From: Zoogloea sp.
Lineage (GTDB): Bacteria > Pseudomonadota > Gammaproteobacteria > Burkholderiales > Rhodocyclaceae
Reading direction: 5' to 3'
NCBI RefSeq assembly: GCF_023150065.1
Contig: NZ_JAKLLN010000012.1
Span: 1-64,000, forward strand
Length of the DNA: 64,000 nucleotides
Shown here: one piece after another, positions 1 through 64,000 of the stretch
Position numbering within the stretch: position 1 is the stretch's first letter
Layout: every line of letters starts with the position of its first letter
The notes under the pieces: generated by a model
Told to the model about the DNA's origin: nothing
The model's input: the letters and a program-made list of their open reading frames with translations, nothing else
Database searches by the model: none
Position numbers and translations under genes: made by a program

Positions 1-126
1 CGGGCGGTGGCACGCCTGGGGCTGAAAGCCCTTTTTGTGCTCTGGCTTCTGGTCGGGATGCTCGGACGGGTGCTCAGCGACGACCGTTCTTGGCCGGTGG
101 GGCGGCGGCTGGAGGCGGCTAGTTGA
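1..126 (+). CDS. C-terminal end of a truncated hypothetical membrane protein
   Basis: The reading frame is open from the first base of the window and stops at TGA 124-126, leaving 41 residues. A hydrophobic stretch (ALFVLWLLVGML) is followed by a short charged tail, which fits a last membrane helix with a small terminal extension. The start and most of the gene lie outside the window, so no family can be named. It could also be a chance open frame, but the hydrophobic run and the following gap before the next start make a real gene end plausible. Confidence 0.45.
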   Translation, partial: RAVARLGLKALFVLWLLVGMLGRVLSDDRSWPVGRRLEAAS

Positions 127-218
127 ATATTTCAGGACCGACTGATTAACCGTCTGGGCAAGCTGCCGCTTTACTGTGATGCGCCTTGCTTCCCTCACCT
201 CCACGTCAGGTCGCCTCG

Positions 219-722
219 ATGAAGGCTTTGCGCATTCTTCTACAACTCGTGATTCTTGGCATGGGCGGGATTGCGCTTGGAGTGCTCATCTCTCATCCGG
301 TCGCAGAGATCAAAAGTACTCTCGCACTTCTTGGTTTCTTGGCGGTTCTTCTGGGATTGACCCTGGCGCTCAAGGAGTACACCGAAAGTCGCTCGGTGCC
401 TGGGCATGGACTCAGCTTCAAACCGATGGGGACCGTCTTGCTCTTATTGGGTGCATTCGGCGTTTTTCACGGGGCGAGCTATCTCGTTGGTAGCCAAGTA
501 CTGCCCGATGGCAGTGGCACATGCCGTGCCGCATGTGGGCTCATACTCCTGACATCGCAGTCGCTTGGTGAAACAGCCGCAAGGGTGCTTGCTTTCGGCC
601 TGTCGTCAGGCACGGGCTTATTTCTGTGCTATTTGGGCTTCAGGATTCGCGGTGTGAGGGTGAGCGACAACACGCTGCTCACCAACTTCACATTGCGCGG
701 ACGGGATAAGGAGAGAGAGTGA
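219..722 (+). CDS. hypothetical multi-pass inner membrane protein
   Basis: 167 residues from ATG 219; an in-frame TTG at 186 would add 11 unconvincing residues. About four hydrophobic segments are visible (near residues 5-25, 29-50, 70-92 and 120-150), with a short charged C-terminal tail ending RGRDKERE. I recognise no family. It opens a run of small orphan membrane or exported proteins on the same strand (219-2661), in DNA clearly richer in A and T than the rest of the window, which suggests a recently acquired or fast-evolving patch. Confidence 0.55.
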   Translation: MKALRILLQLVILGMGGIALGVLISHPVAEIKSTLALLGFLAVLLGLTLALKEYTESRSVPGHGLSFKPMGTVLLLLGAFGVFHGASYLVGSQVLPDGSGTCRAACGLILLTSQSLGETAARVLAFGLSSGTGLFLCYLGFRIRGVRVSDNTLLTNFTLRGRDKERE

Positions 723-795
723 AAGAGGGTATCAGGGGAAGTGCTCCGGCTTCCCGTGCAGGAAGCCACGTCGGCAGCGCACTTCCACTTTGAAA

Positions 796-1050
796 ATGAA
801 CGCCTTTTGGCCCATTTTCGCCGACTTATGCCACGAAGCATTTGAGGCGTGCTCATTTAAGGAGCAATTGCTTTCCGAGTGTGCCGGAAATGAAGACATT
901 GCTTGGGCTGTCTTTTTTCATCTTCGCGGGCAGAGCATTTCGTGGTTGCATCAAGCGATCCCCGCGCTAGAACATCAAATTCCTTTTGAGCTTGTTCGCA
1001 GCGGCAAAGCTGATCTTGTCCGCAAATGCCTTCAAAGAATGCCCTGTTGA
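796..1050 (+). CDS. small protein resembling the DUF2384 toxin-binding domain
   Basis: 84 residues from ATG 796 (a TTG two codons upstream is also possible). The C-terminal half, WLHQAIPALEHQIPFELV followed by RSGKADLV and LQRM, follows the pattern of the MbcA/ParS/Xre antitoxin toxin-binding domain (DUF2384): a Trp-Leu, a Pro-x-Leu, a Pro-x-(E/D)-Leu and a terminal L-x-R-I/M. In that family such domains neutralise RES-type toxins. No toxin gene is visible next to it and the usual Xre DNA-binding part is missing. The similarity is read by eye; treat it as a suggestion only. Confidence 0.4.
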   Translation: MNAFWPIFADLCHEAFEACSFKEQLLSECAGNEDIAWAVFFHLRGQSISWLHQAIPALEHQIPFELVRSGKADLVRKCLQRMPC

Positions 1051-1299
1051 TGCGGAAGGCCATTCTCGCGGGGGTGTCACATCGGGCCGCTCGTCCTACT
1101 TGGTTGTGCGGAAGGAAAAAACAGACGCTCAATCTGTACGGCATAATGTGCTGCATTGAGAAGCAGGCGGCTAACGCAAGGGGCAGGAAGAGCGCGATGA
1201 ACGAGTCAGGCGGAGCGTTGGTATGCAAATGAAGGTTGAGGTCCGGTTGGCCTTGGCCGGACGCAGTCTGTTGCTCCTTATTTTTCGCTAGCCTTGTCC

Positions 1300-1803
1300 A
1301 TGCCCGTCAGAACTCACTTTCGAGTCGTACTTGCCATATGGTTGCTGGTCATCGCCGTTTGGATCGCGCTGCCAGGCCGCAATACCTATGGCAACCCGTG
1401 GATGGAGGAGCTGGTCGATTCCTGTACGACGTCGGACGGAACAAAGGTACGTCTGTACGTTGGCAGCGGCTTCTTGACGGCGTTCTGGTACTCCGTGACG
1501 ACTGAAGCCGGCTTGTTTTCCCTCGAAAGGCAGATCCTGCATGTCTACAGCGGCCCTGAATTGCACAAGCTCGCCTGTGCCGATAGGCAACTCAGCATCA
1601 CGGCAGAAACAGGCCCGATTGTCATCCAGGAGTCCGAACTGCCTGCGCTCCGTAAGAACCCACGCAATTACTCGAGTACGGAGTCTGGCGCATGGAGCAT
1701 GATTGGCTATGCAATCTCCGCGGTCCTTGCGGCGCTGGCTTTTGCTGTCGCGCCTCCGATTCGACGATTACGCGGAAAAGGGGGGGAACACGCTTGTGAC
1801 TAG
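1300..1803 (+). CDS. hypothetical membrane-anchored protein
   Basis: 167 residues from ATG 1300 (TTG 1294 is an in-frame alternative). An N-terminal hydrophobic helix (residues about 8-25) leads to a roughly 100-residue soluble portion with three cysteines (C39, C93 and one at the C-terminus) and a second hydrophobic helix (about 133-152) before a basic tail. This topology suggests a domain held between two membrane helices, probably on the periplasmic side. No known family is recognised. It lies among other small orphan genes on the same strand. Confidence 0.5.
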   Translation: MPVRTHFRVVLAIWLLVIAVWIALPGRNTYGNPWMEELVDSCTTSDGTKVRLYVGSGFLTAFWYSVTTEAGLFSLERQILHVYSGPELHKLACADRQLSITAETGPIVIQESELPALRKNPRNYSSTESGAWSMIGYAISAVLAALAFAVAPPIRRLRGKGGEHACD

Positions 1804-1880
1804 CGATGTTGTCTTGCTGATCACCCAAATAGTCTTGCGCTTCGGCGCCGTTTATCTTGACCCTTGAGCACTATTACTCC

Positions 1881-2210
1881 ATGGAAATTGAGCCTCCGAG
1901 CCTGAACGTCCCGCTTGCGCGCAAGGAGCGCTGGGGGCTCCTGCTCGTGCTGGTATGTGCCGGAGTCACCGGCGTTGCTGCGTTATTCAGCCCGCCCTTC
2001 GCCCTTGTTTTTTCTGCGTCTTCGATTGTCGGGCTGCCTGTCCTGCTGGCTGTGATGTTTCCGTCTCCGATCTCAGCAAGACTCTCCGCCTGGGGCGATC
2101 TTGGCCGCATCGTTGTTGCAGGCGCACTGTTCGGGTATCTGGCGCTGGCAAAGAAAGTCCTCGTCCCTTTCGTGGTGGTGGTTATTGAACATGCGCTTGG
2201 CTTTGTGTAG
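1881..2210 (+). CDS. hypothetical small inner membrane protein
   Basis: 109 residues from ATG 1881; an in-frame TTG at 1857 gives a 117-residue version. Three hydrophobic segments are visible (about residues 17-37, 40-58 and 72-103), preceded by a short polar N-terminus. No family recognised. Its last 20 bases overlap the start of the next gene, so the two are probably translated together. Confidence 0.5.
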   Translation: MEIEPPSLNVPLARKERWGLLLVLVCAGVTGVAALFSPPFALVFSASSIVGLPVLLAVMFPSPISARLSAWGDLGRIVVAGALFGYLALAKKVLVPFVVVVIEHALGFV

Positions 2211-2661
2211 GGATCGGTCTAGGCAGTGGCATAGGGCAAGGGGACAGGCGTTCCGGCGCCTTTTTCTCGCCCCCTTGTTGCTGATCCTGACCACCGCTTC
2301 TTCCGCCGCCTGCACGGGCTCACAGGACGAAAATTTCGATGCCTTCTTCGCCAGGTTCTCGACGTCCATGAGCTTTGCCTTGTCTCGTATGCCGCCTGTG
2401 GTTCCATCGAGCCGGGTGGTCGATGGCAAGGATGAGCCGGTCACCGTGCAGACGAGGACATCAAGGGCCGAGTTGCGGCACGCGGGAACGCTTGAAAGTC
2501 AGATGCGGAGCAATGGCCTCAAGGCTCAGAAGGTCCGCGAGTCGGCGACCGTGGTTGAAGTCGTAATCGTCAGGCCCGATACCGACTGGCAGGTGAGCTA
2601 CTCTTTTGGCCTGAAGGCGAGGTGCTGGTATCTGCGCCGCATTGACGACCCGTCGCTGTAG
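2191..2661 (+). CDS. hypothetical exported protein, DUF4348-like
   Basis: 156 residues from ATG 2191, which lies inside the end of the preceding gene. A basic N-terminus and a hydrophobic run ending TTASSAAC look like a signal peptide, possibly a lipoprotein signal although the -3 Leu is absent. The following segment, with the pattern FDAFFARFSTSMSFALSRM, resembles the start of DUF4348-type periplasmic proteins (F-x-x-F-x-x-F, then F-x-x-S-R). The C-terminus is beta-like. Function unknown. It is the last gene of the A/T-rich patch. Confidence 0.5.
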   Translation: MRLALCRDRSRQWHRARGQAFRRLFLAPLLLILTTASSAACTGSQDENFDAFFARFSTSMSFALSRMPPVVPSSRVVDGKDEPVTVQTRTSRAELRHAGTLESQMRSNGLKAQKVRESATVVEVVIVRPDTDWQVSYSFGLKARCWYLRRIDDPSL

Positions 2662-2719
2662 TCTAACCACCTTGTCAGTACCCGCCGCCCGTCCGGCACC
2701 CACCCACCCGAGGCCCTCG

Positions 2720-3253
2720 ATGACCCCACAAACCGCTTCCCTCATGGCCGAATACAACCGCTGGATGAACGACCGCCTATATGCCGCGGCGGCGACCCTC
2801 GACCCGGCGGTGCTGACGGCGGACAGGGGGGCGTTCTTTGGTTCCATCCTGGGCACGCTGAACCACATCGCGGTGGCTGACACGATCTGGCTGCACCGCT
2901 TTGCGCAGCATGAGGCGGCGTTTCCGGCCCTCGATGCGCTGTCGGGGTTTCCCCGGCCTGCATCCTTGACCCAAGCCCTCGCGCCGGATCTGGCGGGGCT
3001 GGGCCAGTACCGGCGTGGGCTGGATGCCCTGATCGAGCGCTGGGTTGCCGGGCTGACGCCCGAGCATCTGTCGGCTGATCTGGCCTACAGCAACATGGCG
3101 GGCGTCCATTCAAGCCGGTGTTTCGGGGCCTTGCTGCTGCACTTCTTCAACCACCAGACGCACCATCGCGGCCAGGTCACGACGCTGTTGTGTCAGGCCG
3201 GCGTGGATGTCGGCGTCACCGATCTATTGGCGGTCATTCCGACCACTGCATAA
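2720..3253 (+). CDS. DinB family protein
   Basis: 177 residues. It matches the DinB/YfiT four-helix metal-binding fold. Three histidines sit where the family binds a divalent metal: H49 in LNHI and H145 and H149 in the NHQTHHRGQ motif. Members include damage-inducible proteins and metal-dependent thiol transferases or hydrolases; the exact activity cannot be read here. ATG 2720 is chosen because the 26 upstream in-frame residues are Pro/Thr-rich and unlike the family. The VOC gene follows 9 bases later and is probably co-transcribed. Confidence 0.85.
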   Translation: MTPQTASLMAEYNRWMNDRLYAAAATLDPAVLTADRGAFFGSILGTLNHIAVADTIWLHRFAQHEAAFPALDALSGFPRPASLTQALAPDLAGLGQYRRGLDALIERWVAGLTPEHLSADLAYSNMAGVHSSRCFGALLLHFFNHQTHHRGQVTTLLCQAGVDVGVTDLLAVIPTTA

Positions 3254-3262
3254 GGAGTACCC

Positions 3263-3649
3263 ATGCCAGGCCCCGCCCGTGCCGGACTTTTCATCTACGC
3301 CCTCGATCCCGAGCGCGTTGCCGATTTTTATTGCGCCGTGGCTGGCATGGCCCGCCTGCATGCCACGCCGGAGCTGATCGTGCTCGAATCCGCCGATATC
3401 CAGCTGCTGGTGCACCGGATTCCGCCGCCCTTCGCCGTGGGCATCGTCATCACCTCGCCGCCCCAGCGGCGCGAGGATACGGCGCTCAAGTTCTTCTTCA
3501 GCGTGCCCAGCCTGGATGCGGCACGCTTGGCGGCCCGGGCGCTGGGGGGCGAGGTGTTTGCCGAGAACTGGCAGGGGCCGGGCTTTACCGTGTGCAACGG
3601 GATGGACCCGGAGGGGAACGTGTTTCAGGTGCGGGAGTTTTCTGCGTGA
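3263..3649 (+). CDS. VOC (glyoxalase/bleomycin resistance) family protein
   Basis: 128 residues, the usual length of a single vicinal-oxygen-chelate domain formed of two beta-alpha-beta-beta-beta units. Visible signs are the start LFIYALDPERVADFYCAVAG, the central IQLLVHRIP and the terminal NGMDPEGNVFQVRE, where the Glu near the end is the usual metal ligand position. The family covers glyoxalases, dioxygenases and drug-binding proteins, so the substrate is unknown. It follows the DinB-like gene closely, with start ATG preceded by AAGGAG. Confidence 0.85.
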   Translation: MPGPARAGLFIYALDPERVADFYCAVAGMARLHATPELIVLESADIQLLVHRIPPPFAVGIVITSPPQRREDTALKFFFSVPSLDAARLAARALGGEVFAENWQGPGFTVCNGMDPEGNVFQVREFSA

Positions 3650-3699
3650 GACGCGGCGCCCGGGTGGGGCCGCTCGAAGCGCATTTCTGAGGGGCACGC

Positions 3700-4212
3700 A
3701 TGCCATTCACACCTTTGCACATGGGGCCCGGGCTGCTGATCAAGGCGGTGCTGCAGGGGGCGTTTTCCCTGATGGTCTTTGGCTGGGCGCAGATCGTGAT
3801 GGATATCCAGCCGCTGGTGGTGATCCTGACTGGTGAGGGGCACCTGCATGGTTTCACCCATACCTGGATCGGGGCGTCCCTGCTGGGCGTCGCGTCGGCT
3901 CTCAGCGGGAAGTACCTTTCGGAGTTCGGCTTGCGCCTGATTGGGTGTCGGCGGTTTGTGCCCATCAGCTGGCCGGTGGCCGTGCTGTCGGCCTTCGTCG
4001 GCACTTTCAGCCATGTGCTGCTTGACGGGATCATGCATGCGGACGTGGAGCCCTTCTGGCCCCTGACCCGGGACAACGGTCTGCTCGGGCTGGTGTCGGT
4101 GCGGGCCATGCACTGGTTTTGCCTGGGGAGCGGGGTGGTGGGGGCGGTGCTGTATTTCATCGTGGCCAGCCGGCTGGCTCCGCGGGACGCTGACGGCGAG
4201 GCGTCACCCTGA
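3700..4212 (+). CDS. membrane protein of the metal-dependent hydrolase type (DUF4184/YdjM-like)
   Basis: 170 residues with four or five hydrophobic helices. The start MPFTPLHMGPG and the later motif SHVLLDGIMHAD followed by EPFWPL match the pattern of the YdjM/DUF4184 family of membrane-bound putative metal-dependent hydrolases, where His and Asp of H-x-x-x-D are thought to bind metal. HGFTHTW adds further histidines. The biochemical role of the family is not settled. A small membrane protein gene follows. Confidence 0.65.
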   Translation: MPFTPLHMGPGLLIKAVLQGAFSLMVFGWAQIVMDIQPLVVILTGEGHLHGFTHTWIGASLLGVASALSGKYLSEFGLRLIGCRRFVPISWPVAVLSAFVGTFSHVLLDGIMHADVEPFWPLTRDNGLLGLVSVRAMHWFCLGSGVVGAVLYFIVASRLAPRDADGEASP

Positions 4213-4340
4213 TCGTTGGTGACTTGACTGTGTGGGGGTTCCAGGCGTTTGCCCCGGCCTTTGATCTGCCGCATTTCCGGCCCCCTCTGGTGGGCCGGCT
4301 GGCATCATCTGCCCCATCTGACAAACGCAGCGTGGCTCCC

Positions 4341-4604
4341 GTGTTCGAGTTTTTCGGCAATTTCTTTCTGGCGCTGGCCCTGGTGGGCTTGTTCCGCTTT
4401 CTCTGGATGCTTGGTGGCATGCTGATCCGGACGGGGGATGTGGGCAACGCGATCTTTGCGGTCGTGCTTCCGCTGCTCATGCTTTACCTGCTCGGGCTGA
4501 CCCTGCTGCCCATGGCGGACTGGGAGGGTTTTGTGGCGGGCTGTGCGCTGGGGGGTGTCTTGGTGTATCTGTTCCGCAGCAGAAAGCCGTCCGCGCCGGC
4601 CTGA
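4341..4604 (+). CDS. hypothetical small membrane protein
   Basis: 87 residues if read from GTG 4341; an ATG at 4224 in the same frame would add 39 low-complexity residues and I consider it unlikely. It has three hydrophobic stretches (about residues 5-28, 36-58 and 62-78) and a basic tail RSRKPSAPA. No family is recognised. A strong hairpin with a T-run serving the opposite strand lies directly downstream. Confidence 0.5.
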   Translation: MFEFFGNFFLALALVGLFRFLWMLGGMLIRTGDVGNAIFAVVLPLLMLYLLGLTLLPMADWEGFVAGCALGGVLVYLFRSRKPSAPA

Positions 4605-4623
4605 ACGGGGCGGAGTTGTGCAG

Positions 4624-4670
4624 GAAAAAAGGGGGGTGGCCGGGCACGAGGGAGGAATGCCCGGCCACCC
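4624..4670 (-). terminator. rho-independent terminator of the aldA operon
   Basis: A perfect 13-bp stem (4634-4646 with 4658-4670, left arm GGGTGGCCGGGCA) has an 11-base loop. On the minus strand it is followed by a C-run and a six-T run (4625-4630). It lies 95 bases beyond the aldA stop codon and would end the minus-strand catabolic operon. Confidence 0.85.
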
Positions 4671-4765
4671 GGCGGCGATGCCGGGAGGACGGCAGCCGCA
4701 AGACGACACGGAGAACAATCGATGATCGAGCGTTGGCGCAGGGGGTGAGCCCCGCGCCCGGACAC

Positions 4766-6205
4766 TCAGCCGTGCTGCATATACACCACGTGGGTTTCGG
4801 TGTATTCGTAGAGGCCGTGCTTGCCGTCGGCGCCGCCGATGCCCGACTTGCGGCGGCCGGCGTGGAAGCCCTGCATGGCCTCGAAGTGCTCCCGGTTCAC
4901 ATAGGTCTCGCCAAAGCGCAGCTCGCGGCAGGCGCGCATGGCGGCGTTGATGTCCCGGGTGAAGATGGATGAGGTGAGCCCGTACTCCGAGTCGTTCGAC
5001 AGGGTGATGGCTTCGTCGAGGCTGTCCACCACCTGGATGGGCAGCACCGGGCCGAAGATCTCCTTGCGCATGATCTCCATGTTGGCCGTGCAGCCGGTGA
5101 TGAGCGTCGGCTCATAGTGGAAGCCGCTCGGGCGGTCGGCCTTGCGGCCGCCGAGGATCACCTCGCCACCCTGCTCGCGGGCGCGGCTCACCATGGCGGC
5201 CACCTTGTCGAGGCCGATCTGATTCACCAGCGGGCCCATGTGCAGGTCGGCTTCGGCCATCGGGTCGCCGTAGCGGGTGGCGGCCATCAGGGCGCGCACC
5301 TTCTCGGTGAATTCATCGGCCACGGCCCGTTCCACGTACACCCGTTCGGCGCAGTTGCACACCTGCCCGGTGTTGATGACGCGGGAGTCCACCACCGCCC
5401 TGGCGGCCAGGTCCAGGTCGGCGCTGGCCAGCACGATGGCCGGGGCCTTGCCGCCCAGCTCCAGATTAACCCGGGTGAGGTTGCGCCCGGCGGCCTGCAT
5501 GATGGTGGAGCCGGTCTGCACGCTGCCGGTGAAGCTGATGAGGCCCACGTCCGGGTGGCTGCACAGGCTGGCGCCCACGTCGGCACCGCGCCCACCCACC
5601 AGGTTGAAGACGCCGGCCGGCAGGTCGGTCTCGGCCACCAGGCGGGCAAACTCGAAGGCGTTGATGGGCGTCTCCTCGCTCGGCTTGACCACGATGGTGT
5701 TGCCGGTGATGAGGGCCGGGGCCATCTTGCGGGCGATCAGGAAGAAGGGGAAGTTCCACGGCAGGATGCCGACGGTGACGCCGATGGGCTTGCGCTGCAG
5801 GAAGATGGTCTCGCCCGGGCGGTCGCTCTGCAGCACCTCGCCTTCGATGCGGCGGGCCCATTCGGCCATGTAGTCCATGTAGTCGGCGGTGAAGTCCACC
5901 TCGACCCGGGCCAGGCCGAGGATCTTGCCCTGCTCGCGGGTGATGATCTCGGCCAGGCGCTCCTTGTGCTGGCGCAGCTTGGCCGCAATGGCCCGCAGGT
6001 GGCCGGCGCGCTGGATCGCCGGGGTGCGCTCCCAGGCGGGCTGGGCACGGCGGGCGGCGGCGATGGCCTCTTCCACTTCGGCCGGGCTGGCGGTGGGGAT
6101 GCGGGCCAGCAGGGTGTGGGTGGCCGGGTTATGGACGTCGATGGCCGTGCCCGGGTCGGCCACGGTGAAGCGGCCGTCGATGAAGTTCTGGTACAGGGTG
6201 GTCAT
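4766..6205 (-). CDS. aldA: NAD-dependent aldehyde dehydrogenase, AldA (lactaldehyde/glycolaldehyde dehydrogenase) type
   Basis: 479 residues, the same length as E. coli AldA, with long stretches recognisably identical to it (TADYMDYMAEWARR, GILPWNFPFFLIARKMAPAL, SGIGGADGKHGL). AldA oxidises small aldehydes such as lactaldehyde and glycolaldehyde to acids with NAD in the cytoplasm. Visible catalytic features are the general-base Glu249 in NLELGGKAP and cysteines 283/285 in GQVCNCAERV. It is the last gene of the minus-strand operon with the Rieske protein, PQQ dehydrogenase, outer-membrane channel and DUF1097 protein. It would take the aldehyde made by the periplasmic dehydrogenase; the true substrate is inferred only. 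Confidence 0.93.
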   Translation of the reverse strand: MTTLYQNFIDGRFTVADPGTAIDVHNPATHTLLARIPTASPAEVEEAIAAARRAQPAWERTPAIQRAGHLRAIAAKLRQHKERLAEIITREQGKILGLARVEVDFTADYMDYMAEWARRIEGEVLQSDRPGETIFLQRKPIGVTVGILPWNFPFFLIARKMAPALITGNTIVVKPSEETPINAFEFARLVAETDLPAGVFNLVGGRGADVGASLCSHPDVGLISFTGSVQTGSTIMQAAGRNLTRVNLELGGKAPAIVLASADLDLAARAVVDSRVINTGQVCNCAERVYVERAVADEFTEKVRALMAATRYGDPMAEADLHMGPLVNQIGLDKVAAMVSRAREQGGEVILGGRKADRPSGFHYEPTLITGCTANMEIMRKEIFGPVLPIQVVDSLDEAITLSNDSEYGLTSSIFTRDINAAMRACRELRFGETYVNREHFEAMQGFHAGRRKSGIGGADGKHGLYEYTETHVVYMQHG

Positions 6206-6235
6206 GGTCTTTCTCCGTTTGGGTGGGGCAGGGGG

Positions 6236-6703
6236 TCAGGCGGGGCGTGCGAGCTTCTTGCCGACGGTCTCGGATACGTAGCCGAAGGCCAGGCCGGCTA
6301 CCCAGGTGAGGGCGACGAGGGCGATGCTGAGGTCGATCTTGCCGCCGGAGCCGAAGAAGGACGCCGCGCCCAGGAAGGCCGCCGGGGTGTAGGACAGGGC
6401 ACCGATGTCGGCCATGGCCACCAGCACGAAGGCCAGCACGGCGACGAGGGCGATGAGGGTGACGAGGCTGCCCCCCAGGGCCTGCACAGCGGCCAGGGTG
6501 AGGGCGGTGAGCAGGATGCCGGCGATGCCGGCGGGCAGGGCCTTGCCGATGCCTTCGTTGCCACCACCGGCGGCGAAGAAGGCGGCCCAGGCAACAAAGC
6601 CGATCCACGGGTTGAAGCCCAGGTCGGGGTTGCCGACGCTGAGATAGACCCAGGCCGCGACGAGGACGGCGATGCTGAAGGCGAGGGCGTGCAGGATCTT
6701 CAT
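6236..6703 (-). CDS. DUF1097 family inner membrane protein
   Basis: 155 residues, almost entirely hydrophobic, with five or six membrane helices. Motifs NPWIGFVAWAAFFAAGG and LGAASFFG are typical of DUF1097 (E. coli YcdZ-like), a family of unknown function sometimes discussed as transporters. ATG 6703 has a good AAGGAG ribosome site 8 bases upstream; the longer open frame above it is a shadow of the next gene. Its place between an outer-membrane channel and a cytoplasmic aldehyde dehydrogenase suggests it may move an alcohol- or aldehyde-derived compound across the inner membrane. That is inference. Confidence 0.85.
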   Translation of the reverse strand: MKILHALAFSIAVLVAAWVYLSVGNPDLGFNPWIGFVAWAAFFAAGGGNEGIGKALPAGIAGILLTALTLAAVQALGGSLVTLIALVAVLAFVLVAMADIGALSYTPAAFLGAASFFGSGGKIDLSIALVALTWVAGLAFGYVSETVGKKLARPA

Positions 6704-6762
6704 GAGGACACTCCTTGGGCTGGTTCGGGGTGGCCGGCCACCGCTGGCGGCCGGCCGGGGGC

Positions 6763-7641
6763 TCACCACACGTAGGCGTACTTGAGGTTCAGGCTGTTGT
6801 TGGCCACGTGGTTCTTGCCTTCGATGCTGCTTGAGTAGCGCAGGGTGATGGACTGGTTGTCGAAGGTGTGGAACATCATCCCCACCCCGCCGTCCAGGGC
6901 CCGGGCGCTGGGGTTGCCGTTGCGCCCGCTGGTGCTCTCGTAGTCGAGGGCGACGAAGGGCTCGAGCAGGCCGGTGACCCGGTAGCCCAGGCGGTGGTTG
7001 GTGTGGAAGGTGTTGCCCGGGCGGGTGCCGTCGGTCTTTTCGCTCTGGAAGACCATGCCGGCGTCGGCGGTCCAGCCCAGCTTGTCGGTGAGGCGCACGT
7101 CCCACAGGAAGCTGGAGAGGTTCTTCCAGTTGGTGTCGCTGACCCGGCTGTCGCCCACCGGCACCTGCAGGAAGGACTGGAAGCCGAAGGTGGAGCTGGG
7201 GGTGGGCTTCATCCAGATGGCAAAGCCGGTGAGCGGATCACCGATGCCGCTGCTGTGGCGGTCGGCGGCGTTGGTGGCGCTGTGGTTGCGCACGCCGATC
7301 TCCGGCACGATGACTTCATAGGCCAGACCGATCCGGGGGTTGGATTCGGGCGTCCAGAAGCGCACGTACTTGGACATGCCGACGATGGTCTGGCTGCCGT
7401 TGCCCTTCACCTTGTCGCCGGCGGCGTTGAAGGTGTCCTTGTTGTTCTGCACATAGGCGTACTGCACAAAGACGTTGAAGGGCTTGAAGTCCACCGGCAG
7501 CTCGTACTCGTGGGGGCCGATGACGTCGAAGGTGGTCTGGGCGAAGGCGGCGGGGGCGAGGCCGCCGGCCAGGCCGGCCACCAGCAGGGTGGCCAGAAGC
7601 CGCGGCGTGCCGCGGGGGGCGCGGAGGGGATGGGTGTGCAT
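6763..7641 (-). CDS. outer-membrane channel protein of the phenol-degradation (MetA) type
   Basis: 292 residues. A signal peptide ends PAAFA-QTTF near residue 35, and the rest alternates amphipathic beta strands, ending with the aromatic residue W typical of outer-membrane barrels (LKYAYVW). The organisation and the VGMSKYVRFWTPESNPRIG segment fit the Phenol_MetA_deg/SphA-like family, whose members accompany hydrocarbon and alcohol catabolism operons and are thought to admit hydrophobic substrates. It lies 101 bases after the PQQ dehydrogenase gene in the same operon. Confidence 0.85.
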   Translation of the reverse strand: MHTHPLRAPRGTPRLLATLLVAGLAGGLAPAAFAQTTFDVIGPHEYELPVDFKPFNVFVQYAYVQNNKDTFNAAGDKVKGNGSQTIVGMSKYVRFWTPESNPRIGLAYEVIVPEIGVRNHSATNAADRHSSGIGDPLTGFAIWMKPTPSSTFGFQSFLQVPVGDSRVSDTNWKNLSSFLWDVRLTDKLGWTADAGMVFQSEKTDGTRPGNTFHTNHRLGYRVTGLLEPFVALDYESTSGRNGNPSARALDGGVGMMFHTFDNQSITLRYSSSIEGKNHVANNSLNLKYAYVW

Positions 7642-7742
7642 GAAGTGTCTCCTTTTTCGTTTTTCAGGCGTGGCGGGCCCCGCTGCGCCGTCGGGATGAC
7701 GGTGCAGGGCCCGCTACGCGGGTGGGCTGAACCGGGTGGGGC

Positions 7743-9461
7743 TTACTTCTGGAGCTTGAAGACGTGGATCGTGCCGCCCTGGGGCACCACGGTCTTGTGG
7801 GGGAGAACGGCGTCGAAGGCGCCCTGCATGCGCTGGGCATCCACCCCCCAGCCCGACTGCACGGCGACGTACTGCTGGCCATTCACCTCGAAGGTCGAGG
7901 GCACGCCAGTGACGCCGGAAGGCATGGGCGTTTCCCACAGCACCTTGCCGTTCTTCGCGTCGAAGGCGCGGAACATGCGGTCATTGGTGCCGCCACCGAA
8001 CACCAGGTTGCCGGCGGTGGTCATCAGCGGGCCCCAGTTCATCTCGGGGTAGGTGTGGGTCCATACCTGCTTGCCGGTCTTCAGGTCCCAGGCCTGGATC
8101 TCGCCCACGTGCTTGCGCGAGGCCTCGGTCATGCGCACGTTGGTGAGGATGTTGTCGAGGGCGACGCCGATGTACAGGCTGCCGGCGTTGTACTTGACGG
8201 GCTCACCGGTGAGCTCGGAGCACAGGTTGTTGTTGGCCGGGATGTAGAGCAGGCCGGTGCCGGGGTTGTAGGCTTCGGGCGGCCAGTCCTTGCCGCCCCA
8301 CAGGGACGGACAGAAGTTCACCGTCTTGCCGGTGCCGGGGATGCGCTCGGGGTTGTAGCTGGGGCGGCCGGTCTTGGGGTCGAGCTTGGTGAAGACGTTC
8401 TGGGTCACGTAGGGCCAGGCGTCCACATAGTTGACCTTGTCCTTGGTGCGCTCGAGCAGCCACAGGTAGCCGTTGCGCCCGGCATGGACCAGGGATTTCA
8501 CCTTCTTGCCCTTGTAGTCCAGGTCGATCAGCAGCGGCGCGGAGACTTCGTCCCAGTCCCAGGCGTCGTTCCAGTGGTACTGGTGGTGGCCCTTGATCTT
8601 GCCGGTGTCCACGTCGAGGGCGATGGTGGAGTTGGCGTAGAGGTTGTCGCCGGGGCGGGTGTCGGGCATCCACGGGCCAGCGTTGCCCACGCCCCAGAAG
8701 GCCAGGTTGGTCTGCGCATCATAGGTGCCGGTGATCCACACCGAGCCGCCGCCGGTCTTCCAGGTGTCGCCGGGCCAGGTCTCGGCGCCGGCCTCGCCCG
8801 GGCCGGCGATGGTGTAGGTGCGCCAGGCTTCCTTGCCGGTCTCGGCGTCGAAGGCGGCGACAAAGCCGCGCACGCCCAGCTCGCCACCGGACGAGCCGAC
8901 CATGATCTTGCCCCGGGCGGCCAGGGGGGCGAGGGTCATGTAGTAACCCTTCTTCCAGTCGGCCACGGCCACCTTCCACAGTTCCTTGCCGGTGGCGGCG
9001 TCCAGGGCCACCAGGTAGGCGTCGGTGGTGGCCAGGTAGAGCTTGTCGCCATACAGGGCCACGCCCCGGTTGGTGGGGTGGAGCTGCATCAGCTCGTCGG
9101 GGATGGTCTTCTTGTAGCGCCACAGCTCCTTGCCGGTGGCCGCCTCCAGGGCGATGACCTGGTTGTTGGGGGTGGTCACGTACATGTAGCCGTTGTTGAC
9201 CATGGGCGGGGCCTGGTGGCCCTCGGTCATGCCCGTGGCGTAGGACCAGGCCGGCACCAGCTTGCCCACGTTCTGGCTGTTGATCTGCTTGAGGGCGCTG
9301 TAGCCCCAGCCTTCGTAGTTGCCCCGGTACATCAGCCAGTTGGCGGCCTCGGGCTTGGTGAGGCGCGCGTCGGTGACGGGCGAATAGGCGGGCAGGGCGG
9401 CGCTGGCGAGCATCGGCAGGGCGGCCAGGCTGGCGCACAGAGCCTTGAGTCGGATGGTCAT
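7743..9461 (-). CDS. PQQ-dependent alcohol dehydrogenase, methanol/ethanol family, atypical
   Basis: 572 residues: signal peptide (cleavage after about ASA-21), then an eight-bladed propeller with repeated A-x-D/E-x-x-T-G-K-x-x-W docking motifs. It oxidises alcohols in the periplasm with pyrroloquinoline quinone. Metal and cofactor residues are visible: E194 (GGELGVRG), N260 (GVGNAGPW), D302 as catalytic base and D304 two residues later (WDWD). Asp at catalytic +2 is the mark of lanthanide-dependent XoxF/PedH-type enzymes. The adjacent cysteines that normally form a vicinal disulfide are absent: QL (126-127) stands before NRG, while C384 and C414 remain. ATG 9461 is chosen for its GGAG spacing; ATG 9476 is an alternative. 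No cytochrome c gene is adjacent; a Rieske gene precedes it. Confidence 0.92.
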   Translation of the reverse strand: MTIRLKALCASLAALPMLASAALPAYSPVTDARLTKPEAANWLMYRGNYEGWGYSALKQINSQNVGKLVPAWSYATGMTEGHQAPPMVNNGYMYVTTPNNQVIALEAATGKELWRYKKTIPDELMQLHPTNRGVALYGDKLYLATTDAYLVALDAATGKELWKVAVADWKKGYYMTLAPLAARGKIMVGSSGGELGVRGFVAAFDAETGKEAWRTYTIAGPGEAGAETWPGDTWKTGGGSVWITGTYDAQTNLAFWGVGNAGPWMPDTRPGDNLYANSTIALDVDTGKIKGHHQYHWNDAWDWDEVSAPLLIDLDYKGKKVKSLVHAGRNGYLWLLERTKDKVNYVDAWPYVTQNVFTKLDPKTGRPSYNPERIPGTGKTVNFCPSLWGGKDWPPEAYNPGTGLLYIPANNNLCSELTGEPVKYNAGSLYIGVALDNILTNVRMTEASRKHVGEIQAWDLKTGKQVWTHTYPEMNWGPLMTTAGNLVFGGGTNDRMFRAFDAKNGKVLWETPMPSGVTGVPSTFEVNGQQYVAVQSGWGVDAQRMQGAFDAVLPHKTVVPQGGTIHVFKLQK

Positions 9462-9532
9462 GTCTGGTGTCTCCATTTATTGGTGTAGTGAGCGGGGGCT
9501 GCAGCTTCAGGCGCGACGGGTGGTGCGGGAAA

Positions 9533-10150
9533 TCAGGCGGACTTGGATACGCCGGGGTTCGAGGTGAAGGGGCCGGCCACCACCAGCACGCCGTCCTCCT
9601 CCTTCAGGGGAAGCAGGGGCAGGGTGCGCGGCGCCGGGCCGGCCACCACCTCGCCGGCGCGGCCGGGGGAGAACTTGGAGAAGTGGCAGTAGCACATCAG
9701 GGTCTTGTCCTTGGCCACCCATTCGGAGACTTCACAGCCCTGGTGGGTGCACACCGCGGAGTAGGCGAGCACGCCGGCCGCGGCGTAGGGGCGGGTTTCG
9801 TCGGTCAGGTCGGCGGGGGCGACCCGCACCAGGATCACCTTGTTGAGGCGGCTGCCATTGCGCACCTCGCCGCTGGCGGGCTCCAGGGGAAAGGCCTGCA
9901 GCGGCTTGGCATCGGGCAGGATTTCGGCGCCACGCAGGGGCACCGGTTGCCCGTTGGCGTCGCTGCGTACTAGCTGATCACCGACTTTCGGGCGGGAATG
10001 GGGGCCGGTGTCGGCGAGGGCCGATTTTCCTATTCCGAATCCGGCGCAGAGCAGCAGCGCCGAGCTGGCCCGCAGGGCTTCCCTTCTATCGGGTGATGAC
10101 AGGGTGTCGGGTGTGTCGGCGTTTTGTTGAGAGCACGGGGTCTTATTCAT
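9533..10150 (-). CDS. Tat-exported Rieske [2Fe-2S] protein
   Basis: 205 residues. A twin-arginine signal (DRREALRAS, residues 21-29, then a hydrophobic run and ALA) directs a folded protein to the periplasm. Box I is C134-T-H136-Q-G-C139 and box II is C153-Y-C155-H156. C134, H136, C153 and H156 would hold the cluster and C139-C155 would form the stabilising disulfide. Spacing is that of high-potential Rieske proteins such as cytochrome bc1 or arsenite oxidase small subunits. It is the first gene of the operon, behind a sigma-54 promoter, with AGGACAGGAAA before its ATG. It is probably an electron carrier for the PQQ dehydrogenase (inference from position). Confidence 0.9.
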   Translation of the reverse strand: MNKTPCSQQNADTPDTLSSPDRREALRASSALLLCAGFGIGKSALADTGPHSRPKVGDQLVRSDANGQPVPLRGAEILPDAKPLQAFPLEPASGEVRNGSRLNKVILVRVAPADLTDETRPYAAAGVLAYSAVCTHQGCEVSEWVAKDKTLMCYCHFSKFSPGRAGEVVAGPAPRTLPLLPLKEEDGVLVVAGPFTSNPGVSKSA

Positions 10151-10190
10151 TTTCCTGTCCTGCGTTCTGGGTTTAGGCCTGGCTTATTAG

Positions 10191-10205
10191 GCAAGGGCTG
10201 TGCCA
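10191..10205 (-). promoter_or_regulatory. sigma-54 (-24/-12) promoter of the Rieske-PQQ dehydrogenase operon
   Basis: On the minus strand the bases read TGGCACAGCCCTTGC, an exact TGGCAC-N5-TTGC consensus. The predicted transcript start is near 10180, about 30 bases before the Rieske ATG at 10150. The divergent gene encodes a GAFTGA-type activator and rpoN is present in this window. Confidence 0.9.
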
Positions 10206-10349
10206 AAGCGCCGCAGGAGGAAATTGAAAGAGTGCTTTGTGTTTATAAAAACACATTTAATTCAGTGGCTTGGTATTTTTTTTGGTGCCTTGCTTATGTA
10301 TTTGTATTTGAATTGGGTTTTTATTTTCTGCCGGATTCAAAACGGCGCC

Positions 10350-10386
10350 CGCTACAGGTGTAGCGGGGTGCACGCCAGGTGTAGCG
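10350..10386. promoter_or_regulatory. tandem palindromic upstream activating sites
   Basis: A perfect inverted repeat CGCTACA-GG-TGTAGCG (10350-10365) is followed by a second, partial copy ending GGTGTAGCG (10378-10386). The shared GGTGTAGCG blocks start 21 bases apart, two helical turns, as expected for cooperative dimers of a Fis-type activator. They lie about 150-190 bases upstream of the sigma-54 promoter. Identification as activator sites is inference. Confidence 0.65.
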
Positions 10387-10581
10387 TCACGAGTGTGCAA
10401 TTTGCCGTTCAATTTCTTATGTTGCGTTGCGATATTTGTGGGGGTATTCCGCAATGGGGAAAGTTTATTCACCGTTCTATTTATCGTGCGCTATGATCCA
10501 GCCACAAACAGGTGCTTTCGCAGGTGTGCACACACCGCAGGAGGCCCGCACCATGAGGCTGGCAATACGGAGGAGGTGGTC

Positions 10582-12555
<1,974 letters not shown>

Positions 12556-12579
12556 GCGCAGCATCAAGCGCCCCGGTGT

Positions 12580-13572
12580 TCAGGCCGGAGCCAGGGCCGG
12601 GGCCATGCCGCTGCCCGCCAGGCTGGCGGCCTGGGCCCGGGGGATGGCCGGGGAGCTGCGCGCCACCGAGGTGATCTGCTCGCGGAACCAGCGGCATTCT
12701 TCCTCGTAATGGCTGCGGTCGTGCCACAGCAGGTAAAAGCTCATCTTCGGGAAGTCGATGGGGGCTTCGGCAATCGCCAGGGGCATCATCCGGGCGCAGT
12801 GCTCGGCAAAGATCCGCGGGCTGGAGAAGAGCATGTCGGTCTCCAGCAGCAGATAGGGCACCAGGCCAAAGTAGGGCACGTAGGCCACCACGTTGCGCTT
12901 GAGGCGTTCCCGGGCCAGATGCAGGTCGATCACCCCCCGCTGGCCGACGGCGTAGGGGGTGGGCACCAGATGTTCGGCGGCCAGGTAGTCGGCGGCGCTC
13001 AGGGGGCGGCCGGCGAGGGGGTGGCTCTTGCGCATCAGGCACACCACTTCGTCCTCGAACAGCGGTGCCATGCGCAGGTTCTCGGGGGGCTGGGGCCAGT
13101 TGCCGATGACCACGTCGAGCTCGCCGCTCTCCAGGGCCCGGGCGTAGTCGAAGTCCGGCCCCAGGGAATGAAAGGCCACCTGGGAGTGGGGCGCAAACTT
13201 GCGCAGCTGGGCCACGATCTTGCCCAGCAGCACCGCGTTCAGGTAGTCGGGGGTGGCGATGTTGAAGACCCGGCGCGAGCTGGCCGCGTCAAACTTCACC
13301 TGCCGGACGGCGATGGCTTCGATCTGCTGCAGCGCGATCTTGACCGGCTCGAGCAGCCCGGCGCCCCGCTCGGTGGGGGTCATGCCATTGCGGCTGCGCA
13401 CCAGCAGCTGGTCACCGGTGATGTCGCGCAGCCGCCGCAGGGCGGTGCTGACGGCGGGCTGTGACTGGTTGAGGCGGCGCGCCGCCTTGCTCACGCTGCA
13501 TTCGGTGAGCAGGGCGTGGAGTACGCGCAGCAGGTGGACATCCATGGAATCCCAGGTGCAGTTCGCGGCCAT
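12580..13572 (-). CDS. LysR family transcriptional regulator
   Basis: 330 residues. The N-terminal winged helix-turn-helix is clear (LLRVLHALLTECSVSKAARR then LNQSQPAVSTALRRLRD), followed by the two-lobed effector-binding domain (LDVVIGNWPQPPENLRMAPL). The spacing and the VHLLRVLHAL start resemble the NodD/LinR-like branch. It converges on the sigma-54 activator gene (24 bases between stops) and lies downstream of phoD on the same strand, so its target is not obvious. The C-terminus after about residue 300 is Ala/Pro-rich and longer than usual. Confidence 0.9.
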   Translation of the reverse strand: MAANCTWDSMDVHLLRVLHALLTECSVSKAARRLNQSQPAVSTALRRLRDITGDQLLVRSRNGMTPTERGAGLLEPVKIALQQIEAIAVRQVKFDAASSRRVFNIATPDYLNAVLLGKIVAQLRKFAPHSQVAFHSLGPDFDYARALESGELDVVIGNWPQPPENLRMAPLFEDEVVCLMRKSHPLAGRPLSAADYLAAEHLVPTPYAVGQRGVIDLHLARERLKRNVVAYVPYFGLVPYLLLETDMLFSSPRIFAEHCARMMPLAIAEAPIDFPKMSFYLLWHDRSHYEEECRWFREQITSVARSSPAIPRAQAASLAGSGMAPALAPA

Positions 13573-13729
13573 GTCGGTGCTCCTTGAACGATATTTGTGT
13601 TGCAGTGCAAAAATCGTTCCATGGCGAAAAGCCCTGTCCAGGGGGCCCGTGGTCTGCAGTCCGGAGCCATCCCGGTGCCCCGGACGGTGTCGGGCACGGT
13701 TCTGGCACCGGGCTGGTGCGCCCGGCGCC

Positions 13730-15514
13730 TCAGGCGTAGCTGACGGCGCCGGCGGCGGACACGCTGATGGTCTTGCCGACGCTGGCCGAGTAGGTGCTGC
13801 TCTTCACCGTGCTCACAAACACGTATTCGCCCTTCACCGCGTCGGCGGTGACGGTGAATTGCAGGTAGCCGCGCTGACGGGTGTCGGCATAGGCCAGGTC
13901 GTCCACCAGCCCCAGCCCGGCGCCGATGGCGGCGGCACCGAGCTGTGCAGTGGCGGCGCTGCCGTCCAGGGCGGGGCCCAGGCTGCCGAGGCCGAGGGCT
14001 TCGAAGCCCGGTGAGCTCACCGAGGTGCCAGCAAATTCGTGGCCGACGGTTTGCCCGGCGAGGGTCGTCAGGGTGGCGAACCAGGCGTTGTGGGAGTCGC
14101 CGGAGAGGGTCACCAGCCGTTTGCCGAGGGGCCGGACGGATTGCAGAATGGCTTCCCGCTGCAGGGGGTAGCCGTCCCAGGCGTCCAGGTTGTAGGGCAG
14201 GCGCGGGTTGCTGGTGGCGGACAGCAGCGTGGTCTGGGCGGCAGTCAGGGGCTGGCCGGCGGCGCGGGTGATCTTGGCCCCCAGGTAGTCGCCGATGGCA
14301 GTCTGCACGGCAGCCTGGTTGGCTGCGCTGGGGTTGGCGAAGGCGGTGTTCTGGGCCTGCAGCACCGAGGCCGGCATCCACATGCGGGCCATGATGTCCT
14401 GGTTGCCGAGGATCTGCCAGGTGGCCGCTGACTGGGTGATGCCGTCCACCAGCCAGGCCTGCTGGGCCGGGCTGATCATGCGGTGGTTGGCGTCGCTGCC
14501 CGAGCCGAGGGCGGTGGCGTAGCGGGCCAGGCCCCCGTCGGCATCACCATAATTGTCGTACTGACGGTCGCGCCCCTCGATGCGGGTGTCGAGCATGTGC
14601 AGGCTGAGCAGGCGGCCAAAGTCGAAGCGGCGGTAGATCTTCAGCCGGTCACCGCCGGCGTCGCCGCGGATGGGGAGCCACTCGTGATAGGCCCGGGCGG
14701 CGTTGGCCTTGCGGGTGGCCCAGTCGCCCTGGGTGGCGCTGTCGTGGTTTTCGGCGCCGGTCACGTAGGCATTGTTGGCAAACTCGTGGTCGTCCCAGAT
14801 GGCGATGAAGGGCATGCGCGCGTGCACGGCCTGGAGGTTGGCGTCCGAGCGGTAGCGGGCGTAGCGGTTGCGGTAGTCGTCGAGGGTCACGATGTCGTGG
14901 GCGGGGGCGGTGACGCGGTTCAGCGCCACAGCGTCGGTATTGCCGTACTTGGCGGGGTCGGCACCGTATTCGTAGATGTAGTCCCCCAGGTGCAGGGCGT
15001 AGTCGGCGTCCGACCGCGCCGCGGCATCGTAGGCGTTGAAGTAGCCCTCGGAATAGATGGCGCAGGAGAACACCGCGAACTTCACGCTGCTGACGTCGGC
15101 CGTGGGCAGGGTGCGGGTGATGCCCACCGGCGAGGCCCTGCCCGTGGCGTCGATGAAGCGGTAGTGGTAGCGCTTGCCGGCGCTGAGGCCGCCGGCATCC
15201 ACCTTGGCGGTGAAGCCGGTGTCTGCGCTGGCCGAAACCTGGCCGGCGGACACGATTTCGCGGAACTCCGCATCGATGGCCACCTGCCAGCTCAGGGTGA
15301 TGGTGTCGTTCAGGCTGCCGGCGCGGGCGTGGGTCCACAGGATCACCCGGTCGGCGAGGGGGTCGCCGCTGGCAACGCCGTACAGAAAGTCCGCCGGCTG
15401 GGCAGTGCTGTTGTCGCTGCTGCCGCAGGCGCTGAGGAGCCCGGCGGCGGAGGCGGTGGTGAGGAGGGTGGCGGAGTGGCGGATGAAGTCGCGGCGGGTG
15501 TTGTCGAGGGGCAT
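13730..15514 (-). CDS. phoD: PhoD-like alkaline phosphatase, Tat-exported lipoprotein
   Basis: 594 residues. The start carries a Tat motif (T-R7-R8-D-F-I) and a lipobox L27-S-A-C30, so it is probably exported folded and lipid-anchored. An N-terminal beta domain (LYGVASGDPLADRVILWT) precedes the metallophosphatase core, with WDDHEFANN and SGDSHNAWFA motifs that hold the metals in PhoD enzymes. PhoD releases phosphate from mono- and diesters in the periplasm, using calcium and iron. It is divergent from a polyphosphate kinase gene, and a candidate Pho box with a -10 element lies between them. Confidence 0.9.
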   Translation of the reverse strand: MPLDNTRRDFIRHSATLLTTASAAGLLSACGSSDNSTAQPADFLYGVASGDPLADRVILWTHARAGSLNDTITLSWQVAIDAEFREIVSAGQVSASADTGFTAKVDAGGLSAGKRYHYRFIDATGRASPVGITRTLPTADVSSVKFAVFSCAIYSEGYFNAYDAAARSDADYALHLGDYIYEYGADPAKYGNTDAVALNRVTAPAHDIVTLDDYRNRYARYRSDANLQAVHARMPFIAIWDDHEFANNAYVTGAENHDSATQGDWATRKANAARAYHEWLPIRGDAGGDRLKIYRRFDFGRLLSLHMLDTRIEGRDRQYDNYGDADGGLARYATALGSGSDANHRMISPAQQAWLVDGITQSAATWQILGNQDIMARMWMPASVLQAQNTAFANPSAANQAAVQTAIGDYLGAKITRAAGQPLTAAQTTLLSATSNPRLPYNLDAWDGYPLQREAILQSVRPLGKRLVTLSGDSHNAWFATLTTLAGQTVGHEFAGTSVSSPGFEALGLGSLGPALDGSAATAQLGAAAIGAGLGLVDDLAYADTRQRGYLQFTVTADAVKGEYVFVSTVKSSTYSASVGKTISVSAAGAVSYA

Positions 15515-15540
15515 GGTCGCAGGTCCGGTGGTGAGCCCCG

Positions 15541-15574
15541 ATTAGACAAAGGGCGCATGACAGCGCCGTGACGC
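15541..15574 (-). promoter_or_regulatory. candidate PhoB-dependent promoter of phoD
   Basis: On the minus strand two 7-base units, GCGTCAC (15574-15568) and CTGTCAT (15563-15557), are separated by 4 bases, the 11-base period of a Pho box (consensus CTGTCAT). A -10-like TCTAAT (15546-15541) follows 10 bases after the second unit, as in PhoB-activated promoters, and phoD starts at 15514. The second unit is a perfect match and the first 5 of 7. Confidence 0.5.
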
Positions 15575-15650
15575 CCCCGTGGCGGGCAGTCATGCGCCTG
15601 CAACGCCCCGCTGGGACGATGATCGCCTGTCAAATTCCCCCGGAGGCCCC

Positions 15651-16574
15651 ATGAACAATCATGATGTCGGCGAGCTGCACCGCCGCCTGGAGCGCGAGCT
15701 GCAGGACAGTTACGACGAAGAGCTGGAGCTCGAGCTGGATGACCGCCGCTTCGAGGAGATCGGTGCCGGCGAGCCCTGCCCGCCCACCGACGACGAGCGG
15801 GCCTTCCGCCGTCGTTACTTCACCGAGCTGCTGCGCCTGCAGGGCGAGCTGGTCAAGTTGCAGGACTGGGTGGCCACCGAGAAGCGCCGGGTGGTGATCC
15901 TGTTTGAAGGGCGGGATGCGGCGGGCAAGGGCGGTGTCATCAAGCGCATCACCCAGCGCCTCAACCCGCGGGTGTGCCGGGTGGTGGCCCTGCCCGCGCC
16001 CAACGACCGGGAGCGCACCCAGTGGTACTTCCAGCGCTATGTGTCGCATCTGCCCGCGGCAGGCGAGATGGTGCTGTTCGACCGCAGCTGGTACAACCGG
16101 GCCGGCGTGGAGCGGGTGATGGGCTTCTGCTCCGACGAGGAGTACGAGGAGTTCTTCCGTTCGGTGCCGGAGTTCGAGCGCATGCTGGTGCGTTCGGGCA
16201 TCCAGCTCATCAAGTACTGGTTCTCCATCACCGACGACGAGCAGCATTTCCGCTTCCTGTCGCGCATCCACGACCCCCTCAAGCAGTGGAAGCTGAGCCC
16301 CATGGACCTGGAGTCCCGGGCCCGCTGGGAGCGCTACACCGAAGCCAAGGAGGTGATGCTGGAGCGGACCCACATCCCCGAGGCGCCCTGGTGGATCGTC
16401 CAGGCCGACGACAAGAAAGAGGCGCGCCTGAATTGCATCCATCACCTGCTGGGGCAGATGCCCTACGAGGAGGTCCAGCGCCCCCTGGTGGCCCTGCCCG
16501 AGCGGGTGCGCCACCCGGACTACGTGCGTCACGAGGTGTCGCCGGAGATGTTCGTGCCGGCCTATTTCCGCTGA
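15651..16574 (+). CDS. ppk2: polyphosphate kinase 2 (PPK2)
   Basis: 307 residues, a one-domain class I PPK2. The P-loop GRDAAGKGG (about 87-95), Walker [13 protein letters not shown] (about 143-154) and the [10 protein letters not shown] lid segment are all present. The enzyme transfers phosphate between polyphosphate and nucleoside diphosphates (GDP or ADP), linking phosphate stores to NTP. An acidic N-terminal extension (EELELELDD) precedes the kinase core. ATG 15651 has CGGAGG 5 bases upstream; the longer frame reading is noncoding-like. Divergent phoD suggests joint phosphate control. Confidence 0.92.
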
Positions 16575-16716
16575 CGGGAGCCGGGTGGGGGAGGGCGGCC
16601 GACCGGGCGCCTTCACAAAAACTTCATTCGAGCTTTGTCTGCCGGGGTCGATAAGCGGAGGTCGTTGTTGCGGTGCATCAACGGCCCCCGGCCATCATCA
16701 CCAGGAAGACCCACCC

Positions 16717-18381
16717 ATGAGCATCCGACGCGACCTCGCCCTGCTTGCCTCCTTCTCCTTAGCGCTGCTGCTGGTCATCGCCGGGGTGGGGGGAAGTCAG
16801 TTCCGTGCCAACTTCGGCGCGATGCACAGCCTGACCAATGACGCGGTGCCCGCGGCGCTGGCCGCGGCAGACCTGCGGGCCGATCTCAAGCAACTGCAGC
16901 TCGACCTGATTGAGCGGGTTTCGGCGGCCCGTGTGGGTGCGGCGCCCCAGGGCGGGGAGCGTTTGAAGGCCCAGCAGGCCCGTCTCCAGGCGGGCCTGAG
17001 CGCCCTGGCGGTGGCCTCCCCGTCCCGGGCGGAGGCGGGCCTGTTGCAGCAGGCCGCCGAGAGCCTGGACCACTACGTGGCGGCCATGGCCGATACGGTG
17101 GCGCTCAGCGGGGCTGGCCAGCATGCCCTGGCCGAGGCCAGCCTCTATGCCAATGTGGCGCCCTACCAGCAGGAGCTGCAGCAGATCCTGGAGACGCTGC
17201 TGATCGAGAAACGGCGCAGCAAGGATCAGTCTGCGGCACAGATGCGGGACGGCCTGACCCAGACCCTGTGGTTTCTCGGTGGTGCGGTGTTCGTGAGCGT
17301 GCTGGTGCTGGGCGGGCTGATGATCCGGCTGTACCGCAACATCATCACGCCCCTGCGGGCGATGGAGGCCACGATGGCCCGCATTGCCGACTCCCTCGAC
17401 TTCACCCAGCGGGTGTCCGTCCAGCGTCAGGACGAGATCGGGCAGGCGGTGCAGGCCTTCAACGGCCTGATCGGCACGCTGCAGGCGAGCCTGGGGGCGA
17501 TGGTCGGGATCATCCGCAGCAACGAGACCGCCTCGGTGGAAATGCATCAGTCGGCTGCGGTGGTGGCGCGAATCGCCTCGGAGGGCAGTGCCTCTTCCAA
17601 GCGCATCCAGCAGGCCGTCGCGTCCATCCAGGCCCATATCCGGGAGATTGATCGGGGCTCCCGGGAGGCAGGGCGGATCACCGAGGCCTCGGGGCAGACC
17701 GCCAGCAGCCGCAGCGCGATCATTCAGGACACTGCGGAGCAGATCAGCGTCCTCTCCGGTCGCGTCGATACGGCGGCCGATCAGGTGTTCTCCCTTGCCG
17801 CGCAGATCACCGAGATCGAGGGCGTGGTGGCGGAGATCCGGAAGATCGCCGATCAGACCAATCTGCTGGCCCTCAATGCGGCCATCGAGGCGGCCCGTGC
17901 CGGCGATGCCGGGCGGGGCTTTTCGGTGGTGGCTGACGAGGTGCGACTGCTGGCGGAGCGCGCGGCCGGGGCGACGGCACACATCAGCTTGCGCATGCAG
18001 GCCATCCAGGTGGCGTCGGGCGAGTCGGCGGAGCTGATGAAGCTGGTGACCGGCGAGATGAACCAGAGCACGGTCCTGGCGCGCACCGCCGGCGAGGCCA
18101 TCGAGCGCATCGTCTGCTCGGCCAACCAGGTGGTGGATGTGGTCGGCGAGATCATCCGCATCGTGGACGTGGGGCAGGGCTCGAGCAGCGAGATCGTCGA
18201 TCAGATCGGGATGATCGACACCCTGCTGGAGCAGGCCCACGCGGCGGCGTCCCACACCAAGAACGCCGCCGACACCAGCCGCGATTTTTCGCGGCGCCTG
18301 GCCGATATCGTGGAGCGCTTCCGCATCGACGCCGTGGGGACATCCCTGCGTTTCGAGCGGGGTACCGTCGAGATCTGGTGA
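16717..18381 (+). CDS. methyl-accepting chemotaxis protein
   Basis: 554 residues. An N-terminal membrane helix (8-26), a helical periplasmic sensor of about 155 residues, a second helix (about 188-207), a HAMP domain (to about 265) and a cytoplasmic signalling coiled coil are seen. The hairpin tip core is recognisable ([19 protein letters not shown] then [18 protein letters not shown]), which contacts CheA and CheW. No C-terminal receptor-modification pentapeptide is present. The ligand is unknown. ATG 16717 follows CCAGGAAGAC. No che genes are adjacent. Confidence 0.93.
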
Positions 18382-18423
18382 GTCCGGAGAGGGCCTGCGA
18401 GACGTGCCGCGTGCATTCCGGCC

Positions 18424-18453
18424 TTGCATAAAAAAATCCGGGGGTAGTATAAA
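18424..18453 (+). promoter_or_regulatory. candidate sigma-70 promoter
   Basis: TTGCAT (18424-18429) and TATAAA (18448-18453) are separated by 18 bases in an unusually A/T-rich spot between the chemoreceptor and Nudix genes. The Nudix start is at 18588. Confidence 0.4.
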
Positions 18454-18587
18454 AGCGCCTGCTGGAAGCCGGTCTGGCGTGGCCGTAAGCTTCCTGAAAC
18501 GTAATACCGATATAAAGCAGGCATACGCCCGGGCTCGCGAGCATGGCTCCGCCCGGTTTGACTGACCCCCCGGATCATCCCCGTCCC

Positions 18588-19022
18588 ATGGCAAAGGAAC
18601 GTTTCAACTCTCCCTTACGCAAGGCTGGCGTGTGGGCCATCATCCAGTGCGCCGACACCGGAAAGGTGCTGCTCGGCAAGCGTTCCAGCGTGGTGAACAA
18701 CGGGGGGGCGTGGAATTTCTTCGGTGGCCGGGTCGACCGGGGCGAGTCGCCCCGCACGGCGCTGCTGCGCGAACTGGTCGAGGAGGCCGGCCTGCGGGTC
18801 AAGGAGAAGCAGTTGGTGAAGCTCGGCCAGGGCCGGCATCGCTGTGGCGACCGGGAGCTGCATTACTACCTGCTGCGGCTCGAGCGCGAGGTGGCGCCGC
18901 GCCTCAACCGGGAACATTCAAATTTCGGCTGGTTCAAGCCCGGGCGCTTGCCGGCGCGCTTCAACCGGCCCACCACCATCGCCATCAAGAAAGGCCTGCT
19001 CGGCAGCCTGCGCCAGCACTGA
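18588..19022 (+). CDS. Nudix hydrolase
   Basis: 144 residues. A full Nudix box is visible, beginning GGRVDRGE and ending RELVEEAGL, with the G-x5-E-x7-R-E-L-x-E-E-x-G-L pattern that binds magnesium and cleaves nucleoside diphosphate derivatives. Substrate is unknown; the short length and simple architecture are MutT-like. ATG 18588 (MAKERFNS) is chosen over ATG 18543, whose extra residues are Pro-rich and unlike the family; no strong ribosome site is visible for either. It converges on lipA. Confidence 0.85.
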   Translation: MAKERFNSPLRKAGVWAIIQCADTGKVLLGKRSSVVNNGGAWNFFGGRVDRGESPRTALLRELVEEAGLRVKEKQLVKLGQGRHRCGDRELHYYLLRLEREVAPRLNREHSNFGWFKPGRLPARFNRPTTIAIKKGLLGSLRQH

Positions 19023-19026
19023 GCGG

Positions 19027-19060
19027 CCTGCCGGGCCCGGTGTGCCCGGGCCGTGGCAGG
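19027..19060. terminator. hairpin between convergent Nudix and lipA genes
   Basis: CCTGCC and GGCAGG flank an inner stem of GGCCCGG with CCGGGCC, so a long G/C-rich stem can form in the 47-base gap between the two stop codons. There is no T-run on either side, so it may be a weak or rho-aided terminator. Confidence 0.45.
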
Positions 19061-19069
19061 TGTGCCCGG

Positions 19070-20017
19070 TCAGACCACCCCGGCGCCGTGGGCCTGCTGG
19101 TCGGCCCAGTAGCTGGAGCGCACCATGGGGCCGCAGGCGGCGTTTTTGAAGCCCATCGCCAGGGCTTCGGTCTCGAACATCTTGAAGGTGTCGGGATGCA
19201 CGTAGCGCAGCACCGGCAGGTGGCCGCCGGAGGGCTGCAGATACTGGCCGATGGTGAGCATGTCCACATTGTGGGCACGCATGTCGCGCATCACTTCGAG
19301 GATCTCGTCATCGGTTTCGCCCAAGCCGACCATCAGGCCGGACTTGGTGTTGACCTCCGGGTGACGGGCCTTGAACTGCTTGAGCAGCTCCAGCGAGTAG
19401 GCGTAGTCGGACCCCGGGCGGGCCTGCTTGTAGAGGCGCGGCACGGTTTCGAGGTTGTGGTTCATCACGTCCGGCGGAGCCTGGTCGAAGATGTCCAGGG
19501 CGATCTCCATGCGGCCGCGGAAGTCGGGCACCAGCACCTCGATGGTGGTCTTGGGGCTGGCCTCGCGGGTGGCGCTGATGCATTGCACGAAGTGGTCGGC
19601 GCCACCGTCGCGGAGGTCGTCCCGGTCAACGCTGGTGATCACCACGTAGTTGAGGCGCATCGCGGCGATGGTCTTGGCCAGGTTGGCCGGCTCGTTTACG
19701 TCCAGCGGCTCGGGGCGGCCGTGGCCCACGTCGCAGAAGGGGCAGCGGCGGGTGCAGATGTCACCCATGATCATGAAGGTGGCCGTGCCCTTGCCGAAGC
19801 ACTCGTGGATGTTGGGGCAGGAGGCTTCTTCGCAGACGGTGTGGAGCTTGTGCTCGCGCAGGGTGTCCTTGATCTCGTTGAAGCGCTCGACCTCGACGCC
19901 GGCGCCCAGCTTGATGCGGATCCAGTCGGGTTTCTTGAGGCGTTCGGCGGGAACGATCTTGATGGGGATGCGGGCGGTCTTGGCGGCGCCGCGCTGCTTG
20001 CGGCTCTCGGTATCCAT
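19070..20017 (-). CDS. lipA: lipoyl synthase
   Basis: 315 residues. It is a radical SAM enzyme inserting two sulfurs into protein-bound octanoate. Both clusters are visible: auxiliary C62-x4-C67-x5-C73 ([14 protein letters not shown]) and the SAM cluster C88-x3-C92-x2-C95 (CTRRCPFC). The start at ATG 20017 ([10 protein letters not shown]) leaves 19 bases after the lipB stop; an upstream in-frame start inside lipB at 20104 is unlikely. lipB and ybeD precede it in the usual order, so octanoyl transfer and sulfur insertion are co-expressed. Confidence 0.96.
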
Positions 20018-20036
20018 GGGGGCTGTCGTCCTTTGG

Positions 20037-20654
20037 TCAGGCGGTGGGAGGGACGTCGGGAAAATGTCGCCGGAGGTGGCCGAGGAGTCGTTCGGTGACT
20101 TCATCGGGGCCTTCAGTCACACCGAAGTCCTTGAGTTGTATGGTCTTGAGCCCACTATAGCCGCAGGGATTGATCCACGTAAATGGTGTCAAGTCCATAT
20201 CGACATTGAGGGACAGTCCGTGGTAGCTGCAGCCGTTGCGGACCCGCAGGCCAAGGGCCGCGACCTTGTCTCCGTCGATATAGACCCCCGGGGCGCCGTC
20301 CTTGCGGCGGGCGTCGAGGCCGTAGTCGGCGATGCAGTCGATCAGGGCCTGCTCCAGCAGTTGCACCATCTCGCGCACCTTGAGGTGACGCCGGTGCAGG
20401 TCGAGGAGCAGATAGGCCACCACCTGGCCGGGGCCGTGGTAGGTGATCTGGCCGCCCCGGTCGATCTTGACCAGGGGGATCTCGGTGACGTGGAGCAGGT
20501 GCTCGGGTTTGCCGGCCTGGCCGAGGGTGTACACAGGGGGGTGCTGCACCAGCCACAGCTCGTCCGGGGTGGACGCGTCGCGGCTGGCGGTGAATTCCTG
20601 CATGGCGCGCCAGGTGGGCTCGTAGGGCGCGATGCCCAGGTGACGGACGATCAC
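20037..20654 (-). CDS. lipB: octanoyl-[acyl-carrier-protein]:protein N-octanoyltransferase
   Basis: 205 residues. LipB moves octanoate from acyl carrier protein to lipoyl domains. Motifs include [18 protein letters not shown] and the catalytic pair Cys and Lys in [13 protein letters not shown]. Its start ATG overlaps the ybeD stop (ATGA arrangement), so the pair is translationally coupled, and lipA follows within 20 bases. Confidence 0.96.
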
Positions 20655-20920
20655 AGGACGACCTTCACCATGGGGTGGGACGACAGCTCCATGTAGAGCG
20701 CATCGAGCTGGGCCTTGGAAGTGGCGTTGAGGGTGCAGGTGATGGCCAGGTAGTTGCCTTTGGCCGAGGGGCGCATCTGCACCGTGGCGGGATCGAAGTC
20801 GGGAGCATGGCGCAGCACCACCTCGATCACCGTCTGGGCAAAGGCATCCACCCTTGCGCCCATGATCTTGATGGGGAATTCGCAGGGAAATTCGAGCAGG
20901 GTGGTGCGTTCGTCAGTCAT
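20651..20920 (-). CDS. ybeD: DUF493 (YbeD) family protein
   Basis: 89 residues. It has the alpha-beta ACT-like fold of Ybe[12 protein letters not shown] at the start, [15 protein letters not shown] in the middle and a terminal HPMVKVVL. In many proteobacteria this gene sits directly before lipB, as here, and a role linked to lipoate metabolism is suspected but not proven. ATG 20920 is chosen because the upstream in-frame sequence overlaps dacC in another frame. Confidence 0.92.
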
Positions 20921-20933
20921 CCGGATACGCTCC

Positions 20934-22058
20934 TCAGAGGTTCTTGAACCACAGGCGGATGGCGTCCCACAGGCGGCCGAACCAGCCGGCTTCGGGGATG
21001 TCGTCGAGGGCCACGATGGGGTAGTCACCGACCGGCTTGTCGTTGAGGCTCAACTGCAGGGTGCCGACGGTCTGGCCCTTGGTCACCGGGGCCATCAGGG
21101 GCTGCTGGCTGACCACGTTGGCCTTGAGTTTCTCCGCGTCGCCCTTGGGCAGCGACAGCACGAAATCGTTCAGGAAGCCGGCCTTGACGGTGTTCTCCTT
21201 GCCCTTCCAGATGCGGAACTCGTTCACCGCCTGATTGGCGCTGTAGACCTTGACGGTATCGAAGGCCAGGTAGCCCCAGTTGAGGAGCTTCTGGGATTCC
21301 TGGGCGCGCACGCTGTCGCTGGTGGTGCCCACCACCACGGACACCAGGCGGCGGTCATTGCGCTTGGCCGAGGCGATCAGGCAGTAGCCGGCGCTGTCGG
21401 TGTGGCCGGTCTTGACCCCGTCGACGGTGGGGTCGATGAAGAGCAGGCGGTTGCGGTTGGGCTGCTTGATCTTGTTGTAGGTGTATTCCTTGATGGAATA
21501 AATGGGGTAGAACTCGGGGAAGTCGCGAATGATGGCCGTGGCCAGGATGGACAGGTCGCGCACCGAGGTGAGGTGTGAGGGGTGGGGCAGGCCGGTGGCG
21601 TTCTCGAAGTGGGTGTTCTTCATGCCCAGCCGGGCGGCTTCCTTGTTCATCAGCTGGGCGAAGTTCTCTTCCGAGCCGGCGATGGCTTCGGCCAGGGCCA
21701 CGCAGGCGTCGTTGCCGGACTGGACGATCATGCCGTGGAGCAGCTCGTTCACGGTGACGGGCTTGAGGGGCTCGATGAACATCTTGGAGCCGGGCACCTT
21801 CCAGGCCTTTTCGGACACCGGGACGGTCTGCTCGAGGCTCAGGGTCTTGTTCTTGACTGCCGAGAAGGCCAGGTAGGCCGTCATCAGCTTGGTCAGCGAG
21901 GCGGGCTCGATGCGCTGGTCGGGCTTCTCGGCGGTGAGCACCTGGCCGGAGCCCACGTCGAGGAGCACCCAGGCCCGCGCGGCGACCGTCGGTGGGGTCA
22001 TCTGGGCAAAGGCGAGGGAGGGCAGGAGCAGCAGAAACAGGATGATGCGATGCAGCAT
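20934..22058 (-). CDS. dacC: D-alanyl-D-alanine carboxypeptidase (PBP5/6 family)
   Basis: 374 residues. A signal peptide ends LAFA-Q19. The serine carboxypeptidase motifs are complete: S54-L-T-K57, S114-G-N116 and K216-T-G218. A C-terminal beta domain follows and the protein ends in an amphipathic helix (FGRLWDAIRLWFKNL) that anchors PBP5/6 enzymes to the outer face of the inner membrane. It trims pentapeptides in peptidoglycan. ATG 22058 starts directly at the signal sequence; a longer in-frame reading to 22424 is spurious. The lip genes follow on the same strand. Confidence 0.93.
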   Translation of the reverse strand: MLHRIILFLLLLPSLAFAQMTPPTVAARAWVLLDVGSGQVLTAEKPDQRIEPASLTKLMTAYLAFSAVKNKTLSLEQTVPVSEKAWKVPGSKMFIEPLKPVTVNELLHGMIVQSGNDACVALAEAIAGSEENFAQLMNKEAARLGMKNTHFENATGLPHPSHLTSVRDLSILATAIIRDFPEFYPIYSIKEYTYNKIKQPNRNRLLFIDPTVDGVKTGHTDSAGYCLIASAKRNDRRLVSVVVGTTSDSVRAQESQKLLNWGYLAFDTVKVYSANQAVNEFRIWKGKENTVKAGFLNDFVLSLPKGDAEKLKANVVSQQPLMAPVTKGQTVGTLQLSLNDKPVGDYPIVALDDIPEAGWFGRLWDAIRLWFKNL

Positions 22059-22175
22059 GGTGGGATGCACAAGCGAAAAAAGTGCGATTATAGTCACGCC
22101 TCCCGCCGTCGGCCGCCTTCTTAATCGTAAGTGAATGCGGAACTCGACAAGCCGTGGGCGGTCTTCATTGCTGCA

Positions 22176-22481
22176 ATGCACCTGATCCGTCGAAGCCTCT
22201 CCTTCACGCTGGCCTGTCTCGTCCTCCTGTGGGCGGGCAGCTCCATGGCTGTCGACAATTACCATGCTGCGGCTGATCTGGCCGAACAGGTCCAGACCCT
22301 TGATCCAGCGGCGGAAGAGAAATTCGACCTCAGCAGTCTCGATCCCCTTGATTGCCCGGCCCTTGCCTGCAAGGCGTCCCCCCGGATCCGCTTCCTGCCC
22401 TCTGACCCTCCGAATCATGCCCACCCGATGTGGCGTTCGGTGATCCCCAAGCAGACTTCACCGCCCCCCAGGCTGGCCTGA
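22176..22481 (+). CDS. small exported protein of unknown function upstream of the metal efflux operon
   Basis: 101 residues from ATG 22176; an ATG at 22131 in the same frame adds 15 residues. A clear signal peptide (LACLVLLWAGSSMA) is followed by an acidic segment, two cysteines in DCPALACKAS and a Pro/His-containing tail. It sits directly before the outer-membrane component of an RND metal efflux system, the same place occupied by small periplasmic CzcI-type proteins in other operons, but I see no clear sequence match to CzcI. A metal-related role is inferred from position only. Confidence 0.55.
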   Translation: MHLIRRSLSFTLACLVLLWAGSSMAVDNYHAAADLAEQVQTLDPAAEEKFDLSSLDPLDCPALACKASPRIRFLPSDPPNHAHPMWRSVIPKQTSPPPRLA

Positions 22482-22588
22482 GCAGAACGCCCCTCCGCGG
22501 GGCTGTGCTTTGGTTGCGGCGGGCCGCCCTCCGGCCTTGCCGTCCCACGATTTGAATAACAGCGTTGAAGAATCGCTGAAGGATTTCC

Positions 22589-23821
22589 ATGTTCAGGAAG
22601 CTTTCCCTGGCTGTCGCCCTTGTTGCGACGATTTTGCCTGCCCTGGCCGCGCCGCCGGGCACCGAACCCTACAAGCTCCAGGCCCTGCGCGATGCCGCGC
22701 GCGCCAGCCATCCATCCCTGCAGGCAGCCCGCGCCATGGTCGAAGCAGGCCGGGCGCAGATCACCAGCGCCGGGGCCTACCCCAACCCCGAGGTCGAATT
22801 CCTGGCCGGGCGTACCCAGGCCCGGGTGCCCGGCGTGGCCACCGGCGGCGCCCAGAGCCTGTCCCTCAGCCAGCGCATCGACAACCCGTGGCAGCGGGAG
22901 GCGCGCATCGACGCCGCCACCTTCGGGCTGGAGGCGCGTCAGGCAGAAGGGCGCAGTTTCGAGGTGGACCTGCTGGCCCGCCTCGACCAGCGCTTCTTTG
23001 ATCTGCTGCGGCGCCAGGCGGAGCAGCGTGCCACCACGGAAGATCTCAGCCTGGCCGAGCAGATCCGGGCCCGGGTGGCCGTGCGCGTGCAGACCGGCGA
23101 GGCGCCGCGTTACGAGCTGATCAAGGCCGATACCGAGCTGCTCAATGCCCAGAAAAGCTCCGAGAGCGCCATCCTGCGGGTTGCCCAGGCCCGCGCCGCC
23201 CTGCGCAGCCTGGTGGGGCCGTCCCTGCCGGCGGAGTTCGAGGTGGACGGGACCCTGGCCAGTGCGCCGGCGGTGCCGGCCCTTGAGGCGTTGCGCACCG
23301 AGGTGGTGGCCCGCAACCCGGAGCTGGCCCGGGCCCGGGCCGAGGTGCAGCGTGCCGAGCGTCAGCTGGAGCTGGAGCGTCTGCGCCGCCATCCCGAGCT
23401 GGCCGTGAAAGTGGCCGAGGACCGGGACGTGGAGCTGCGCAACACCCGCATCGGCTTGCTGGCCACCGTGCCCCTGTGGGACCAGCGTCGCGGCCAGGTG
23501 GCCGAAGCCGGTGCCCTGCTGCAGAAGAGCCGCAGCGACCGGGACAGCCAGGAGCTGACCTTGCTGCAGGCCTTGGAGGCCTCCTATCGCCACTACGAAA
23601 TCGCCCGCAACCAGGTGAACGCCCTGGAGAACGGCATCCTGCGCGAAGCCGAGGCCGCCCTGAAGGTGGCCGAGGCGGCCTACCGCTTCGGCGAGCGCGG
23701 CATCCTGGATTACCTGGATGCCCAGCGCGTCTTCCGCGCCGCCCGCAACGAACTCATCGCCGCCCGCTACGAGCTGCAGCTGGCCGTCATCGAAATCGAG
23801 CGCCTGCGCGCTGCCCAATGA
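22589..23821 (+). CDS. TolC-family outer membrane factor of an RND metal efflux system (CzcC-type)
   Basis: 410 residues. A signal peptide ends LPALA-A and the rest is long heptad-rich helices in two tandem halves, as in CzcC/CusC trimers that form the outer-membrane channel. Recognisable family elements are ARASHPSLQAARAMVEAGRAQ and the terminal YRFGERGILDYLDAQRVFRAARNEL. No lipobox Cys is seen. Its stop overlaps a possible ATG of the adaptor gene. With the following two genes it makes a complete tripartite pump. Confidence 0.92.
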   Translation: MFRKLSLAVALVATILPALAAPPGTEPYKLQALRDAARASHPSLQAARAMVEAGRAQITSAGAYPNPEVEFLAGRTQARVPGVATGGAQSLSLSQRIDNPWQREARIDAATFGLEARQAEGRSFEVDLLARLDQRFFDLLRRQAEQRATTEDLSLAEQIRARVAVRVQTGEAPRYELIKADTELLNAQKSSESAILRVAQARAALRSLVGPSLPAEFEVDGTLASAPAVPALEALRTEVVARNPELARARAEVQRAERQLELERLRRHPELAVKVAEDRDVELRNTRIGLLATVPLWDQRRGQVAEAGALLQKSRSDRDSQELTLLQALEASYRHYEIARNQVNALENGILREAEAALKVAEAAYRFGERGILDYLDAQRVFRAARNELIAARYELQLAVIEIERLRAAQ

Positions 23822-23835
23822 TCCGGAATCTCCCC

Positions 23836-25035
23836 ATGAAGCTACGACCGACTACCCTGGCCATGCTGATGGCCGCCCTTGTCCTTGCCGGGTGCAAGGA
23901 CGCCCAAAAACCCGCGGGCAAGCCCGCCGCGGCCGAGCAGACCGCCACCACCCTCAGCGAGGGGACGGGTGACGCGGTCAGCGTGGCACCGCCCGATCCG
24001 CTGCTGGTCACCGTTCCGCCCAATTTTGGTGCGCCGATCAAGGTCACTTCGGCCGGCAACACCCAGGTTTCCGACACCCTGCGGGTGGCCGGCAAGGTGG
24101 ACTTCGACCAGGCCAGGGTGACCCGCATCGGGGCCACCGTGACCGGTCGGGTCATCGAGATCCAGGCCCATCTGGGCCAGCAGGTCCGCGTCGGGGACTC
24201 CCTGGCGGTGATCAACAGTACCGAGCTGGGTGAGGCCCAGCTCACCTATCTCAAGGCCCGCGCCCAGGCCGACCTGCAGGCGCGCAGCGTCGAGCGCGCG
24301 CGCCAGTTGTTTGCCGCGGACGTGATCGGCAAGGCCGAGTTGCAGCGCCGGGAGAGCGAGCTGTCGATCGCCTCGGCGGAGCAGCGTGGTGCGGCCGACC
24401 AGCTGCGGGTGCTCGGCATGTCGTCCGGGGCCATCAACAAGCTCGGCACCACGGGCGCCATCAACTCGGTGACCTCGGTGGCGTCCACCATGGCGGGTAC
24501 CGTGGTCGAGCGCCAGGTGGCGCCGGGCCAGGTGGTTCAGCCGGCCGATGCCTTGTATGTGGTGGCCGATCTGTCCCGGGTGTGGGTCACGGCCGAGGTG
24601 CCGGAGCAGCAGGGCGCCCTGGTGAAATCGGGGCAGACGGTGGATATCGAGGTGCCGGCGCTGGGTTCGCGCCTGACCGGCAAGCTGATCTACGTGGCCG
24701 ATACGGTTAACCCCGAAACCCGCACGATCACCGTGCGCAGCGTGGTGGATAACGCCAGCCGCCAGCTCAAGCCGGCCATGCTGGCCACCATGCTGATCCA
24801 GGCTGCGCCGGTGGAACGGGTGGTGGTGCCGGCCCAGGCCGTGGTGCGCGATGGCGACGCCGACAATGTGTTCGTCGAGGTGGCCAAGGGGCAGTTCCGC
24901 CTGACGCCGGTGCGTCTGGGGCCGGACATGGAGGGCAAGCGGGCCGTCCTGTCGGGGCTCAAGCCTGAACAGCCGATTCTCGTTGAGGGTGCCTTTCACC
25001 TGAACAACGAGCGCAAGCGCAAGGAACTGGAGTAA
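23836..25035 (+). CDS. RND efflux periplasmic adaptor (membrane fusion protein, CzcB-type)
   Basis: 399 residues from ATG 23836. The lipobox LVLAGC shows a lipid-anchored periplasmic protein. Paired lipoyl half-motifs (GATVTGRVIEIQAHLGQQVRVGD and, later, AGTVVERQVAPGQVVQPAD), an alpha hairpin and beta barrel (PEQQGALVKSGQTVDIEVPALG) are in normal order. It links the inner-membrane pump to the outer-membrane channel. An ATG at 23818 overlapping the upstream stop is the other possible start. Histidine-rich metal-binding ends seen in some CzcB proteins are absent. Confidence 0.9.
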   Translation: MKLRPTTLAMLMAALVLAGCKDAQKPAGKPAAAEQTATTLSEGTGDAVSVAPPDPLLVTVPPNFGAPIKVTSAGNTQVSDTLRVAGKVDFDQARVTRIGATVTGRVIEIQAHLGQQVRVGDSLAVINSTELGEAQLTYLKARAQADLQARSVERARQLFAADVIGKAELQRRESELSIASAEQRGAADQLRVLGMSSGAINKLGTTGAINSVTSVASTMAGTVVERQVAPGQVVQPADALYVVADLSRVWVTAEVPEQQGALVKSGQTVDIEVPALGSRLTGKLIYVADTVNPETRTITVRSVVDNASRQLKPAMLATMLIQAAPVERVVVPAQAVVRDGDADNVFVEVAKGQFRLTPVRLGPDMEGKRAVLSGLKPEQPILVEGAFHLNNERKRKELE

Positions 25036-25044
25036 GGACCGGCC

Positions 25045-28000
25045 ATGATCCAATCATTAGTCCGAGCCGCCCTCCAGCAGCGTCTGGTGGTGGTGGTGGT
25101 GGCCGTCGTGCTGCTGGCGTTCGGCATGAATGCCGCGCGCAAGCTGTCGGTGGACGCCTTTCCCGACGTGACCAACGTGCAGGTGCAGATCGCCACCGAG
25201 GCCAAGGGGCGTTCCCCCGAGGAAGTGGAGCGCTTTGTCACCGTGCCCCTGGAGATCTCCATGACCGGCCTGCCCGGGCTGGAGGAGATGCGCTCCCTCA
25301 ACAAGCCCGGCCTGTCCCTGATCACCCTGGTGTTCACCGACGCTACCGATGTGTACTTTGCCCGCCAGCTGGTCATGGAGCGCCTGCTGGAGGTGGGCAG
25401 CCGCATGCCCGAGGGCGTGGTGCCGGTGCTGGGGCCCGTGTCCACGGGCCTGGGTGAGGTTTATCAATACACCCTCGACCACCCTGATGACGGTGACCGC
25501 AAGCTCACCGAGAAGGAGCTGACCGAGAGGCGCATCGTCCAGGACTGGGTGGTGCGACCGCTGCTGCGCTCCATTCCCGGGGTGGCGGAGATCAACTCCC
25601 AGGGGGGCTATGCTCGCCAGTACCAGGTGCTGGTGAACCCGGACCGCCTGCGTCACCATCACCTGACGGTGCGCGATGTCTATGAGGCGGTGGCCCGCAA
25701 CAACGCCAACTCCGGTGGCGGCGTGCTACCCCAGTACTCCGAGCAATACCTGATCCGTGGTATCGGCCTGGTGAAGAGCCTGGGTGACATCGGCTCCATC
25801 GTGCTCAAGGAGGTGGGCGGTACGCCGGTGTACATCCGCGACGTGGCCGAGGTGACCTTCGGGCACGAGGTGCGTCAGGGCGCGGTGGTGAAGAACGGTG
25901 TCACCGAATCGGTGGGCGGCATCGTCATGATGCTCCGGGGCGGCAACGCCAAGGAGGTGGTCAGCCGCATCAAGACCCGGGTGGCCGAGATCAACGACAA
26001 GGGCATGCTGCCCGATGGCCTGAAGATCGTGCCCTACTACGATCGCTCCGAGCTGGTGGATGCGGCTCTGTGGACGGTGATCAAGGTGCTGCTGGAGGGC
26101 ATCGCGCTGGTGGTGGTGGTGCTCTTCCTGTTCCTGGGGGATGTGCGTTCGAGCCTGATCGTGGTGGCTACGCTGGTGCTGACGCCGCTGCTCACCTTCA
26201 TGGCCATGAACCACTACGGTATCTCGGCCAACCTGATGTCCCTGGGGGGCCTGGCCATCGCCATCGGCCTGATGGTGGACGGTTCGGTGGTGGTGGTGGA
26301 GAACGCCTTTGCGCGCCTGGGCCATGTGGGCGAGGGGGAGAGCAAGGTGCGCGTCATCTTCGACGCGGTGCAGGAGGTGGCCACGCCGGTGATCTTCGGG
26401 GTCGGCATCATCATCCTGGTGTTTCTGCCCCTGATGACCCTGCAGGGCATGGAGGGCAAGATGTTCGCGCCCCTGGCCTACACCATTGCCATTGCGCTGG
26501 CGGCGTCCCTGTTCCTGTCCCTCACGCTGACGCCGGTGCTCTCCTCCTACCTGCTCAAGGGCGGTGCGGAGCACGACACCTGGCTGATCGCCAAGATCAA
26601 GGCGCCCTATCTCAAGATGCTCCACTGGTCGGTGGCCAACAGCCGCAAGACGGTGGTGGGTGGTGTGGTGCTGCTGGTGGCGACCCTGGGCATGTTCCCC
26701 TTCCTGGGCACGGCCTTCATCCCCGAGATGAAGGAAGGCTCGGTGGTGCCGGGCATCAACCGGGTGCCCAACATCTCCCTGGATGAGTCCATCAAGATGG
26801 AAATGCAGGCGATGAAGCTGGTGATGGAAGTGCCGGGCGTCAAATCGGCGATCTCCGGCGTGGGTCGTGGCGAGTCGCCGGCCGACCCCCAGGGCCAGAA
26901 CGAGTCCACCCCCATCGTCAGCCTCAAGCCGCGAGAGGAATGGCCCGCTGGCTGGACCCAGGACACCATCGCCGACGCCATGCGCGAGAAGCTCAAGGTG
27001 CTGCCGGGGGCCCAGGTGGTGATGGCCCAGCCCATCTCCGACCGGGTGGACGAGATGGTCACCGGGGTGCGTTCCGACGTGGCGGTGAAGGTTTTCGGTG
27101 ACGACCTGGAACTGCTCAAGAAGAAGGCCGAGGAGATTGCCCGGGTGGCATCGGGCATCACCGGCGCCACCGACATTCGCGTCGAGCGGGTGACCGGTCA
27201 GCAGTATCTGTCCATCGAGATCGATCGCAGCGCCATCGCCCGCCACGGCCTGAATGTGTCGGATGTGAATGACGTGATCGAGGCCGCCATCGGCGGCAAG
27301 CAGGCCACCGAGGTGTACGAGGGCGAACGGCGCTTTGCGTCGGTGGTGCGCCTGCCCGAGAGCTTCCGCGACAACGTGGAGAAGATCGGCAACATCCTGG
27401 TGAATGCGCCCGGTGGCGTGCAGGTGGCCCTGGAGAACCTGGCCCACATCCAGATCGTGGATGGTCCGGCGCAGATCTCCCGCGAGCTGGCCAAACGCCG
27501 GGTGGTGGTGGCCATCAACGTGAAGGACCGTGACCTGGGCGGCTTCGTGGCCGAGCTGCAGAAGACGGTCGAGTCCAAGGTGGAGCTGAAGGACGGCTAC
27601 TATCTGGAGTGGGGCGGCCAGTTCCAGAACCTGGAGCGGGCCATGGGCCACCTGACCATCATCATCCCGGTGACGGTGGCGGCGATCTTCTTCCTGCTCT
27701 TCCTGCTGTTCGGGTCGCTCAAGCTGGCCAGCCTGATCATCCTGGTGCTGCCCTTTGCCAGCGTGGGCGGTGTGCTCGGCTTGTTGTTCTCGGGCGAATA
27801 CCTGTCGGTGCCGGCGTCGGTGGGCTTCATCGCCCTGTGGGGCATCGCGGTGCTCAACGGGGTGGTGCTGGTGAGCTACATCCGAAGCCTGCGCACCGAG
27901 GGCATGCCCGTGGTCCAGGCCGTGGTGCAGGGGGCGACTGTGCGCTTCCGCCCGGTGATGATGACTGCGACAGTGGCCCTGCTGGCACTTATCCCCTTCC

Positions 28001-28143
28001 TGTTTGCCACCGGGCCGGGCTCCGAGGTGCAGCGCCCCCTCGCCATCGTGGTGATCGGCGGCCTGATCACCTCCACGTTGCTGACCCTCGTGGTGTTGCC
28101 GACCCTCTACAAGTGGTTCGACGACACCCCCTACGAAGCCTGA
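25045..28143 (+). CDS. heavy-metal efflux RND permease (CzcA/CusA family)
   Basis: 1032 residues with the RND layout: helix 1, first porter loop, helices 2-7, second porter loop, helices 8-12. In helix 4 the motif reads LAIAIGLMVDGSVVVVEN: the Asp and Glu of D-G-x3-V-E-N are present, but the first Asp of the zinc/cobalt/cadmium type (DFG-x3-DG) is replaced as in copper/silver pumps (AIG). Yet the CusA methionine site is not kept (ARHGLNVSD where CusA has a Met). Thus proton-driven export is likely but the metal is open. ATG 25045 follows AAGGA. Confidence 0.93.
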   Translation: MIQSLVRAALQQRLVVVVVAVVLLAFGMNAARKLSVDAFPDVTNVQVQIATEAKGRSPEEVERFVTVPLEISMTGLPGLEEMRSLNKPGLSLITLVFTDATDVYFARQLVMERLLEVGSRMPEGVVPVLGPVSTGLGEVYQYTLDHPDDGDRKLTEKELTERRIVQDWVVRPLLRSIPGVAEINSQGGYARQYQVLVNPDRLRHHHLTVRDVYEAVARNNANSGGGVLPQYSEQYLIRGIGLVKSLGDIGSIVLKEVGGTPVYIRDVAEVTFGHEVRQGAVVKNGVTESVGGIVMMLRGGNAKEVVSRIKTRVAEINDKGMLPDGLKIVPYYDRSELVDAALWTVIKVLLEGIALVVVVLFLFLGDVRSSLIVVATLVLTPLLTFMAMNHYGISANLMSLGGLAIAIGLMVDGSVVVVENAFARLGHVGEGESKVRVIFDAVQEVATPVIFGVGIIILVFLPLMTLQGMEGKMFAPLAYTIAIALAASLFLSLTLTPVLSSYLLKGGAEHDTWLIAKIKAPYLKMLHWSVANSRKTVVGGVVLLVATLGMFPFLGTAFIPEMKEGSVVPGINRVPNISLDESIKMEMQAMKLVMEVPGVKSAISGVGRGESPADPQGQNESTPIVSLKPREEWPAGWTQDTIADAMREKLKVLPGAQVVMAQPISDRVDEMVTGVRSDVAVKVFGDDLELLKKKAEEIARVASGITGATDIRVERVTGQQYLSIEIDRSAIARHGLNVSDVNDVIEAAIGGKQATEVYEGERRFASVVRLPESFRDNVEKIGNILVNAPGGVQVALENLAHIQIVDGPAQISRELAKRRVVVAINVKDRDLGGFVAELQKTVESKVELKDGYYLEWGGQFQNLERAMGHLTIIIPVTVAAIFFLLFLLFGSLKLASLIILVLPFASVGGVLGLLFSGEYLSVPASVGFIALWGIAVLNGVVLVSYIRSLRTEGMPVVQAVVQGATVRFRPVMMTATVALLALIPFLFATGPGSEVQRPLAIVVIGGLITSTLLTLVVLPTLYKWFDDTPYEA

Positions 28144-28151
28144 TCACCGCC

Positions 28152-28181
28152 GGACGGGCCGCCGCAGACGGCGGCCCGTCC
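28152..28181 (+). other. perfect intercistronic hairpin between pump and PII-like gene
   Basis: GGACGGGCCGCCG (28152-28164) pairs exactly with 28169-28181 around a CAGA tetraloop. No T-run follows (CTGAATG), so it is not a simple terminator. It may lower expression of the downstream gene, stabilise the upstream mRNA end, or be a processing site. Confidence 0.7.
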
Positions 28182-28200
28182 CTGAATGAAGGAATGCACA

Positions 28201-28535
28201 TGAAGGAAATTCGCGCTGTCATCCGCCCCCAGAAGCTGCCCCGCCTGCGCGAGGTGCTGCGGGCCATTCCGGGCTTCCCGGGCATGACGATCAGCAAGGT
28301 GGCAGGTTGTGGTGCCACCTCCCGGCATACGCCCAATACCATCCGTGAGGTGCTCACCGACTTTACCGACAAGGTGCGGATAGAGATCATCGCGCCCGAC
28401 GACATGACCGATACGCTGGTCGATCAGATCGTCCAGGTGGCCAGCACCGGGCAGACCGGCGACGGCCTGGTGTGGGTGACGGAAATCCAGAGAGCGGTGT
28501 TCATCCGCAAGACGGTCGGCTCGGACAGCGTCTGA
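28201..28535 (+). CDS. divergent PII family signalling protein (PII-NG type, metal efflux linked)
   Basis: 111 residues with the PII fold: start MKEIRAVIRPQKLPRLREVL, a T-loop region and the B-loop T83-G-Q-T-G-D-G89 that binds ATP or ADP phosphates. The T-loop is short and lacks the uridylylated Tyr of GlnB/GlnK. Proteins of this branch, known as PII-NG, are found next to CzcA-like metal pumps in proteobacteria, exactly as here. It may sense nucleotides or metal to adjust the pump; the mechanism is unproven. It is separated from the pump gene by a strong hairpin. Confidence 0.88.
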
Positions 28536-28566
28536 GGCGCCGAGGCTGGCGCCCTGGGCGACGGGC

Positions 28567-30612
28567 CTAGAGCTCTATGCCCAGGGACAGCCAGACCATG
28601 CTGGAGGCCGGGTTGACCGGCCTGTTGAGGTGCACCGGCAGGCACTGTTCGGAGCGATCGGCGATTTCCTGGTGACGTTCGCCCAGGTTGATGCCGTTGA
28701 TCGCCATTTCCACCCGCCGGCCGTCCACCTGAAAAGCCTTGGCGATGCGTAGATCAAGGCTGGTATAGGCCGGCGAGGTGTAATCGCAGCCCGGTACGTA
28801 ACCATAGCCGCCGGCCAGGGAGCCCATGCGCAGGATGCTGGCGGTGCTCTTCCAGCCGCTGCCGTAGTCCTGCAGCCAGGTCAGGCTGGCCGAGTAGGGG
28901 GCCGTGCGCTTGGCCACCTCGGGCTCGTCGGTGTGGCGGTCGATCAGGCTGTGGCTGAAGAGGATCTCGGTGCCGGCCCGGGGCTTGGTGCGGAACTGGT
29001 ACTCGAGGCCGCGCAGGACCACCGGCGAATCCAGGTTGACGAACTGGGATGAGGGCAGGGCGCTCAGGGCCAGGGGGCCTATGGGCGAAGGGATGTTGCG
29101 GCGGACCACGAAGTTGCGGATGTGCTCGTTGAAGATCCGCACATCGAGGGTCGCGTCGATGCCCGGGAAACGCCCCAGATAGCCCACTTCCACGGTGTCT
29201 ACCGAGGGGGTGCGCAGGTCGGGATTCGGGACATACGGCCAGGCGATGGGGGCGCTGCTCCGGGGGTCGGTGTTGGGCGCGTAGGCACGCACGTCCCCGT
29301 GGATGTCGAACATGTTGCGCTGCTGCCAGGCCCGGGCGTAGCCGGCCCGGAAGGTGTCCGTGGGGCTGGCTTGCCAATTGACGAAGGCCCGCGGGATGAA
29401 TTGGGCGGCGATGTCGCCGTTCTTCTCGAGGAGCCCGCCGAGGTTGAGCTGCCAGGCCGGGGTCAGGTGCCAGTCCAGGTTGGAGAAGGCCCGGTACATG
29501 CTCATGCTCGGCGGCCTGGTGCCGGCAAACAGGAAGGGGGCGTCCGACTCGTCGCGCCGCCCCTCCAGGCCCCACACCAGCCGCGCCTGGGTATTGAGGG
29601 CAAAGCGGTGCTGCAGTTCGATGTTGGTGCGGTCACTGGCACGGTTGCGGTTGAGGGGCACATTGGGGAAGGCGGGCGAGCTGGCCGTCCACCGGTCAAT
29701 GTTGGATTCGTGGTTGCGGTAGAGGCTGACCAGCCACTCTTCCTCGTGGCTCAGGGTACGCCGCCAGGTGAGATGGATGGTGCTGGATTCCGCGCCGGCG
29801 GTGCGCTCCCCGTTGTTGTTGTAGATCGAATCGGGGTAGCCCATGCCGCGTTCGAGGCGGTTGTAGCCGGCGCGCAGGGTGAGCTCGTCACGGGTGTTGA
29901 GGCGGTAGTCACTGCGCAGGCTGAGGGTCTGGCTGACACGTGAGTCGTTTACGCGGCTGAAGCCGTTGTCGCGGATCTGCCCTGCCGAGAGGCGCACACC
30001 CAGGTCGTCACTGCCGCCGGTCCAGCTGGCGCGGATGTCGGCGATACCGTGATTGCCGGCGTTGATCTGGCCGGAGGCGCCGCGTTCCTGGTGGCTGTGG
30101 CGGGTGATGATGTTGATCACGCCGAGGAACGCGTTGGCGCCGTAGGCATTGGAGTTGGTGCCGCGCACGACCTCGATGCGCTCGATCTCGTCGATGGTCA
30201 GGGGCAGGGACGACCAATCGACGCCACCGAAGGAGCTGGGGGCATACACCGAGCGGCCGTCTACGAGTACCTGGATTTCGGTGGGAAAGTCGCTGCCCAG
30301 GCCGTGATAGGTGACCCACTGGGAGTGCCCGCGCTCCTGGCCGATCTGCATGCCCGGCACCAGACGCAGCAGGCGCGCCACATCGCGATAGCCGGTTGCC
30401 TGGATGAAGTGCCGGTCGAGGATGGTGACCGCACCGGGGGCTTCATTGAGTACCTGGGGAAGTCGCGACGCCGACAGGACTGTCGGGAGATCCTCGAAAA
30501 AAGGGGATTCGGCACTGTATCCCGCCTGGCTGTCGACAGCGAAAACGGTATGAGTGCATGCAAGGCCCGCAAGTGCGGTAAGCAAGGACCGCCGGGAGAA
30601 CAGCGAGGGCAT
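28567..30612 (-). CDS. TonB-dependent outer membrane receptor
   Basis: 681 residues. A signal peptide (LLTALAGLACTHTVFA) is followed by a plug domain with VLSASRLPQVLNEAPGAVTILDRHFI, the LRLVPGMQIG and VLVDGRSVY boxes and ERIEVVRGTNSNAYGANAFLGVINI, then a 22-strand barrel ending in a hydrophobic residue (WLSLGIEL). The plug resembles the BtuB/CirA group. The ligand cannot be told; the neighbour on the opposite strand is the metal efflux operon, with which it converges. The terminal barrel Cys pair (GCDYTS and EQCLPV) is notable. Confidence 0.92.
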   Translation of the reverse strand: MPSLFSRRSLLTALAGLACTHTVFAVDSQAGYSAESPFFEDLPTVLSASRLPQVLNEAPGAVTILDRHFIQATGYRDVARLLRLVPGMQIGQERGHSQWVTYHGLGSDFPTEIQVLVDGRSVYAPSSFGGVDWSSLPLTIDEIERIEVVRGTNSNAYGANAFLGVINIITRHSHQERGASGQINAGNHGIADIRASWTGGSDDLGVRLSAGQIRDNGFSRVNDSRVSQTLSLRSDYRLNTRDELTLRAGYNRLERGMGYPDSIYNNNGERTAGAESSTIHLTWRRTLSHEEEWLVSLYRNHESNIDRWTASSPAFPNVPLNRNRASDRTNIELQHRFALNTQARLVWGLEGRRDESDAPFLFAGTRPPSMSMYRAFSNLDWHLTPAWQLNLGGLLEKNGDIAAQFIPRAFVNWQASPTDTFRAGYARAWQQRNMFDIHGDVRAYAPNTDPRSSAPIAWPYVPNPDLRTPSVDTVEVGYLGRFPGIDATLDVRIFNEHIRNFVVRRNIPSPIGPLALSALPSSQFVNLDSPVVLRGLEYQFRTKPRAGTEILFSHSLIDRHTDEPEVAKRTAPYSASLTWLQDYGSGWKSTASILRMGSLAGGYGYVPGCDYTSPAYTSLDLRIAKAFQVDGRRVEMAINGINLGERHQEIADRSEQCLPVHLNRPVNPASSMVWLSLGIEL

Positions 30613-30745
30613 CGGACGAGTTTTTGTTGTGGTGAGTCGGGGCTTTCCCTGTTATCGACCACGCCCCGGCCTTGCGATTATAAAGCTTGCATGTTGATCT
30701 GCCTGTGTATTCTTTAACTCCCGTATTGTGAATTGATGCACGTGC

Positions 30746-30772
30746 GTGGTACCCGCACGGAGCGGGCACCAC
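30746..30772 (-). terminator. hairpin downstream of the DegP-type gene
   Basis: An 11-bp stem with one mismatch (30746-30756 with 30762-30772, left arm GTGGTACCCGC) lies 19 bases beyond the protease stop codon. There is no T-run, so it is probably a weak terminator or 3'-end stabiliser. Confidence 0.5.
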
Positions 30773-30790
30773 GGGCTCCGGTTGATGTTT

Positions 30791-32311
30791 TCAGTTGATC
30801 CGGATGGGCAGGAAGATCCGGCTGCTGCCCCGCTGGATTAACAGCGCAAAGCGGCTGCCGGCGTCGTCGAGCAGCTTGCGGAACTGTTCGACGCTGGTGA
30901 TGGCCTGGTTGTTGATGCCGAGGATGACGTCACCGTTCTGCAGGCCGGCCTTGGCGGCCGGGCCGCTGCTGCCTTCGACGACGATCCCGCCGGGAACGCC
31001 GAGGCGGCCGGCTTCCTGTCCGGTGAGGGCGCGGCCGTTCAGGCCCAGCTTGTTGCTGGCGCTGTCGTTCTTGCGCTCGGGGCTGGCGGCGAGAACCTTC
31101 TCACCGGCCTGCTCGCCCAGGGTCACCGTGATCTCGCGGGTCTTGTGGTTGCGCCAGACCGACAGGCGTACGCTGGTGCCGGGCTTCTGTTCGCCGATGA
31201 TGCGTGGCAGATCGGCGGAGTTGTCCACCTTCTGGCCGTTGACCCCGAGGACCACGTCACCCGCTTGCAGGCCGCCCTTTTCGGCCGGGGAGCCGGCTTC
31301 GACATTGGCAACCAGCGCGCCGGCCGGCTTGTCGAGGCCGAAGTTCTGGGCCAGGTCGGCATCCAGCCCCTGGATGGTCACGCCCAGGCGGCCGCGCGAG
31401 ACCTTGCCGTACTTCTGCAGTTGGTCCTTCACCTTCATCGCCACGTCGATGGGGATGGCGAAGGAGATGCCCATGAAGCCCCCCGAGCGGGAGTAGATCT
31501 GGGAGTTGATGCCGACCACTTCGCCGGCCAGGTTGAACAGCGGGCCGCCGGAATTGCCCGGGTTGATGGCCACGTCGGTCTGGATGAAGGGGACGTAGTT
31601 TTCGTCGGGCAGGCGGCGGGCCTTGGCGCTGATGATGCCGGCGGTGACGGTGTTCTCGAAGCCGAAGGGCGAGCCCATGGCCACCACCCATTCGCCGACC
31701 TTGGTACGCTCGGCATCGCCGGTCCGCACGAAGGGCAGGCCGTTGGCGTCGATCTTCAGCAGGGCCACGTCGGTGCGCTTGTCGGCGCCCACCACCTTGG
31801 CCTTGAATTCGCGCTTGTCGGTGAGGCGCACGGTGACTTCGCTGGCTCCGTCGACCACATGGGCGTTGGTCAGCACATAGCCGTCGGCGCTGACGATGAA
31901 GCCCGAACCGACGCCCTGCTGGAGCTGTTCCGGGCTGCGATTTCCACCGCCACCGCCGCCCGGCATGCCCGGAACGGGGACGCCGAAGCGGCGCAGGAAG
32001 TCATAGAAGGGGTCGCCGGCGAAGGGGTCTTCCCCGCTCGTGGCGCCGCTGCCACGGGAAACCTTCTGGGTGACGCTGATATTGACCACCGCCGGGCCGA
32101 CCTGTTCGACCAGCGCGGAGAAATCGGGCAGCCCGTAGCGGCTGGCCGGCGCAGCGGGCGCCGGGGCGGTCTGGGGAGGGGGGGCGACGCTGGCGGGCGC
32201 GCCATTGGCGGCATGGGACGGGGAGATGGCGCCGCCTTCCTGCAGGCAGCCGGCAAGAGCCAGAACAAGGGCGGAAAAGGCAAAGGTCGATCGGACCAGG
32301 ACAGGTTTCAT
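30791..32311 (-). CDS. degP: DegP/MucD-type periplasmic serine endoprotease (Do family), lipoprotein
   Basis: 506 residues. An N-terminal lipobox L19-A-G-C22 predicts a lipid anchor, unusual for DegP, which is normally free. After a Pro/Ala linker comes the trypsin-like domain with catalytic H151 (TNAHVV), D181 (TDVALL) and S254 (GNSGGPL), then two PDZ domains (GRLGVTIQGL and the terminal GGIVVEGSSGPAAKAGLQNGD). It degrades or refolds misfolded envelope proteins. It is divergent from oxyR with 188 bases between. A lipid-anchored form may act close to a membrane. Confidence 0.93.
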   Translation of the reverse strand: MKPVLVRSTFAFSALVLALAGCLQEGGAISPSHAANGAPASVAPPPQTAPAPAAPASRYGLPDFSALVEQVGPAVVNISVTQKVSRGSGATSGEDPFAGDPFYDFLRRFGVPVPGMPGGGGGGNRSPEQLQQGVGSGFIVSADGYVLTNAHVVDGASEVTVRLTDKREFKAKVVGADKRTDVALLKIDANGLPFVRTGDAERTKVGEWVVAMGSPFGFENTVTAGIISAKARRLPDENYVPFIQTDVAINPGNSGGPLFNLAGEVVGINSQIYSRSGGFMGISFAIPIDVAMKVKDQLQKYGKVSRGRLGVTIQGLDADLAQNFGLDKPAGALVANVEAGSPAEKGGLQAGDVVLGVNGQKVDNSADLPRIIGEQKPGTSVRLSVWRNHKTREITVTLGEQAGEKVLAASPERKNDSASNKLGLNGRALTGQEAGRLGVPGGIVVEGSSGPAAKAGLQNGDVILGINNQAITSVEQFRKLLDDAGSRFALLIQRGSSRIFLPIRIN

Positions 32312-32465
32312 CTGTTGCTCCAGTGGATGGCCTGAAAATTGACGCTCCCGGGGAGCATCATGTTCCGTGTTTAAACAAGTGCTTACAAAATGGGGGCGCT
32401 TTGGCGGGATGCAAGCCCCCGTGATCGCGGCCTGCCCGGATGCGCCCTTTAGGCGATGAGGATGT

Positions 32466-32480
32466 ATAGTTAATCACTAT
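32466..32480 (+). promoter_or_regulatory. OxyR binding motif upstream of oxyR
   Basis: ATAGTTAATCACTAT matches the OxyR unit ATAG-n-t-n-n-n-a-n-CTAT at all but one defined position. It lies 20-34 bases before the oxyR ATG, where it would allow negative autoregulation. Confidence 0.65.
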
Positions 32481-32499
32481 TGCTAACTGGGGCGACCTG

Positions 32500-33417
32500 A
32501 TGACGCTTACCGATCTTCGCTATCTCGTTGCGCTGGCCCGTGAACGTCACTTCGGCCACGCGGCAGAGCGCTGCAATGTCAGCCAGCCGACGTTGTCGGT
32601 GGCCATCAAGAAGCTCGAGGACGAACTGGCGGTCACCCTGTTCGAGCGCAGCGCGGCCGATGTGAAGATCACCGATATCGGTGCGCGCATCGTCGCCCAG
32701 GCCGAAAAGGTGCTGCTCGAAGCCGGGCAGATCAAGGAGCTGGCCACCGCGGGGCGCGACCCCCTGTCCGGTCCGCTCAAGCTCGGCGTGATCTACACCA
32801 TCGGCCCCTACCTGCTGCCGCACCTGATTCCCCGGGTCCATGCCGCGGCGCCGTCCATGCCCCTGCTGATCCAGGAGAACTACACCGCCCGCCTGGCCGA
32901 ATCCCTCAAGCGCGGCGACCTGGACGTGATCGTGGTGGCCCTGCCCTTCGAAGAGCCCGGGATCGTCACCCAGGCGGTGTACGACGAGCCCTTCCGGGTG
33001 CTGATGCCCGCCGGCCACGCCTGGGAGGATGACGACACGATTCCGGCCGCCCGCCTGGCCGACGCGCCGCTGCTGCTGCTTGGCGCCGGCAACTGTTTCC
33101 GCGACCAGGTGCTTGAGGTGTGCCCCCTGTGCCGTGGCGGCGAGGGCCTGCAGCGCACCCTGGAAGGCAGCTCCCTGGAGACCATCCGCCACATGGTGGC
33201 CACCGGTGCCGGCATCACCGTGCTGCCCAGCTCCGCCGCCGACCCCCTTCCCGGCGGCAATTCGCTCCTCACCGTGCGTCCCTTCGACGCGCCGGAGCCC
33301 TTCCGGCGCATTGCCCTGGCCTGGCGGGTGACCTATCCCCGCAGCGGGGCCATCGATGTGATCCGGGCGGCCATCCTCGGCAGCCCCCTGCAAGGGGTGC
33401 GCCCGGTCAGCCGTTGA
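32500..33417 (+). CDS. oxyR: hydrogen peroxide sensing LysR-type regulator OxyR
   Basis: 305 residues. LysR helix-turn-helix (HFGHAAERCNVSQPTLSVAIKKLE) plus effector domain. The redox cysteines fall at C199 and C208 (GNCFRDQVLEVC), the same numbering as in E. coli OxyR, whose C199-C208 disulfide switches the protein on under peroxide. An extra Cys211 follows. No catalase or peroxidase gene is adjacent in this window. The OxyR motif before its start supports autoregulation. Confidence 0.94.
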   Translation: MTLTDLRYLVALARERHFGHAAERCNVSQPTLSVAIKKLEDELAVTLFERSAADVKITDIGARIVAQAEKVLLEAGQIKELATAGRDPLSGPLKLGVIYTIGPYLLPHLIPRVHAAAPSMPLLIQENYTARLAESLKRGDLDVIVVALPFEEPGIVTQAVYDEPFRVLMPAGHAWEDDDTIPAARLADAPLLLLGAGNCFRDQVLEVCPLCRGGEGLQRTLEGSSLETIRHMVATGAGITVLPSSAADPLPGGNSLLTVRPFDAPEPFRRIALAWRVTYPRSGAIDVIRAAILGSPLQGVRPVSR

Positions 33418-34021
33418 CGCTTGGCGTGGCGCGGAAGCTGCCCGCCTCGGTGACGATCCAGTCCATGGGCTGGTCGTGGGGCTGAGGATGGGTGGAGTCG
33501 GTCCGGGCCAGTTCGAAGGCCACGCCGATGCACAGGGGGGGCGGATCGAGGGCCGCCAGGGTGCGGTCGAAGTAGCCGCCGCCGTAGCCCAGCCGGTAGC
33601 CCGCCGCGTCGAAGGCGTTGAGGGGGATCAGGATCACGTCCGGCTCCACCCGCAAGCCGTGCGCCGGTACGGGGATGCCGTGATGATCCGTGTCCATGAG
33701 GTCGCCCGGTTGCCAGCGCCGGAAACGCATCGGCTGCGCCGGTTCCGTCACTTCGGGCAGGGCCGCCTGGCGCTGCGGATCGGCGGCCAGCCAGCGCCCT
33801 GCCCAGGCCACCAGGTCCACTTCGCCGCGCCAGGGCCAGCAGAAAGCCAGGGTTCGCGGGGCCAGCGTTTCCAGCAGGGCATCCAGGTGGCCTTCGATGC
33901 GGGCCGAGAGGGTCGCCCGCGCCTCCGCAGGGAGGGCTTCCCGCGCGGCGATGGCGGCCTGGCGCAAGCCTCTCCGCAGTGCAGCAATATCGCTCCCGGC
34001 GGGGGAGTTCGGGGTGTTCAC
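33407..34021 (-). CDS. fau: 5-formyltetrahydrofolate cyclo-ligase
   Basis: 204 residues from GTG 34021, which has GGAG 9 bases upstream; ATG 34042 (7 residues longer) lacks such a site. The family pattern is seen: LRRGLRQAAIAAREALPAEAR at the start, LIPLNAFDAAGYRLGYGGGYFDRTLA near the end (phosphate-binding G-Y-G-G-G-Y-D/F-D). It converts 5-formyl-THF to 5,10-methenyl-THF with ATP, recycling folate. Its last bases overlap the convergent oxyR end by 11 bases, and its start is only 40 bases from the divergent transglycosylase gene. Confidence 0.92.
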   Translation of the reverse strand: MNTPNSPAGSDIAALRRGLRQAAIAAREALPAEARATLSARIEGHLDALLETLAPRTLAFCWPWRGEVDLVAWAGRWLAADPQRQAALPEVTEPAQPMRFRRWQPGDLMDTDHHGIPVPAHGLRVEPDVILIPLNAFDAAGYRLGYGGGYFDRTLAALDPPPLCIGVAFELARTDSTHPQPHDQPMDWIVTEAGSFRATPSVNG

Positions 34022-34061
34022 TGTGCTATTCTCCGGCGGCATTTTGGCGGGGCGAAAATCA

Positions 34062-36035
34062 ATGAAGAATAGCGCGTGGGCCGTACTGGCGGCAGTTTTG
34101 TGGATGGCCATGCCGGCCGGCGGCGACCCGGGGGACGAGCGCATCCTGCTGGCCCGGGACGCGGCGCGCAGCGGTGATCGCAACCGTCTGGCCCTCAATG
34201 CGCCGGCCACCGGCCACGTGCTCGACCCCTATCCCGAATACTGGGCCCTGTCCAACCAGGTCGCCCGCCCCTCCGCCGATTTCGATCCGGCCCGCATCCA
34301 GGACTTCCTCGAACGCAACAGCGGCAGCTGGCTGGCCGAGAAGTTGCGCGGCGAATGGCTGCGCAGCCTGGGCAAGCGGGGCGAGTGGGGCAGCTTCGTG
34401 GCCGAGTTTCCGTACCAGGAGCAGCCGGACCAGGAGCTGCGCTGCTATCACTATCAGGCCCGCCTGCAGAACGGCGACGGTGCCGTGCTGGGCGAGGTGC
34501 GCCCCCTGTGGTTCAGCCTGGTGGACACCCCGGAGAGCTGCATCCCGGTTCTGCAGACCCTGGTCCGCGAGGCGCAGGTGGCGCCGGATGACCTGTGGCT
34601 ACGCATCCGCCGTCTGATGGAGGCCAAGCGCATCACCGGCGCCCGGGCCGTGGCCAGCTGGCTGCCCGCCGATCAGGCGCTGGGCGCGTCCGACCTCGAC
34701 AAGGCCAGCACCAACCCGTCCACCTGGCTGGATCGTCAGCCCGTCAACTTCGCGGCCAGCCGCCAGGGGCGCGAGCTGGCCCTGATCGCCCTGGCCCGCC
34801 TGTCCCGCGACGATCCGATGGGCGCCTATCTGCGCTATTCCCGGCTCGACGAGCGCTTCAGCGCGGCCGAGCGGGGCTATGCCCTCGGCCAGATCGCCTG
34901 GCAGGCTGCCACCAAGCTGCTCCCCGAAGCCCACGCCTGGTTCAAGGCGGTTGGCGACACGCCCATGTCCGAAGAGCAGGCCGCCTGGCGCGTGCGTGCC
35001 GCGCTGCGTGCCGGCGACTGGCGGGCCGTGAAGGCGGCGGTCGAAGCCATGCCCGCCGCCCAGCGGGATCTGCCCGACTGGACCTACTGGCTCGGTCGGG
35101 CCCAGCAGGCCCTGGGCAACAAGGAGGCCGCCCGCCAGGCCTTCGAGCGCCTGGCCGGGCACCCCACCTTCTACAGCATTCTTGCCGACGAGGAGCTCGG
35201 CCGCAGCTTCAAGCTGCCCGACAAGGCCCGGGCCACCAGCGATGAGGAAGCCGAGCGGGTCCGCCAGACCCCGGGCGTGCAGCGCGCCCTGGCGCTGTTC
35301 CGGCTCGACATGCGCACCGAGGGCACGCGGGAATGGAACTGGACCCTGCGTAACCGGGATGACCGCTTCCTCCTCGCCGCTGCCCAGCTGGCCCAGCAGC
35401 TCGGCATCTACGACCGGGCCATCAACGCCGCCGACCGCACCCGCAACGAGCACGACTACAGCCTGCGCTACCTCGCACCCTACCGGGAGCGCATCGAGCC
35501 CAATGCCCGCAGCCGCGACCTGGACACCGGCTGGGTGTATGGCCTGATGCGCCAGGAGAGCCGCTTCGTCACCTCGGCCCGTTCGGGCGTCGGCGCCCAG
35601 GGGCTGATGCAGATCATGCCGACCACCGGGCAATGGATCGCCGGCAAGCTCGGCATGAAGGGGTACAACGTGGGGTGGCTGCGTGACCCGGACACCAACG
35701 TGATGTTCGGCACCACCTACATGCGGATGGTCCTCGAGGGCCTCGACAACCACCCGGTGCTGGCCTCGGCCGCCTACAACGCCGGCCCCGGCCGGGCCAA
35801 GCGCTGGAAGGACGCGAAGCCCCTGGAGGGGGCCATCTACGCCGAGACCATTCCCTTCGGCGAGACCCGCGACTACGTAAAGAAGGTGATGGCCAATTCC
35901 GTGGTTTATGCCCTCCTGCTGGACGGGCGCTCGCCCTCCCTGAAGAGCCGGCTGGGCACCATTGCCGCCAGCAACGGCGACGTCAGGGACGTCGGCGGCA
36001 TGGGCAGCCCGGCACCGGGGGCTGGGCTCGAATAA
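34062..36035 (+). CDS. slt: soluble lytic murein transglycosylase (Slt70-like)
   Basis: 657 residues: signal peptide, a long superhelical U-domain made of helical repeats (about 30-470), then the goose-lysozyme-like SLT domain. The catalytic Glu499 is in MRQESRF, with GAQGLMQIMP and ASAAYNAGPGRAKRW downstream. The enzyme cuts peptidoglycan between MurNAc and GlcNAc to give anhydro ends, for wall turnover and for inserting machines. The next genes (NDUFA9-like, cca) follow closely on the same strand, an order common in betaproteobacteria. Confidence 0.94.
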   Translation: MKNSAWAVLAAVLWMAMPAGGDPGDERILLARDAARSGDRNRLALNAPATGHVLDPYPEYWALSNQVARPSADFDPARIQDFLERNSGSWLAEKLRGEWLRSLGKRGEWGSFVAEFPYQEQPDQELRCYHYQARLQNGDGAVLGEVRPLWFSLVDTPESCIPVLQTLVREAQVAPDDLWLRIRRLMEAKRITGARAVASWLPADQALGASDLDKASTNPSTWLDRQPVNFAASRQGRELALIALARLSRDDPMGAYLRYSRLDERFSAAERGYALGQIAWQAATKLLPEAHAWFKAVGDTPMSEEQAAWRVRAALRAGDWRAVKAAVEAMPAAQRDLPDWTYWLGRAQQALGNKEAARQAFERLAGHPTFYSILADEELGRSFKLPDKARATSDEEAERVRQTPGVQRALALFRLDMRTEGTREWNWTLRNRDDRFLLAAAQLAQQLGIYDRAINAADRTRNEHDYSLRYLAPYRERIEPNARSRDLDTGWVYGLMRQESRFVTSARSGVGAQGLMQIMPTTGQWIAGKLGMKGYNVGWLRDPDTNVMFGTTYMRMVLEGLDNHPVLASAAYNAGPGRAKRWKDAKPLEGAIYAETIPFGETRDYVKKVMANSVVYALLLDGRSPSLKSRLGTIAASNGDVRDVGGMGSPAPGAGLE

Positions 36036-36104
36036 GCCTCCGCGGCTGGGGAATTCTTTGCGCGGGTTTTGATCTGTGATGGTGGAACATCCCTGGAGAA
36101 AGTC

Positions 36105-37061
36105 ATGACCCCCATTCGCAAGGTGCTCGTCGTTGGAGGCAGTGGCTTCGTCGGCACCGCCGTGGCCGAGCGCCTGACGGCAGCCGGCCTTAGCCTGCTC
36201 ATCCCCACGCGGCGTCGCGAGCGTGCCCGCCATCTGCTGCTCCTGCCCACCGCCGAGGTGGTCGAGGCCGATGTCTTCGATCCACCGACCCTGGCGGGGC
36301 TGATGACCGGCTTGGACGCGGTGGTGAACCTGGTCGGCGTGCTGCATTCGCGCAGCGGTACGCCCTACGGGCCGGATTTTGCCCGTGCCCATGTGGAGCT
36401 CCCCAAACGCCTGGTCGCCGCGGCCCGGCAGGCGGGCGTGCAGCGCATCGTGCAGGTGAGCGCCCTGGGCGCCAGTGCCGACGGGCCGTCCGAGTATCAG
36501 CGCTCGAAGGCCGACGGCGAGGCCGCAATCCGTGCTGCTGCGCCGGAGGTGGCCTGGACCATCCTGCGCCCCTCGGTGATCTTCGGGCCCGGTGACAGCT
36601 TTCTCAACCTGTTCGCCAGCCTGGTAAGGCGCTTTCCGCTGATGCCCCTGGGGGGCGCCGATGCCCGCTTCCAGCCGGTGTACGTGGAGGACGTGGCCGA
36701 CGTGGTGGCTGAAGCCCTGCAGCGCAGCGACGCCGCGGGCCAGACCTTCGACATGGCCGGCCCCACCCAGTATTCCCTGCGCGAGCTGGTCGAGTATGTC
36801 GGCGATCTGACCGGCTGCCCCCGGCCCGTGATCCCCCTGCCTGAAGGGCTGGCCATGCTCCAGGCCGGCCTGCTCGAGCTGCTCCCTGGCACGCTGATGA
36901 GCCGCGACAACGTGCGCTCCATGCGTGCGCCCAACGTCACCGCGGGGCCGCCCCAGCCGTGGGGGCGGGTGCCCACCCCCCTGGAGGCGATCGCCCCCAC
37001 CTATCTCGGCAAGGCCAACAAGCGTTGCCGATTTGCCACCTTCCAGCTCCATCGTCCATGA
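36105..37061 (+). CDS. NAD(P)-binding SDR protein, complex I NDUFA9 subunit family
   Basis: 318 residues. Atypical extended SDR with the Rossmann motif VVGGSGFVGTAVAERL at the start, VNLVGVLHS, and Y-x-x-x-K (EYQRSKADGE) plus LRPSVIFGPGDSFLN. This matches the NDUFA9-like branch, which in mitochondria is a complex I accessory subunit; in bacteria its target is uncertain. Its stop overlaps the cca start (ATGA), so the two are translationally coupled. ATG 36105 has TGGAG upstream. Confidence 0.88.
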   Translation: MTPIRKVLVVGGSGFVGTAVAERLTAAGLSLLIPTRRRERARHLLLLPTAEVVEADVFDPPTLAGLMTGLDAVVNLVGVLHSRSGTPYGPDFARAHVELPKRLVAAARQAGVQRIVQVSALGASADGPSEYQRSKADGEAAIRAAAPEVAWTILRPSVIFGPGDSFLNLFASLVRRFPLMPLGGADARFQPVYVEDVADVVAEALQRSDAAGQTFDMAGPTQYSLRELVEYVGDLTGCPRPVIPLPEGLAMLQAGLLELLPGTLMSRDNVRSMRAPNVTAGPPQPWGRVPTPLEAIAPTYLGKANKRCRFATFQLHRP

Positions 37062-38326
37062 AGATCTACTGCGTCGGCGGCGCCATTCGCGACGAACTCC
37101 TCGGGCTTCCGGTCAAGGACCGGGACTGGGTCGTCGTCGGCGCCACCCCCGAAGCCCTGCTGGCCGAGGGCTATCGCCCGGTCGGCAAGGATTTTCCGGT
37201 CTTCCTCCACCCCCGCACCCACGAGGAGCATGCCCTGGCCCGCACCGAGCGCAAGACGGCGCCGGGCTATGCCGGCTTCGTCTTCCACACCGATGCGACG
37301 GTGACCCTCGAGGAAGACCTGGCCCGGCGCGATCTCACCATCAACGCCATCGCCCGGGGGGAGGATGGCGTGCTCGTCGATCCCTATGGCGGCCAGGCCG
37401 ACCTGCAGGCGCGGGTCTTCCGCCATGTCAGCCCGGCTTTCGCCGAAGACCCGGTGCGCATCCTGCGTCTGGCACGTTTCGCCGCCCGCTTTGCCGACTT
37501 TCGCGTGGCCCCGGAAACCCTGCAGCTAATGCAGGCCATGGTGGTGGCCGGCGAGGTCGACGCCCTGGTGCCGGAGCGCGTCTGGCAGGAGCTGGCCCGC
37601 GGCCTGATGGAGGCCCGGCCGTCGCGCATGATTGCGGTGTTGCGTGACTGTGGCGCCCTGGCGCGCATCCTGCCGGAGCTGGATCGCCTGTTCGGCGTTC
37701 CCCAGCCGGCCCGCTACCACCCGGAGGTCGATACGGGGGTGCATCAGCTGCTGGTCATCGACGCGGCGGCGGCTGCCGCTCAGCCGCTGGGGGTGCGCCT
37801 GGCCTGCCTGCTCCACGACCTGGGCAAGGGCCTCACTCCGGCGCACATCCTGCCCCACCATTATGGTCACGAGGCGGCCAGCGAGACCCTGGCGCGCGAG
37901 GTGTGCGAGCGCCTCAAGTGCCCGGCCGACTGCCGCGACCTGGCGGTGATGACGGCCCGCGAGCACGGAATCGTTCACCAGGCCCTGCAGCTGCGCCCGG
38001 AGACCACCGTGAAGCTCATCGAGCGCTGTGACGGCCTGCGCCGGCCGGAGCGTTTCGAGGCCATGCTGGCCGCCTGTGCCTGCGATCACCGGGGGCGTGG
38101 CGAACCGGCCGGGGGGCGGCCCTATCCCCAGCAGGCGCGGCTGCTGGCCGCCTTGCACGCCGTGCGAGGCGTGGATGCGGGGGCCATCGCCCGGCGTCTC
38201 GAGGACAAATCGCGCATCCCGGCTGCGGTCCACGAGGCCCGTGTGGCGGCAGTCAAGGCGCTGGGTGCTGCGGTGCTGGAAGAGGATACGAAGATTGACA
38301 CTTTTCCCCTCGGGGAGCGTCAGTAA
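37058..38326 (+). CDS. cca: multifunctional CCA tRNA nucleotidyltransferase
   Basis: 422 residues. It adds or repairs the 3'-CCA of tRNAs without a template. The class II nucleotidyltransferase head shows VGGAIRDELLGLPVKDRDWVVVG, the metal-binding D-x-D (KDRDWV) and RRDLTINAIA. An HD phosphohydrolase domain follows (LACLLHDLGKG), as in the E. coli enzyme, giving phosphatase and 2',3'-cyclic phosphodiesterase activity. The start overlaps the upstream stop by 4 bases. Confidence 0.95.
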   Translation: MKIYCVGGAIRDELLGLPVKDRDWVVVGATPEALLAEGYRPVGKDFPVFLHPRTHEEHALARTERKTAPGYAGFVFHTDATVTLEEDLARRDLTINAIARGEDGVLVDPYGGQADLQARVFRHVSPAFAEDPVRILRLARFAARFADFRVAPETLQLMQAMVVAGEVDALVPERVWQELARGLMEARPSRMIAVLRDCGALARILPELDRLFGVPQPARYHPEVDTGVHQLLVIDAAAAAAQPLGVRLACLLHDLGKGLTPAHILPHHYGHEAASETLAREVCERLKCPADCRDLAVMTAREHGIVHQALQLRPETTVKLIERCDGLRRPERFEAMLAACACDHRGRGEPAGGRPYPQQARLLAALHAVRGVDAGAIARRLEDKSRIPAAVHEARVAAVKALGAAVLEEDTKIDTFPLGERQ

Positions 38327-38372
38327 TCCCGCGTTCGGCCAGGGGGGATGGGGCATACAATGCCCGCCACCC

Positions 38373-40376
38373 ATGCACCCGCCCCGCGTTTTTCCTGCTC
38401 TTGATCTGTTGATCTGGCGCCTTGTGCTGCCGGTGCTGCTGCTCGTTGCCGCGGTGCCGGCCCAGGCGGTTCAGCCGATCCCCGGCTTCGCCGAAGTCCG
38501 CGCCAACGCGCGGCCGTCGGTGGCGGTGCTGCTCGCCCGGGATGGCACGCCCCTGGCCGAACGGCGCCTCGACATGGGGGTGCGGCGGCTCGAATGGGTC
38601 AGCCTCAACAGCCTCTCGCCGGCCCTCAAGGAGGCTCTGCTGGCGGCCGAGGACAAGCGTTTCTTCGAGCACTCGGGGGTGGACTGGCGGGCCTTCGCCG
38701 GTTCCCTGTGGCACAACCTGTGGTACGACCGCAAGCGCGGGGCCTCCACCCTGTCCATGCAGCTCGCCGGCCTGCTTGATCCGGATCTGGCCCTGGGGCG
38801 CAATGGCGCGCCGCGCCGTTCCTTCGGCCAGAAATGGGACCAGGCCCTGGCCGCCCAGGCGCTGGAGGCCCGCTGGACCAAGGAGCAGATCCTCGAGGCC
38901 TATCTCAACCTGGCGCCCTTCCGGGGGGATCTGCAGGGTGTCCATGCCGCGTCCCGGGCCTTCTTCGGCAAGGGGCCGGAGGCCCTGGGCCGGCCGGAGG
39001 CCCTGGTGCTGGCGGTGCTGTTGCGCGGCCCCAACGCCCGTGCCGAGGTGGTGGCCCACCGGGCCTGTGTGCTGGCGGAGCGGATCAATGCACCGGCGGC
39101 CTGCACCCCGGCCCAGCGCCTGATCAATGCCAGCCTCGACCGCCAGAACACCGCCCCGCGCTGGGATCTGGCGCCCCACGTGGCCCGTCAGCTGCTGCAG
39201 CACCCCGGCGAACGGCTGATCAGCACCCTTGACCCGGAAGCCCAGCGGGTCCTTCTCGGCGTGTTGCGGCGCCCCGGCCTGGTGGAGGGGGCCGGGGTCG
39301 TGCTGGACAATGCCACGGGCGACATCCTGGCCTATGTGGGGGGCGGGGACGCGGCCCAGCCGGACCAGGTCCCGGTGTCGCGGAGCATGGGAACCCTGCT
39401 GCAGCCCCTTGTTTACGGCTTTGCCCTCGAGCGTCGTCTGCTCACCGCGGCAAGCCTGATCGAGGAGCCCCTTTCCAATCACGCCCCCACCGTGCCCGAG
39501 GATCACACCTGGGTCAGTGTGCGCCAGGCCCTGGCCAGCGGAATGGCGGATCCGGCCCAGGCGGTGGCCCGCATGGTGGGCGACGGGCTCGCCGAACGTC
39601 TGCGTCAGGTCGAGGTGGACTGGCCCCGGGGCATGCTGCCGGAGCTCGGCCTTCTCCAGCTTGCCGGTCTGTACCGGACCCTGCCCGCCGGCGGGCAGTG
39701 GCTGGCGCCGCGCCTGCTGGCAACACCCGAGCGCCAGCCGCGCCGGGTCCTGCGGGCCGAGGCGGCCTTCATCGTCAGTGAGATCCTGGTGGATACCGAG
39801 CTTGAGGGGGGCACCCTGCCGCTGGTCCATCGCCAGTACGCGGTGGACGGGCGGGAAGCCCTCGAGGCAGGCTATTCCGACCGTTTCACGGTGGTCCTGT
39901 GGGCATCGGGCGGGCGGGGTACCCCGGCGCTGGCCGGCCAGGCCTGGCAGGACATCCTGCGCGGCCTGCATCGTCAGCAGGCCGCCCATCGCCTGGTGCC
40001 GCCGCCGGGGGTGGTGTCGGCCCTGGTGGTCTTTGAGCCACCCATCGAAAGCCCGCGCCGGGAGTGGTTCATCCGCGGTACCGAGCTGGAGCGGGTGGGG
40101 CTGCCACGCAGCCTCCCGCGGATCACCTACCCGGCCAACGGCCTGCTGGTGGACGCGATGGCCCTGGTCGACGACCCCGCCTTCCGGGTGAGCCTCGATG
40201 CCACCCATGCACCGCCGGGGGCGTGGTGGCGGCTCAATGGCGAGAGGCTGGTCGGCAGCAACGGCCTGCGCCTGGCCTGGCGCCCGGTGGCCGGCCGGCA
40301 TGTGCTGGAGCTGATGTCGGCCGAGGGGCAGATCCTCGACAGCGTGATCTTTGCGGTGCGTGCCCCGCTGGACTGA
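38373..40376 (+). CDS. pbpC: penicillin-binding protein 1C-like glycosyltransferase with a degenerate transpeptidase domain
   Basis: 667 residues: signal/anchor helix, GT51 domain (catalytic E93 in AEDKRFFEHSG, then GASTLSMQ), transpeptidase-like domain and a C-terminal PBP1C domain (ITYPANGLLVDAMAL). The glycosyltransferase motifs look intact for this family. All three transpeptidase motifs are altered: SxxK reads T341-L-L-Q344 (SRSMGTLLQPLVYG), SxN reads S-G-M391, and K-T-G-T reads R494-E-A-L. The penicillin-binding site should therefore be inactive, leaving a glycan polymerase. No alpha-2-macroglobulin partner gene is adjacent. The frame is unbroken, so this is not a pseudogene. Confidence 0.88.
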   Translation: MHPPRVFPALDLLIWRLVLPVLLLVAAVPAQAVQPIPGFAEVRANARPSVAVLLARDGTPLAERRLDMGVRRLEWVSLNSLSPALKEALLAAEDKRFFEHSGVDWRAFAGSLWHNLWYDRKRGASTLSMQLAGLLDPDLALGRNGAPRRSFGQKWDQALAAQALEARWTKEQILEAYLNLAPFRGDLQGVHAASRAFFGKGPEALGRPEALVLAVLLRGPNARAEVVAHRACVLAERINAPAACTPAQRLINASLDRQNTAPRWDLAPHVARQLLQHPGERLISTLDPEAQRVLLGVLRRPGLVEGAGVVLDNATGDILAYVGGGDAAQPDQVPVSRSMGTLLQPLVYGFALERRLLTAASLIEEPLSNHAPTVPEDHTWVSVRQALASGMADPAQAVARMVGDGLAERLRQVEVDWPRGMLPELGLLQLAGLYRTLPAGGQWLAPRLLATPERQPRRVLRAEAAFIVSEILVDTELEGGTLPLVHRQYAVDGREALEAGYSDRFTVVLWASGGRGTPALAGQAWQDILRGLHRQQAAHRLVPPPGVVSALVVFEPPIESPRREWFIRGTELERVGLPRSLPRITYPANGLLVDAMALVDDPAFRVSLDATHAPPGAWWRLNGERLVGSNGLRLAWRPVAGRHVLELMSAEGQILDSVIFAVRAPLD

Positions 40377-40383
40377 GGGCGCC

Positions 40384-40581
40384 CTACAACCAGCGGATCA
40401 GCAGGAAGACCAGCAGCGACATCAGCAGCGTGCTGGTGAGCGGAATGTGGATGTGGCGACCGAACAGATCGAAGTGGAGGTCACCCGGGAGGTGGCCGAT
40501 GCGCCAGCGTCGCAGCGCCAGGCCGGAACCCAGGCCCGACACCACCGCCAGTATCACGATTGCCAGCAACCACTTGAGCAT
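40384..40581 (-). CDS. DUF2905 family small membrane protein
   Basis: 65 residues with two hydrophobic helices (3-23 and 46-64) around a loop GHLPGDLHFDLFGRHIHIPLTS. This L-P-G-D...P-L-T-S layout is typical of DUF2905, a widespread small inner-membrane family of unknown function. ATG 40581 is chosen; a much longer in-frame opening upstream overlaps the next gene antisense and is spurious. It converges with pbpC, stops 7 bases apart. Confidence 0.82.
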   Translation of the reverse strand: MLKWLLAIVILAVVSGLGSGLALRRWRIGHLPGDLHFDLFGRHIHIPLTSTLLMSLLVFLLIRWL

Positions 40582-40769
40582 TGCCCTTGACCCGTCTGCA
40601 TCGAAAGCGCGATTTAACCGCGGATTGGGGCGGGCCGGCAGGTTTTCTGCTTTCCCACTTGGATGACGTGCTGTAAGTTGTGTCCCCACAACAATAGCAA
40701 TCCAGAACAGCTCATGACCCTGACTTTCTTCCCTGTGCCCCTGCACGCCTGTCTGCGGGGCCTTTCTGC

Positions 40770-41573
40770 ATGAACCGCTCCCGTTTCGGTGATCTTGAGG
40801 TCCTGTGTCGCAGCCCTGAAGGTGAGTCCCGGGAGACTCCGCTGCTCTTCGTTCATGGTGCCTATACGGGCGCCTGGTGCTGGGACGAGTTCTTTCTGCG
40901 CCATTTTGCGGCGCAAGGCTACAGCGCCTACGCCTTGTCCCTGTCCGGCCATGGCGGCAGCCGCGGGCGGGCCTATCTCGACAGCTTCTCCATCGCCGAC
41001 TACGTGGACGATGTGGCCGAGGTGGTGGACAAACTGGCCGTGCCGCCGGTGCTGATCGGCCACTCCATGGGCGGCATGGTGCTGCAGAAGTATCTCGAGA
41101 AGCATTCGGCACCCGCGGTGGTGCTGATGTCGTCGGTGCCGCCCCAGGGGCTGCTCGGTTCGGCCTTCGGGCTGGCCTTCTCCAAGCCCAACCTGATGGG
41201 TGACCTGAACCGCATCATGGGGGGCGGCCAGCCGCAGATGGAAACCCTGCGCCAGGCCATGTTCCATGAGGCGGTCGAACTGGAGCGCCTGCAGCGCTAC
41301 TACCACTTGTGCCAGCCCGAGTCCCACCGGGCCATCTGGGACATGTCCCTGTTCGACCTGCCCTTCGTCTCACGCATGCAGTTGCCGCCCATGCTGGTCC
41401 TCGGGGCCGAGCATGATGTGCTGATTCCGCCGGATCAGGTGCGCATGACCGCCCGCCGCTATGGCGTGGAGGCGAAGATCCTGCCGGGGCTGGGGCACGG
41501 CATGATGATGGAGAGCGACTGGCGGGTGGCGGCGGACCCGATCATCGCCTGGTTGAAAAGTCAGGATTTGTAA
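40770..41573 (+). CDS. alpha/beta hydrolase
   Basis: 267 residues. Classical fold with FVHGAYTGAWCWDEFF (oxyanion region), nucleophile S99 in GHSMGG, acid Asp in GAEHDVLIP and base His in GLGHGMM. Family members include esterases, lipases and haloalkane dehalogenase relatives; the substrate is unknown and no pathway genes are near. ATG 40770 begins close to the folded core. A strong hairpin follows the stop codon. Confidence 0.88.
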   Translation: MNRSRFGDLEVLCRSPEGESRETPLLFVHGAYTGAWCWDEFFLRHFAAQGYSAYALSLSGHGGSRGRAYLDSFSIADYVDDVAEVVDKLAVPPVLIGHSMGGMVLQKYLEKHSAPAVVLMSSVPPQGLLGSAFGLAFSKPNLMGDLNRIMGGGQPQMETLRQAMFHEAVELERLQRYYHLCQPESHRAIWDMSLFDLPFVSRMQLPPMLVLGAEHDVLIPPDQVRMTARRYGVEAKILPGLGHGMMMESDWRVAADPIIAWLKSQDL

Positions 41574-41598
41574 GCCGGCGGCAAAAAAGCGCCGGCTT
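41572..41598 (+). terminator. hairpin after the alpha/beta hydrolase gene
   Basis: AAGCCGGCG (41572-41580) pairs perfectly with CGCCGGCTT (41590-41598) around a GCAAAAAAG loop; it starts inside the stop codon. Only a short TTGT follows, so strength as an intrinsic terminator is moderate. Confidence 0.65.
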
Positions 41599-41783
41599 GT
41601 GAACTCCGTCATTGCGACGGGCGTTCCGGCAGCCCATTCTAGAGCCATGCACACGGCCGATGTATCGTTGGGGAAAGTCCCTTGTCCCCCTGCCTCGTGC
41701 CGGAGTCCCTTCAACCTTTGGACGCTGCAGCCGTTAATAAAATCAGCGGGGATTGCTCCCTTCACCCCGCAACGGAGGCCGAA

Positions 41784-42002
41784 ATGGTGATCTGCATGGA
41801 TATGGAAAGCGGTGCCTGCACCCCCCTGGACCTGGATGGTGAGTCCGGCCTGGCCTACAGCGAAGAAGTGCTGAACGCCAATCTGTTGCCCCCCGAGCTC
41901 GCCCTTGGCCTGCAGGAAATCCCGGTGTCGTCGCCGGAGCGACACTTCGTTCCCACGGACGTGGATGCCTTCCTGAGCGCGGTGTACCGCTTCCAGGAAT
42001 AA
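41784..42002 (+). CDS. small acidic orphan protein
   Basis: 72 residues from ATG 41784, preceded by CGGAGG. Strongly acidic with two cysteines near the N-terminus (C4 and C12), no signal peptide and no membrane helix; the end is DVDAFLSAVYRFQE. I recognise no family. It has its own ribosome site and is followed by a perfect terminator hairpin, so it looks like a real free-standing small gene. The longer in-frame ORF from 41682 is less likely. Confidence 0.6.
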   Translation: MVICMDMESGACTPLDLDGESGLAYSEEVLNANLLPPELALGLQEIPVSSPERHFVPTDVDAFLSAVYRFQE

Positions 42003-42027
42003 ACCGCCCGTCACCCGCAGGATGTGA

Positions 42028-42053
42028 AAACGCCGGCCCTTGAGCCGGCGTTT
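42028..42053. terminator. bidirectional terminator
   Basis: AAACGCCGGC (42028-42037) pairs perfectly with GCCGGCGTTT (42044-42053), loop CCTTGA. It has T-runs on both strands and separates the 72-residue gene from the convergent methyltransferase gene ending at 42078. Confidence 0.85.
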
Positions 42054-42077
42054 CCTTGTCAGGCGGGGCGGATGAGA

Positions 42078-43238
42078 CTACAGCGTGTGCAGCCGGTCGC
42101 CGCGCCGGAAGCCGATCAGGGGCTGCACGATACCCTTGCCAAGGGCAATCACCTTGAACAACTCGCCCATCTCATGGGGCCCCGTCAGGCGTTGCACGGC
42201 CTTGGCGGCACGGATGTAGTCCGTACTCTCCTTCGGTGCCCGCCGCGCCAGGCATTCCAGGATCCCGCAGTTGAAGAGCAGGTTGGCCTGGTCGGCATAG
42301 CCCAGCACGTCCAGCCCGGCCTCAAAGCCGGCCTCGGCGGCCGCGGTGAAGTCCACGAAGGCGGTGATGTCGTTGAGCCCCGGCCACAGGAAAGGGTCGC
42401 CGTGGGCGTGATGCCGGAAGTAGCACAGCAGCGTGCCGGTGCTGCGGCTGGGCAGGTAGTACTCCGCCCGCGGGTAGCCGTAATCCACCAGCAGCAGGGC
42501 ACCCTGTTCCAGCCGGGCCGCCCATTCGCCAATCCACGCCCGCCCGGCCAGGTTCAGCTCACTGACGTACTCGCCTTCGTCGGGCAGGGGCAGCCCCAGG
42601 GCCTCCGCGGCCTCGGCAACCCTGCCGGTTGCCGGTTGGTCGGCCCACACGAAGCGGCCTTCGCCATCCACGGCCACGCCGCGCTCGAAGATCCCCTCCG
42701 GGCGCCAGGCGATCAGGTGCACCGGCATCACATCCAGGACTTCATTGGCCACCATGGCGCCGGAGAAGTGCTCGGGCAGCCCGTCCAGCCAGCTGACCCG
42801 GCTGGCCAGGTGGGGGGCCTTGCTGGCCAGGGTGTCGAACTGGCGCTCGCGCAGCTCGGCGGACACCTCGAGGATGCCGTAGCTTTCCGGCAGGGCGCCA
42901 CGATGCTCCAGCTCCAGCAGCAGGTCGGCGGCCAGCAGGCCGGTGCCGGCTCCGGCCTCGATCACGTGGGGAGCCGACAGGTCCATGATCTGCTGGACCT
43001 GGGTGGCCAGGGCCTGCCCGAACAGCGGAGTGAGCTCGGGGGCGGTGATGAAATCACCCCCTGCACCGAACTTGCGGGCGCCGCCGCTGTAATAGCCCAA
43101 CCCGGGGGCGTAAAGGGCCTCGGCCATGTAGGTGGCGAAGGAGATCCAGCCGCCCTCGGCTTCGATCAGCGCGTGCAGACGGGTCAGGAGGCGCCCGCTC
43201 TGCTCAAGGGCGTCGGGGGAAGGCTGGGGAAGGCTCAT
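42078..43238 (-). CDS. class I SAM-dependent methyltransferase, MidA/NDUFAF7 family
   Basis: 386 residues. The start GGWISFATYMAEALYAPGLGYYSGG and the SAM-binding segment VIEAGAGTGLLAADLL, followed by LEVSAELRERQ and ANEVLDVMPV, identify the NDUFAF7/MidA family. In mitochondria the enzyme methylates an arginine of complex I subunit NDUFS2; bacterial targets are not established. Interestingly an NDUFA9-like gene also lies in the window. It is divergent from the pteridine reductase gene. Confidence 0.9.
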   Translation of the reverse strand: MSLPQPSPDALEQSGRLLTRLHALIEAEGGWISFATYMAEALYAPGLGYYSGGARKFGAGGDFITAPELTPLFGQALATQVQQIMDLSAPHVIEAGAGTGLLAADLLLELEHRGALPESYGILEVSAELRERQFDTLASKAPHLASRVSWLDGLPEHFSGAMVANEVLDVMPVHLIAWRPEGIFERGVAVDGEGRFVWADQPATGRVAEAAEALGLPLPDEGEYVSELNLAGRAWIGEWAARLEQGALLLVDYGYPRAEYYLPSRSTGTLLCYFRHHAHGDPFLWPGLNDITAFVDFTAAAEAGFEAGLDVLGYADQANLLFNCGILECLARRAPKESTDYIRAAKAVQRLTGPHEMGELFKVIALGKGIVQPLIGFRRGDRLHTL

Positions 43239-43349
43239 GGGAAGGACGCCGTAGACAAAGCCGGCATTCTACCCGCGCCGGCCGCCGCCCCGGCAGGGCT
43301 GAGGCACCGTATCATGGCGATCCCCGCAGTCGATTTCCTCTTGCAACAC

Positions 43350-44099
43350 ATGAACTCTCACTCCATTGCCCCCGTGGTGCTGGTGACCGGCGGTGCCCGC
43401 CGCGTCGGTGCGGAGATCGCCCGCCGCCTGCATGCTGCCGGCGCCCGGGTGGCCCTGCATTACCGCAGTTCTGCGGCCAACGCGGAGGCGCTGGCCGCAG
43501 GTTTCAACGCCGAGCGGCCCGATTCGGCCCTGGTGCTGCAGGCCGATCTGCTCGACACGGCCTGCCTGCCCGGATTGGTCTCGGCCGTGCTGGAGCGTTT
43601 CGGGCGGCTGGACGGGCTGGTGAACAACGCATCGAGCTTCTTCCCCACGGCGCTCGGTGACATCGACGAAACGGCCTGGGCCGACCTCATCGGCTCCAAC
43701 CTGAAGGCGCCCCTGTTCCTGGCCCAGGCGGCCGCGCCCCATCTGAAGGCCAGTGGCGGCGCCATCATCAACATTGTGGATATCCATGCCGAGCGTCCGC
43801 TCAAGGGTTATCCCCTTTATTCGACAGCCAAGGCCGGCCTGCTCGGCCTGACCCGCGCCCTGGCCCTCGAGCTGGCGCCCCGGGTGCGCGTCAATGGCGT
43901 CGCACCGGGGGCCATCGAGTGGCCGGATGACGGGCAGTTTTCCCCGTCCGAGCGGGAGGCCATCGTCCGTCACACCCTGCTGGGCCGGACCGGCGCGCCG
44001 TCGGACATCGCCCGGACGGTGGCTTTCCTGCTCTTCGACGCGCCCTACATCACCGGCCAGGTCATCGCCGTTGATGGGGGGCGCAGTGCCCACCTGTAG
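43350..44099 (+). CDS. folM: pteridine reductase (FolM-like SDR)
   Basis: 249 residues. Classical SDR: cofactor motif [19 protein letters not shown], where the R-R favours NADPH, N-N-A-S (VNNASSF), and Y-x-x-x-K (LYSTAKAG). The catalytic Ser is replaced by Asp ([12 protein letters not shown]), the hallmark of pteridine reductases and FolM, which reduce dihydrobiopterin, dihydromonapterin or dihydrofolate. ATG 43350 precedes the cofactor motif by the usual distance. The ttcA gene follows. Confidence 0.87.
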
Positions 44100-44167
44100 T
44101 TTGTTTTACACTTCTGGCCGGCCGTGCGGATATTCGGTCGGACTATAATCATCTGAACTGGATTGAC

Positions 44168-45115
44168 ATGGAACACGTAGTGGCAGCCCCCGCTTTTTCA
44201 CCCGCCGACCCCGCCCCGGAGAAGGAGTCCCGTTTCTCGAACACCTTCCTGCGCCTCAAGAAACACCTCGAGCGCAAGGTTGGCGAGGCGATAGGTGATT
44301 ACGGCATGATTGCCGACGGTGACGTGGTCATGGTGTGCGTGTCGGGGGGCAAGGATTCCTTCACCCTGCTGTCCATCCTGCTGGCCCTGCGCGAACGGGC
44401 GCCGATCGATTTCCGCATCGTGGCCATGAACCTGGACCAGAAGCAGCCCGGTTTTCCCGACCACGTCCTGCCGGCCTATTTCGAGTCCATCGGGGTCGAA
44501 TACCGCATCGTCACCGAGAACACCTACAAGATCGTCAAGGACAAGATCCCCGAGGGTAAGACCACCTGCTCCCTGTGTTCGCGCCTGCGCCGGGGCATCA
44601 TCTACCGCACGGCCAAGGATATCGGCGCCACCAAGATCGCCCTCGGCCATCACCGGGACGACATGATCGAGACCCTGTTTCTCAACATGTTCTTCGGTGG
44701 CAAGATGAAGTCCATGCCCCCCAAGCTGGTCAGTGACGATCGTCAGAACGTGGTGATCCGCCCGCTGGCCTACTGTTCCGAGAAAGACATCGAGCGTTTT
44801 GCCCGGGGCATGGAATATCCGATCATCCCGTGCAACTTGTGCGGCAGTCAGGAGAATGCGCAGCGCAAGCAGATCAAGGCTATGCTTCGTGACTGGGACA
44901 CGCGTTTTCCGGGCCGCATCGTCTCCATCGCCACGGCCCTCAAGAACGTGGTGCCGTCCCATCTGGCCGACAATGCATTGTTTGATTTCCAGGGTGTGTC
45001 CTGCGAGACCCAGGTCGAGCAGGGGGATGTGGTTTTCGATAGCCCCGACATGCCAGACATGTCCGGGATACAGCCCGAATCCGATGCGATTCCCATCGGT
45101 GTGTGGAGAAGCTAG
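44168..45115 (+). CDS. ttcA: tRNA 2-thiocytidine(32) synthetase
   Basis: 315 residues. PP-loop ATPase motif S59-G-G-K-D-S64 and the two C-x-x-C pairs (C134-S-L-C137 and C222-N-L-C225) that hold the iron-sulfur cluster are present. TtcA puts sulfur on cytidine 32 of some tRNAs. About 15 extra N-terminal residues ([17 protein letters not shown]) precede the conserved start. The C-terminus carries a Met/Asp-rich [11 protein letters not shown] stretch of no known use. Confidence 0.94.
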
Positions 45116-45214
45116 TGCCGGAGTACCTAGCGCCAGGTCTTGGCCGGGCTTTCCCCGGGGAGGCGGGCAGCGTACCGGGTGAGTCGTCAAATTCCGTCGT
45201 CGGAGTCTGTGAGA

Positions 45215-46075
45215 ATGAGTGAGCGTCCCTCCGCCGCGTGCCTTCTGTATGCCGATGTGGCCGGCGGCGCACGTCTTGCCGTCAAGCTCGGCGAAGCCGA
45301 GGCCGGCTATGCGGTCGAGCGCTGCCTGAACCGGATGTCCCGATGCGCGGAGGCCTATTCGGCCAGTGGCCTCGAACTGCATCCGGACGGGCTGGTGGCA
45401 CGCTTTGCGGAGGCGGATTCAGCCTTGCTGGCCGCCCGGGAGATGCGGGAGCGGGTGCGGGCTCTGCCGCCGATGAGCGGCATCAAGCTCGTCCTGCGGG
45501 CCGGGGTGGTGCTCGAGGCCGAGGCCGAGAAGGCCGACGAAAGGGCCGAGGCGATGGCCGTCAGGCTGGTCGCCAGCCACAACCCCGATACCATCTCGGT
45601 ATCCGAGAGTTTCAGCGAAGTCCTGTCGCCTTCCATGCGTCGCATGCTCAGCCGCCTGGAGGAGAGCAAGGGGACACCGTTTCCGACCCTTGAACTGGGT
45701 GATCTGCCGCCACCGACCCCGGCCGAGCTGCGCCAGGAGGCGGCGCAGGCGCTCAAGCAGCTGCGGGTGAGTTTCCGCGGGCAGAGCTGGGTCATCGATG
45801 CGGCCCATCCCACCCTGCTCTTCGGGCGCGAAACCGGCAACGACATCGTGGTGGCCGATCCACGGGTGTCCCGGCAGCATGCCCGCATCGAGCTGCGCAG
45901 CGGCCTGTTCTATCTTGCCGACTCCAGCACCAATGGCACCTATCTGCTCGAAGAGGGCAACGCCGAGCATTGCATCAAGCGTGATGAGTTCATCCTGGGT
46001 GAGAAGGGGCACATCGGCTGCGGCTTCTCGCCGGCCGAGAACATGTCCGACGCAGTGGCGTTCGCTGTCGACTGA
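45215..46075 (+). CDS. FHA domain protein with an N-terminal degenerate adenylate cyclase-like domain
   Basis: 286 residues. Residues 5-140 follow the class III cyclase fold: LLYAD14VAG, GLELHPD58GLVARF, and LRAGVVLEAEAEKADERA with R117. Two metal-binding-like Asp remain, but the base-recognition and transition-state residues (V-N-x-A-x-R) are not kept, so catalysis is doubtful. Residues 200-275 form a forkhead-associated domain (GRETGNDIVV, SRQHARI, STNGTYL) that binds phosphothreonine. It probably acts in a Ser/Thr phosphorylation-linked signal path. ATG 45215 follows GGAG. Confidence 0.82.
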   Translation: MSERPSAACLLYADVAGGARLAVKLGEAEAGYAVERCLNRMSRCAEAYSASGLELHPDGLVARFAEADSALLAAREMRERVRALPPMSGIKLVLRAGVVLEAEAEKADERAEAMAVRLVASHNPDTISVSESFSEVLSPSMRRMLSRLEESKGTPFPTLELGDLPPPTPAELRQEAAQALKQLRVSFRGQSWVIDAAHPTLLFGRETGNDIVVADPRVSRQHARIELRSGLFYLADSSTNGTYLLEEGNAEHCIKRDEFILGEKGHIGCGFSPAENMSDAVAFAVD

Positions 46076-46103
46076 GCCGCGGCGGCGTCCGGGCTGAAAT
46101 ACA

Positions 46104-46128
46104 GAAGGGCCGCAATTTGCGGCCCTTC
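46104..46128. terminator. bidirectional terminator between the FHA gene and psiF
   Basis: A perfect 10-bp stem, GAAGGGCCGC (46104-46113) with GCGGCCCTTC (46119-46128) and loop AATTT, lies between two convergent genes. T content after the stem is low on both strands. Confidence 0.7.
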
Positions 46129-46148
46129 GTGCTGTCGGGGTGGGCGGA

Positions 46149-46442
46149 TCAGTTCGCCTTGAGACAGTCGCTCATGAACTTCTTGCGCTCGTCGCCCTTG
46201 AGTGCCTTTTCGCCGGCATCCTTGTTGCAGGTCTTCATCTTGTCCTGCTGGGTGGTCTTGGCCGGCTTGGCGGACAGGCATTCCTTCATGAATGCCTTGC
46301 GCTCATCGCCCTTCAACTCCTTTTCACCGGCGGAGGCGTTGCACTCCTTCATCTTGTTCTGCTGGGCGCCGGCCGCGAGAGCGGCGGGGGCCAGGCTGGC
46401 GGCGAACAGGGAAACGGCGACGCTCAGGATCATTTTCTTCAT
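46149..46442 (-). CDS. psiF: PsiF repeat protein (phosphate-starvation-inducible type)
   Basis: 97 residues. A signal peptide ends ALA-A, followed by two PsiF repeats of about 34 residues, each with K-M-K-x-C-N, GEKxLKGDERKxF and a second Cys (C34/C55 and C71/C93). PsiF of E. coli is induced by phosphate starvation; its function is unknown. ATG 46442 is preceded by GAGGAG. No convincing Pho box is seen before it. It lies where rapZ often follows hprK in relatives. Confidence 0.88.
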   Translation of the reverse strand: MKKMILSVAVSLFAASLAPAALAAGAQQNKMKECNASAGEKELKGDERKAFMKECLSAKPAKTTQQDKMKTCNKDAGEKALKGDERKKFMSDCLKAN

Positions 46443-46580
46443 CAGGCCACTCCTCGTAGGAAGGATTATCGGGAACTGCGACACCATCATAAACGGCACA
46501 TGTGCGATGGCGTTGACGGCGGATCGTGCCGGGGCGCCAATATGCCGCTCGTGCCACAGTTTTTTGCAGCCTTGCTTGGC

Positions 46581-47516
46581 TCAGATGCCGTTTTCTTCCA
46601 TCGCCCGACGCTGGCGGTCAACAAACTCCTGGGTCGAGTCGATGCCCCGCAGCAGCAGGATGGTGGAGCGCACGGCGGCCTCGAGGAGCACGGCGAGGTT
46701 GCGGCCCGCCGCCACCGGCAGGATCACCCGCCGTACCGGAATGCCCAGAATCAGCTGTTCCTCGGCATCCTGGCTGAGGCGCAAGGGGTCTTCCTGGCCG
46801 GGCTGACGACGCTGAAGGTGGACCACCAGCTTGAGTTTCATTTTCCGGCGACAGGCGGTCTCGCCGAAGATCGTGCGGATGTTGAGGATGCCCAGGCCGC
46901 GGACCTCGATCACGTCCTGGAGCAGCTCGGGGCAGCGGCCTTCCAGGACATTCGGCGCGATGCGCGAGAACTCGACGATGTCGTCGGCCACCAGACCATG
47001 GCCGCGGGAGATCAGTTCGAGGGCGAGTTCGGACTTGCCGGCGCCGGAGTCGCCGGTGATGAACACCCCCAGGCCCAGCACGTCCATCAACACCCCATGC
47101 AGGGCGACCCGCTCGGCCAGCTTGCGCGACAGGTAGCTGCGCAGGTGGTCGATGACGTTGGCTGCCGGCAGGGGGCTGGCAAACAGGGACACGTCTTCAT
47201 TGGCACACAGGGTGCGGATGATGCTCGGGATGTCCTCGTCGTCGGCGACGATCAGTGCGGGGGGCGCATAGGAGAGGATCTCCCGCACGTGGTGGATGAC
47301 CTTCTCGCGGGTCTGGCGCCGGGCCCATGCAATCTCGGAGGCGCCGAGGATCTGCAGGCGGTCGGGGTGGATCAGGTTCAGGTGGCCAACCATGTCGGCA
47401 GGCCAGATGCGGTCTTCGGAGACCGAAATGCGGGTAGCGAGGCTGCCGCAGATGTGCCGCAGCCTCAGGCGTTCGAGATTGTCGTCAAACAGCCGCGCTA
47501 CTGTCGTCTGGCGCAT
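46581..47516 (-). CDS. hprK: HPr kinase/phosphorylase
   Basis: 311 residues. Walker A G155-D-S-G-A-G-K-S162 with conserved H140 (VALHGVLMDV) and the signature EVRGLGILNIRTIFGE. In proteobacteria HprK phosphorylates Ser46 of HPr in the nitrogen-type PTS network rather than sugar uptake. The start ATG 47516 lies 32 bases inside the end of ptsN, in another frame, indicating coupled translation. No HPr or enzyme I gene is in view. Confidence 0.94.
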   Translation of the reverse strand: MRQTTVARLFDDNLERLRLRHICGSLATRISVSEDRIWPADMVGHLNLIHPDRLQILGASEIAWARRQTREKVIHHVREILSYAPPALIVADDEDIPSIIRTLCANEDVSLFASPLPAANVIDHLRSYLSRKLAERVALHGVLMDVLGLGVFITGDSGAGKSELALELISRGHGLVADDIVEFSRIAPNVLEGRCPELLQDVIEVRGLGILNIRTIFGETACRRKMKLKLVVHLQRRQPGQEDPLRLSQDAEEQLILGIPVRRVILPVAAGRNLAVLLEAAVRSTILLLRGIDSTQEFVDRQRRAMEENGI

Positions 47517-47970
47517 CACTTCCCCACTGGGCGAAGAGGGCATGGGCGGCCAGTGCATCCGGGGCGCTCAGGAGCTGTTCGCGGAAGCCGCGATCGCTGA
47601 ACATCTGGGCCAGCTCGGACAGCAGTTGCAGATGGTGCTCGTTGGCCTGTTCGGGCACCAGCAGCACGAACAGCAGGGAGACCGGACGGCCGTCGGGGGC
47701 ATCGAAGGGAACCGGTTCGGCGAGGCGGATGAAGGCACCAAGGGCGTCCTTGAGGCCCTTGATGCGGCCGTGGGGGATGGCGATGCCTTGACCCAGCCCG
47801 GTGGAGCCGAGCTTTTCCCGGGCAAACAGGCTGTCGAAGACGGTGCTTCGGCCGATTCCGTGGTTGTTCTCGAACAGCAGACCCGCTTGCTCGAAAGCGC
47901 GCTTCTTGCTGCTCGCCTCGAGTCCGACGACTACGTTGGCCGGCGGCAGTAATTTGGCGATGAGATTCAT
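47485..47970 (-). CDS. ptsN: nitrogen PTS EIIA component (EIIA-Ntr)
   Basis: 161 residues with the phosphorylatable H67 in GIAIPHGRI. EIIA-Ntr is a regulator of potassium transport and sigma-54-related processes, receiving phosphate from NPr/HPr. It is encoded between hpf and hprK in the conserved rpoN operon. ATG 47970 (MNLIAKLL) has AGGAG 8 bases upstream; an upstream in-frame start is not credible. Confidence 0.94.
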   Translation of the reverse strand: MNLIAKLLPPANVVVGLEASSKKRAFEQAGLLFENNHGIGRSTVFDSLFAREKLGSTGLGQGIAIPHGRIKGLKDALGAFIRLAEPVPFDAPDGRPVSLLFVLLVPEQANEHHLQLLSELAQMFSDRGFREQLLSAPDALAAHALFAQWGSDAPDDSSAAV

Positions 47971-48128
47971 GCGTGGACTCTCCTGCATGCGGCAAGGACC
48001 GACACAGGTTTCCGATGAAGGGCGATTCAGGGGATCCGGGGGCTTCAGCCGCCGGGGCCGTTGTGTCAACTGGGGCGCATTATAGCCACAACGGTCCCGG
48101 GGAAAACGGGATTACTTGCGTGGACGAA

Positions 48129-48452
48129 TCAGGATTCGGCCACGTGGTGCTTCAGGGAGTCGTGGCCATGGTCGGAGACCTTGTCCTTGTACTTCAGAAC
48201 CTGGCGGTCCAGCTTGTCGGTGAGGGCGTCAATGGCGGCGTACATGTCGGAATCCTCGGCTTCCACATGGATGTCCTTGCCGCGCACGTGAACGGTGACT
48301 TCGGCCTTCTGACGCAGCTTTTCCACCGAGAGGATCACGCCGACGCTGGTGACGTTGTCGAAGTGACGGATCACGCGGTCGAGCTTGGAGGTGACGTACT
48401 CGCGGATCGCCGGCGTAACTTCGACGTGATGCCCCGTGATGTTGAGGTTCAT
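48129..48452 (-). CDS. hpf: ribosome hibernation-promoting factor, short form
   Basis: 107 residues, the short HPF/RaiA type: MNLNITGHHVEVTPAIREYV start, basic and beta-rich middle, KDIHVEAEDSDMYAAIDALTDKLDRQ helix. It binds the 30S A and P sites and stores ribosomes as 100S dimers in stationary phase. It lies 16 bases after rpoN and before ptsN, the conserved proteobacterial arrangement. ATG 48452 has a purine-rich AGAAAGG upstream. Confidence 0.94.
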   Translation of the reverse strand: MNLNITGHHVEVTPAIREYVTSKLDRVIRHFDNVTSVGVILSVEKLRQKAEVTVHVRGKDIHVEAEDSDMYAAIDALTDKLDRQVLKYKDKVSDHGHDSLKHHVAES

Positions 48453-48468
48453 GGTTGCTACCTTTCTG

Positions 48469-49932
48469 TCAGATGGTTTTGCGCAGACTGACCGGCGGGA
48501 TGTCGAGGGACTCGCGGTACTTTGCAATCGTCCGTCGCGCCACCACGATACCCTGCTGGCCCAACAACTCGGCAATCTTGGCGTCGGACAAGGGTTTCCT
48601 CTTGTCTTCCGCCCCCACGAGCTGGCGAATCAGCGCCCGAATCGCCGTCGAGGAGGCAGCACCACCGCTGTCGGTGGCGACGTGACTGCCGAAGAAATAC
48701 TTGAACTCGAAAATGCCCCGCGGCGTGGCCATGTACTTTTGGGTGGTCACCCGGGAGACGGTGGATTCGTGTAGATCCAGCTGCTCGGCGATTTCCCGCA
48801 GGGTAAGCGGGCGCATTGCCACATCGCCATAATCGAAGAACTGGCGCTGGCGGTCAACGATCGCTTGCGATACACGCTGGATGGTCTCGAAACGCTGCTG
48901 CACGTTCTTGATCAGCCAGCGGGCTTCCTGCAGGTGGCTGGACAGGGAGCCGCTGGCGCCCCGGTTGTCCCGCAGGATCTGGGCGTACAGCTGATTGACG
49001 CGCAGCCGCGGCATGGCGTCGGGGTTGAGACTCACGACCCAGGTGCTGCGCACCTTGCGCACCACCACGTCCGGCACCACGTAACGGGTGTCGGCCTGGG
49101 AGAACTGCGCACCCGGCCTGGGATTGAGGCCGAGGATGAGGTTGTGGGCTTCCCGCAGGGCGTCGTCGTTGCAACGCAGGGCGCGCTTGAGCTTGAGGAA
49201 GTCGCGGGCGGCCAGCAGTTCGAGATGCTCTGCCACGATGGCCAGGGCCAGCTGGCGCGCCTCGGTACGGGGCAGGGTCTGGAGCTGCAGGGCGAGGCAC
49301 TGGCCCACGTCCCGGGCGCCCACACCGGCCGGGTCCAGGCTCTGGATCTGGCGCAGGGCGATGTTGAGGTCGTCGATCTCGATCTCGAGCTCGGGAGGCA
49401 ACAGGGGCAGCAGGTCTTCGAGTTCCTGGCTCAGGTAACCGTCATCGTCGAGGGCTTCGACCAGGAAGCGCACCAGGGCCCGGTCCCGGTCGGACAGGGG
49501 GGTGAGGGCGATCTGGGCGTCCAGGTGGTCACGCAGGGACGGAACGGCGGCCTGGAACTCCTGGAAGTCGGCGTCATCGTCGTCGTCCCGCTGGCCACTG
49601 CCGCTGCCTGCGGCCATCCATTCGCCAGCTTCACCGCTATTGTCGAAGTCCTGATCCGGCTCGCGCTCGCGGTCGGCCTCCCGGGACTGTTCCTGGTCCC
49701 GCTCGTGGGCTGCCTCGCTGCCGGCCGGGGCCACCGGACCGGGGGCCTCGACCCGGCTGGAGCCCAGATCGCCCTCGGGTTCTTCCCGTTCGAGCATCGG
49801 GTTCTCGAGCAGGATCTTCTCGATCTCCTGGTTGAGTTCGAGGGTGGACAGCTGGAGCAGCTTGATGGACTGCTGCAGCTGCGGGGTCAGCGCAAGGTGC
49901 TGGGAGAGTTTGAGCTGAAGGCTGGGCTTCAT
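48469..49932 (-). CDS. rpoN: RNA polymerase sigma-54 factor
   Basis: 487 residues. Glutamine-rich region I (LKLSQHLALTPQLQQSIKLLQ), an acidic region II, the core-binding domain and the RpoN box ARRTIAKYRE (about 465-474), which contacts the -24 element, are all present. It directs enhancer-dependent transcription; the -24/-12 promoter at 10191-10205 and the GAFTGA activator in this window need it. It is flanked by lptB and hpf in the usual order. Confidence 0.96.
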   Translation of the reverse strand: MKPSLQLKLSQHLALTPQLQQSIKLLQLSTLELNQEIEKILLENPMLEREEPEGDLGSSRVEAPGPVAPAGSEAAHERDQEQSREADREREPDQDFDNSGEAGEWMAAGSGSGQRDDDDDADFQEFQAAVPSLRDHLDAQIALTPLSDRDRALVRFLVEALDDDGYLSQELEDLLPLLPPELEIEIDDLNIALRQIQSLDPAGVGARDVGQCLALQLQTLPRTEARQLALAIVAEHLELLAARDFLKLKRALRCNDDALREAHNLILGLNPRPGAQFSQADTRYVVPDVVVRKVRSTWVVSLNPDAMPRLRVNQLYAQILRDNRGASGSLSSHLQEARWLIKNVQQRFETIQRVSQAIVDRQRQFFDYGDVAMRPLTLREIAEQLDLHESTVSRVTTQKYMATPRGIFEFKYFFGSHVATDSGGAASSTAIRALIRQLVGAEDKRKPLSDAKIAELLGQQGIVVARRTIAKYRESLDIPPVSLRKTI

Positions 49933-49947
49933 GAGTCGTCTCGGTGC

Positions 49948-50670
49948 TCAGAGCCTGAAGTGTTCGCCAAGGTAGACCTGACGCACCTGCTCATTGTGGA
50001 CGATCTCGTCGGGGCGGCCGCTGGCCAGCACTTCGCCGGCATTGATGATGAAGGCGCGGTCGCAGATGCCGAGGGTTTCGCGGACGTTGTGGTCGGTGAT
50101 GAGGACGCCGATCCCCTTGTCCTTGAGGAAGCGGATGATCTTCTGGATGTCGATCACGGCGATCGGGTCGACGCCGGCAAAGGGCTCGTCGAGAAGGATC
50201 AGGCGCGGGTCGGTAGCCAGGGCACGGGCGATCTCGCAGCGGCGGCGCTCGCCGCCCGAAAGGGAGATGGCCGTGCTGTCGCGGAGGTGTTCGATGCCCA
50301 GTTCGTTGAGCAGCTCGTCGAGCCGCGCGGCAATCTGGGCCTTGCCGTGGTGCTGTAGCTCCAGCACGGCCTGGATGTTTTCGGCCACGGTGAGCTTGCG
50401 GAAGACGCTCATCTCCTGGGGCAGGTAGGACAGGCCGAGGCGTGCGCGCTGGTGGATCGGGCGGTGGGTCAGAACCTGGTCATCGAGGGTGATCTCGCCC
50501 CCGTCGGCGGCCACCAGGCCGACGATCATGTAGAAGCAGGTGGTCTTGCCTGCGCCATTGGGGCCGAGCAGGCCCACGACTTCGCCGCTGCCGACGTTGA
50601 AGGAGACGTCGTGGACAACGGTGCGTGCCTTGTACTTCTTGCGCAGGTTGCTGACTTTAAGCAGGCTCAT
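49948..50670 (-). CDS. lptB: LPS export ABC transporter ATP-binding protein
   Basis: 240 residues. Walker [10 protein letters not shown] (36-44), signature [15 protein letters not shown] and Walker [17 protein letters not shown]. LptB drives LPS extraction from the inner membrane with LptF and LptG. The usual lptC and lptA partners are not immediately upstream here; recX is, overlapping by 14 bases, which departs from the most common lptC-lptA-lptB-rpoN order. Confidence 0.95.
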
Positions 50671-51106
50671 CGCCGGGATGTTCTCTCAGGACTCTACGAA
50701 TGATTTCGGTTGAAAAGCCGCGACCTTGAAGGAATCTCGCCTGCCGTGCCCATTCTCGCGCGTCCGGGGGGGGCGTGGCGAACTTTCGCTGGTGAATTTC
50801 CCTGGCGCGGTCCAGTTCGCTGTCGGTGTCCGCCTCGTCGAGGGTGGTGGCGATGAGTTCCGGGGCGACCCCCCGCCGGCTCAGCTCGACCTGCAGCCGG
50901 GTGCGGCCAAAACGGCTGGCCTTGGCGCGTATGTAAGCGTCGGCGAAGCGGGCGTCCGAGAGCAGCCCGAGCTCCACCAGCCGGTCGAGTTCGGCCCTGA
51001 CTTCGTCCTCGCTGCCCAGCCCGCCCAGCTTGCGCGCCAACTCGACCCGGGAGTGTTCCCGCAGGGCGAGGCAGCGCAGGGCGCGTTCGTGGAGGCTCTG
51101 GGCCAT
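50657..51106 (-). CDS. recX: RecA regulatory protein RecX
   Basis: 149 residues of three-helix repeats: [57 protein letters not shown] and an end [22 protein letters not shown]. RecX binds RecA filaments and limits strand exchange. It follows recA by 19 bases, so they are co-expressed from the SOS promoter, and its end overlaps lptB. Confidence 0.93.
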
Positions 51107-51125
51107 GGCAGCGTGGGCGGGGGCG

Positions 51126-52154
<1,029 letters not shown>

Positions 52155-52249
52155 TTGTCTGATCCTTGCTTAAAGGGTTTTGGAGATTATGGCACAGAGT
52201 TTGCGTGCGGGTGGACGCGCTGCAGCAGGTACGGAGTGTGCTTGCGCGT

Positions 52250-52269
52250 AACTGATATTTTATACAGTT
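52250..52269 (-). promoter_or_regulatory. LexA (SOS) box of recA
   Basis: AACTGATATTTTATACAGTT contains CTG-N10-CAG with an A/T-rich centre and matching AA/TT flanks, a strong LexA operator. It lies about 96 bases upstream of the recA start and shortly after the cinA stop, so recA has its own SOS-controlled promoter inside the cluster. Confidence 0.85.
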
Positions 52270-52315
52270 CCCGGCGAACGTCTACCTCGATCGCAGGCGG
52301 CCGCCCTGCGGCCCC

Positions 52316-52801
52316 TCAGGCGTAGCGGCGCAGGAGCTCTTCGAGGGCGAAGACGACGGCCTGGTAGCGCACGGACTCCCGGTCGCCGTCGAAATGGCAG
52401 GTGGCGGTACCCGGTGTCTCGCCAGCACGCCCCCAGCCGAAGCATACGGTGCCGACGGGCTTTTCCGGCGAGCCGCCGGTGGGGCCGGCGACCCCCGAGA
52501 TGGACAGTGCCAGGTCGGCCTCGGCGCGCTCCAGGGTGCCTCGCACCATGGCCGCGGTGGTCTGTTCGCTGACCGCGCCGTGGCGGGCCAGGGTCATGGG
52601 GGAGACGCCGAGCAGGGCACACTTGGCATCGTTGGAGTAGGTGATGAAGCCGCAGTCGAACCAGGCCGAGCTGCCGGCTGTGGCGGTCACCACCTCGGCG
52701 ACCCAGCCGCCGGTGCAGGATTCGGCCGTAGCCAGTCTCCAGCCGCGGGACTGGAGGTGGTCGCCGACGGCGCGGGAGAGGGCTTCGAGGCGGGTATCCA
52801 T
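52316..52801 (-). CDS. pncC: CinA-family nicotinamide-nucleotide amidohydrolase (PncC)
   Basis: 161 residues, only the C-terminal CinA domain. AESCTGGWVAEVVTATAGSS, TYSNDAK, GVSPMTLARHGAVSE and SGVAGPTGGSPEKPVGTV are the family signatures, with Ser28 as likely nucleophile. It deamidates nicotinamide mononucleotide to nicotinate mononucleotide in NAD recycling. Start and the pgpA stop share one base. The linkage cinA-recA is ancient and common, though recA here has its own LexA-controlled promoter. Confidence 0.93.
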   Translation of the reverse strand: MDTRLEALSRAVGDHLQSRGWRLATAESCTGGWVAEVVTATAGSSAWFDCGFITYSNDAKCALLGVSPMTLARHGAVSEQTTAAMVRGTLERAEADLALSISGVAGPTGGSPEKPVGTVCFGWGRAGETPGTATCHFDGDRESVRYQAVVFALEELLRRYA

Positions 52802-53280
52802 CAGCTTGCAAACCTCACGAGCAGGGCCAGCACCAGCAGGGTGTAGCCGGCGGCCAGCAGGTCATCGAACATCACCCCGAGACCGCCGCGGGTGCGCTCG
52901 TCCACCCAGCGGATGGGCGGCGGCTTGACGATGTCGAAGAAGCGGAAAAGCACGACGGCGGTGGTCTGCCAGGCCAGGGTGGGGGGCGTCAGCCACAGCA
53001 CCAGCCAGATGGCGACGATCTCGTCCCACACGATCCCGCCGTGGTCGGCCACGCCCAGGGCGCGTCCGGTGCGCTCGCAAGCCAGGATGCCGAACAGGAA
53101 GCTGGCCAGCAACAGCCCGCCGAACAGGGCGTCGGACAGGGGAGCACGGACGAAGGGGAAGAGCAGCCAGCCGACCAGGGTGCCGGCGGTGCCCGGGCCC
53201 TTCGGCATCAGGCCGGAGCCGAAGCCGAGGGCGATGAAGTGGGCCGGGTCGGAGACCAGGAAGCGCAGGTTTGGTTTCAT
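52801..53280 (-). CDS. pgpA: phosphatidylglycerophosphatase A
   Basis: 159 residues with four membrane helices. Family motifs: AHFIALGFGSGLMPKGPGTAGTLVG at the start, DHGGIVWDEIVAIWL and RFFDIVKPPPIRWVDERTRGGLGVMFDDLLAG/AG near the end, holding the conserved Asp/Glu set for magnesium. It removes phosphate from phosphatidylglycerophosphate to make phosphatidylglycerol. Its start overlaps the thiL stop by 3 bases. Confidence 0.95.
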   Translation of the reverse strand: MKPNLRFLVSDPAHFIALGFGSGLMPKGPGTAGTLVGWLLFPFVRAPLSDALFGGLLLASFLFGILACERTGRALGVADHGGIVWDEIVAIWLVLWLTPPTLAWQTTAVVLFRFFDIVKPPPIRWVDERTRGGLGVMFDDLLAAGYTLLVLALLVRFAS

Positions 53281-54245
53281 GCGTCGCGGCCGAAATGGTC
53301 GTAGCCGCGTACGGCGAGTTGTTCCAGACGGCCGTCGGCGCGGCGCAGCTGCAGCTGGCCCGGCGTGTCGGTGAGGCGCCCGATGCAGTGCAGGGGCAGC
53401 TCGAGGCGGGCCGACAGGGCGGCCAGATCGTCGCGGCGTGCGGCGGGGGTGGCAAACAGCAGCTCGTAGTCGTCACCGCCGGCGGTGCAGGCCTGGAAGG
53501 CCCGCTCCGGGTCGCCACAGGCGGCGATCAGCGGCGCCAGGGGCAGGGCGGCTTCATCCACCTCGGCGCCGACGCCGGACAGCTCGAGGATGTGGTCCAG
53601 GTCGCCCAGCAGGCCGTCGGAGACGTCGAGCATGGCCGTGGCCAGGCCGCGCAGGGCCAAGCCCAGGGCCACGCGGGGCTGGGGCCGCTGCAGTGCCGCC
53701 ACACAGTCGTCACGCCAGCCGGGGGCGAGCTGGATCTCGGCCTTCAGGTGGGCCAGGCCGAGGGCGGCGCGCCCTGGTGCGCCGGACACCCACAGCTCAT
53801 CGCCGGGCCGGCCGCCGCTGCGGGTGATGGCCTGGCCGATGGGCAGCTCGCCGAAGATGGTCGGGCACAGGTTGAGGGGGCCGCGGGTGGTGTCGCCACC
53901 GATGGCGTCGATGCCGAAGGCCTCGCAGCACGCAAAGAAGCCCCGGGCAAAGGGGGCGATCCAGCTTTCGTCGGCCCCCGGCAGGCTGGCGGCGAGCACC
54001 ACCCAGCGGGGTTCGGCACCCATGGCGGCCAGGTCGGAGACGTTCACCGCCAAGGTCTTCCAGCCCAGGTCTTCGGGGTCGGTGTCGGCAAAGAAGTGGG
54101 TGCCGGCCACCAGCATGTCGGTGGAGATGGCCAGTTGCATGCCCGGGCGGGCGCGGATCAGGGCGGCGTCGTCGCCCACCGCCAGGTCGGTATGGCGGGC
54201 GGGGCGGGTGAAATGACGGCGGATCAGGGCGAATTCGGAGGGCAT
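53277..54245 (-). CDS. thiL: thiamine-monophosphate kinase
   Basis: 322 residues from ATG 54245 (MPSEFALIRRHF). The AIR-synthase-like fold shows VGDDAALI, STDMLVAGTHFF, NVSDLAAMGAEP and GGDTTRGP, and later DVSDGLLGDL with AGGDDYELLF. It phosphorylates thiamine monophosphate to the active diphosphate using ATP. It sits between nusB and pgpA as in E. coli. The longer upstream in-frame reading overlaps nusB and is spurious. Confidence 0.95.
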   Translation of the reverse strand: MPSEFALIRRHFTRPARHTDLAVGDDAALIRARPGMQLAISTDMLVAGTHFFADTDPEDLGWKTLAVNVSDLAAMGAEPRWVVLAASLPGADESWIAPFARGFFACCEAFGIDAIGGDTTRGPLNLCPTIFGELPIGQAITRSGGRPGDELWVSGAPGRAALGLAHLKAEIQLAPGWRDDCVAALQRPQPRVALGLALRGLATAMLDVSDGLLGDLDHILELSGVGAEVDEAALPLAPLIAACGDPERAFQACTAGGDDYELLFATPAARRDDLAALSARLELPLHCIGRLTDTPGQLQLRRADGRLEQLAVRGYDHFGRDA

Positions 54246-54276
54246 CGCGGTGGCGTGGGCGCCGTCAGAGCCGGGC

Positions 54277-54753
54277 TCAGCCCGGATTGCCGTTGCGGGC
54301 GGCGCGGCGCTGCTGGGCGTTGGCTTCCACTTCGTCGGCACGCACGCGGGCCGCCAGCTTGTCGAGCACGCCATTGACGAACTTGTGCCCGTCGGTGCCG
54401 CCGTAGCCCTTGGCCAGTTCGATGGCCTCGTTGATGATGACCCGGTAAGGGGTCTCCGGGCGATGGATCAGCTCGAAGGTGGAGATCAGCAGGATGCCGC
54501 GCTCGATGGGCGACAGTTCGTTGAGCTGGCGGTCGATGTAGGGCGCGAAGCCGACCTGCAGCTCGGGGGCGTTGCTGATGGTGCCGCGCAGCAGGCCGAG
54601 GAAGAGATCCCGGTCGCACTTGTCGAAACCGCCGACTTCGCCGAGCTGGCTTTCGATGGCGGTGAGCTGGGCCTGGCTCAGCAGCCACTGATAGACGCCC
54701 TGAAGGGCGAATTCGCGGGCGCGGCGGCGGGGGGACTTGTTGGGTGTGCTCAT
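54277..54753 (-). CDS. nusB: transcription antitermination factor NusB
   Basis: 158 residues. All-helical family signature: [18 protein letters not shown] at the start, [13 protein letters not shown] and [18 protein letters not shown] then [11 protein letters not shown]. NusB binds boxA RNA with NusE for rRNA antitermination. Its ATG overlaps the ribH stop by 4 bases, so the pair is coupled. Confidence 0.96.
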
Positions 54754-55220
54754 GCCAGTGCCTTCAGGAGACGGGCCATTTCGACGGCAGCCTGGGCGCA
54801 ATCGGCACCCTTGACCTGCATGCGGGCCAGGGCCTGGTCGTCATCTTCGGTGGTGAGGATGCCGTTGGCGATGGGGACGCCGGTATCCAGGGTGACGCGG
54901 GTGAGGCCGGCGCCTTGTTCGTTGGAGACCAGCTCGAAGTGGTAGGTCTCGCCGCGGATCACCGCGCCGAGGGCGACCAGCGCGTCGAAACGGCCGCTCC
55001 GGGCCATCACCTGCAGGGTCAGCGGTGCTTCGAGGGCGCCGGGGACGGTGGCAATGGTGATCGCGTCACTGGCAACACCGAGGCGCTGCAGTTCGGTCGT
55101 GCATGAGGACAGCAGGCCTTCGCAGACGTCGAGGTTGAAGCGGCACATGACGACACCGACGCGGAGGCCGTGGCCGTCCAGGTTCGGTTCGATTTCGTGG
55201 ATGTTTTCGTAGCGGGGCAT
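54750..55220 (-). CDS. ribH: 6,7-dimethyl-8-ribityllumazine synthase
   Basis: 156 residues. The motifs [39 protein letters not shown] and [11 protein letters not shown] identify lumazine synthase, which joins the ribB product with the pyrimidine intermediate just before riboflavin synthase acts. Note D in TTEDDDQA where many enzymes have TE-N/T; the active His is H87-region (TYHFELV). It lies 36 bases after the ribB-type gene and is coupled to nusB. Confidence 0.95.
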
Positions 55221-55256
55221 GGGATGTCCTGTATGGGGAGGAGCGGAGCGCGGAGC

Positions 55257-56357
55257 TCAGGCGCCGGGGGCCACGTGGCCGACGACGGTCAGGCCGAAGC
55301 CGGCCATGCTGGGGATCTTGCGCGGGCTGGCGAGGATCTTCATCCGGCCCACATTGAGGCCGGACAGGATCTGGGCGCCGATGCCGAACAGGCGCGGATC
55401 CCACTTCTGGGCCGGGCGGCTGGCGCCGGTGTCGCCGGACAGCTGGGCCAGGAGGTCCTGACCGGTCTGGGGGCGATAAAGGAGCACGATGACGCCGTGA
55501 CCATGCTCGGCGATGTGCTTGAGGGAGGCATCCACCGGGAAGCTGTGACGGCCGCTGCTGGGGTCGAGGAAATCGAGCACCGAGACCGGCTCGTGGACGC
55601 GGACCAGGGTGTCCACCTCGGGGCGGATGTCGCCAAAGGCCATGGCCAGGTGCACTTCGCCGGAGGTTTTGTCTTCGAACGCCGACAGGCGGAAGGGGCC
55701 ATAGGGCGTGTCCACGTTCTTTTCGCTGACCTTCTCGACCAGCTTTTCGGTGCGGGCGCGATATTCGATGAGGTCGCGGATGGCGCCGATCTTGAGATCG
55801 TGTTCCCGGGCGAACTCGATGAGTTCGGGCAGGCGGGCCATGGTGCCGTCATCGTTCATGATCTCGCAGATCACCGAGGCGGGCTCCAGCCCGGCGATGC
55901 CCGCCAGGTCGCAGCCCGCTTCGGTGTGACCGGCGCGGATGAGCACGCCGCCCGGCTTGGCCATGATCGGAAAGATGTGGCCCGGCTGCACGATGTCGCT
56001 GGCCTTGGCGTGGCGGGCCACGGCGGCCTGAACGGTGCGCGCCCGGTCGGCCGCGGAGATGCCGGTGGTGACGCCCTCGGCAGCCTCGATGGAGACGGTG
56101 AAGGCGGTGCTGAACTGGCTGCGGTTGTCCCGCGCCATGTGGTTGATGCCCAGCTGGCGGCAGCGTTCTTCGGTGAGGGTCAGGCAGATCAGGCCACGGG
56201 CGTGCTTGGCCATGAAGTTGATGGCTTCGGGGGTGATGAACTCGGCAGCGATGACGATATCGCCTTCGTTCTCCCGGTCTTCCTCGTCCACGAGGATGAC
56301 CATCCGGCCCGCCTTGATGTCGGCAATGATGTCCTGGATGGGGGCGAGTGCGCTCAT
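55257..56357 (-). CDS. ribB: 3,4-dihydroxy-2-butanone 4-phosphate synthase with degenerate GTP cyclohydrolase II-like domain (RibBX type)
   Basis: 366 residues. The N-terminal 200 residues are a complete Rib[12 protein letters not shown] acidic metal site, [22 protein letters not shown] and [10 protein letters not shown]. The C-terminal 160 residues follow GTP cyclohydrolase II but lack its zinc site: where RibA has C-L-T-G-D-x-F-G-S-x-R-C-D-C this reads [11 protein letters not shown]. This fits the RibBX variant known in proteobacteria, in which the second domain has lost cyclohydrolase activity; a separate RibA would be needed and is not in view. ATG 56357 is chosen by the RibB start (ALAPIQDII). 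Confidence 0.92.
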
Positions 56358-56728
56358 GGCAAGGATTCTCCGGCAACGGTTGTGTGGCGCTGACCCTGAA
56401 GGTGCGCATGGGCACGGGCGACGGGCCCACCCTGCCGCAGGGGCGGGTTCTTCTGTGATCTTCTGCGATTCATGAGCATGGTGCTGAGTGTCCTGTCGGA
56501 TCGACGGTGGGCAGTCAGGCCGTAAAGTGTTTCCTGGGCCGGCCATTTTCCCACACCCGGGCGGCCAAGCGCGACTTTATAGCTTGGGGGCCTTGCGGTG
56601 ATGCAGGCTCCGGCTGTCCAGGCGGCGGAGCTCTCCCTCGACGGGCACGACCTGGATGGGAACAGGGGCTGCCGGCCTCATTGCCGGTGACAGAACCGTC
56701 ACCCCGTCGCCGGCGCGGCTGATGTGGC
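56358..56728. other. 371-base leader region between ribE and the ribB-type gene
   Basis: No gene is supported. On the minus strand there is a -10-like TATAAA (56581-56576) and a G/C-rich arm pair GCCGGC/GCCGGT near 56670-56690, but I cannot find the conserved blocks of an FMN riboswitch. A 66-codon frame (56354-56554, minus) runs through but has no credible features. It may hold an independent promoter for the downstream riboflavin genes. Confidence 0.4.
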
Positions 56729-57328
56729 TCAGCCGGTGCTGCGCTCCATGCTCAGCAGGCGCTCGCAGTAGCGGGCGATCAGATCGATCTCCAGGTTCAC
56801 CTTGCTGCCTGTCACCAGGCGGCGCAGGGTGGTCACCTGTACCGTGTGGGGGATCAGGTTGATGGAGAAGTCGCAGCCCTCGACCTGATTCACGGTCAGG
56901 CTCACCCCATCCACGGTGATTGAGCCCTTGCGGGCAATGTAGCCGGCGAGGGCGGCCGGCGCGCGAATCACCAGTTCGTGGCTCTCGCCAACGGGCGCGA
57001 AGCGCAGCACCTCACCCAGGCCGTCCACGTGGCCGGTCACCAGGTGGCCGCCCAGGCGGTCGGCCAGGCGCAGGGCCTTCTCGAGGTTGACCTCGCCAGG
57101 GGCATCCAGCCCGACGGTGCAGTTGAGGCTTTCGCGGGAGACATCGAACTGGACGGTGTTGCCCTCCCGGGCGATCACGGTGAGACAGACGCCGTTGTTG
57201 GCGATGCTGTCACCCAGCTGCACATCGTCCAGATCCAGGGTGCCGACGTCCACCGTGAGGCGCACGCCTTCTTCGAGGGGGGACACATTCAGGATGCGGC
57301 CGGTGGCGGCAACGATTCCGGAAAACAT
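56729..57328 (-). CDS. ribE: riboflavin synthase, alpha subunit
   Basis: 199 residues made of two tandem lumazine-binding beta barrels: MFSGIVAATGRI start with NGVCLTV, then LGGHLVTGHVDG and a repeat ending GVSLTVN. It dismutates two lumazines into riboflavin. ATG 57328 is the conserved M-F-S/T-G start. It heads the riboflavin genes in this window; ribD is not visible, and a CBS-domain gene lies upstream instead. Confidence 0.96.
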   Translation of the reverse strand: MFSGIVAATGRILNVSPLEEGVRLTVDVGTLDLDDVQLGDSIANNGVCLTVIAREGNTVQFDVSRESLNCTVGLDAPGEVNLEKALRLADRLGGHLVTGHVDGLGEVLRFAPVGESHELVIRAPAALAGYIARKGSITVDGVSLTVNQVEGCDFSINLIPHTVQVTTLRRLVTGSKVNLEIDLIARYCERLLSMERSTG

Positions 57329-57418
57329 GGGCTTGACGCTTTCTTGATGATGGGGAAAGCGCAATCTTAGGCGATTTGACCGGGGCCGGGCGCGTCAGGA
57401 CCGGTGCGGTAGACGCTG

Positions 57419-57440
57419 AAAGGCCCCGCAAGGGGCCTTT
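57419..57440. terminator. terminator downstream of the CBS-domain gene
   Basis: AAAGGCCCC (57419-57427) pairs with GGGGCCTTT (57432-57440) around a short GCAA loop, 25 bases beyond the CBS gene stop. It carries short A and T ends usable in both directions. Confidence 0.7.
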
Positions 57441-57464
57441 CAGCGTTATGAGTCGGTGGCGCGG

Positions 57465-57899
57465 TCAGAGGATCTCGGCGATGTGGTCGCGGTCCTTCAG
57501 CTCCTTCTCGAACTGGCAGATTTCCAGGCCGAGGGCGTTGCGGGCCGACACCATGCCCACCGGCCGGCCGTTCTCGACAACCGGCACGTGGCGGAAACCG
57601 CCTTCAAACATCATGTGCAGGGCGTGGGCCAGGGGCTTGTCGGGCGAAGCAGTCTGCAGCGAACTGGTCATGACCGCCGACAGGGGCGTCTTGTCCGGAT
57701 CGAGACCCTTGGCCACGACTCGGTTGAGCACATCACGCTCGGTGAACAGGCCGGCAAGCTGGCCCTTGTCGTCCACCACCATGATGGCGCCAACCTTGCT
57801 GTTGGCCATGGCGATGGCCGCGGCGCGGACGGAGGTATCGGCAATGGAGGAAATAAGGGTCTGGCCTTCCACGACCTGACGCAGGGTTCTGTTGGGCAT
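57465..57899 (-). CDS. CBS domain pair protein
   Basis: 144 residues, two CBS domains and little else: first VRAAAIAMANSKVGAIMVVDDKGQLAGLFTERDV, second PLAHALHMMFEGGFRHVPVVENGRPVGMVS. Paired CBS domains bind adenine nucleotides such as AMP or ATP and act as energy sensors on partner proteins; no partner is fused or obvious nearby. It has its own terminator and is probably a single-gene unit. Confidence 0.9.
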   Translation of the reverse strand: MPNRTLRQVVEGQTLISSIADTSVRAAAIAMANSKVGAIMVVDDKGQLAGLFTERDVLNRVVAKGLDPDKTPLSAVMTSSLQTASPDKPLAHALHMMFEGGFRHVPVVENGRPVGMVSARNALGLEICQFEKELKDRDHIAEIL

Positions 57900-58039
57900 A
57901 GGTGTCTCCGTTTATGGGTTTAATGGCCGATGCGTTGAAACAGGAAAAAAGGCGATCAGAAACAAGAGCCTCCCACGCTCCTCTGCATGGGGGCTCCCCG
58001 TGGGTGTGCTGCGGGCCCCGGGGTGTTTTTGTGGCAAAA

Positions 58040-58061
58040 AAGGGCGCCCATGGGCGCCCTT
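58040..58061 (-). terminator. intrinsic terminator of the 43-residue gene
   Basis: A perfect palindrome starting AAGGGCGCCCAT spans 58040-58061. On the minus strand it is followed directly by a T-run (58040-58035), the classical intrinsic terminator. It lies 15 bases beyond the stop codon of the small gene. Confidence 0.9.
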
Positions 58062-58075
58062 GCTCTTCTGGCCGG

Positions 58076-58207
58076 TCAGGTACCCGTCTTGGGGGCCGCC
58101 GGTTTGCTCATGTCGGGCTTGGTGTGCTTGGCGTTGTCGCCACAGGCCTGGGCCGCAGCGGTGAAACCCAGGGCCAGGGCGAGCATCAGGGCAAGGGAAC
58201 GAATCAT
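58076..58207 (-). CDS. tiny exported protein, 43 residues
   Basis: A signal peptide (SLALMLALALGFTAAAQA) is followed by a mature part of about 23 residues rich in Lys, Pro and Asp with a single Cys (ACGDNAKHTKPDMSKPAAPK). The CTGGAG ribosome site before ATG 58207 and the strong terminator right after the stop support a real gene. The Cys next to the cleavage site could allow lipid attachment, but no full lipobox is seen. Similar short low-complexity periplasmic peptides are common in betaproteobacteria; function unknown. Confidence 0.65.
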   Translation of the reverse strand: MIRSLALMLALALGFTAAAQACGDNAKHTKPDMSKPAAPKTGT

Positions 58208-58378
58208 GGTGGCATCTCCAGGTGGGGCTGATGCTTCATCATGGAACGTCCGGACAGGTTTCGCAAGGGGTGTGAGGAGGCGTTGAAACGGCGGCCTGTC
58301 CCACGTCATGGAAAACCCCCTTGCTTCGGAATACCATCGCGAAACAGTCATTCTCAGATCGGCGATTTGCAACACGCT

Positions 58379-61300
58379 ATGACGGCAACAAGTATGGTCG
58401 GCACCGCGACTCCGGATGCCGGCGAGCGGCCCTGCCTGGTGGTCCTGGGCGGCTTTGCGGACAAACCAGAGCGTCTCAGGGAACTGTTGCGGCGCCTTGA
58501 CCCGCGGGGCCATGCCGCCTTTGTGCTGGCCGATCCCCTGGGGGTGGATGAACTCGCTGCGGAGTGCCGCCTGCGGGTGTGTCATGCGCAGGATGGGGTC
58601 TTCCCCGAGGTCGACTGTGTCCATGTCTGTCCGGAAGGGCAGGTGCTGGTCTTCCACGGGAACGGGCTGAAGGTCTTGTCGGCGGGCCCGGGGGACACGG
58701 CGGTGGCCGTGCTTGACCGCTTGCTCGGCTCGGTGGCCGAGATCGGCGGGGAGGCCGCGGTCGGAGTCCTGCCGGTGCCATCGGGCTGCGACGAGATTGC
58801 GGGCGCCCGTGCCATCCGGGCGGCGGGAGGGGCTGTGCTCTACCTGACGGACGAGGGGCTGGACACCCTGGAGGCGGTGGTCGACTGGCTCAACGATGCC
58901 AGGGGCCGTCTCGACAATCTGGCCGAGCAGCGCGCCGAGGCGGAAGACAGTGCCTTCCGCACCCTGCTTGCCCTGACCTCCCGTGAAACCGGGGTTGACC
59001 TGAGCGTCTACAAGGAAAGCACCCTGCGGCGCCAGACCCTGCGGCGCAGCCAGGCCATGGGTTTTGCCTGCCTCGAGGATTACCTTGCACGCGTGCAGGC
59101 CGACCCGGCCGAGTTGAGCCTGCTGCAGAACTGCTTTCTGATCTCCGTGTCGTCCTTCTTCCGTGACGGGGCCGTCTTCGAGGCCCTGGGGCGCAGCCTG
59201 CGCACCCTGGTCGCGGCCAAGCGCCCGGGGGATGCCCTGCGGGTGTGGGTGCCGGCCTGTGCCACCGGCGAGGAGGCCTATTCCATCGCCATCCTGCTCG
59301 CCGAGATCCTTGGTGACCGGCTGGACCAGTGGGAGCTGCGGGTCTTCGCCTCCGACATCGACCAGGAGGCCCTGGAGTTTGCCCGGGCCGGCGTGTATGC
59401 CGCGGCGGATCTCGCCGGGCTCGACGCCGAGCGCCGCAACCGCTGGTTCCGGCCGGATGGTGGCGGCTGGCGGGTGGTCAAGCGCCTGCGCGAGCTGTGC
59501 GTGTTCTCGGCCCATGATCTCACTGGGCATCCCCCGTTCATCCGGATGGACCTGGTGAGTTGCCGCAACATCCTGATCTACTTCAAGCCGGCTCAGCAGG
59601 CCGAGCTCATCCGCACCTTCCACTTCGCCATCAACCCGGGGGGGCTGCTGCTGCTGGGGCAGTCCGAGTCGGTGGGCAGTGCGGCCGGGCTCTTCGAGGC
59701 CGTCGACCCTGCCGTCAAGCTCTACCGGCGCAGGGCTGCCACGGGCGCGCGCATGGTCCGGGCACCCCGCCTCGGGATCGTCGAGCGGCCGGTGCGGCCG
59801 GTGCTGGCGGTGCCGGCCCAGGGCAATCCGGTGCACGATCTGGTCGAACACAGCCGCCAGCTGATGCTCGAAGCCTATGGCCCCCCGGGGGTGCTGGTGG
59901 ATGCGGCGTTTGCACCCCTGCATTTCTTCGGCGCGAGCCGGCGCTATTTCTCCCTGCCCGTGGCCAGCGCCGATTTTTCGGTGTTTTCCCTGTGTCTGCC
60001 CGAGTTGCGTGGCGAACTGAAGGCCTTGTGCTATCGCCTGCGCCAGGACAAGGCCGAGGTGCTGTACGGGGGTGGTGTACAGGTCCAGTTCGGTGAGCAG
60101 ACCCTGCGCGTGCGCCCGGTGCTGCGTCGCCTGGTCGGGTTGGACGAGCTTGGTGAAGCGGCGGTGCTGATCAGCTTCGAGGAAAGCCCGGTGCACCCGG
60201 CTCAGGCCGGGGGCGAGGCGGGGCCGGCCCTGCTGCCTGTCGATGCCATGGACGAGATCGCCCGGCTGCGTGAGGAGCTCGCCGATACCCGGGCCCACCT
60301 GCAGACGGTGATCGAAGAGCTGGAGGTGTCCAACGAGGAGCTGCAGTCCCTCAACGAGGAGATCCAGTCGTCCAGTGAAGAGCTGCAGTCTTCCAACGAG
60401 GAGCTGCAGGCCTCCAACGAGGAGCTCACCACCCTCAACGACGAGCTACGGGTCAAATCCCTCGAGTATGTCCAGCTCAATGCCACGCTCGGCAACATCC
60501 AGAACTCCATCCGCACCAGCCTGGTGGTGGTGGACCGGGACGGGCGGGTGACCCGCTTCAACACCCTCGCCAGCCGGATCTTCGGGCTGCTGCCCAACGA
60601 CATCGGACAGTTTCTCTACGGCGTGCCCTGCCACCTGGATCTGCCCCGCTTGCGGGAGTGGGTCGGTGCGGTGGTGAGTGGCGGCGTGTCCCGGGTGGAG
60701 CACGTGCACCAGCGGGGCTTCCACTATCTGATGCAGATCGACACCTACCGCAATGAGGTGGGGGAACATGCGGGTGCGGTGCTCACCTTCACCGACATCT
60801 CCGACCTGCACCGGGCCGAGGCCGCCCAGGCCGACAGCGAGGCGCGCTTCCGGCAGGTCTGGAACTCCAGTGTGGAAGGGCTGCTGGTGGTCGATCCGGA
60901 CGGGCAGATGGTGCTGGTGAATCCGGCCCTGGAGCGCATGTTCGGCTACGCCCCGGGCGAGCTGTCCGGGCAGTCGGTCGATATCCTGGTGCCCGAACCC
61001 CTGCGCCCGGCCCATGCGGGCCAGCGCGCCCTGTACCGCAGGGCACCCGAACAGGCCCATGCCCTGATGGCCCGGCGCAACCTGCGCGGGCGCTGCAAGT
61101 CGGGGGACGAGATCGCCATCGAGATCAGCCTGGGCAGCCTCGAGCTGGATGGCGTCGAGCATGTGCTGGCGACGGTCTCCGACGTCACCGAGCGCAGCCT
61201 CTCCGAGGCCCTGCTGCGGGCCAGCGAGCGGCGTCTGCGCCTGGCCCTGGATGCGGCCCGGGCGGGCTCCTGGGAGTGGTTCCTGGAGAGCAACAACAAT

Positions 61301-63961
61301 TACTGGTCCGACGAACTGTGGGCGCTTTACGGCCTGCCTGCCCATTCCTGCACCCCGTCCTACGAGGCCTGGCGCAACACGATCCACCCCGACGACCGGG
61401 ACCGGGTGGAGGCCATCATCCTCGCCGCGCGGGAGCGGGGCGAGGGTTTCGAGGCCGAATACCCACTCTGCCAGCAGCCCGGCGAGGCCCCGCGCTGGCT
61501 GATGTGCCGGGGCCAGCCGGTGGTGGGCGACGATGGCCGGATCGGCAGCTACATCGGGATCGTCCTCGACGTGACCGCCCGCCGCCAGGCCGAGATGCTG
61601 CGCCGGCAGAGCGACGAGATGCTCGAGACCATCCTCGACAACGTCGGCGCCTACATCTACATCAAGGATCACGAATACCACTACACCTACGCCAACCGGG
61701 CGGTGGCCGAGCTGTTCGGTGTCCGCCGCGAGCAGCTCGTGGGCACGTCCGACGCGGCGTACTTCGACGAGAAGACGGCCGTCGCGCTGCGGGCCAATGA
61801 CCGCCGCATCATCGAAGAGGGTGAGCGCATCGAGGTCGAGGAGACCAACGTGGATCGCCGTACCGGCGAATCCCGCAGCTACCTCTCGATCAAGCTGCCC
61901 CTGCGCCGGGAGGACGGCGGCATCTACGCCCTGTGCGGCATCTCCACCGACATCACCGAACGCAAGCGCGCCCTGGATGAGCGTCTGACGGCCGATGCCC
62001 GCTTCCGCTACCTCTTCGAATCCATGCAGGAGGGCTTCTTCCTCGCCGAGCTCATCAACGATGCGGCGGGCAGCCCGGTGGACTGGCGCTTCCTCGACGT
62101 CAATCCGGCCTACTCGCGCATCATGGGGCTGAGCCGCGAGCAGGTCATCGGCCAGACGGTGCGCACCCTCTTCCCGGGCCTCGAGGACTTCTGGTTCGAT
62201 GCCCATGTCAGGGCGGCCTTGTCGGGGCAGCATGCCAGCCTGGAGGGCTACGTGGCGGCCACCGGGCGTTACTACGAGAACCACTACTACTCCCCTCGCG
62301 TCGGGCAGTTTGCCTGCCTGTTCTCCGACATCACCGAACGCAAGCGGGCCGAGGAGCAGCTGCGCATGCTGTCCACCGCGGTGGAACAGAGCCCGGGCAG
62401 CATCGTGCTGACCGACCTGGACGCGCGCATCCTGTACGTCAACAAGGCCTTCGAGCAGGCTTCCGGCTACACCCTCGACGAAGTGCGTGGTGAGAACCCG
62501 CGGATCATGCACTCCGGAGAGACTTCGCCCGAGGTCTTCCGCGAGCTGTGGAACTGCCTCAGCCAGGGCCGGGTGTGGCAGGGCGAGCTGGTCAATCGGC
62601 GCAAGACCGGGGAAGTCTACGTGGAGGCGGCGGTCATCTCCCCGGTGCGCCGGGCCGATGGCAGCATCTCCCATTACCTGGGCATAAAGCAGGACATCAC
62701 CGAGCAGAAGCGCAACGAGGCCGAACTGGCCCGCCATCGCCTGCAGCTCGAGAGCCTGGTGGAGGCCCGGACCCGCGAACTGGCCCTGGCCAAGGAAGCC
62801 GCCGAGAGCGCCAGCCGCGCCAAGAGCGCCTTCCTGGCCAACATGAGCCACGAGATCCGTACCCCGCTCAACGCGGTGCTCGGCATGGCCCGCATCATGC
62901 AGCGCGAAGGCGCCAGCCCCAGCCAGGCGGAGCAGCTTGGCAAGATCGACAACGCGGCCCGCCACCTGCTGGCGGTGATCAACGACATCCTGGATCTCTC
63001 CAAGATCGAGGCCGAGAAGTTCCTCCTCGAAGAAGGCCTGTTCGCCCTCGACAGCCTGGTGGCCAATGTGGCTTCCATGGTCCACGAGAAGGCCAGCGCC
63101 AAGGGCCTGCACCTGTCGGTGCAATGCGAGCCCTTGCTGTGCCTGCTGCGGGGGGATGCCACCCGGCTCACCCAGGCCCTGCTCAACCTGGCCAGCAACG
63201 CGGTCAAATTCACCGAGGCCGGCAGCGTGACCCTCTCCGTCCGCGTGGCCGCGCGGGAGGGCGAGCGCCTGCTGCTGCGGGTGGAGGTCAGCGATACCGG
63301 CATCGGCATTGTCCCCGAGGCCCTGCCCAAGCTGTTCCGGGCCTTCGAGCAGGCAGACGCCTCGAATACCCGCAAGTACGGTGGCACCGGCCTCGGGCTG
63401 GTCATCACCCGGCGCCTCGCCGAGCTGATGGGCGGCGAGGCCGGCGCCGACAGCACCCCGGGCGAGGGCAGCACCTTCTGGTTCACCGCCTGGCTGGGGA
63501 TAGGCAGCAGCATTCCCCATGTCCTGTCGGCCCCCGGCCCGGCCGTGGGGGCGGAGGCCGTCCTGCGCCGCGATCATGCCGGTGCCCACATCCTGCTGGT
63601 GGAAGATGAGCCGGTGAATCAGGAGGTGGCGCGGCTCTTCCTCCAGGACGCCGGGCTCGACGTGGCGGTGGCCGGCAATGGCGCGGTGGCGGTGGACATG
63701 GTGCGCAACTCGTCCTTCGACCTTGTGCTGATGGACATGCAGATGCCCGAGATGGACGGGCTCGAGGCCACCCGGCAGATCCGCCGCATGGCCGGCGGGC
63801 TGCGCCTGCCCATCGTCGCCATGACCGCCAACGCCTTTGCCGAAGACCGGGCCCAGTGCATGGCGGCCGGCATGGACGACTTCCTGTCCAAGCCGGTGGA
63901 GCCGGACCGGCTCTACGCCACCCTCCTGCGCTGGCTGCGCCGCGGGCGGCAGGACGGCTGA
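58379..63961 (+). CDS. CheB-like/CheR/multi-PAS hybrid histidine kinase with receiver domain
   Basis: 1860 residues. Order: CheB-like domain (about 20-190) without the usual catalytic Gly-x-Ser start, CheR methyltransferase (about 200-460, [34 protein letters not shown]), a spacer, a coiled coil of repeated SNEELQ units (about 635-705), six or so PAS domains, HisKA with H1491 ([12 protein letters not shown]), HATPase (GTGLGLVI) and a receiver with D1786 ([11 protein letters not shown]). It probably senses redox or small ligands through PAS and signals by phosphorelay; the output partner is not in the window. ATG 58379 is the first plausible start but lacks a clear ribosome site. Confidence 0.9.
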
Positions 63962-63985
63962 GGCGCCCTCCGGGGGGAGGGCGCC
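63962..63985 (+). terminator. hairpin after the hybrid kinase gene
   Basis: GGCGCCCTCC (63962-63971) pairs perfectly with GGAGGGCGCC (63976-63985) around a GGGG loop, just after the stop codon. No T-run is visible before the window ends. Confidence 0.55.
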
Positions 63986-64000
63986 GGCGTGCTCAGCGGA

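What the first reader, a model, noticed from the sequence alone, without database searches (positions are those of the whole stretch)
4766..10150. Five-gene sigma-54 operon pairing a PQQ alcohol dehydrogenase with a Rieske protein
The order Rieske, PQQ dehydrogenase, outer-membrane channel, DUF1097, AldA forms one minus-strand operon with a promoter at the front and an intrinsic terminator at the end. Known PQQ alcohol dehydrogenases hand electrons to a cytochrome c, usually encoded next door; here the only redox partner is a Tat-exported Rieske protein. This suggests a different periplasmic electron route. The channel, DUF1097 protein and AldA complete import and oxidation of an alcohol to an acid. 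I know of no described system with this exact set.
Basis: partly seen in the sequence, partly recalled or inferred. Interest (0 to 1): 0.85.

Follow-up and report, generated by a model that had tools for sequence, protein, structure and literature searches.

The report
Alcohol dehydrogenase paired with Rieske protein
A Zoogloea bacterium has an operon in which a PQQ alcohol-oxidising enzyme, probably lanthanide-dependent, comes with a secreted iron-sulfur (Rieske) protein where related enzymes often have a cytochrome, a pairing kept in many bacteria that suggests an undescribed way of passing electrons from alcohols to respiration.

Summary
In detail: five minus-strand genes (Tat-signal Rieske protein, PQQ alcohol dehydrogenase, outer-membrane channel, DUF1097, AldA) lie between a -24/-12 promoter site and a strong terminator, beside a divergent sigma-54 activator. 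The five-gene set is a lineage speciality, but its core, Rieske plus PQQ dehydrogenase, is widespread: Pseudomonadota, Acidobacteriota, a Rokubacteria MAG, one Deinococcus. In 398 phylum-wide genomes, the 12 with this type of dehydrogenase and the 12 with this Rieske gene are the same genomes (five genera), genes adjacent in each. Most members have the lanthanide-type Asp. On the tree Rieske was gained first (the one Deinococcus keeps Cys-Cys), then Cys-Cys was lost. In Roseivivax a cytochrome c gene sits in the Rieske slot; an Acidobacteriota-rich subclade has no Rieske gene nearby. Most likely mechanism: PQQH2 passes electrons to the periplasmic Rieske protein, which relays them to respiration; the aldehyde goes to AldA. 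Electron transfer, substrate and metal are inferred. Six literature searches with Rieske as a term (open-access PMC only) showed no description of this pairing.

The parts
9533..10150 (-). Tat-signal periplasmic Rieske [2Fe-2S] protein, proposed electron acceptor
   Evidence: PF00355 above cut-off; twin arginine DRREAL, a short hydrophobic stretch and ALA; C134 H136 C139 C153 C155 H156 invariant in 85 of 85 rows counted, window included, some of them near copies; nearest solved structure 1nyk, Rieske protein, E 1.5e-35
7743..9476 (-). PQQ-dependent alcohol dehydrogenase of a clade without the vicinal Cys-Cys ring, with lanthanide-type Asp309
   Evidence: TIGR03075 589.4 bits, cut-off 480.05; H133, E199, W234, N265, D307, D309, R334 invariant in the 25 rows of A3; LHPTNRG in place of CCDVVNRG; nearest solved structure 6zcv; AlphaFold2 model with mean pLDDT 86.1, pTM 0.88
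6763..7641 (-). outer-membrane channel, Phenol_MetA_deg family
   Evidence: PF13557 84.5 bits
6236..6703 (-). DUF1097 membrane protein, four hydrophobic segments by a simple hydropathy count
   Evidence: PF06496 99.6 bits
4766..6205 (-). AldA-type (lactaldehyde/glycolaldehyde) dehydrogenase
   Evidence: NF007497 745.9 bits, cut-off 500; nearest structures 2opx and 2hg2/2ilu/2imp (Aldehyde dehydrogenase A, Lactaldehyde dehydrogenase) at 613 and 610 bits, next distinct sequence 410
10191..10205 (-). sigma-54 -24/-12 promoter core TGGCAC-N5-TTGC
10348..10367 (.). palindrome with 9-base arms, possible activator-binding site (not tested)
   Evidence: read from the sequence
10393..12555 (+). divergent GAF/AAA+/Fis sigma-54 activator (start codon uncertain)
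   Evidence: PF00158, PF01590, PF02954 above cut-off; a similar gene in 28 of 96 Rieske-dehydrogenase loci scanned, not always divergent
4625..4670 (-). intrinsic terminator, 14-bp stem, 9-base loop, T6

Best explanation
An alcohol-oxidation operon whose core is a two-protein redox module. The PQQ dehydrogenase (periplasmic, Sec-type signal, PQQ with a lanthanide ion predicted from Asp307/Asp309) oxidises an alcohol, probably a 1,2-diol such as ethylene glycol or 1,2-propanediol. Its reduced PQQ is reoxidised in two one-electron steps by the Tat-exported Rieske protein, not by a dedicated cytochrome c. The Rieske protein passes the electrons on, presumably to a general periplasmic c-type cytochrome and a terminal oxidase. 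The aldehyde is taken to the acid by cytoplasmic AldA. The channel and DUF1097 may help substrate or aldehyde cross the membranes. A sigma-54 activator switches the operon on. Shown: genes, families, residues, conservation, evolutionary order on the tree, promoter and terminator sequence. Inferred: electron transfer, metal, substrate, transport, downstream acceptor.
For: Phylum sample: the 12 of 398 genomes with a Cys-Cys-less dehydrogenase are the 12 of 398 with the Rieske profile hit, adjacent in all 12; the other 12 dehydrogenase places of that search have Cys-Cys and none has a Rieske gene in its +/-1.5 kb locus. Order sample: 10 of 399 genomes with the dehydrogenase at E <= 1e-140, all 10 with Rieske; 12 of 399 with Rieske, 11 with the dehydrogenase adjacent, the twelfth at a contig end. 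64 of the 75 loci with at least 50% identity have Rieske within 1.5 kb. One gain of Rieske, then one loss of Cys-Cys, is the simplest reading of the tree. Cytochrome c in the Rieske slot of Roseivivax. One cytochrome-like gene within 3 kb in 55 Cys-Cys-less Rieske loci with full flanks. Cluster ligands conserved, 85 of 85. Ring linked to electron transfer to cytochrome c550 (passage in PMC12997753). The host has PqqE and a separate bc1 operon with its own Rieske subunit. PQQ potential about +90 mV (passage in PMC11697101), below what is usual for Rieske proteins of this motif type (recalled).
Against: No biochemistry. 11 clade proteins without Cys-Cys have no Rieske gene in the held flank (10 in an Acidobacteriota-rich subclade, two of them labelled Pseudomonadales, and Roseivivax), so the partner is dispensable in some. 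Loss of Cys-Cys is not specific: a solved PQQ dehydrogenase (22vi) and distant members also lack it. The Deinococcus pair works, if it does, with Cys-Cys. The correlation of distances is r = 0.79 but rank correlation only 0.38, and shared descent alone can give it. The cytochrome count has a weak control: the 2 Cys-Cys loci with full flanks also gave 0. Of six Cys-Cys records viewed, only 3 have a cytochrome c gene nearby. 8 of the 12 genomes of the phylum sample are one genus. No complex model; no fold search ran.
Confidence: 0.7

Rival explanations
1. The Rieske protein is a maturation or protection factor (a redox or metal/PQQ-insertion helper, in the place of MxaJ/XoxJ/PedG), and electrons still go to a general cytochrome c encoded elsewhere.
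For: No MxaJ/PedG-like gene is among the five operon genes, while solute-binding-type genes stand beside two of six Cys-Cys enzymes viewed.
Against: Six cluster and disulfide residues conserved in 85 of 85 rows point to a working cluster; in Roseivivax the slot is taken by a cytochrome c; in Deinococcus a gene with a weak MoxJ-like score follows the pair, so helper and Rieske can coexist (TIGR03871 31.1 bits, cut-off 212).
Confidence: 0.14
2. The Rieske protein is an alternative iron-sulfur subunit of the cytochrome bc1 complex, co-regulated with alcohol oxidation.
For: Nearest solved relatives include bc-type Rieske proteins; prokaryotes with several exchangeable Rieske genes are known (a title in the reference list of PMC4013037).
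Against: Below the bc1 subunit cut-off (TIGR01416 28.9, cut-off 97.4), where the host's own subunit scores 227.5; weaker N-terminal hydrophobic stretch than that subunit (1.39 against 1.83); the host has a complete bc1 operon; co-occurrence is with the dehydrogenase.
Confidence: 0.07
3. An ordinary alcohol operon with a Rieske gene caught in it by chance.
For: Co-transcribed genes need not interact.
Against: The pair is kept across several phyla with different neighbours, and in both gene orders.
Confidence: 0.03

Closest known systems
ExaA/PedE/PedH-type quinoprotein ethanol dehydrogenases (TIGR03075)
   Same: Same family model, catalytic Asp and metal ligands; nearest solved structure 6zcv, a quinoprotein ethanol dehydrogenase; PedH-like lanthanide Asp (recalled)
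   Different: No vicinal Cys-Cys ring; a Rieske gene where ExaA/PedE have cytochrome c550 (ExaB/PedF, passages); no PedG, SoxYZ-like or metallohydrolase gene among the five
Arsenite oxidase AioAB (works-like comparison)
   Same: A periplasmic oxidoreductase with a Tat-exported Rieske partner (recalled)
   Different: AioA is a molybdenum enzyme; this Rieske is below the AioB cut-off (TIGR02694 48.6, cut-off 95.65)
Thermus/Meiothermus Tat-type Rieske proteins
   Same: 41-47% identity over 68-70% of the Rieske protein
   Different: In the two regions viewed they stand beside TauE/SafE exporter genes with no PQQ dehydrogenase annotated
PQQ dehydrogenase with a HiPIP gene (Variovorax plasmid)
   Same: Another iron-sulfur protein directly downstream of a PQQ dehydrogenase
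   Different: HiPIP is unrelated to Rieske; that enzyme has Cys-Cys; one record only
AldA lactaldehyde/glycolaldehyde dehydrogenase
   Same: Meets the family cut-off; closest solved enzyme by about 200 bits
   Different: Placed in a periplasmic alcohol-oxidation operon

Membership tests
PQQ dehydrogenase, methanol/ethanol family (TIGR03075) | Model score above cut-off; metal-ligand Glu and Asn, catalytic Asp | tested here: met
   589.4, cut-off 480.05; E199, N265, D307 invariant in 25 rows; which residues are ligands is recalled
Cytochrome-c-linked PQQ alcohol dehydrogenase of the ExaA/PedH/XoxF kind | Vicinal Cys-Cys ring by PQQ | tested here: not met
   LHPTNRG in place of CCDVVNRG
Cytochrome-c-linked PQQ alcohol dehydrogenase of the ExaA/PedH/XoxF kind | Cytochrome c gene in the same cluster (common, not universal) | tested here: not met
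   No CxxCH in any frame of 80 or more codons in window 1-20000; 3 of 6 Cys-Cys control records have a cytochrome c gene
Lanthanide-dependent PQQ alcohol dehydrogenase | Asp two residues after the catalytic Asp | tested here: met
   D307-W-D309; 74 of 79 Rieske-linked rows have Asp, 5 have Ala
Lanthanide-dependent PQQ alcohol dehydrogenase | Activity with La/Ce/Nd | not testable with these tools
   needs purified enzyme
Rieske [2Fe-2S] protein | CxH...CxxH ligands plus disulfide cysteines | tested here: met
   PF00355 above cut-off; 85 of 85 rows
Cytochrome bc1 Rieske subunit | TIGR01416 score; cytochrome b/c1 genes adjacent | tested here: not met
   28.9, cut-off 97.4; the bc1 operon is elsewhere in the genome with its own subunit at 227.5
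Arsenite oxidase small subunit AioB | TIGR02694 score; AioA adjacent | tested here: not met
   48.6, cut-off 95.65; no AioA among the genes scanned
AldA aldehyde dehydrogenase (NF007497) | Model score above cut-off | tested here: met
   745.9, cut-off 500
Sigma-54-controlled operon | -24/-12 site and AAA+ activator, both conserved | tested here: met
Sigma-54-controlled operon | Transcript start and dependence on RpoN | not testable with these tools
   needs RNA data

The most novel reading that the evidence does not exclude
A widespread, undescribed branch of periplasmic alcohol respiration: mostly lanthanide-type PQQ dehydrogenases whose physiological electron acceptor is a Rieske iron-sulfur protein. 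Once the Rieske partner was in place, the vicinal disulfide thought to serve cytochrome c was discarded, and a conserved histidine beside PQQ took over the electron exit.
Probability: 0.5. Interest if true: 0.87.

Novelty: new variant of a known kind. Interest (0 to 1): 0.75.

Why it matters
PQQ alcohol dehydrogenases are understood as cytochrome-c-linked enzymes, and what the Cys-Cys ring does has been debated (recalled). Here is a natural experiment: one clade took a Rieske partner and then lost the ring. That makes the role of the ring and the path of electrons out of PQQ directly testable with natural enzymes. It also flags many probably lanthanide-type enzymes in bacteria such as Methylobacterium, Methyloversatilis, Roseomonas and some Acidobacteriota whose respiratory coupling may be other than assumed, and Rieske proteins are possible new mediators for alcohol biosensors.

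Tried and rejected
Chance neighbourhood: rejected by the co-occurrence tests. Alternative bc1 subunit: made unlikely. A Rieske-dehydrogenase gene fusion: none noticed in the open-frame lists of the fetched loci, but I ran no search aimed at fusions. A Rieske gene in loci without one was sought with a profile: none in the 16 loci tested, 11 of them clade loci. A third universal partner: the small proteins of about 150 residues that follow the pair in some groups differ in sequence between groups, and the two tested matched no Pfam family. The terminator scan missed the terminator.

Rows dropped or limited: the tree left out L015, L020, L021, L118-L121 as near copies or partial, and hits matching under 350 residues; L085 is in it although frameshifted. 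One search used 47 of the 119 rows with the Cys-Cys columns masked. One search used 75 pairs, leaving out L041, L083, L085, L122. The 28 loci include two pairs of the same place (L103/L157, L105/L159), and an activator-like match anywhere in the locus counted. One search judged start codons by extrapolation. Gene calls come from a simple composition-based caller of mine. The genome search scored only the best 3 (dehydrogenase) or 9 (Rieske) candidates of each genome.

Literature: nine searches of the open-access PMC library; six had Rieske as a term, with 2 of 2, 30 of 58, 30 of 51, 23 of 23, 2 of 2 and 10 of 35 papers listed. Three had other terms (26 none found, 27, 81). Passages were read in PMC5023235, PMC11102522, PMC12997753, PMC10715153, PMC4013037, PMC4827864 and PMC11697101; the other papers were seen as listings only. 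None showed a Rieske protein as partner of a PQQ alcohol dehydrogenase (PMC11697101 discusses intracellular Rieske proteins and PQQ proteins of Bathyarchaeia as separate electron-transfer parts). Subscription papers are not held; a 2019 ISME J survey of rare-earth alcohol dehydrogenases could not be opened, so a description there is possible.
Full report
What is there. Five genes lie head to tail on the minus strand: a Rieske protein (9533-10150), a PQQ alcohol dehydrogenase (7743-9476), an outer-membrane channel (6763-7641), a DUF1097 protein (6236-6703, start chosen by me inside a longer frame) and an aldehyde dehydrogenase (4766-6205). The last gene meets the NF007497 cut-off, and its nearest solved structures are Aldehyde dehydrogenase A / Lactaldehyde dehydrogenase, about 200 bits above the next sequence. 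A divergent GAF/AAA+/Fis sigma-54 activator follows at 10393-12555 (+). The window is from a Zoogloea: the nearest genome locus is a Zoogloea MAG at 99% identity for the dehydrogenase. No frame of 80 or more codons with CxxCH is present in window 1-20000.

Control elements. A -24/-12 core stands at 10191-10205, 40 bases before the Rieske start codon. The same element with at most one mismatch is found upstream of the pair in 20 of 28 loci that carry an activator-like gene, 14-56 bases upstream in 19 and 215 in one, against 13 of 2000 shuffles; among 68 loci without such a gene in the held stretch, 3 have it. Eight of the 20 (L015-L022) are Zoogloea or near copies. A 14-base-pair stem followed by six T lies downstream of aldA.

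The conserved unit is the pair. Of the 75 genome loci with at least 50% identity, 64 hold a Rieske gene within 1.5 kb on the same strand. The 11 exceptions are discussed below. Annotated plasmid records show the same in Azoarcus, Roseomonas, two Paracoccus regions viewed, Alteromonas and Deinococcus, with various other neighbours and in both gene orders. The full set with DUF1097, channel, AldA and activator is found in 17 loci: L015-L029 and L088 (Zoogloea, Methyloversatilis, Derxia, Denitromonas and unnamed relatives), and G397, a genome of another family, in a different order (channel, DUF1097, AldA, Rieske, dehydrogenase; L157). Three more lack only the channel. That reshuffling argues that the proteins work together.

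Co-occurrence test. In 398 genomes drawn evenly from the phylum, a search with the dehydrogenase at E <= 1e-115 gave 24 places in 17 genomes. Twelve of the places (window included) lack Cys-Cys and all twelve have a Rieske gene adjacent; the other twelve have Cys-Cys and none has a Rieske gene in its locus. An independent search of the same 398 genomes with a Rieske profile gave 12 genomes, the same twelve. Eight of the twelve belong to one genus, so this is five genera. In 399 genomes of the order, 10 have the dehydrogenase at E <= 1e-140 and all 10 the Rieske gene; 12 have the Rieske gene, 11 with the dehydrogenase beside it and one (G604) where the contig ends. In 101 genomes of the family, 5 have this Rieske gene, window included, and all 5 have the dehydrogenase beside it. 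Outside these samples related Rieske proteins do stand alone (Thermus, Meiothermus, below).

What is special about the dehydrogenase. The catalytic and cofactor residues are intact, and Asp309 two residues after the catalytic Asp307 is the mark of lanthanide enzymes (recalled); 74 of 79 Rieske-linked rows have it and 5 have Ala. But the adjacent-cysteine ring is gone: the solved proteins aligned (6zcv, 6dam, 1flg, 1kv9) have two Cys before the NRG motif where this clade reads LHPTNRG or a variant of it, with His133 invariant in the 25 rows of A3. [quoted passage not shown] Loss of the ring in a clade that carries a Rieske gene is what one would expect if electrons leave by another door. The ring is also absent from some other PQQ proteins (a solved chain, 22vi; distant members), so its loss alone proves nothing. 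An AlphaFold2 model folds with confidence (mean pLDDT 86.1), but no fold search ran.

Order of events. In a maximum-likelihood tree with the Cys-Cys columns masked, the Rieske-linked proteins and the Rieske-less members of the clade form one group with Deinococcus as first branch (support 100/96). Deinococcus has both the Rieske gene and Cys-Cys; all the others lack Cys-Cys (branch 100/100). The simplest reading is Rieske gained, then Cys-Cys lost, then Rieske lost twice. The first loss is a subclade of 10 proteins, 8 labelled Acidobacteriota or its classes and 2 Pseudomonadales (no Rieske gene in the held flanks by profile). The second is Roseivivax, where a Cytochrome_CBB3-type cytochrome c gene lies directly upstream, in the Rieske slot. 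The order rests on a single Deinococcus sequence.

The Rieske protein. All six cluster and disulfide residues are conserved in 85 of 85 rows, the hydrogen-bonding Ser in 84, and Phe stands where bc1 proteins have Tyr (recalled) in 79. A Tat motif precedes a short hydrophobic stretch ending in ALA, weaker than that of the host's bc1 subunit (1.39 against 1.83 on the Kyte-Doolittle scale); a soluble periplasmic protein is likely but not shown. The host's bc1 operon with its own Rieske subunit, cytochrome b and cytochrome c1 is elsewhere. Distances of Rieske and dehydrogenase among 75 pairs correlate at r = 0.79 (permutation maximum 0.11 in 2000), but the rank correlation is 0.38, and shared descent alone can give both. 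Related Tat-type Rieske proteins exist in Thermus and Meiothermus beside other genes, so the Rieske family is not tied to the pairing.

Controls. Six plasmid records with a Cys-Cys PQQ dehydrogenase (motif checked) were examined: three have a cytochrome c gene nearby, one (Variovorax) has a HiPIP gene directly downstream, two have neither, none has a Rieske gene. Of 55 Cys-Cys-less Rieske loci with 3 kb of flank on both sides, one has a cytochrome-like gene (L042); the same count gave 0 in the 2 Cys-Cys loci with such flanks, too few to serve as a control.

Mechanism, with what is shown and what is inferred. Shown by sequence: gene set, residues, conservation, association, promoter and terminator. 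Inferred: alcohol oxidation at a PQQ-lanthanide centre; one-electron transfers from PQQH2 (about +90 mV, passage in PMC11697101) to the Rieske cluster; onward transfer to a c-type cytochrome or oxidase; AldA acting on the aldehyde. AldA-type genes are also near the pair in Paracoccus, Alteromonas, Azoarcus, Neptuniibacter and Lichenicoccus loci, and in Alteromonas an FMN-dependent alpha-hydroxy-acid oxidase gene lies in the same cluster. Diol to hydroxyaldehyde to hydroxyacid is therefore the best guess at the pathway; many loci have no AldA gene near, so substrates may differ. It works like AioAB arsenite oxidase in having a Tat-type Rieske partner (recalled), but it is not a member of that family.

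Verdict. The operon is real, and its core is a widely conserved and apparently undescribed pairing within a known enzyme family: a new variant of a known kind, with a clear decisive experiment. The claim of novelty is limited to the open-access library searched here. On checking, confidence in the electron-acceptor reading was lowered from 0.72 to 0.70 and the helper rival raised from 0.12 to 0.14, because of the low rank correlation, the empty control and the missing helper genes.

Noticed in passing
L146:5801-6142 (Variovorax boronicumulans plasmid): A high-potential iron-sulfur protein gene (PF01355) directly downstream of a Cys-Cys PQQ dehydrogenase: possibly another non-haem electron acceptor.
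   Followed up: partly
L078:6558-6950 (Roseivivax isoporae): A small cytochrome c gene sits where relatives carry the Rieske gene.
   Followed up: partly
L052, L054, L055, L056, L062, L063, L065, L067, L082: A subclade without Cys-Cys and without a Rieske gene in the held flanks; in L054 (Pfam) and, by similar sequence, L055 a class-V aminotransferase-like gene lies next to it. Their electron acceptor is unknown.
   Followed up: partly
L012, L013, L103, L104, L105: A subclade paired with Rieske but with Ala in place of the lanthanide Asp: the metal seems to have changed while the partner stayed.
   Followed up: no
window 10348-10367: A palindrome with 9-base arms between the activator ORF and the -24/-12 site, a possible activator-binding site.
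   Followed up: no
L155/L156 (genome G384) and other genomes of group g110: In 6 of 8 genomes of this group a Rieske-linked and a Cys-Cys PQQ dehydrogenase lie about 13-19 kb apart, so both types may serve one pathway.
   Followed up: no
L160 and L161 (Thermus, Meiothermus plasmids): Tat-type Rieske proteins of the same kind beside TauE/SafE exporter genes: another uncharacterised use of this Rieske family.
   Followed up: no
L014:9667-10557 (Deinococcus aetherius plasmid): A gene with a weak score to MoxJ-type quinoprotein-associated proteins follows the Rieske-dehydrogenase pair.
   Followed up: no
L038: A contig labelled Klebsiella pneumoniae MAG carries the pair at 62% identity; the label is probably a misassigned bin.
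   Followed up: no
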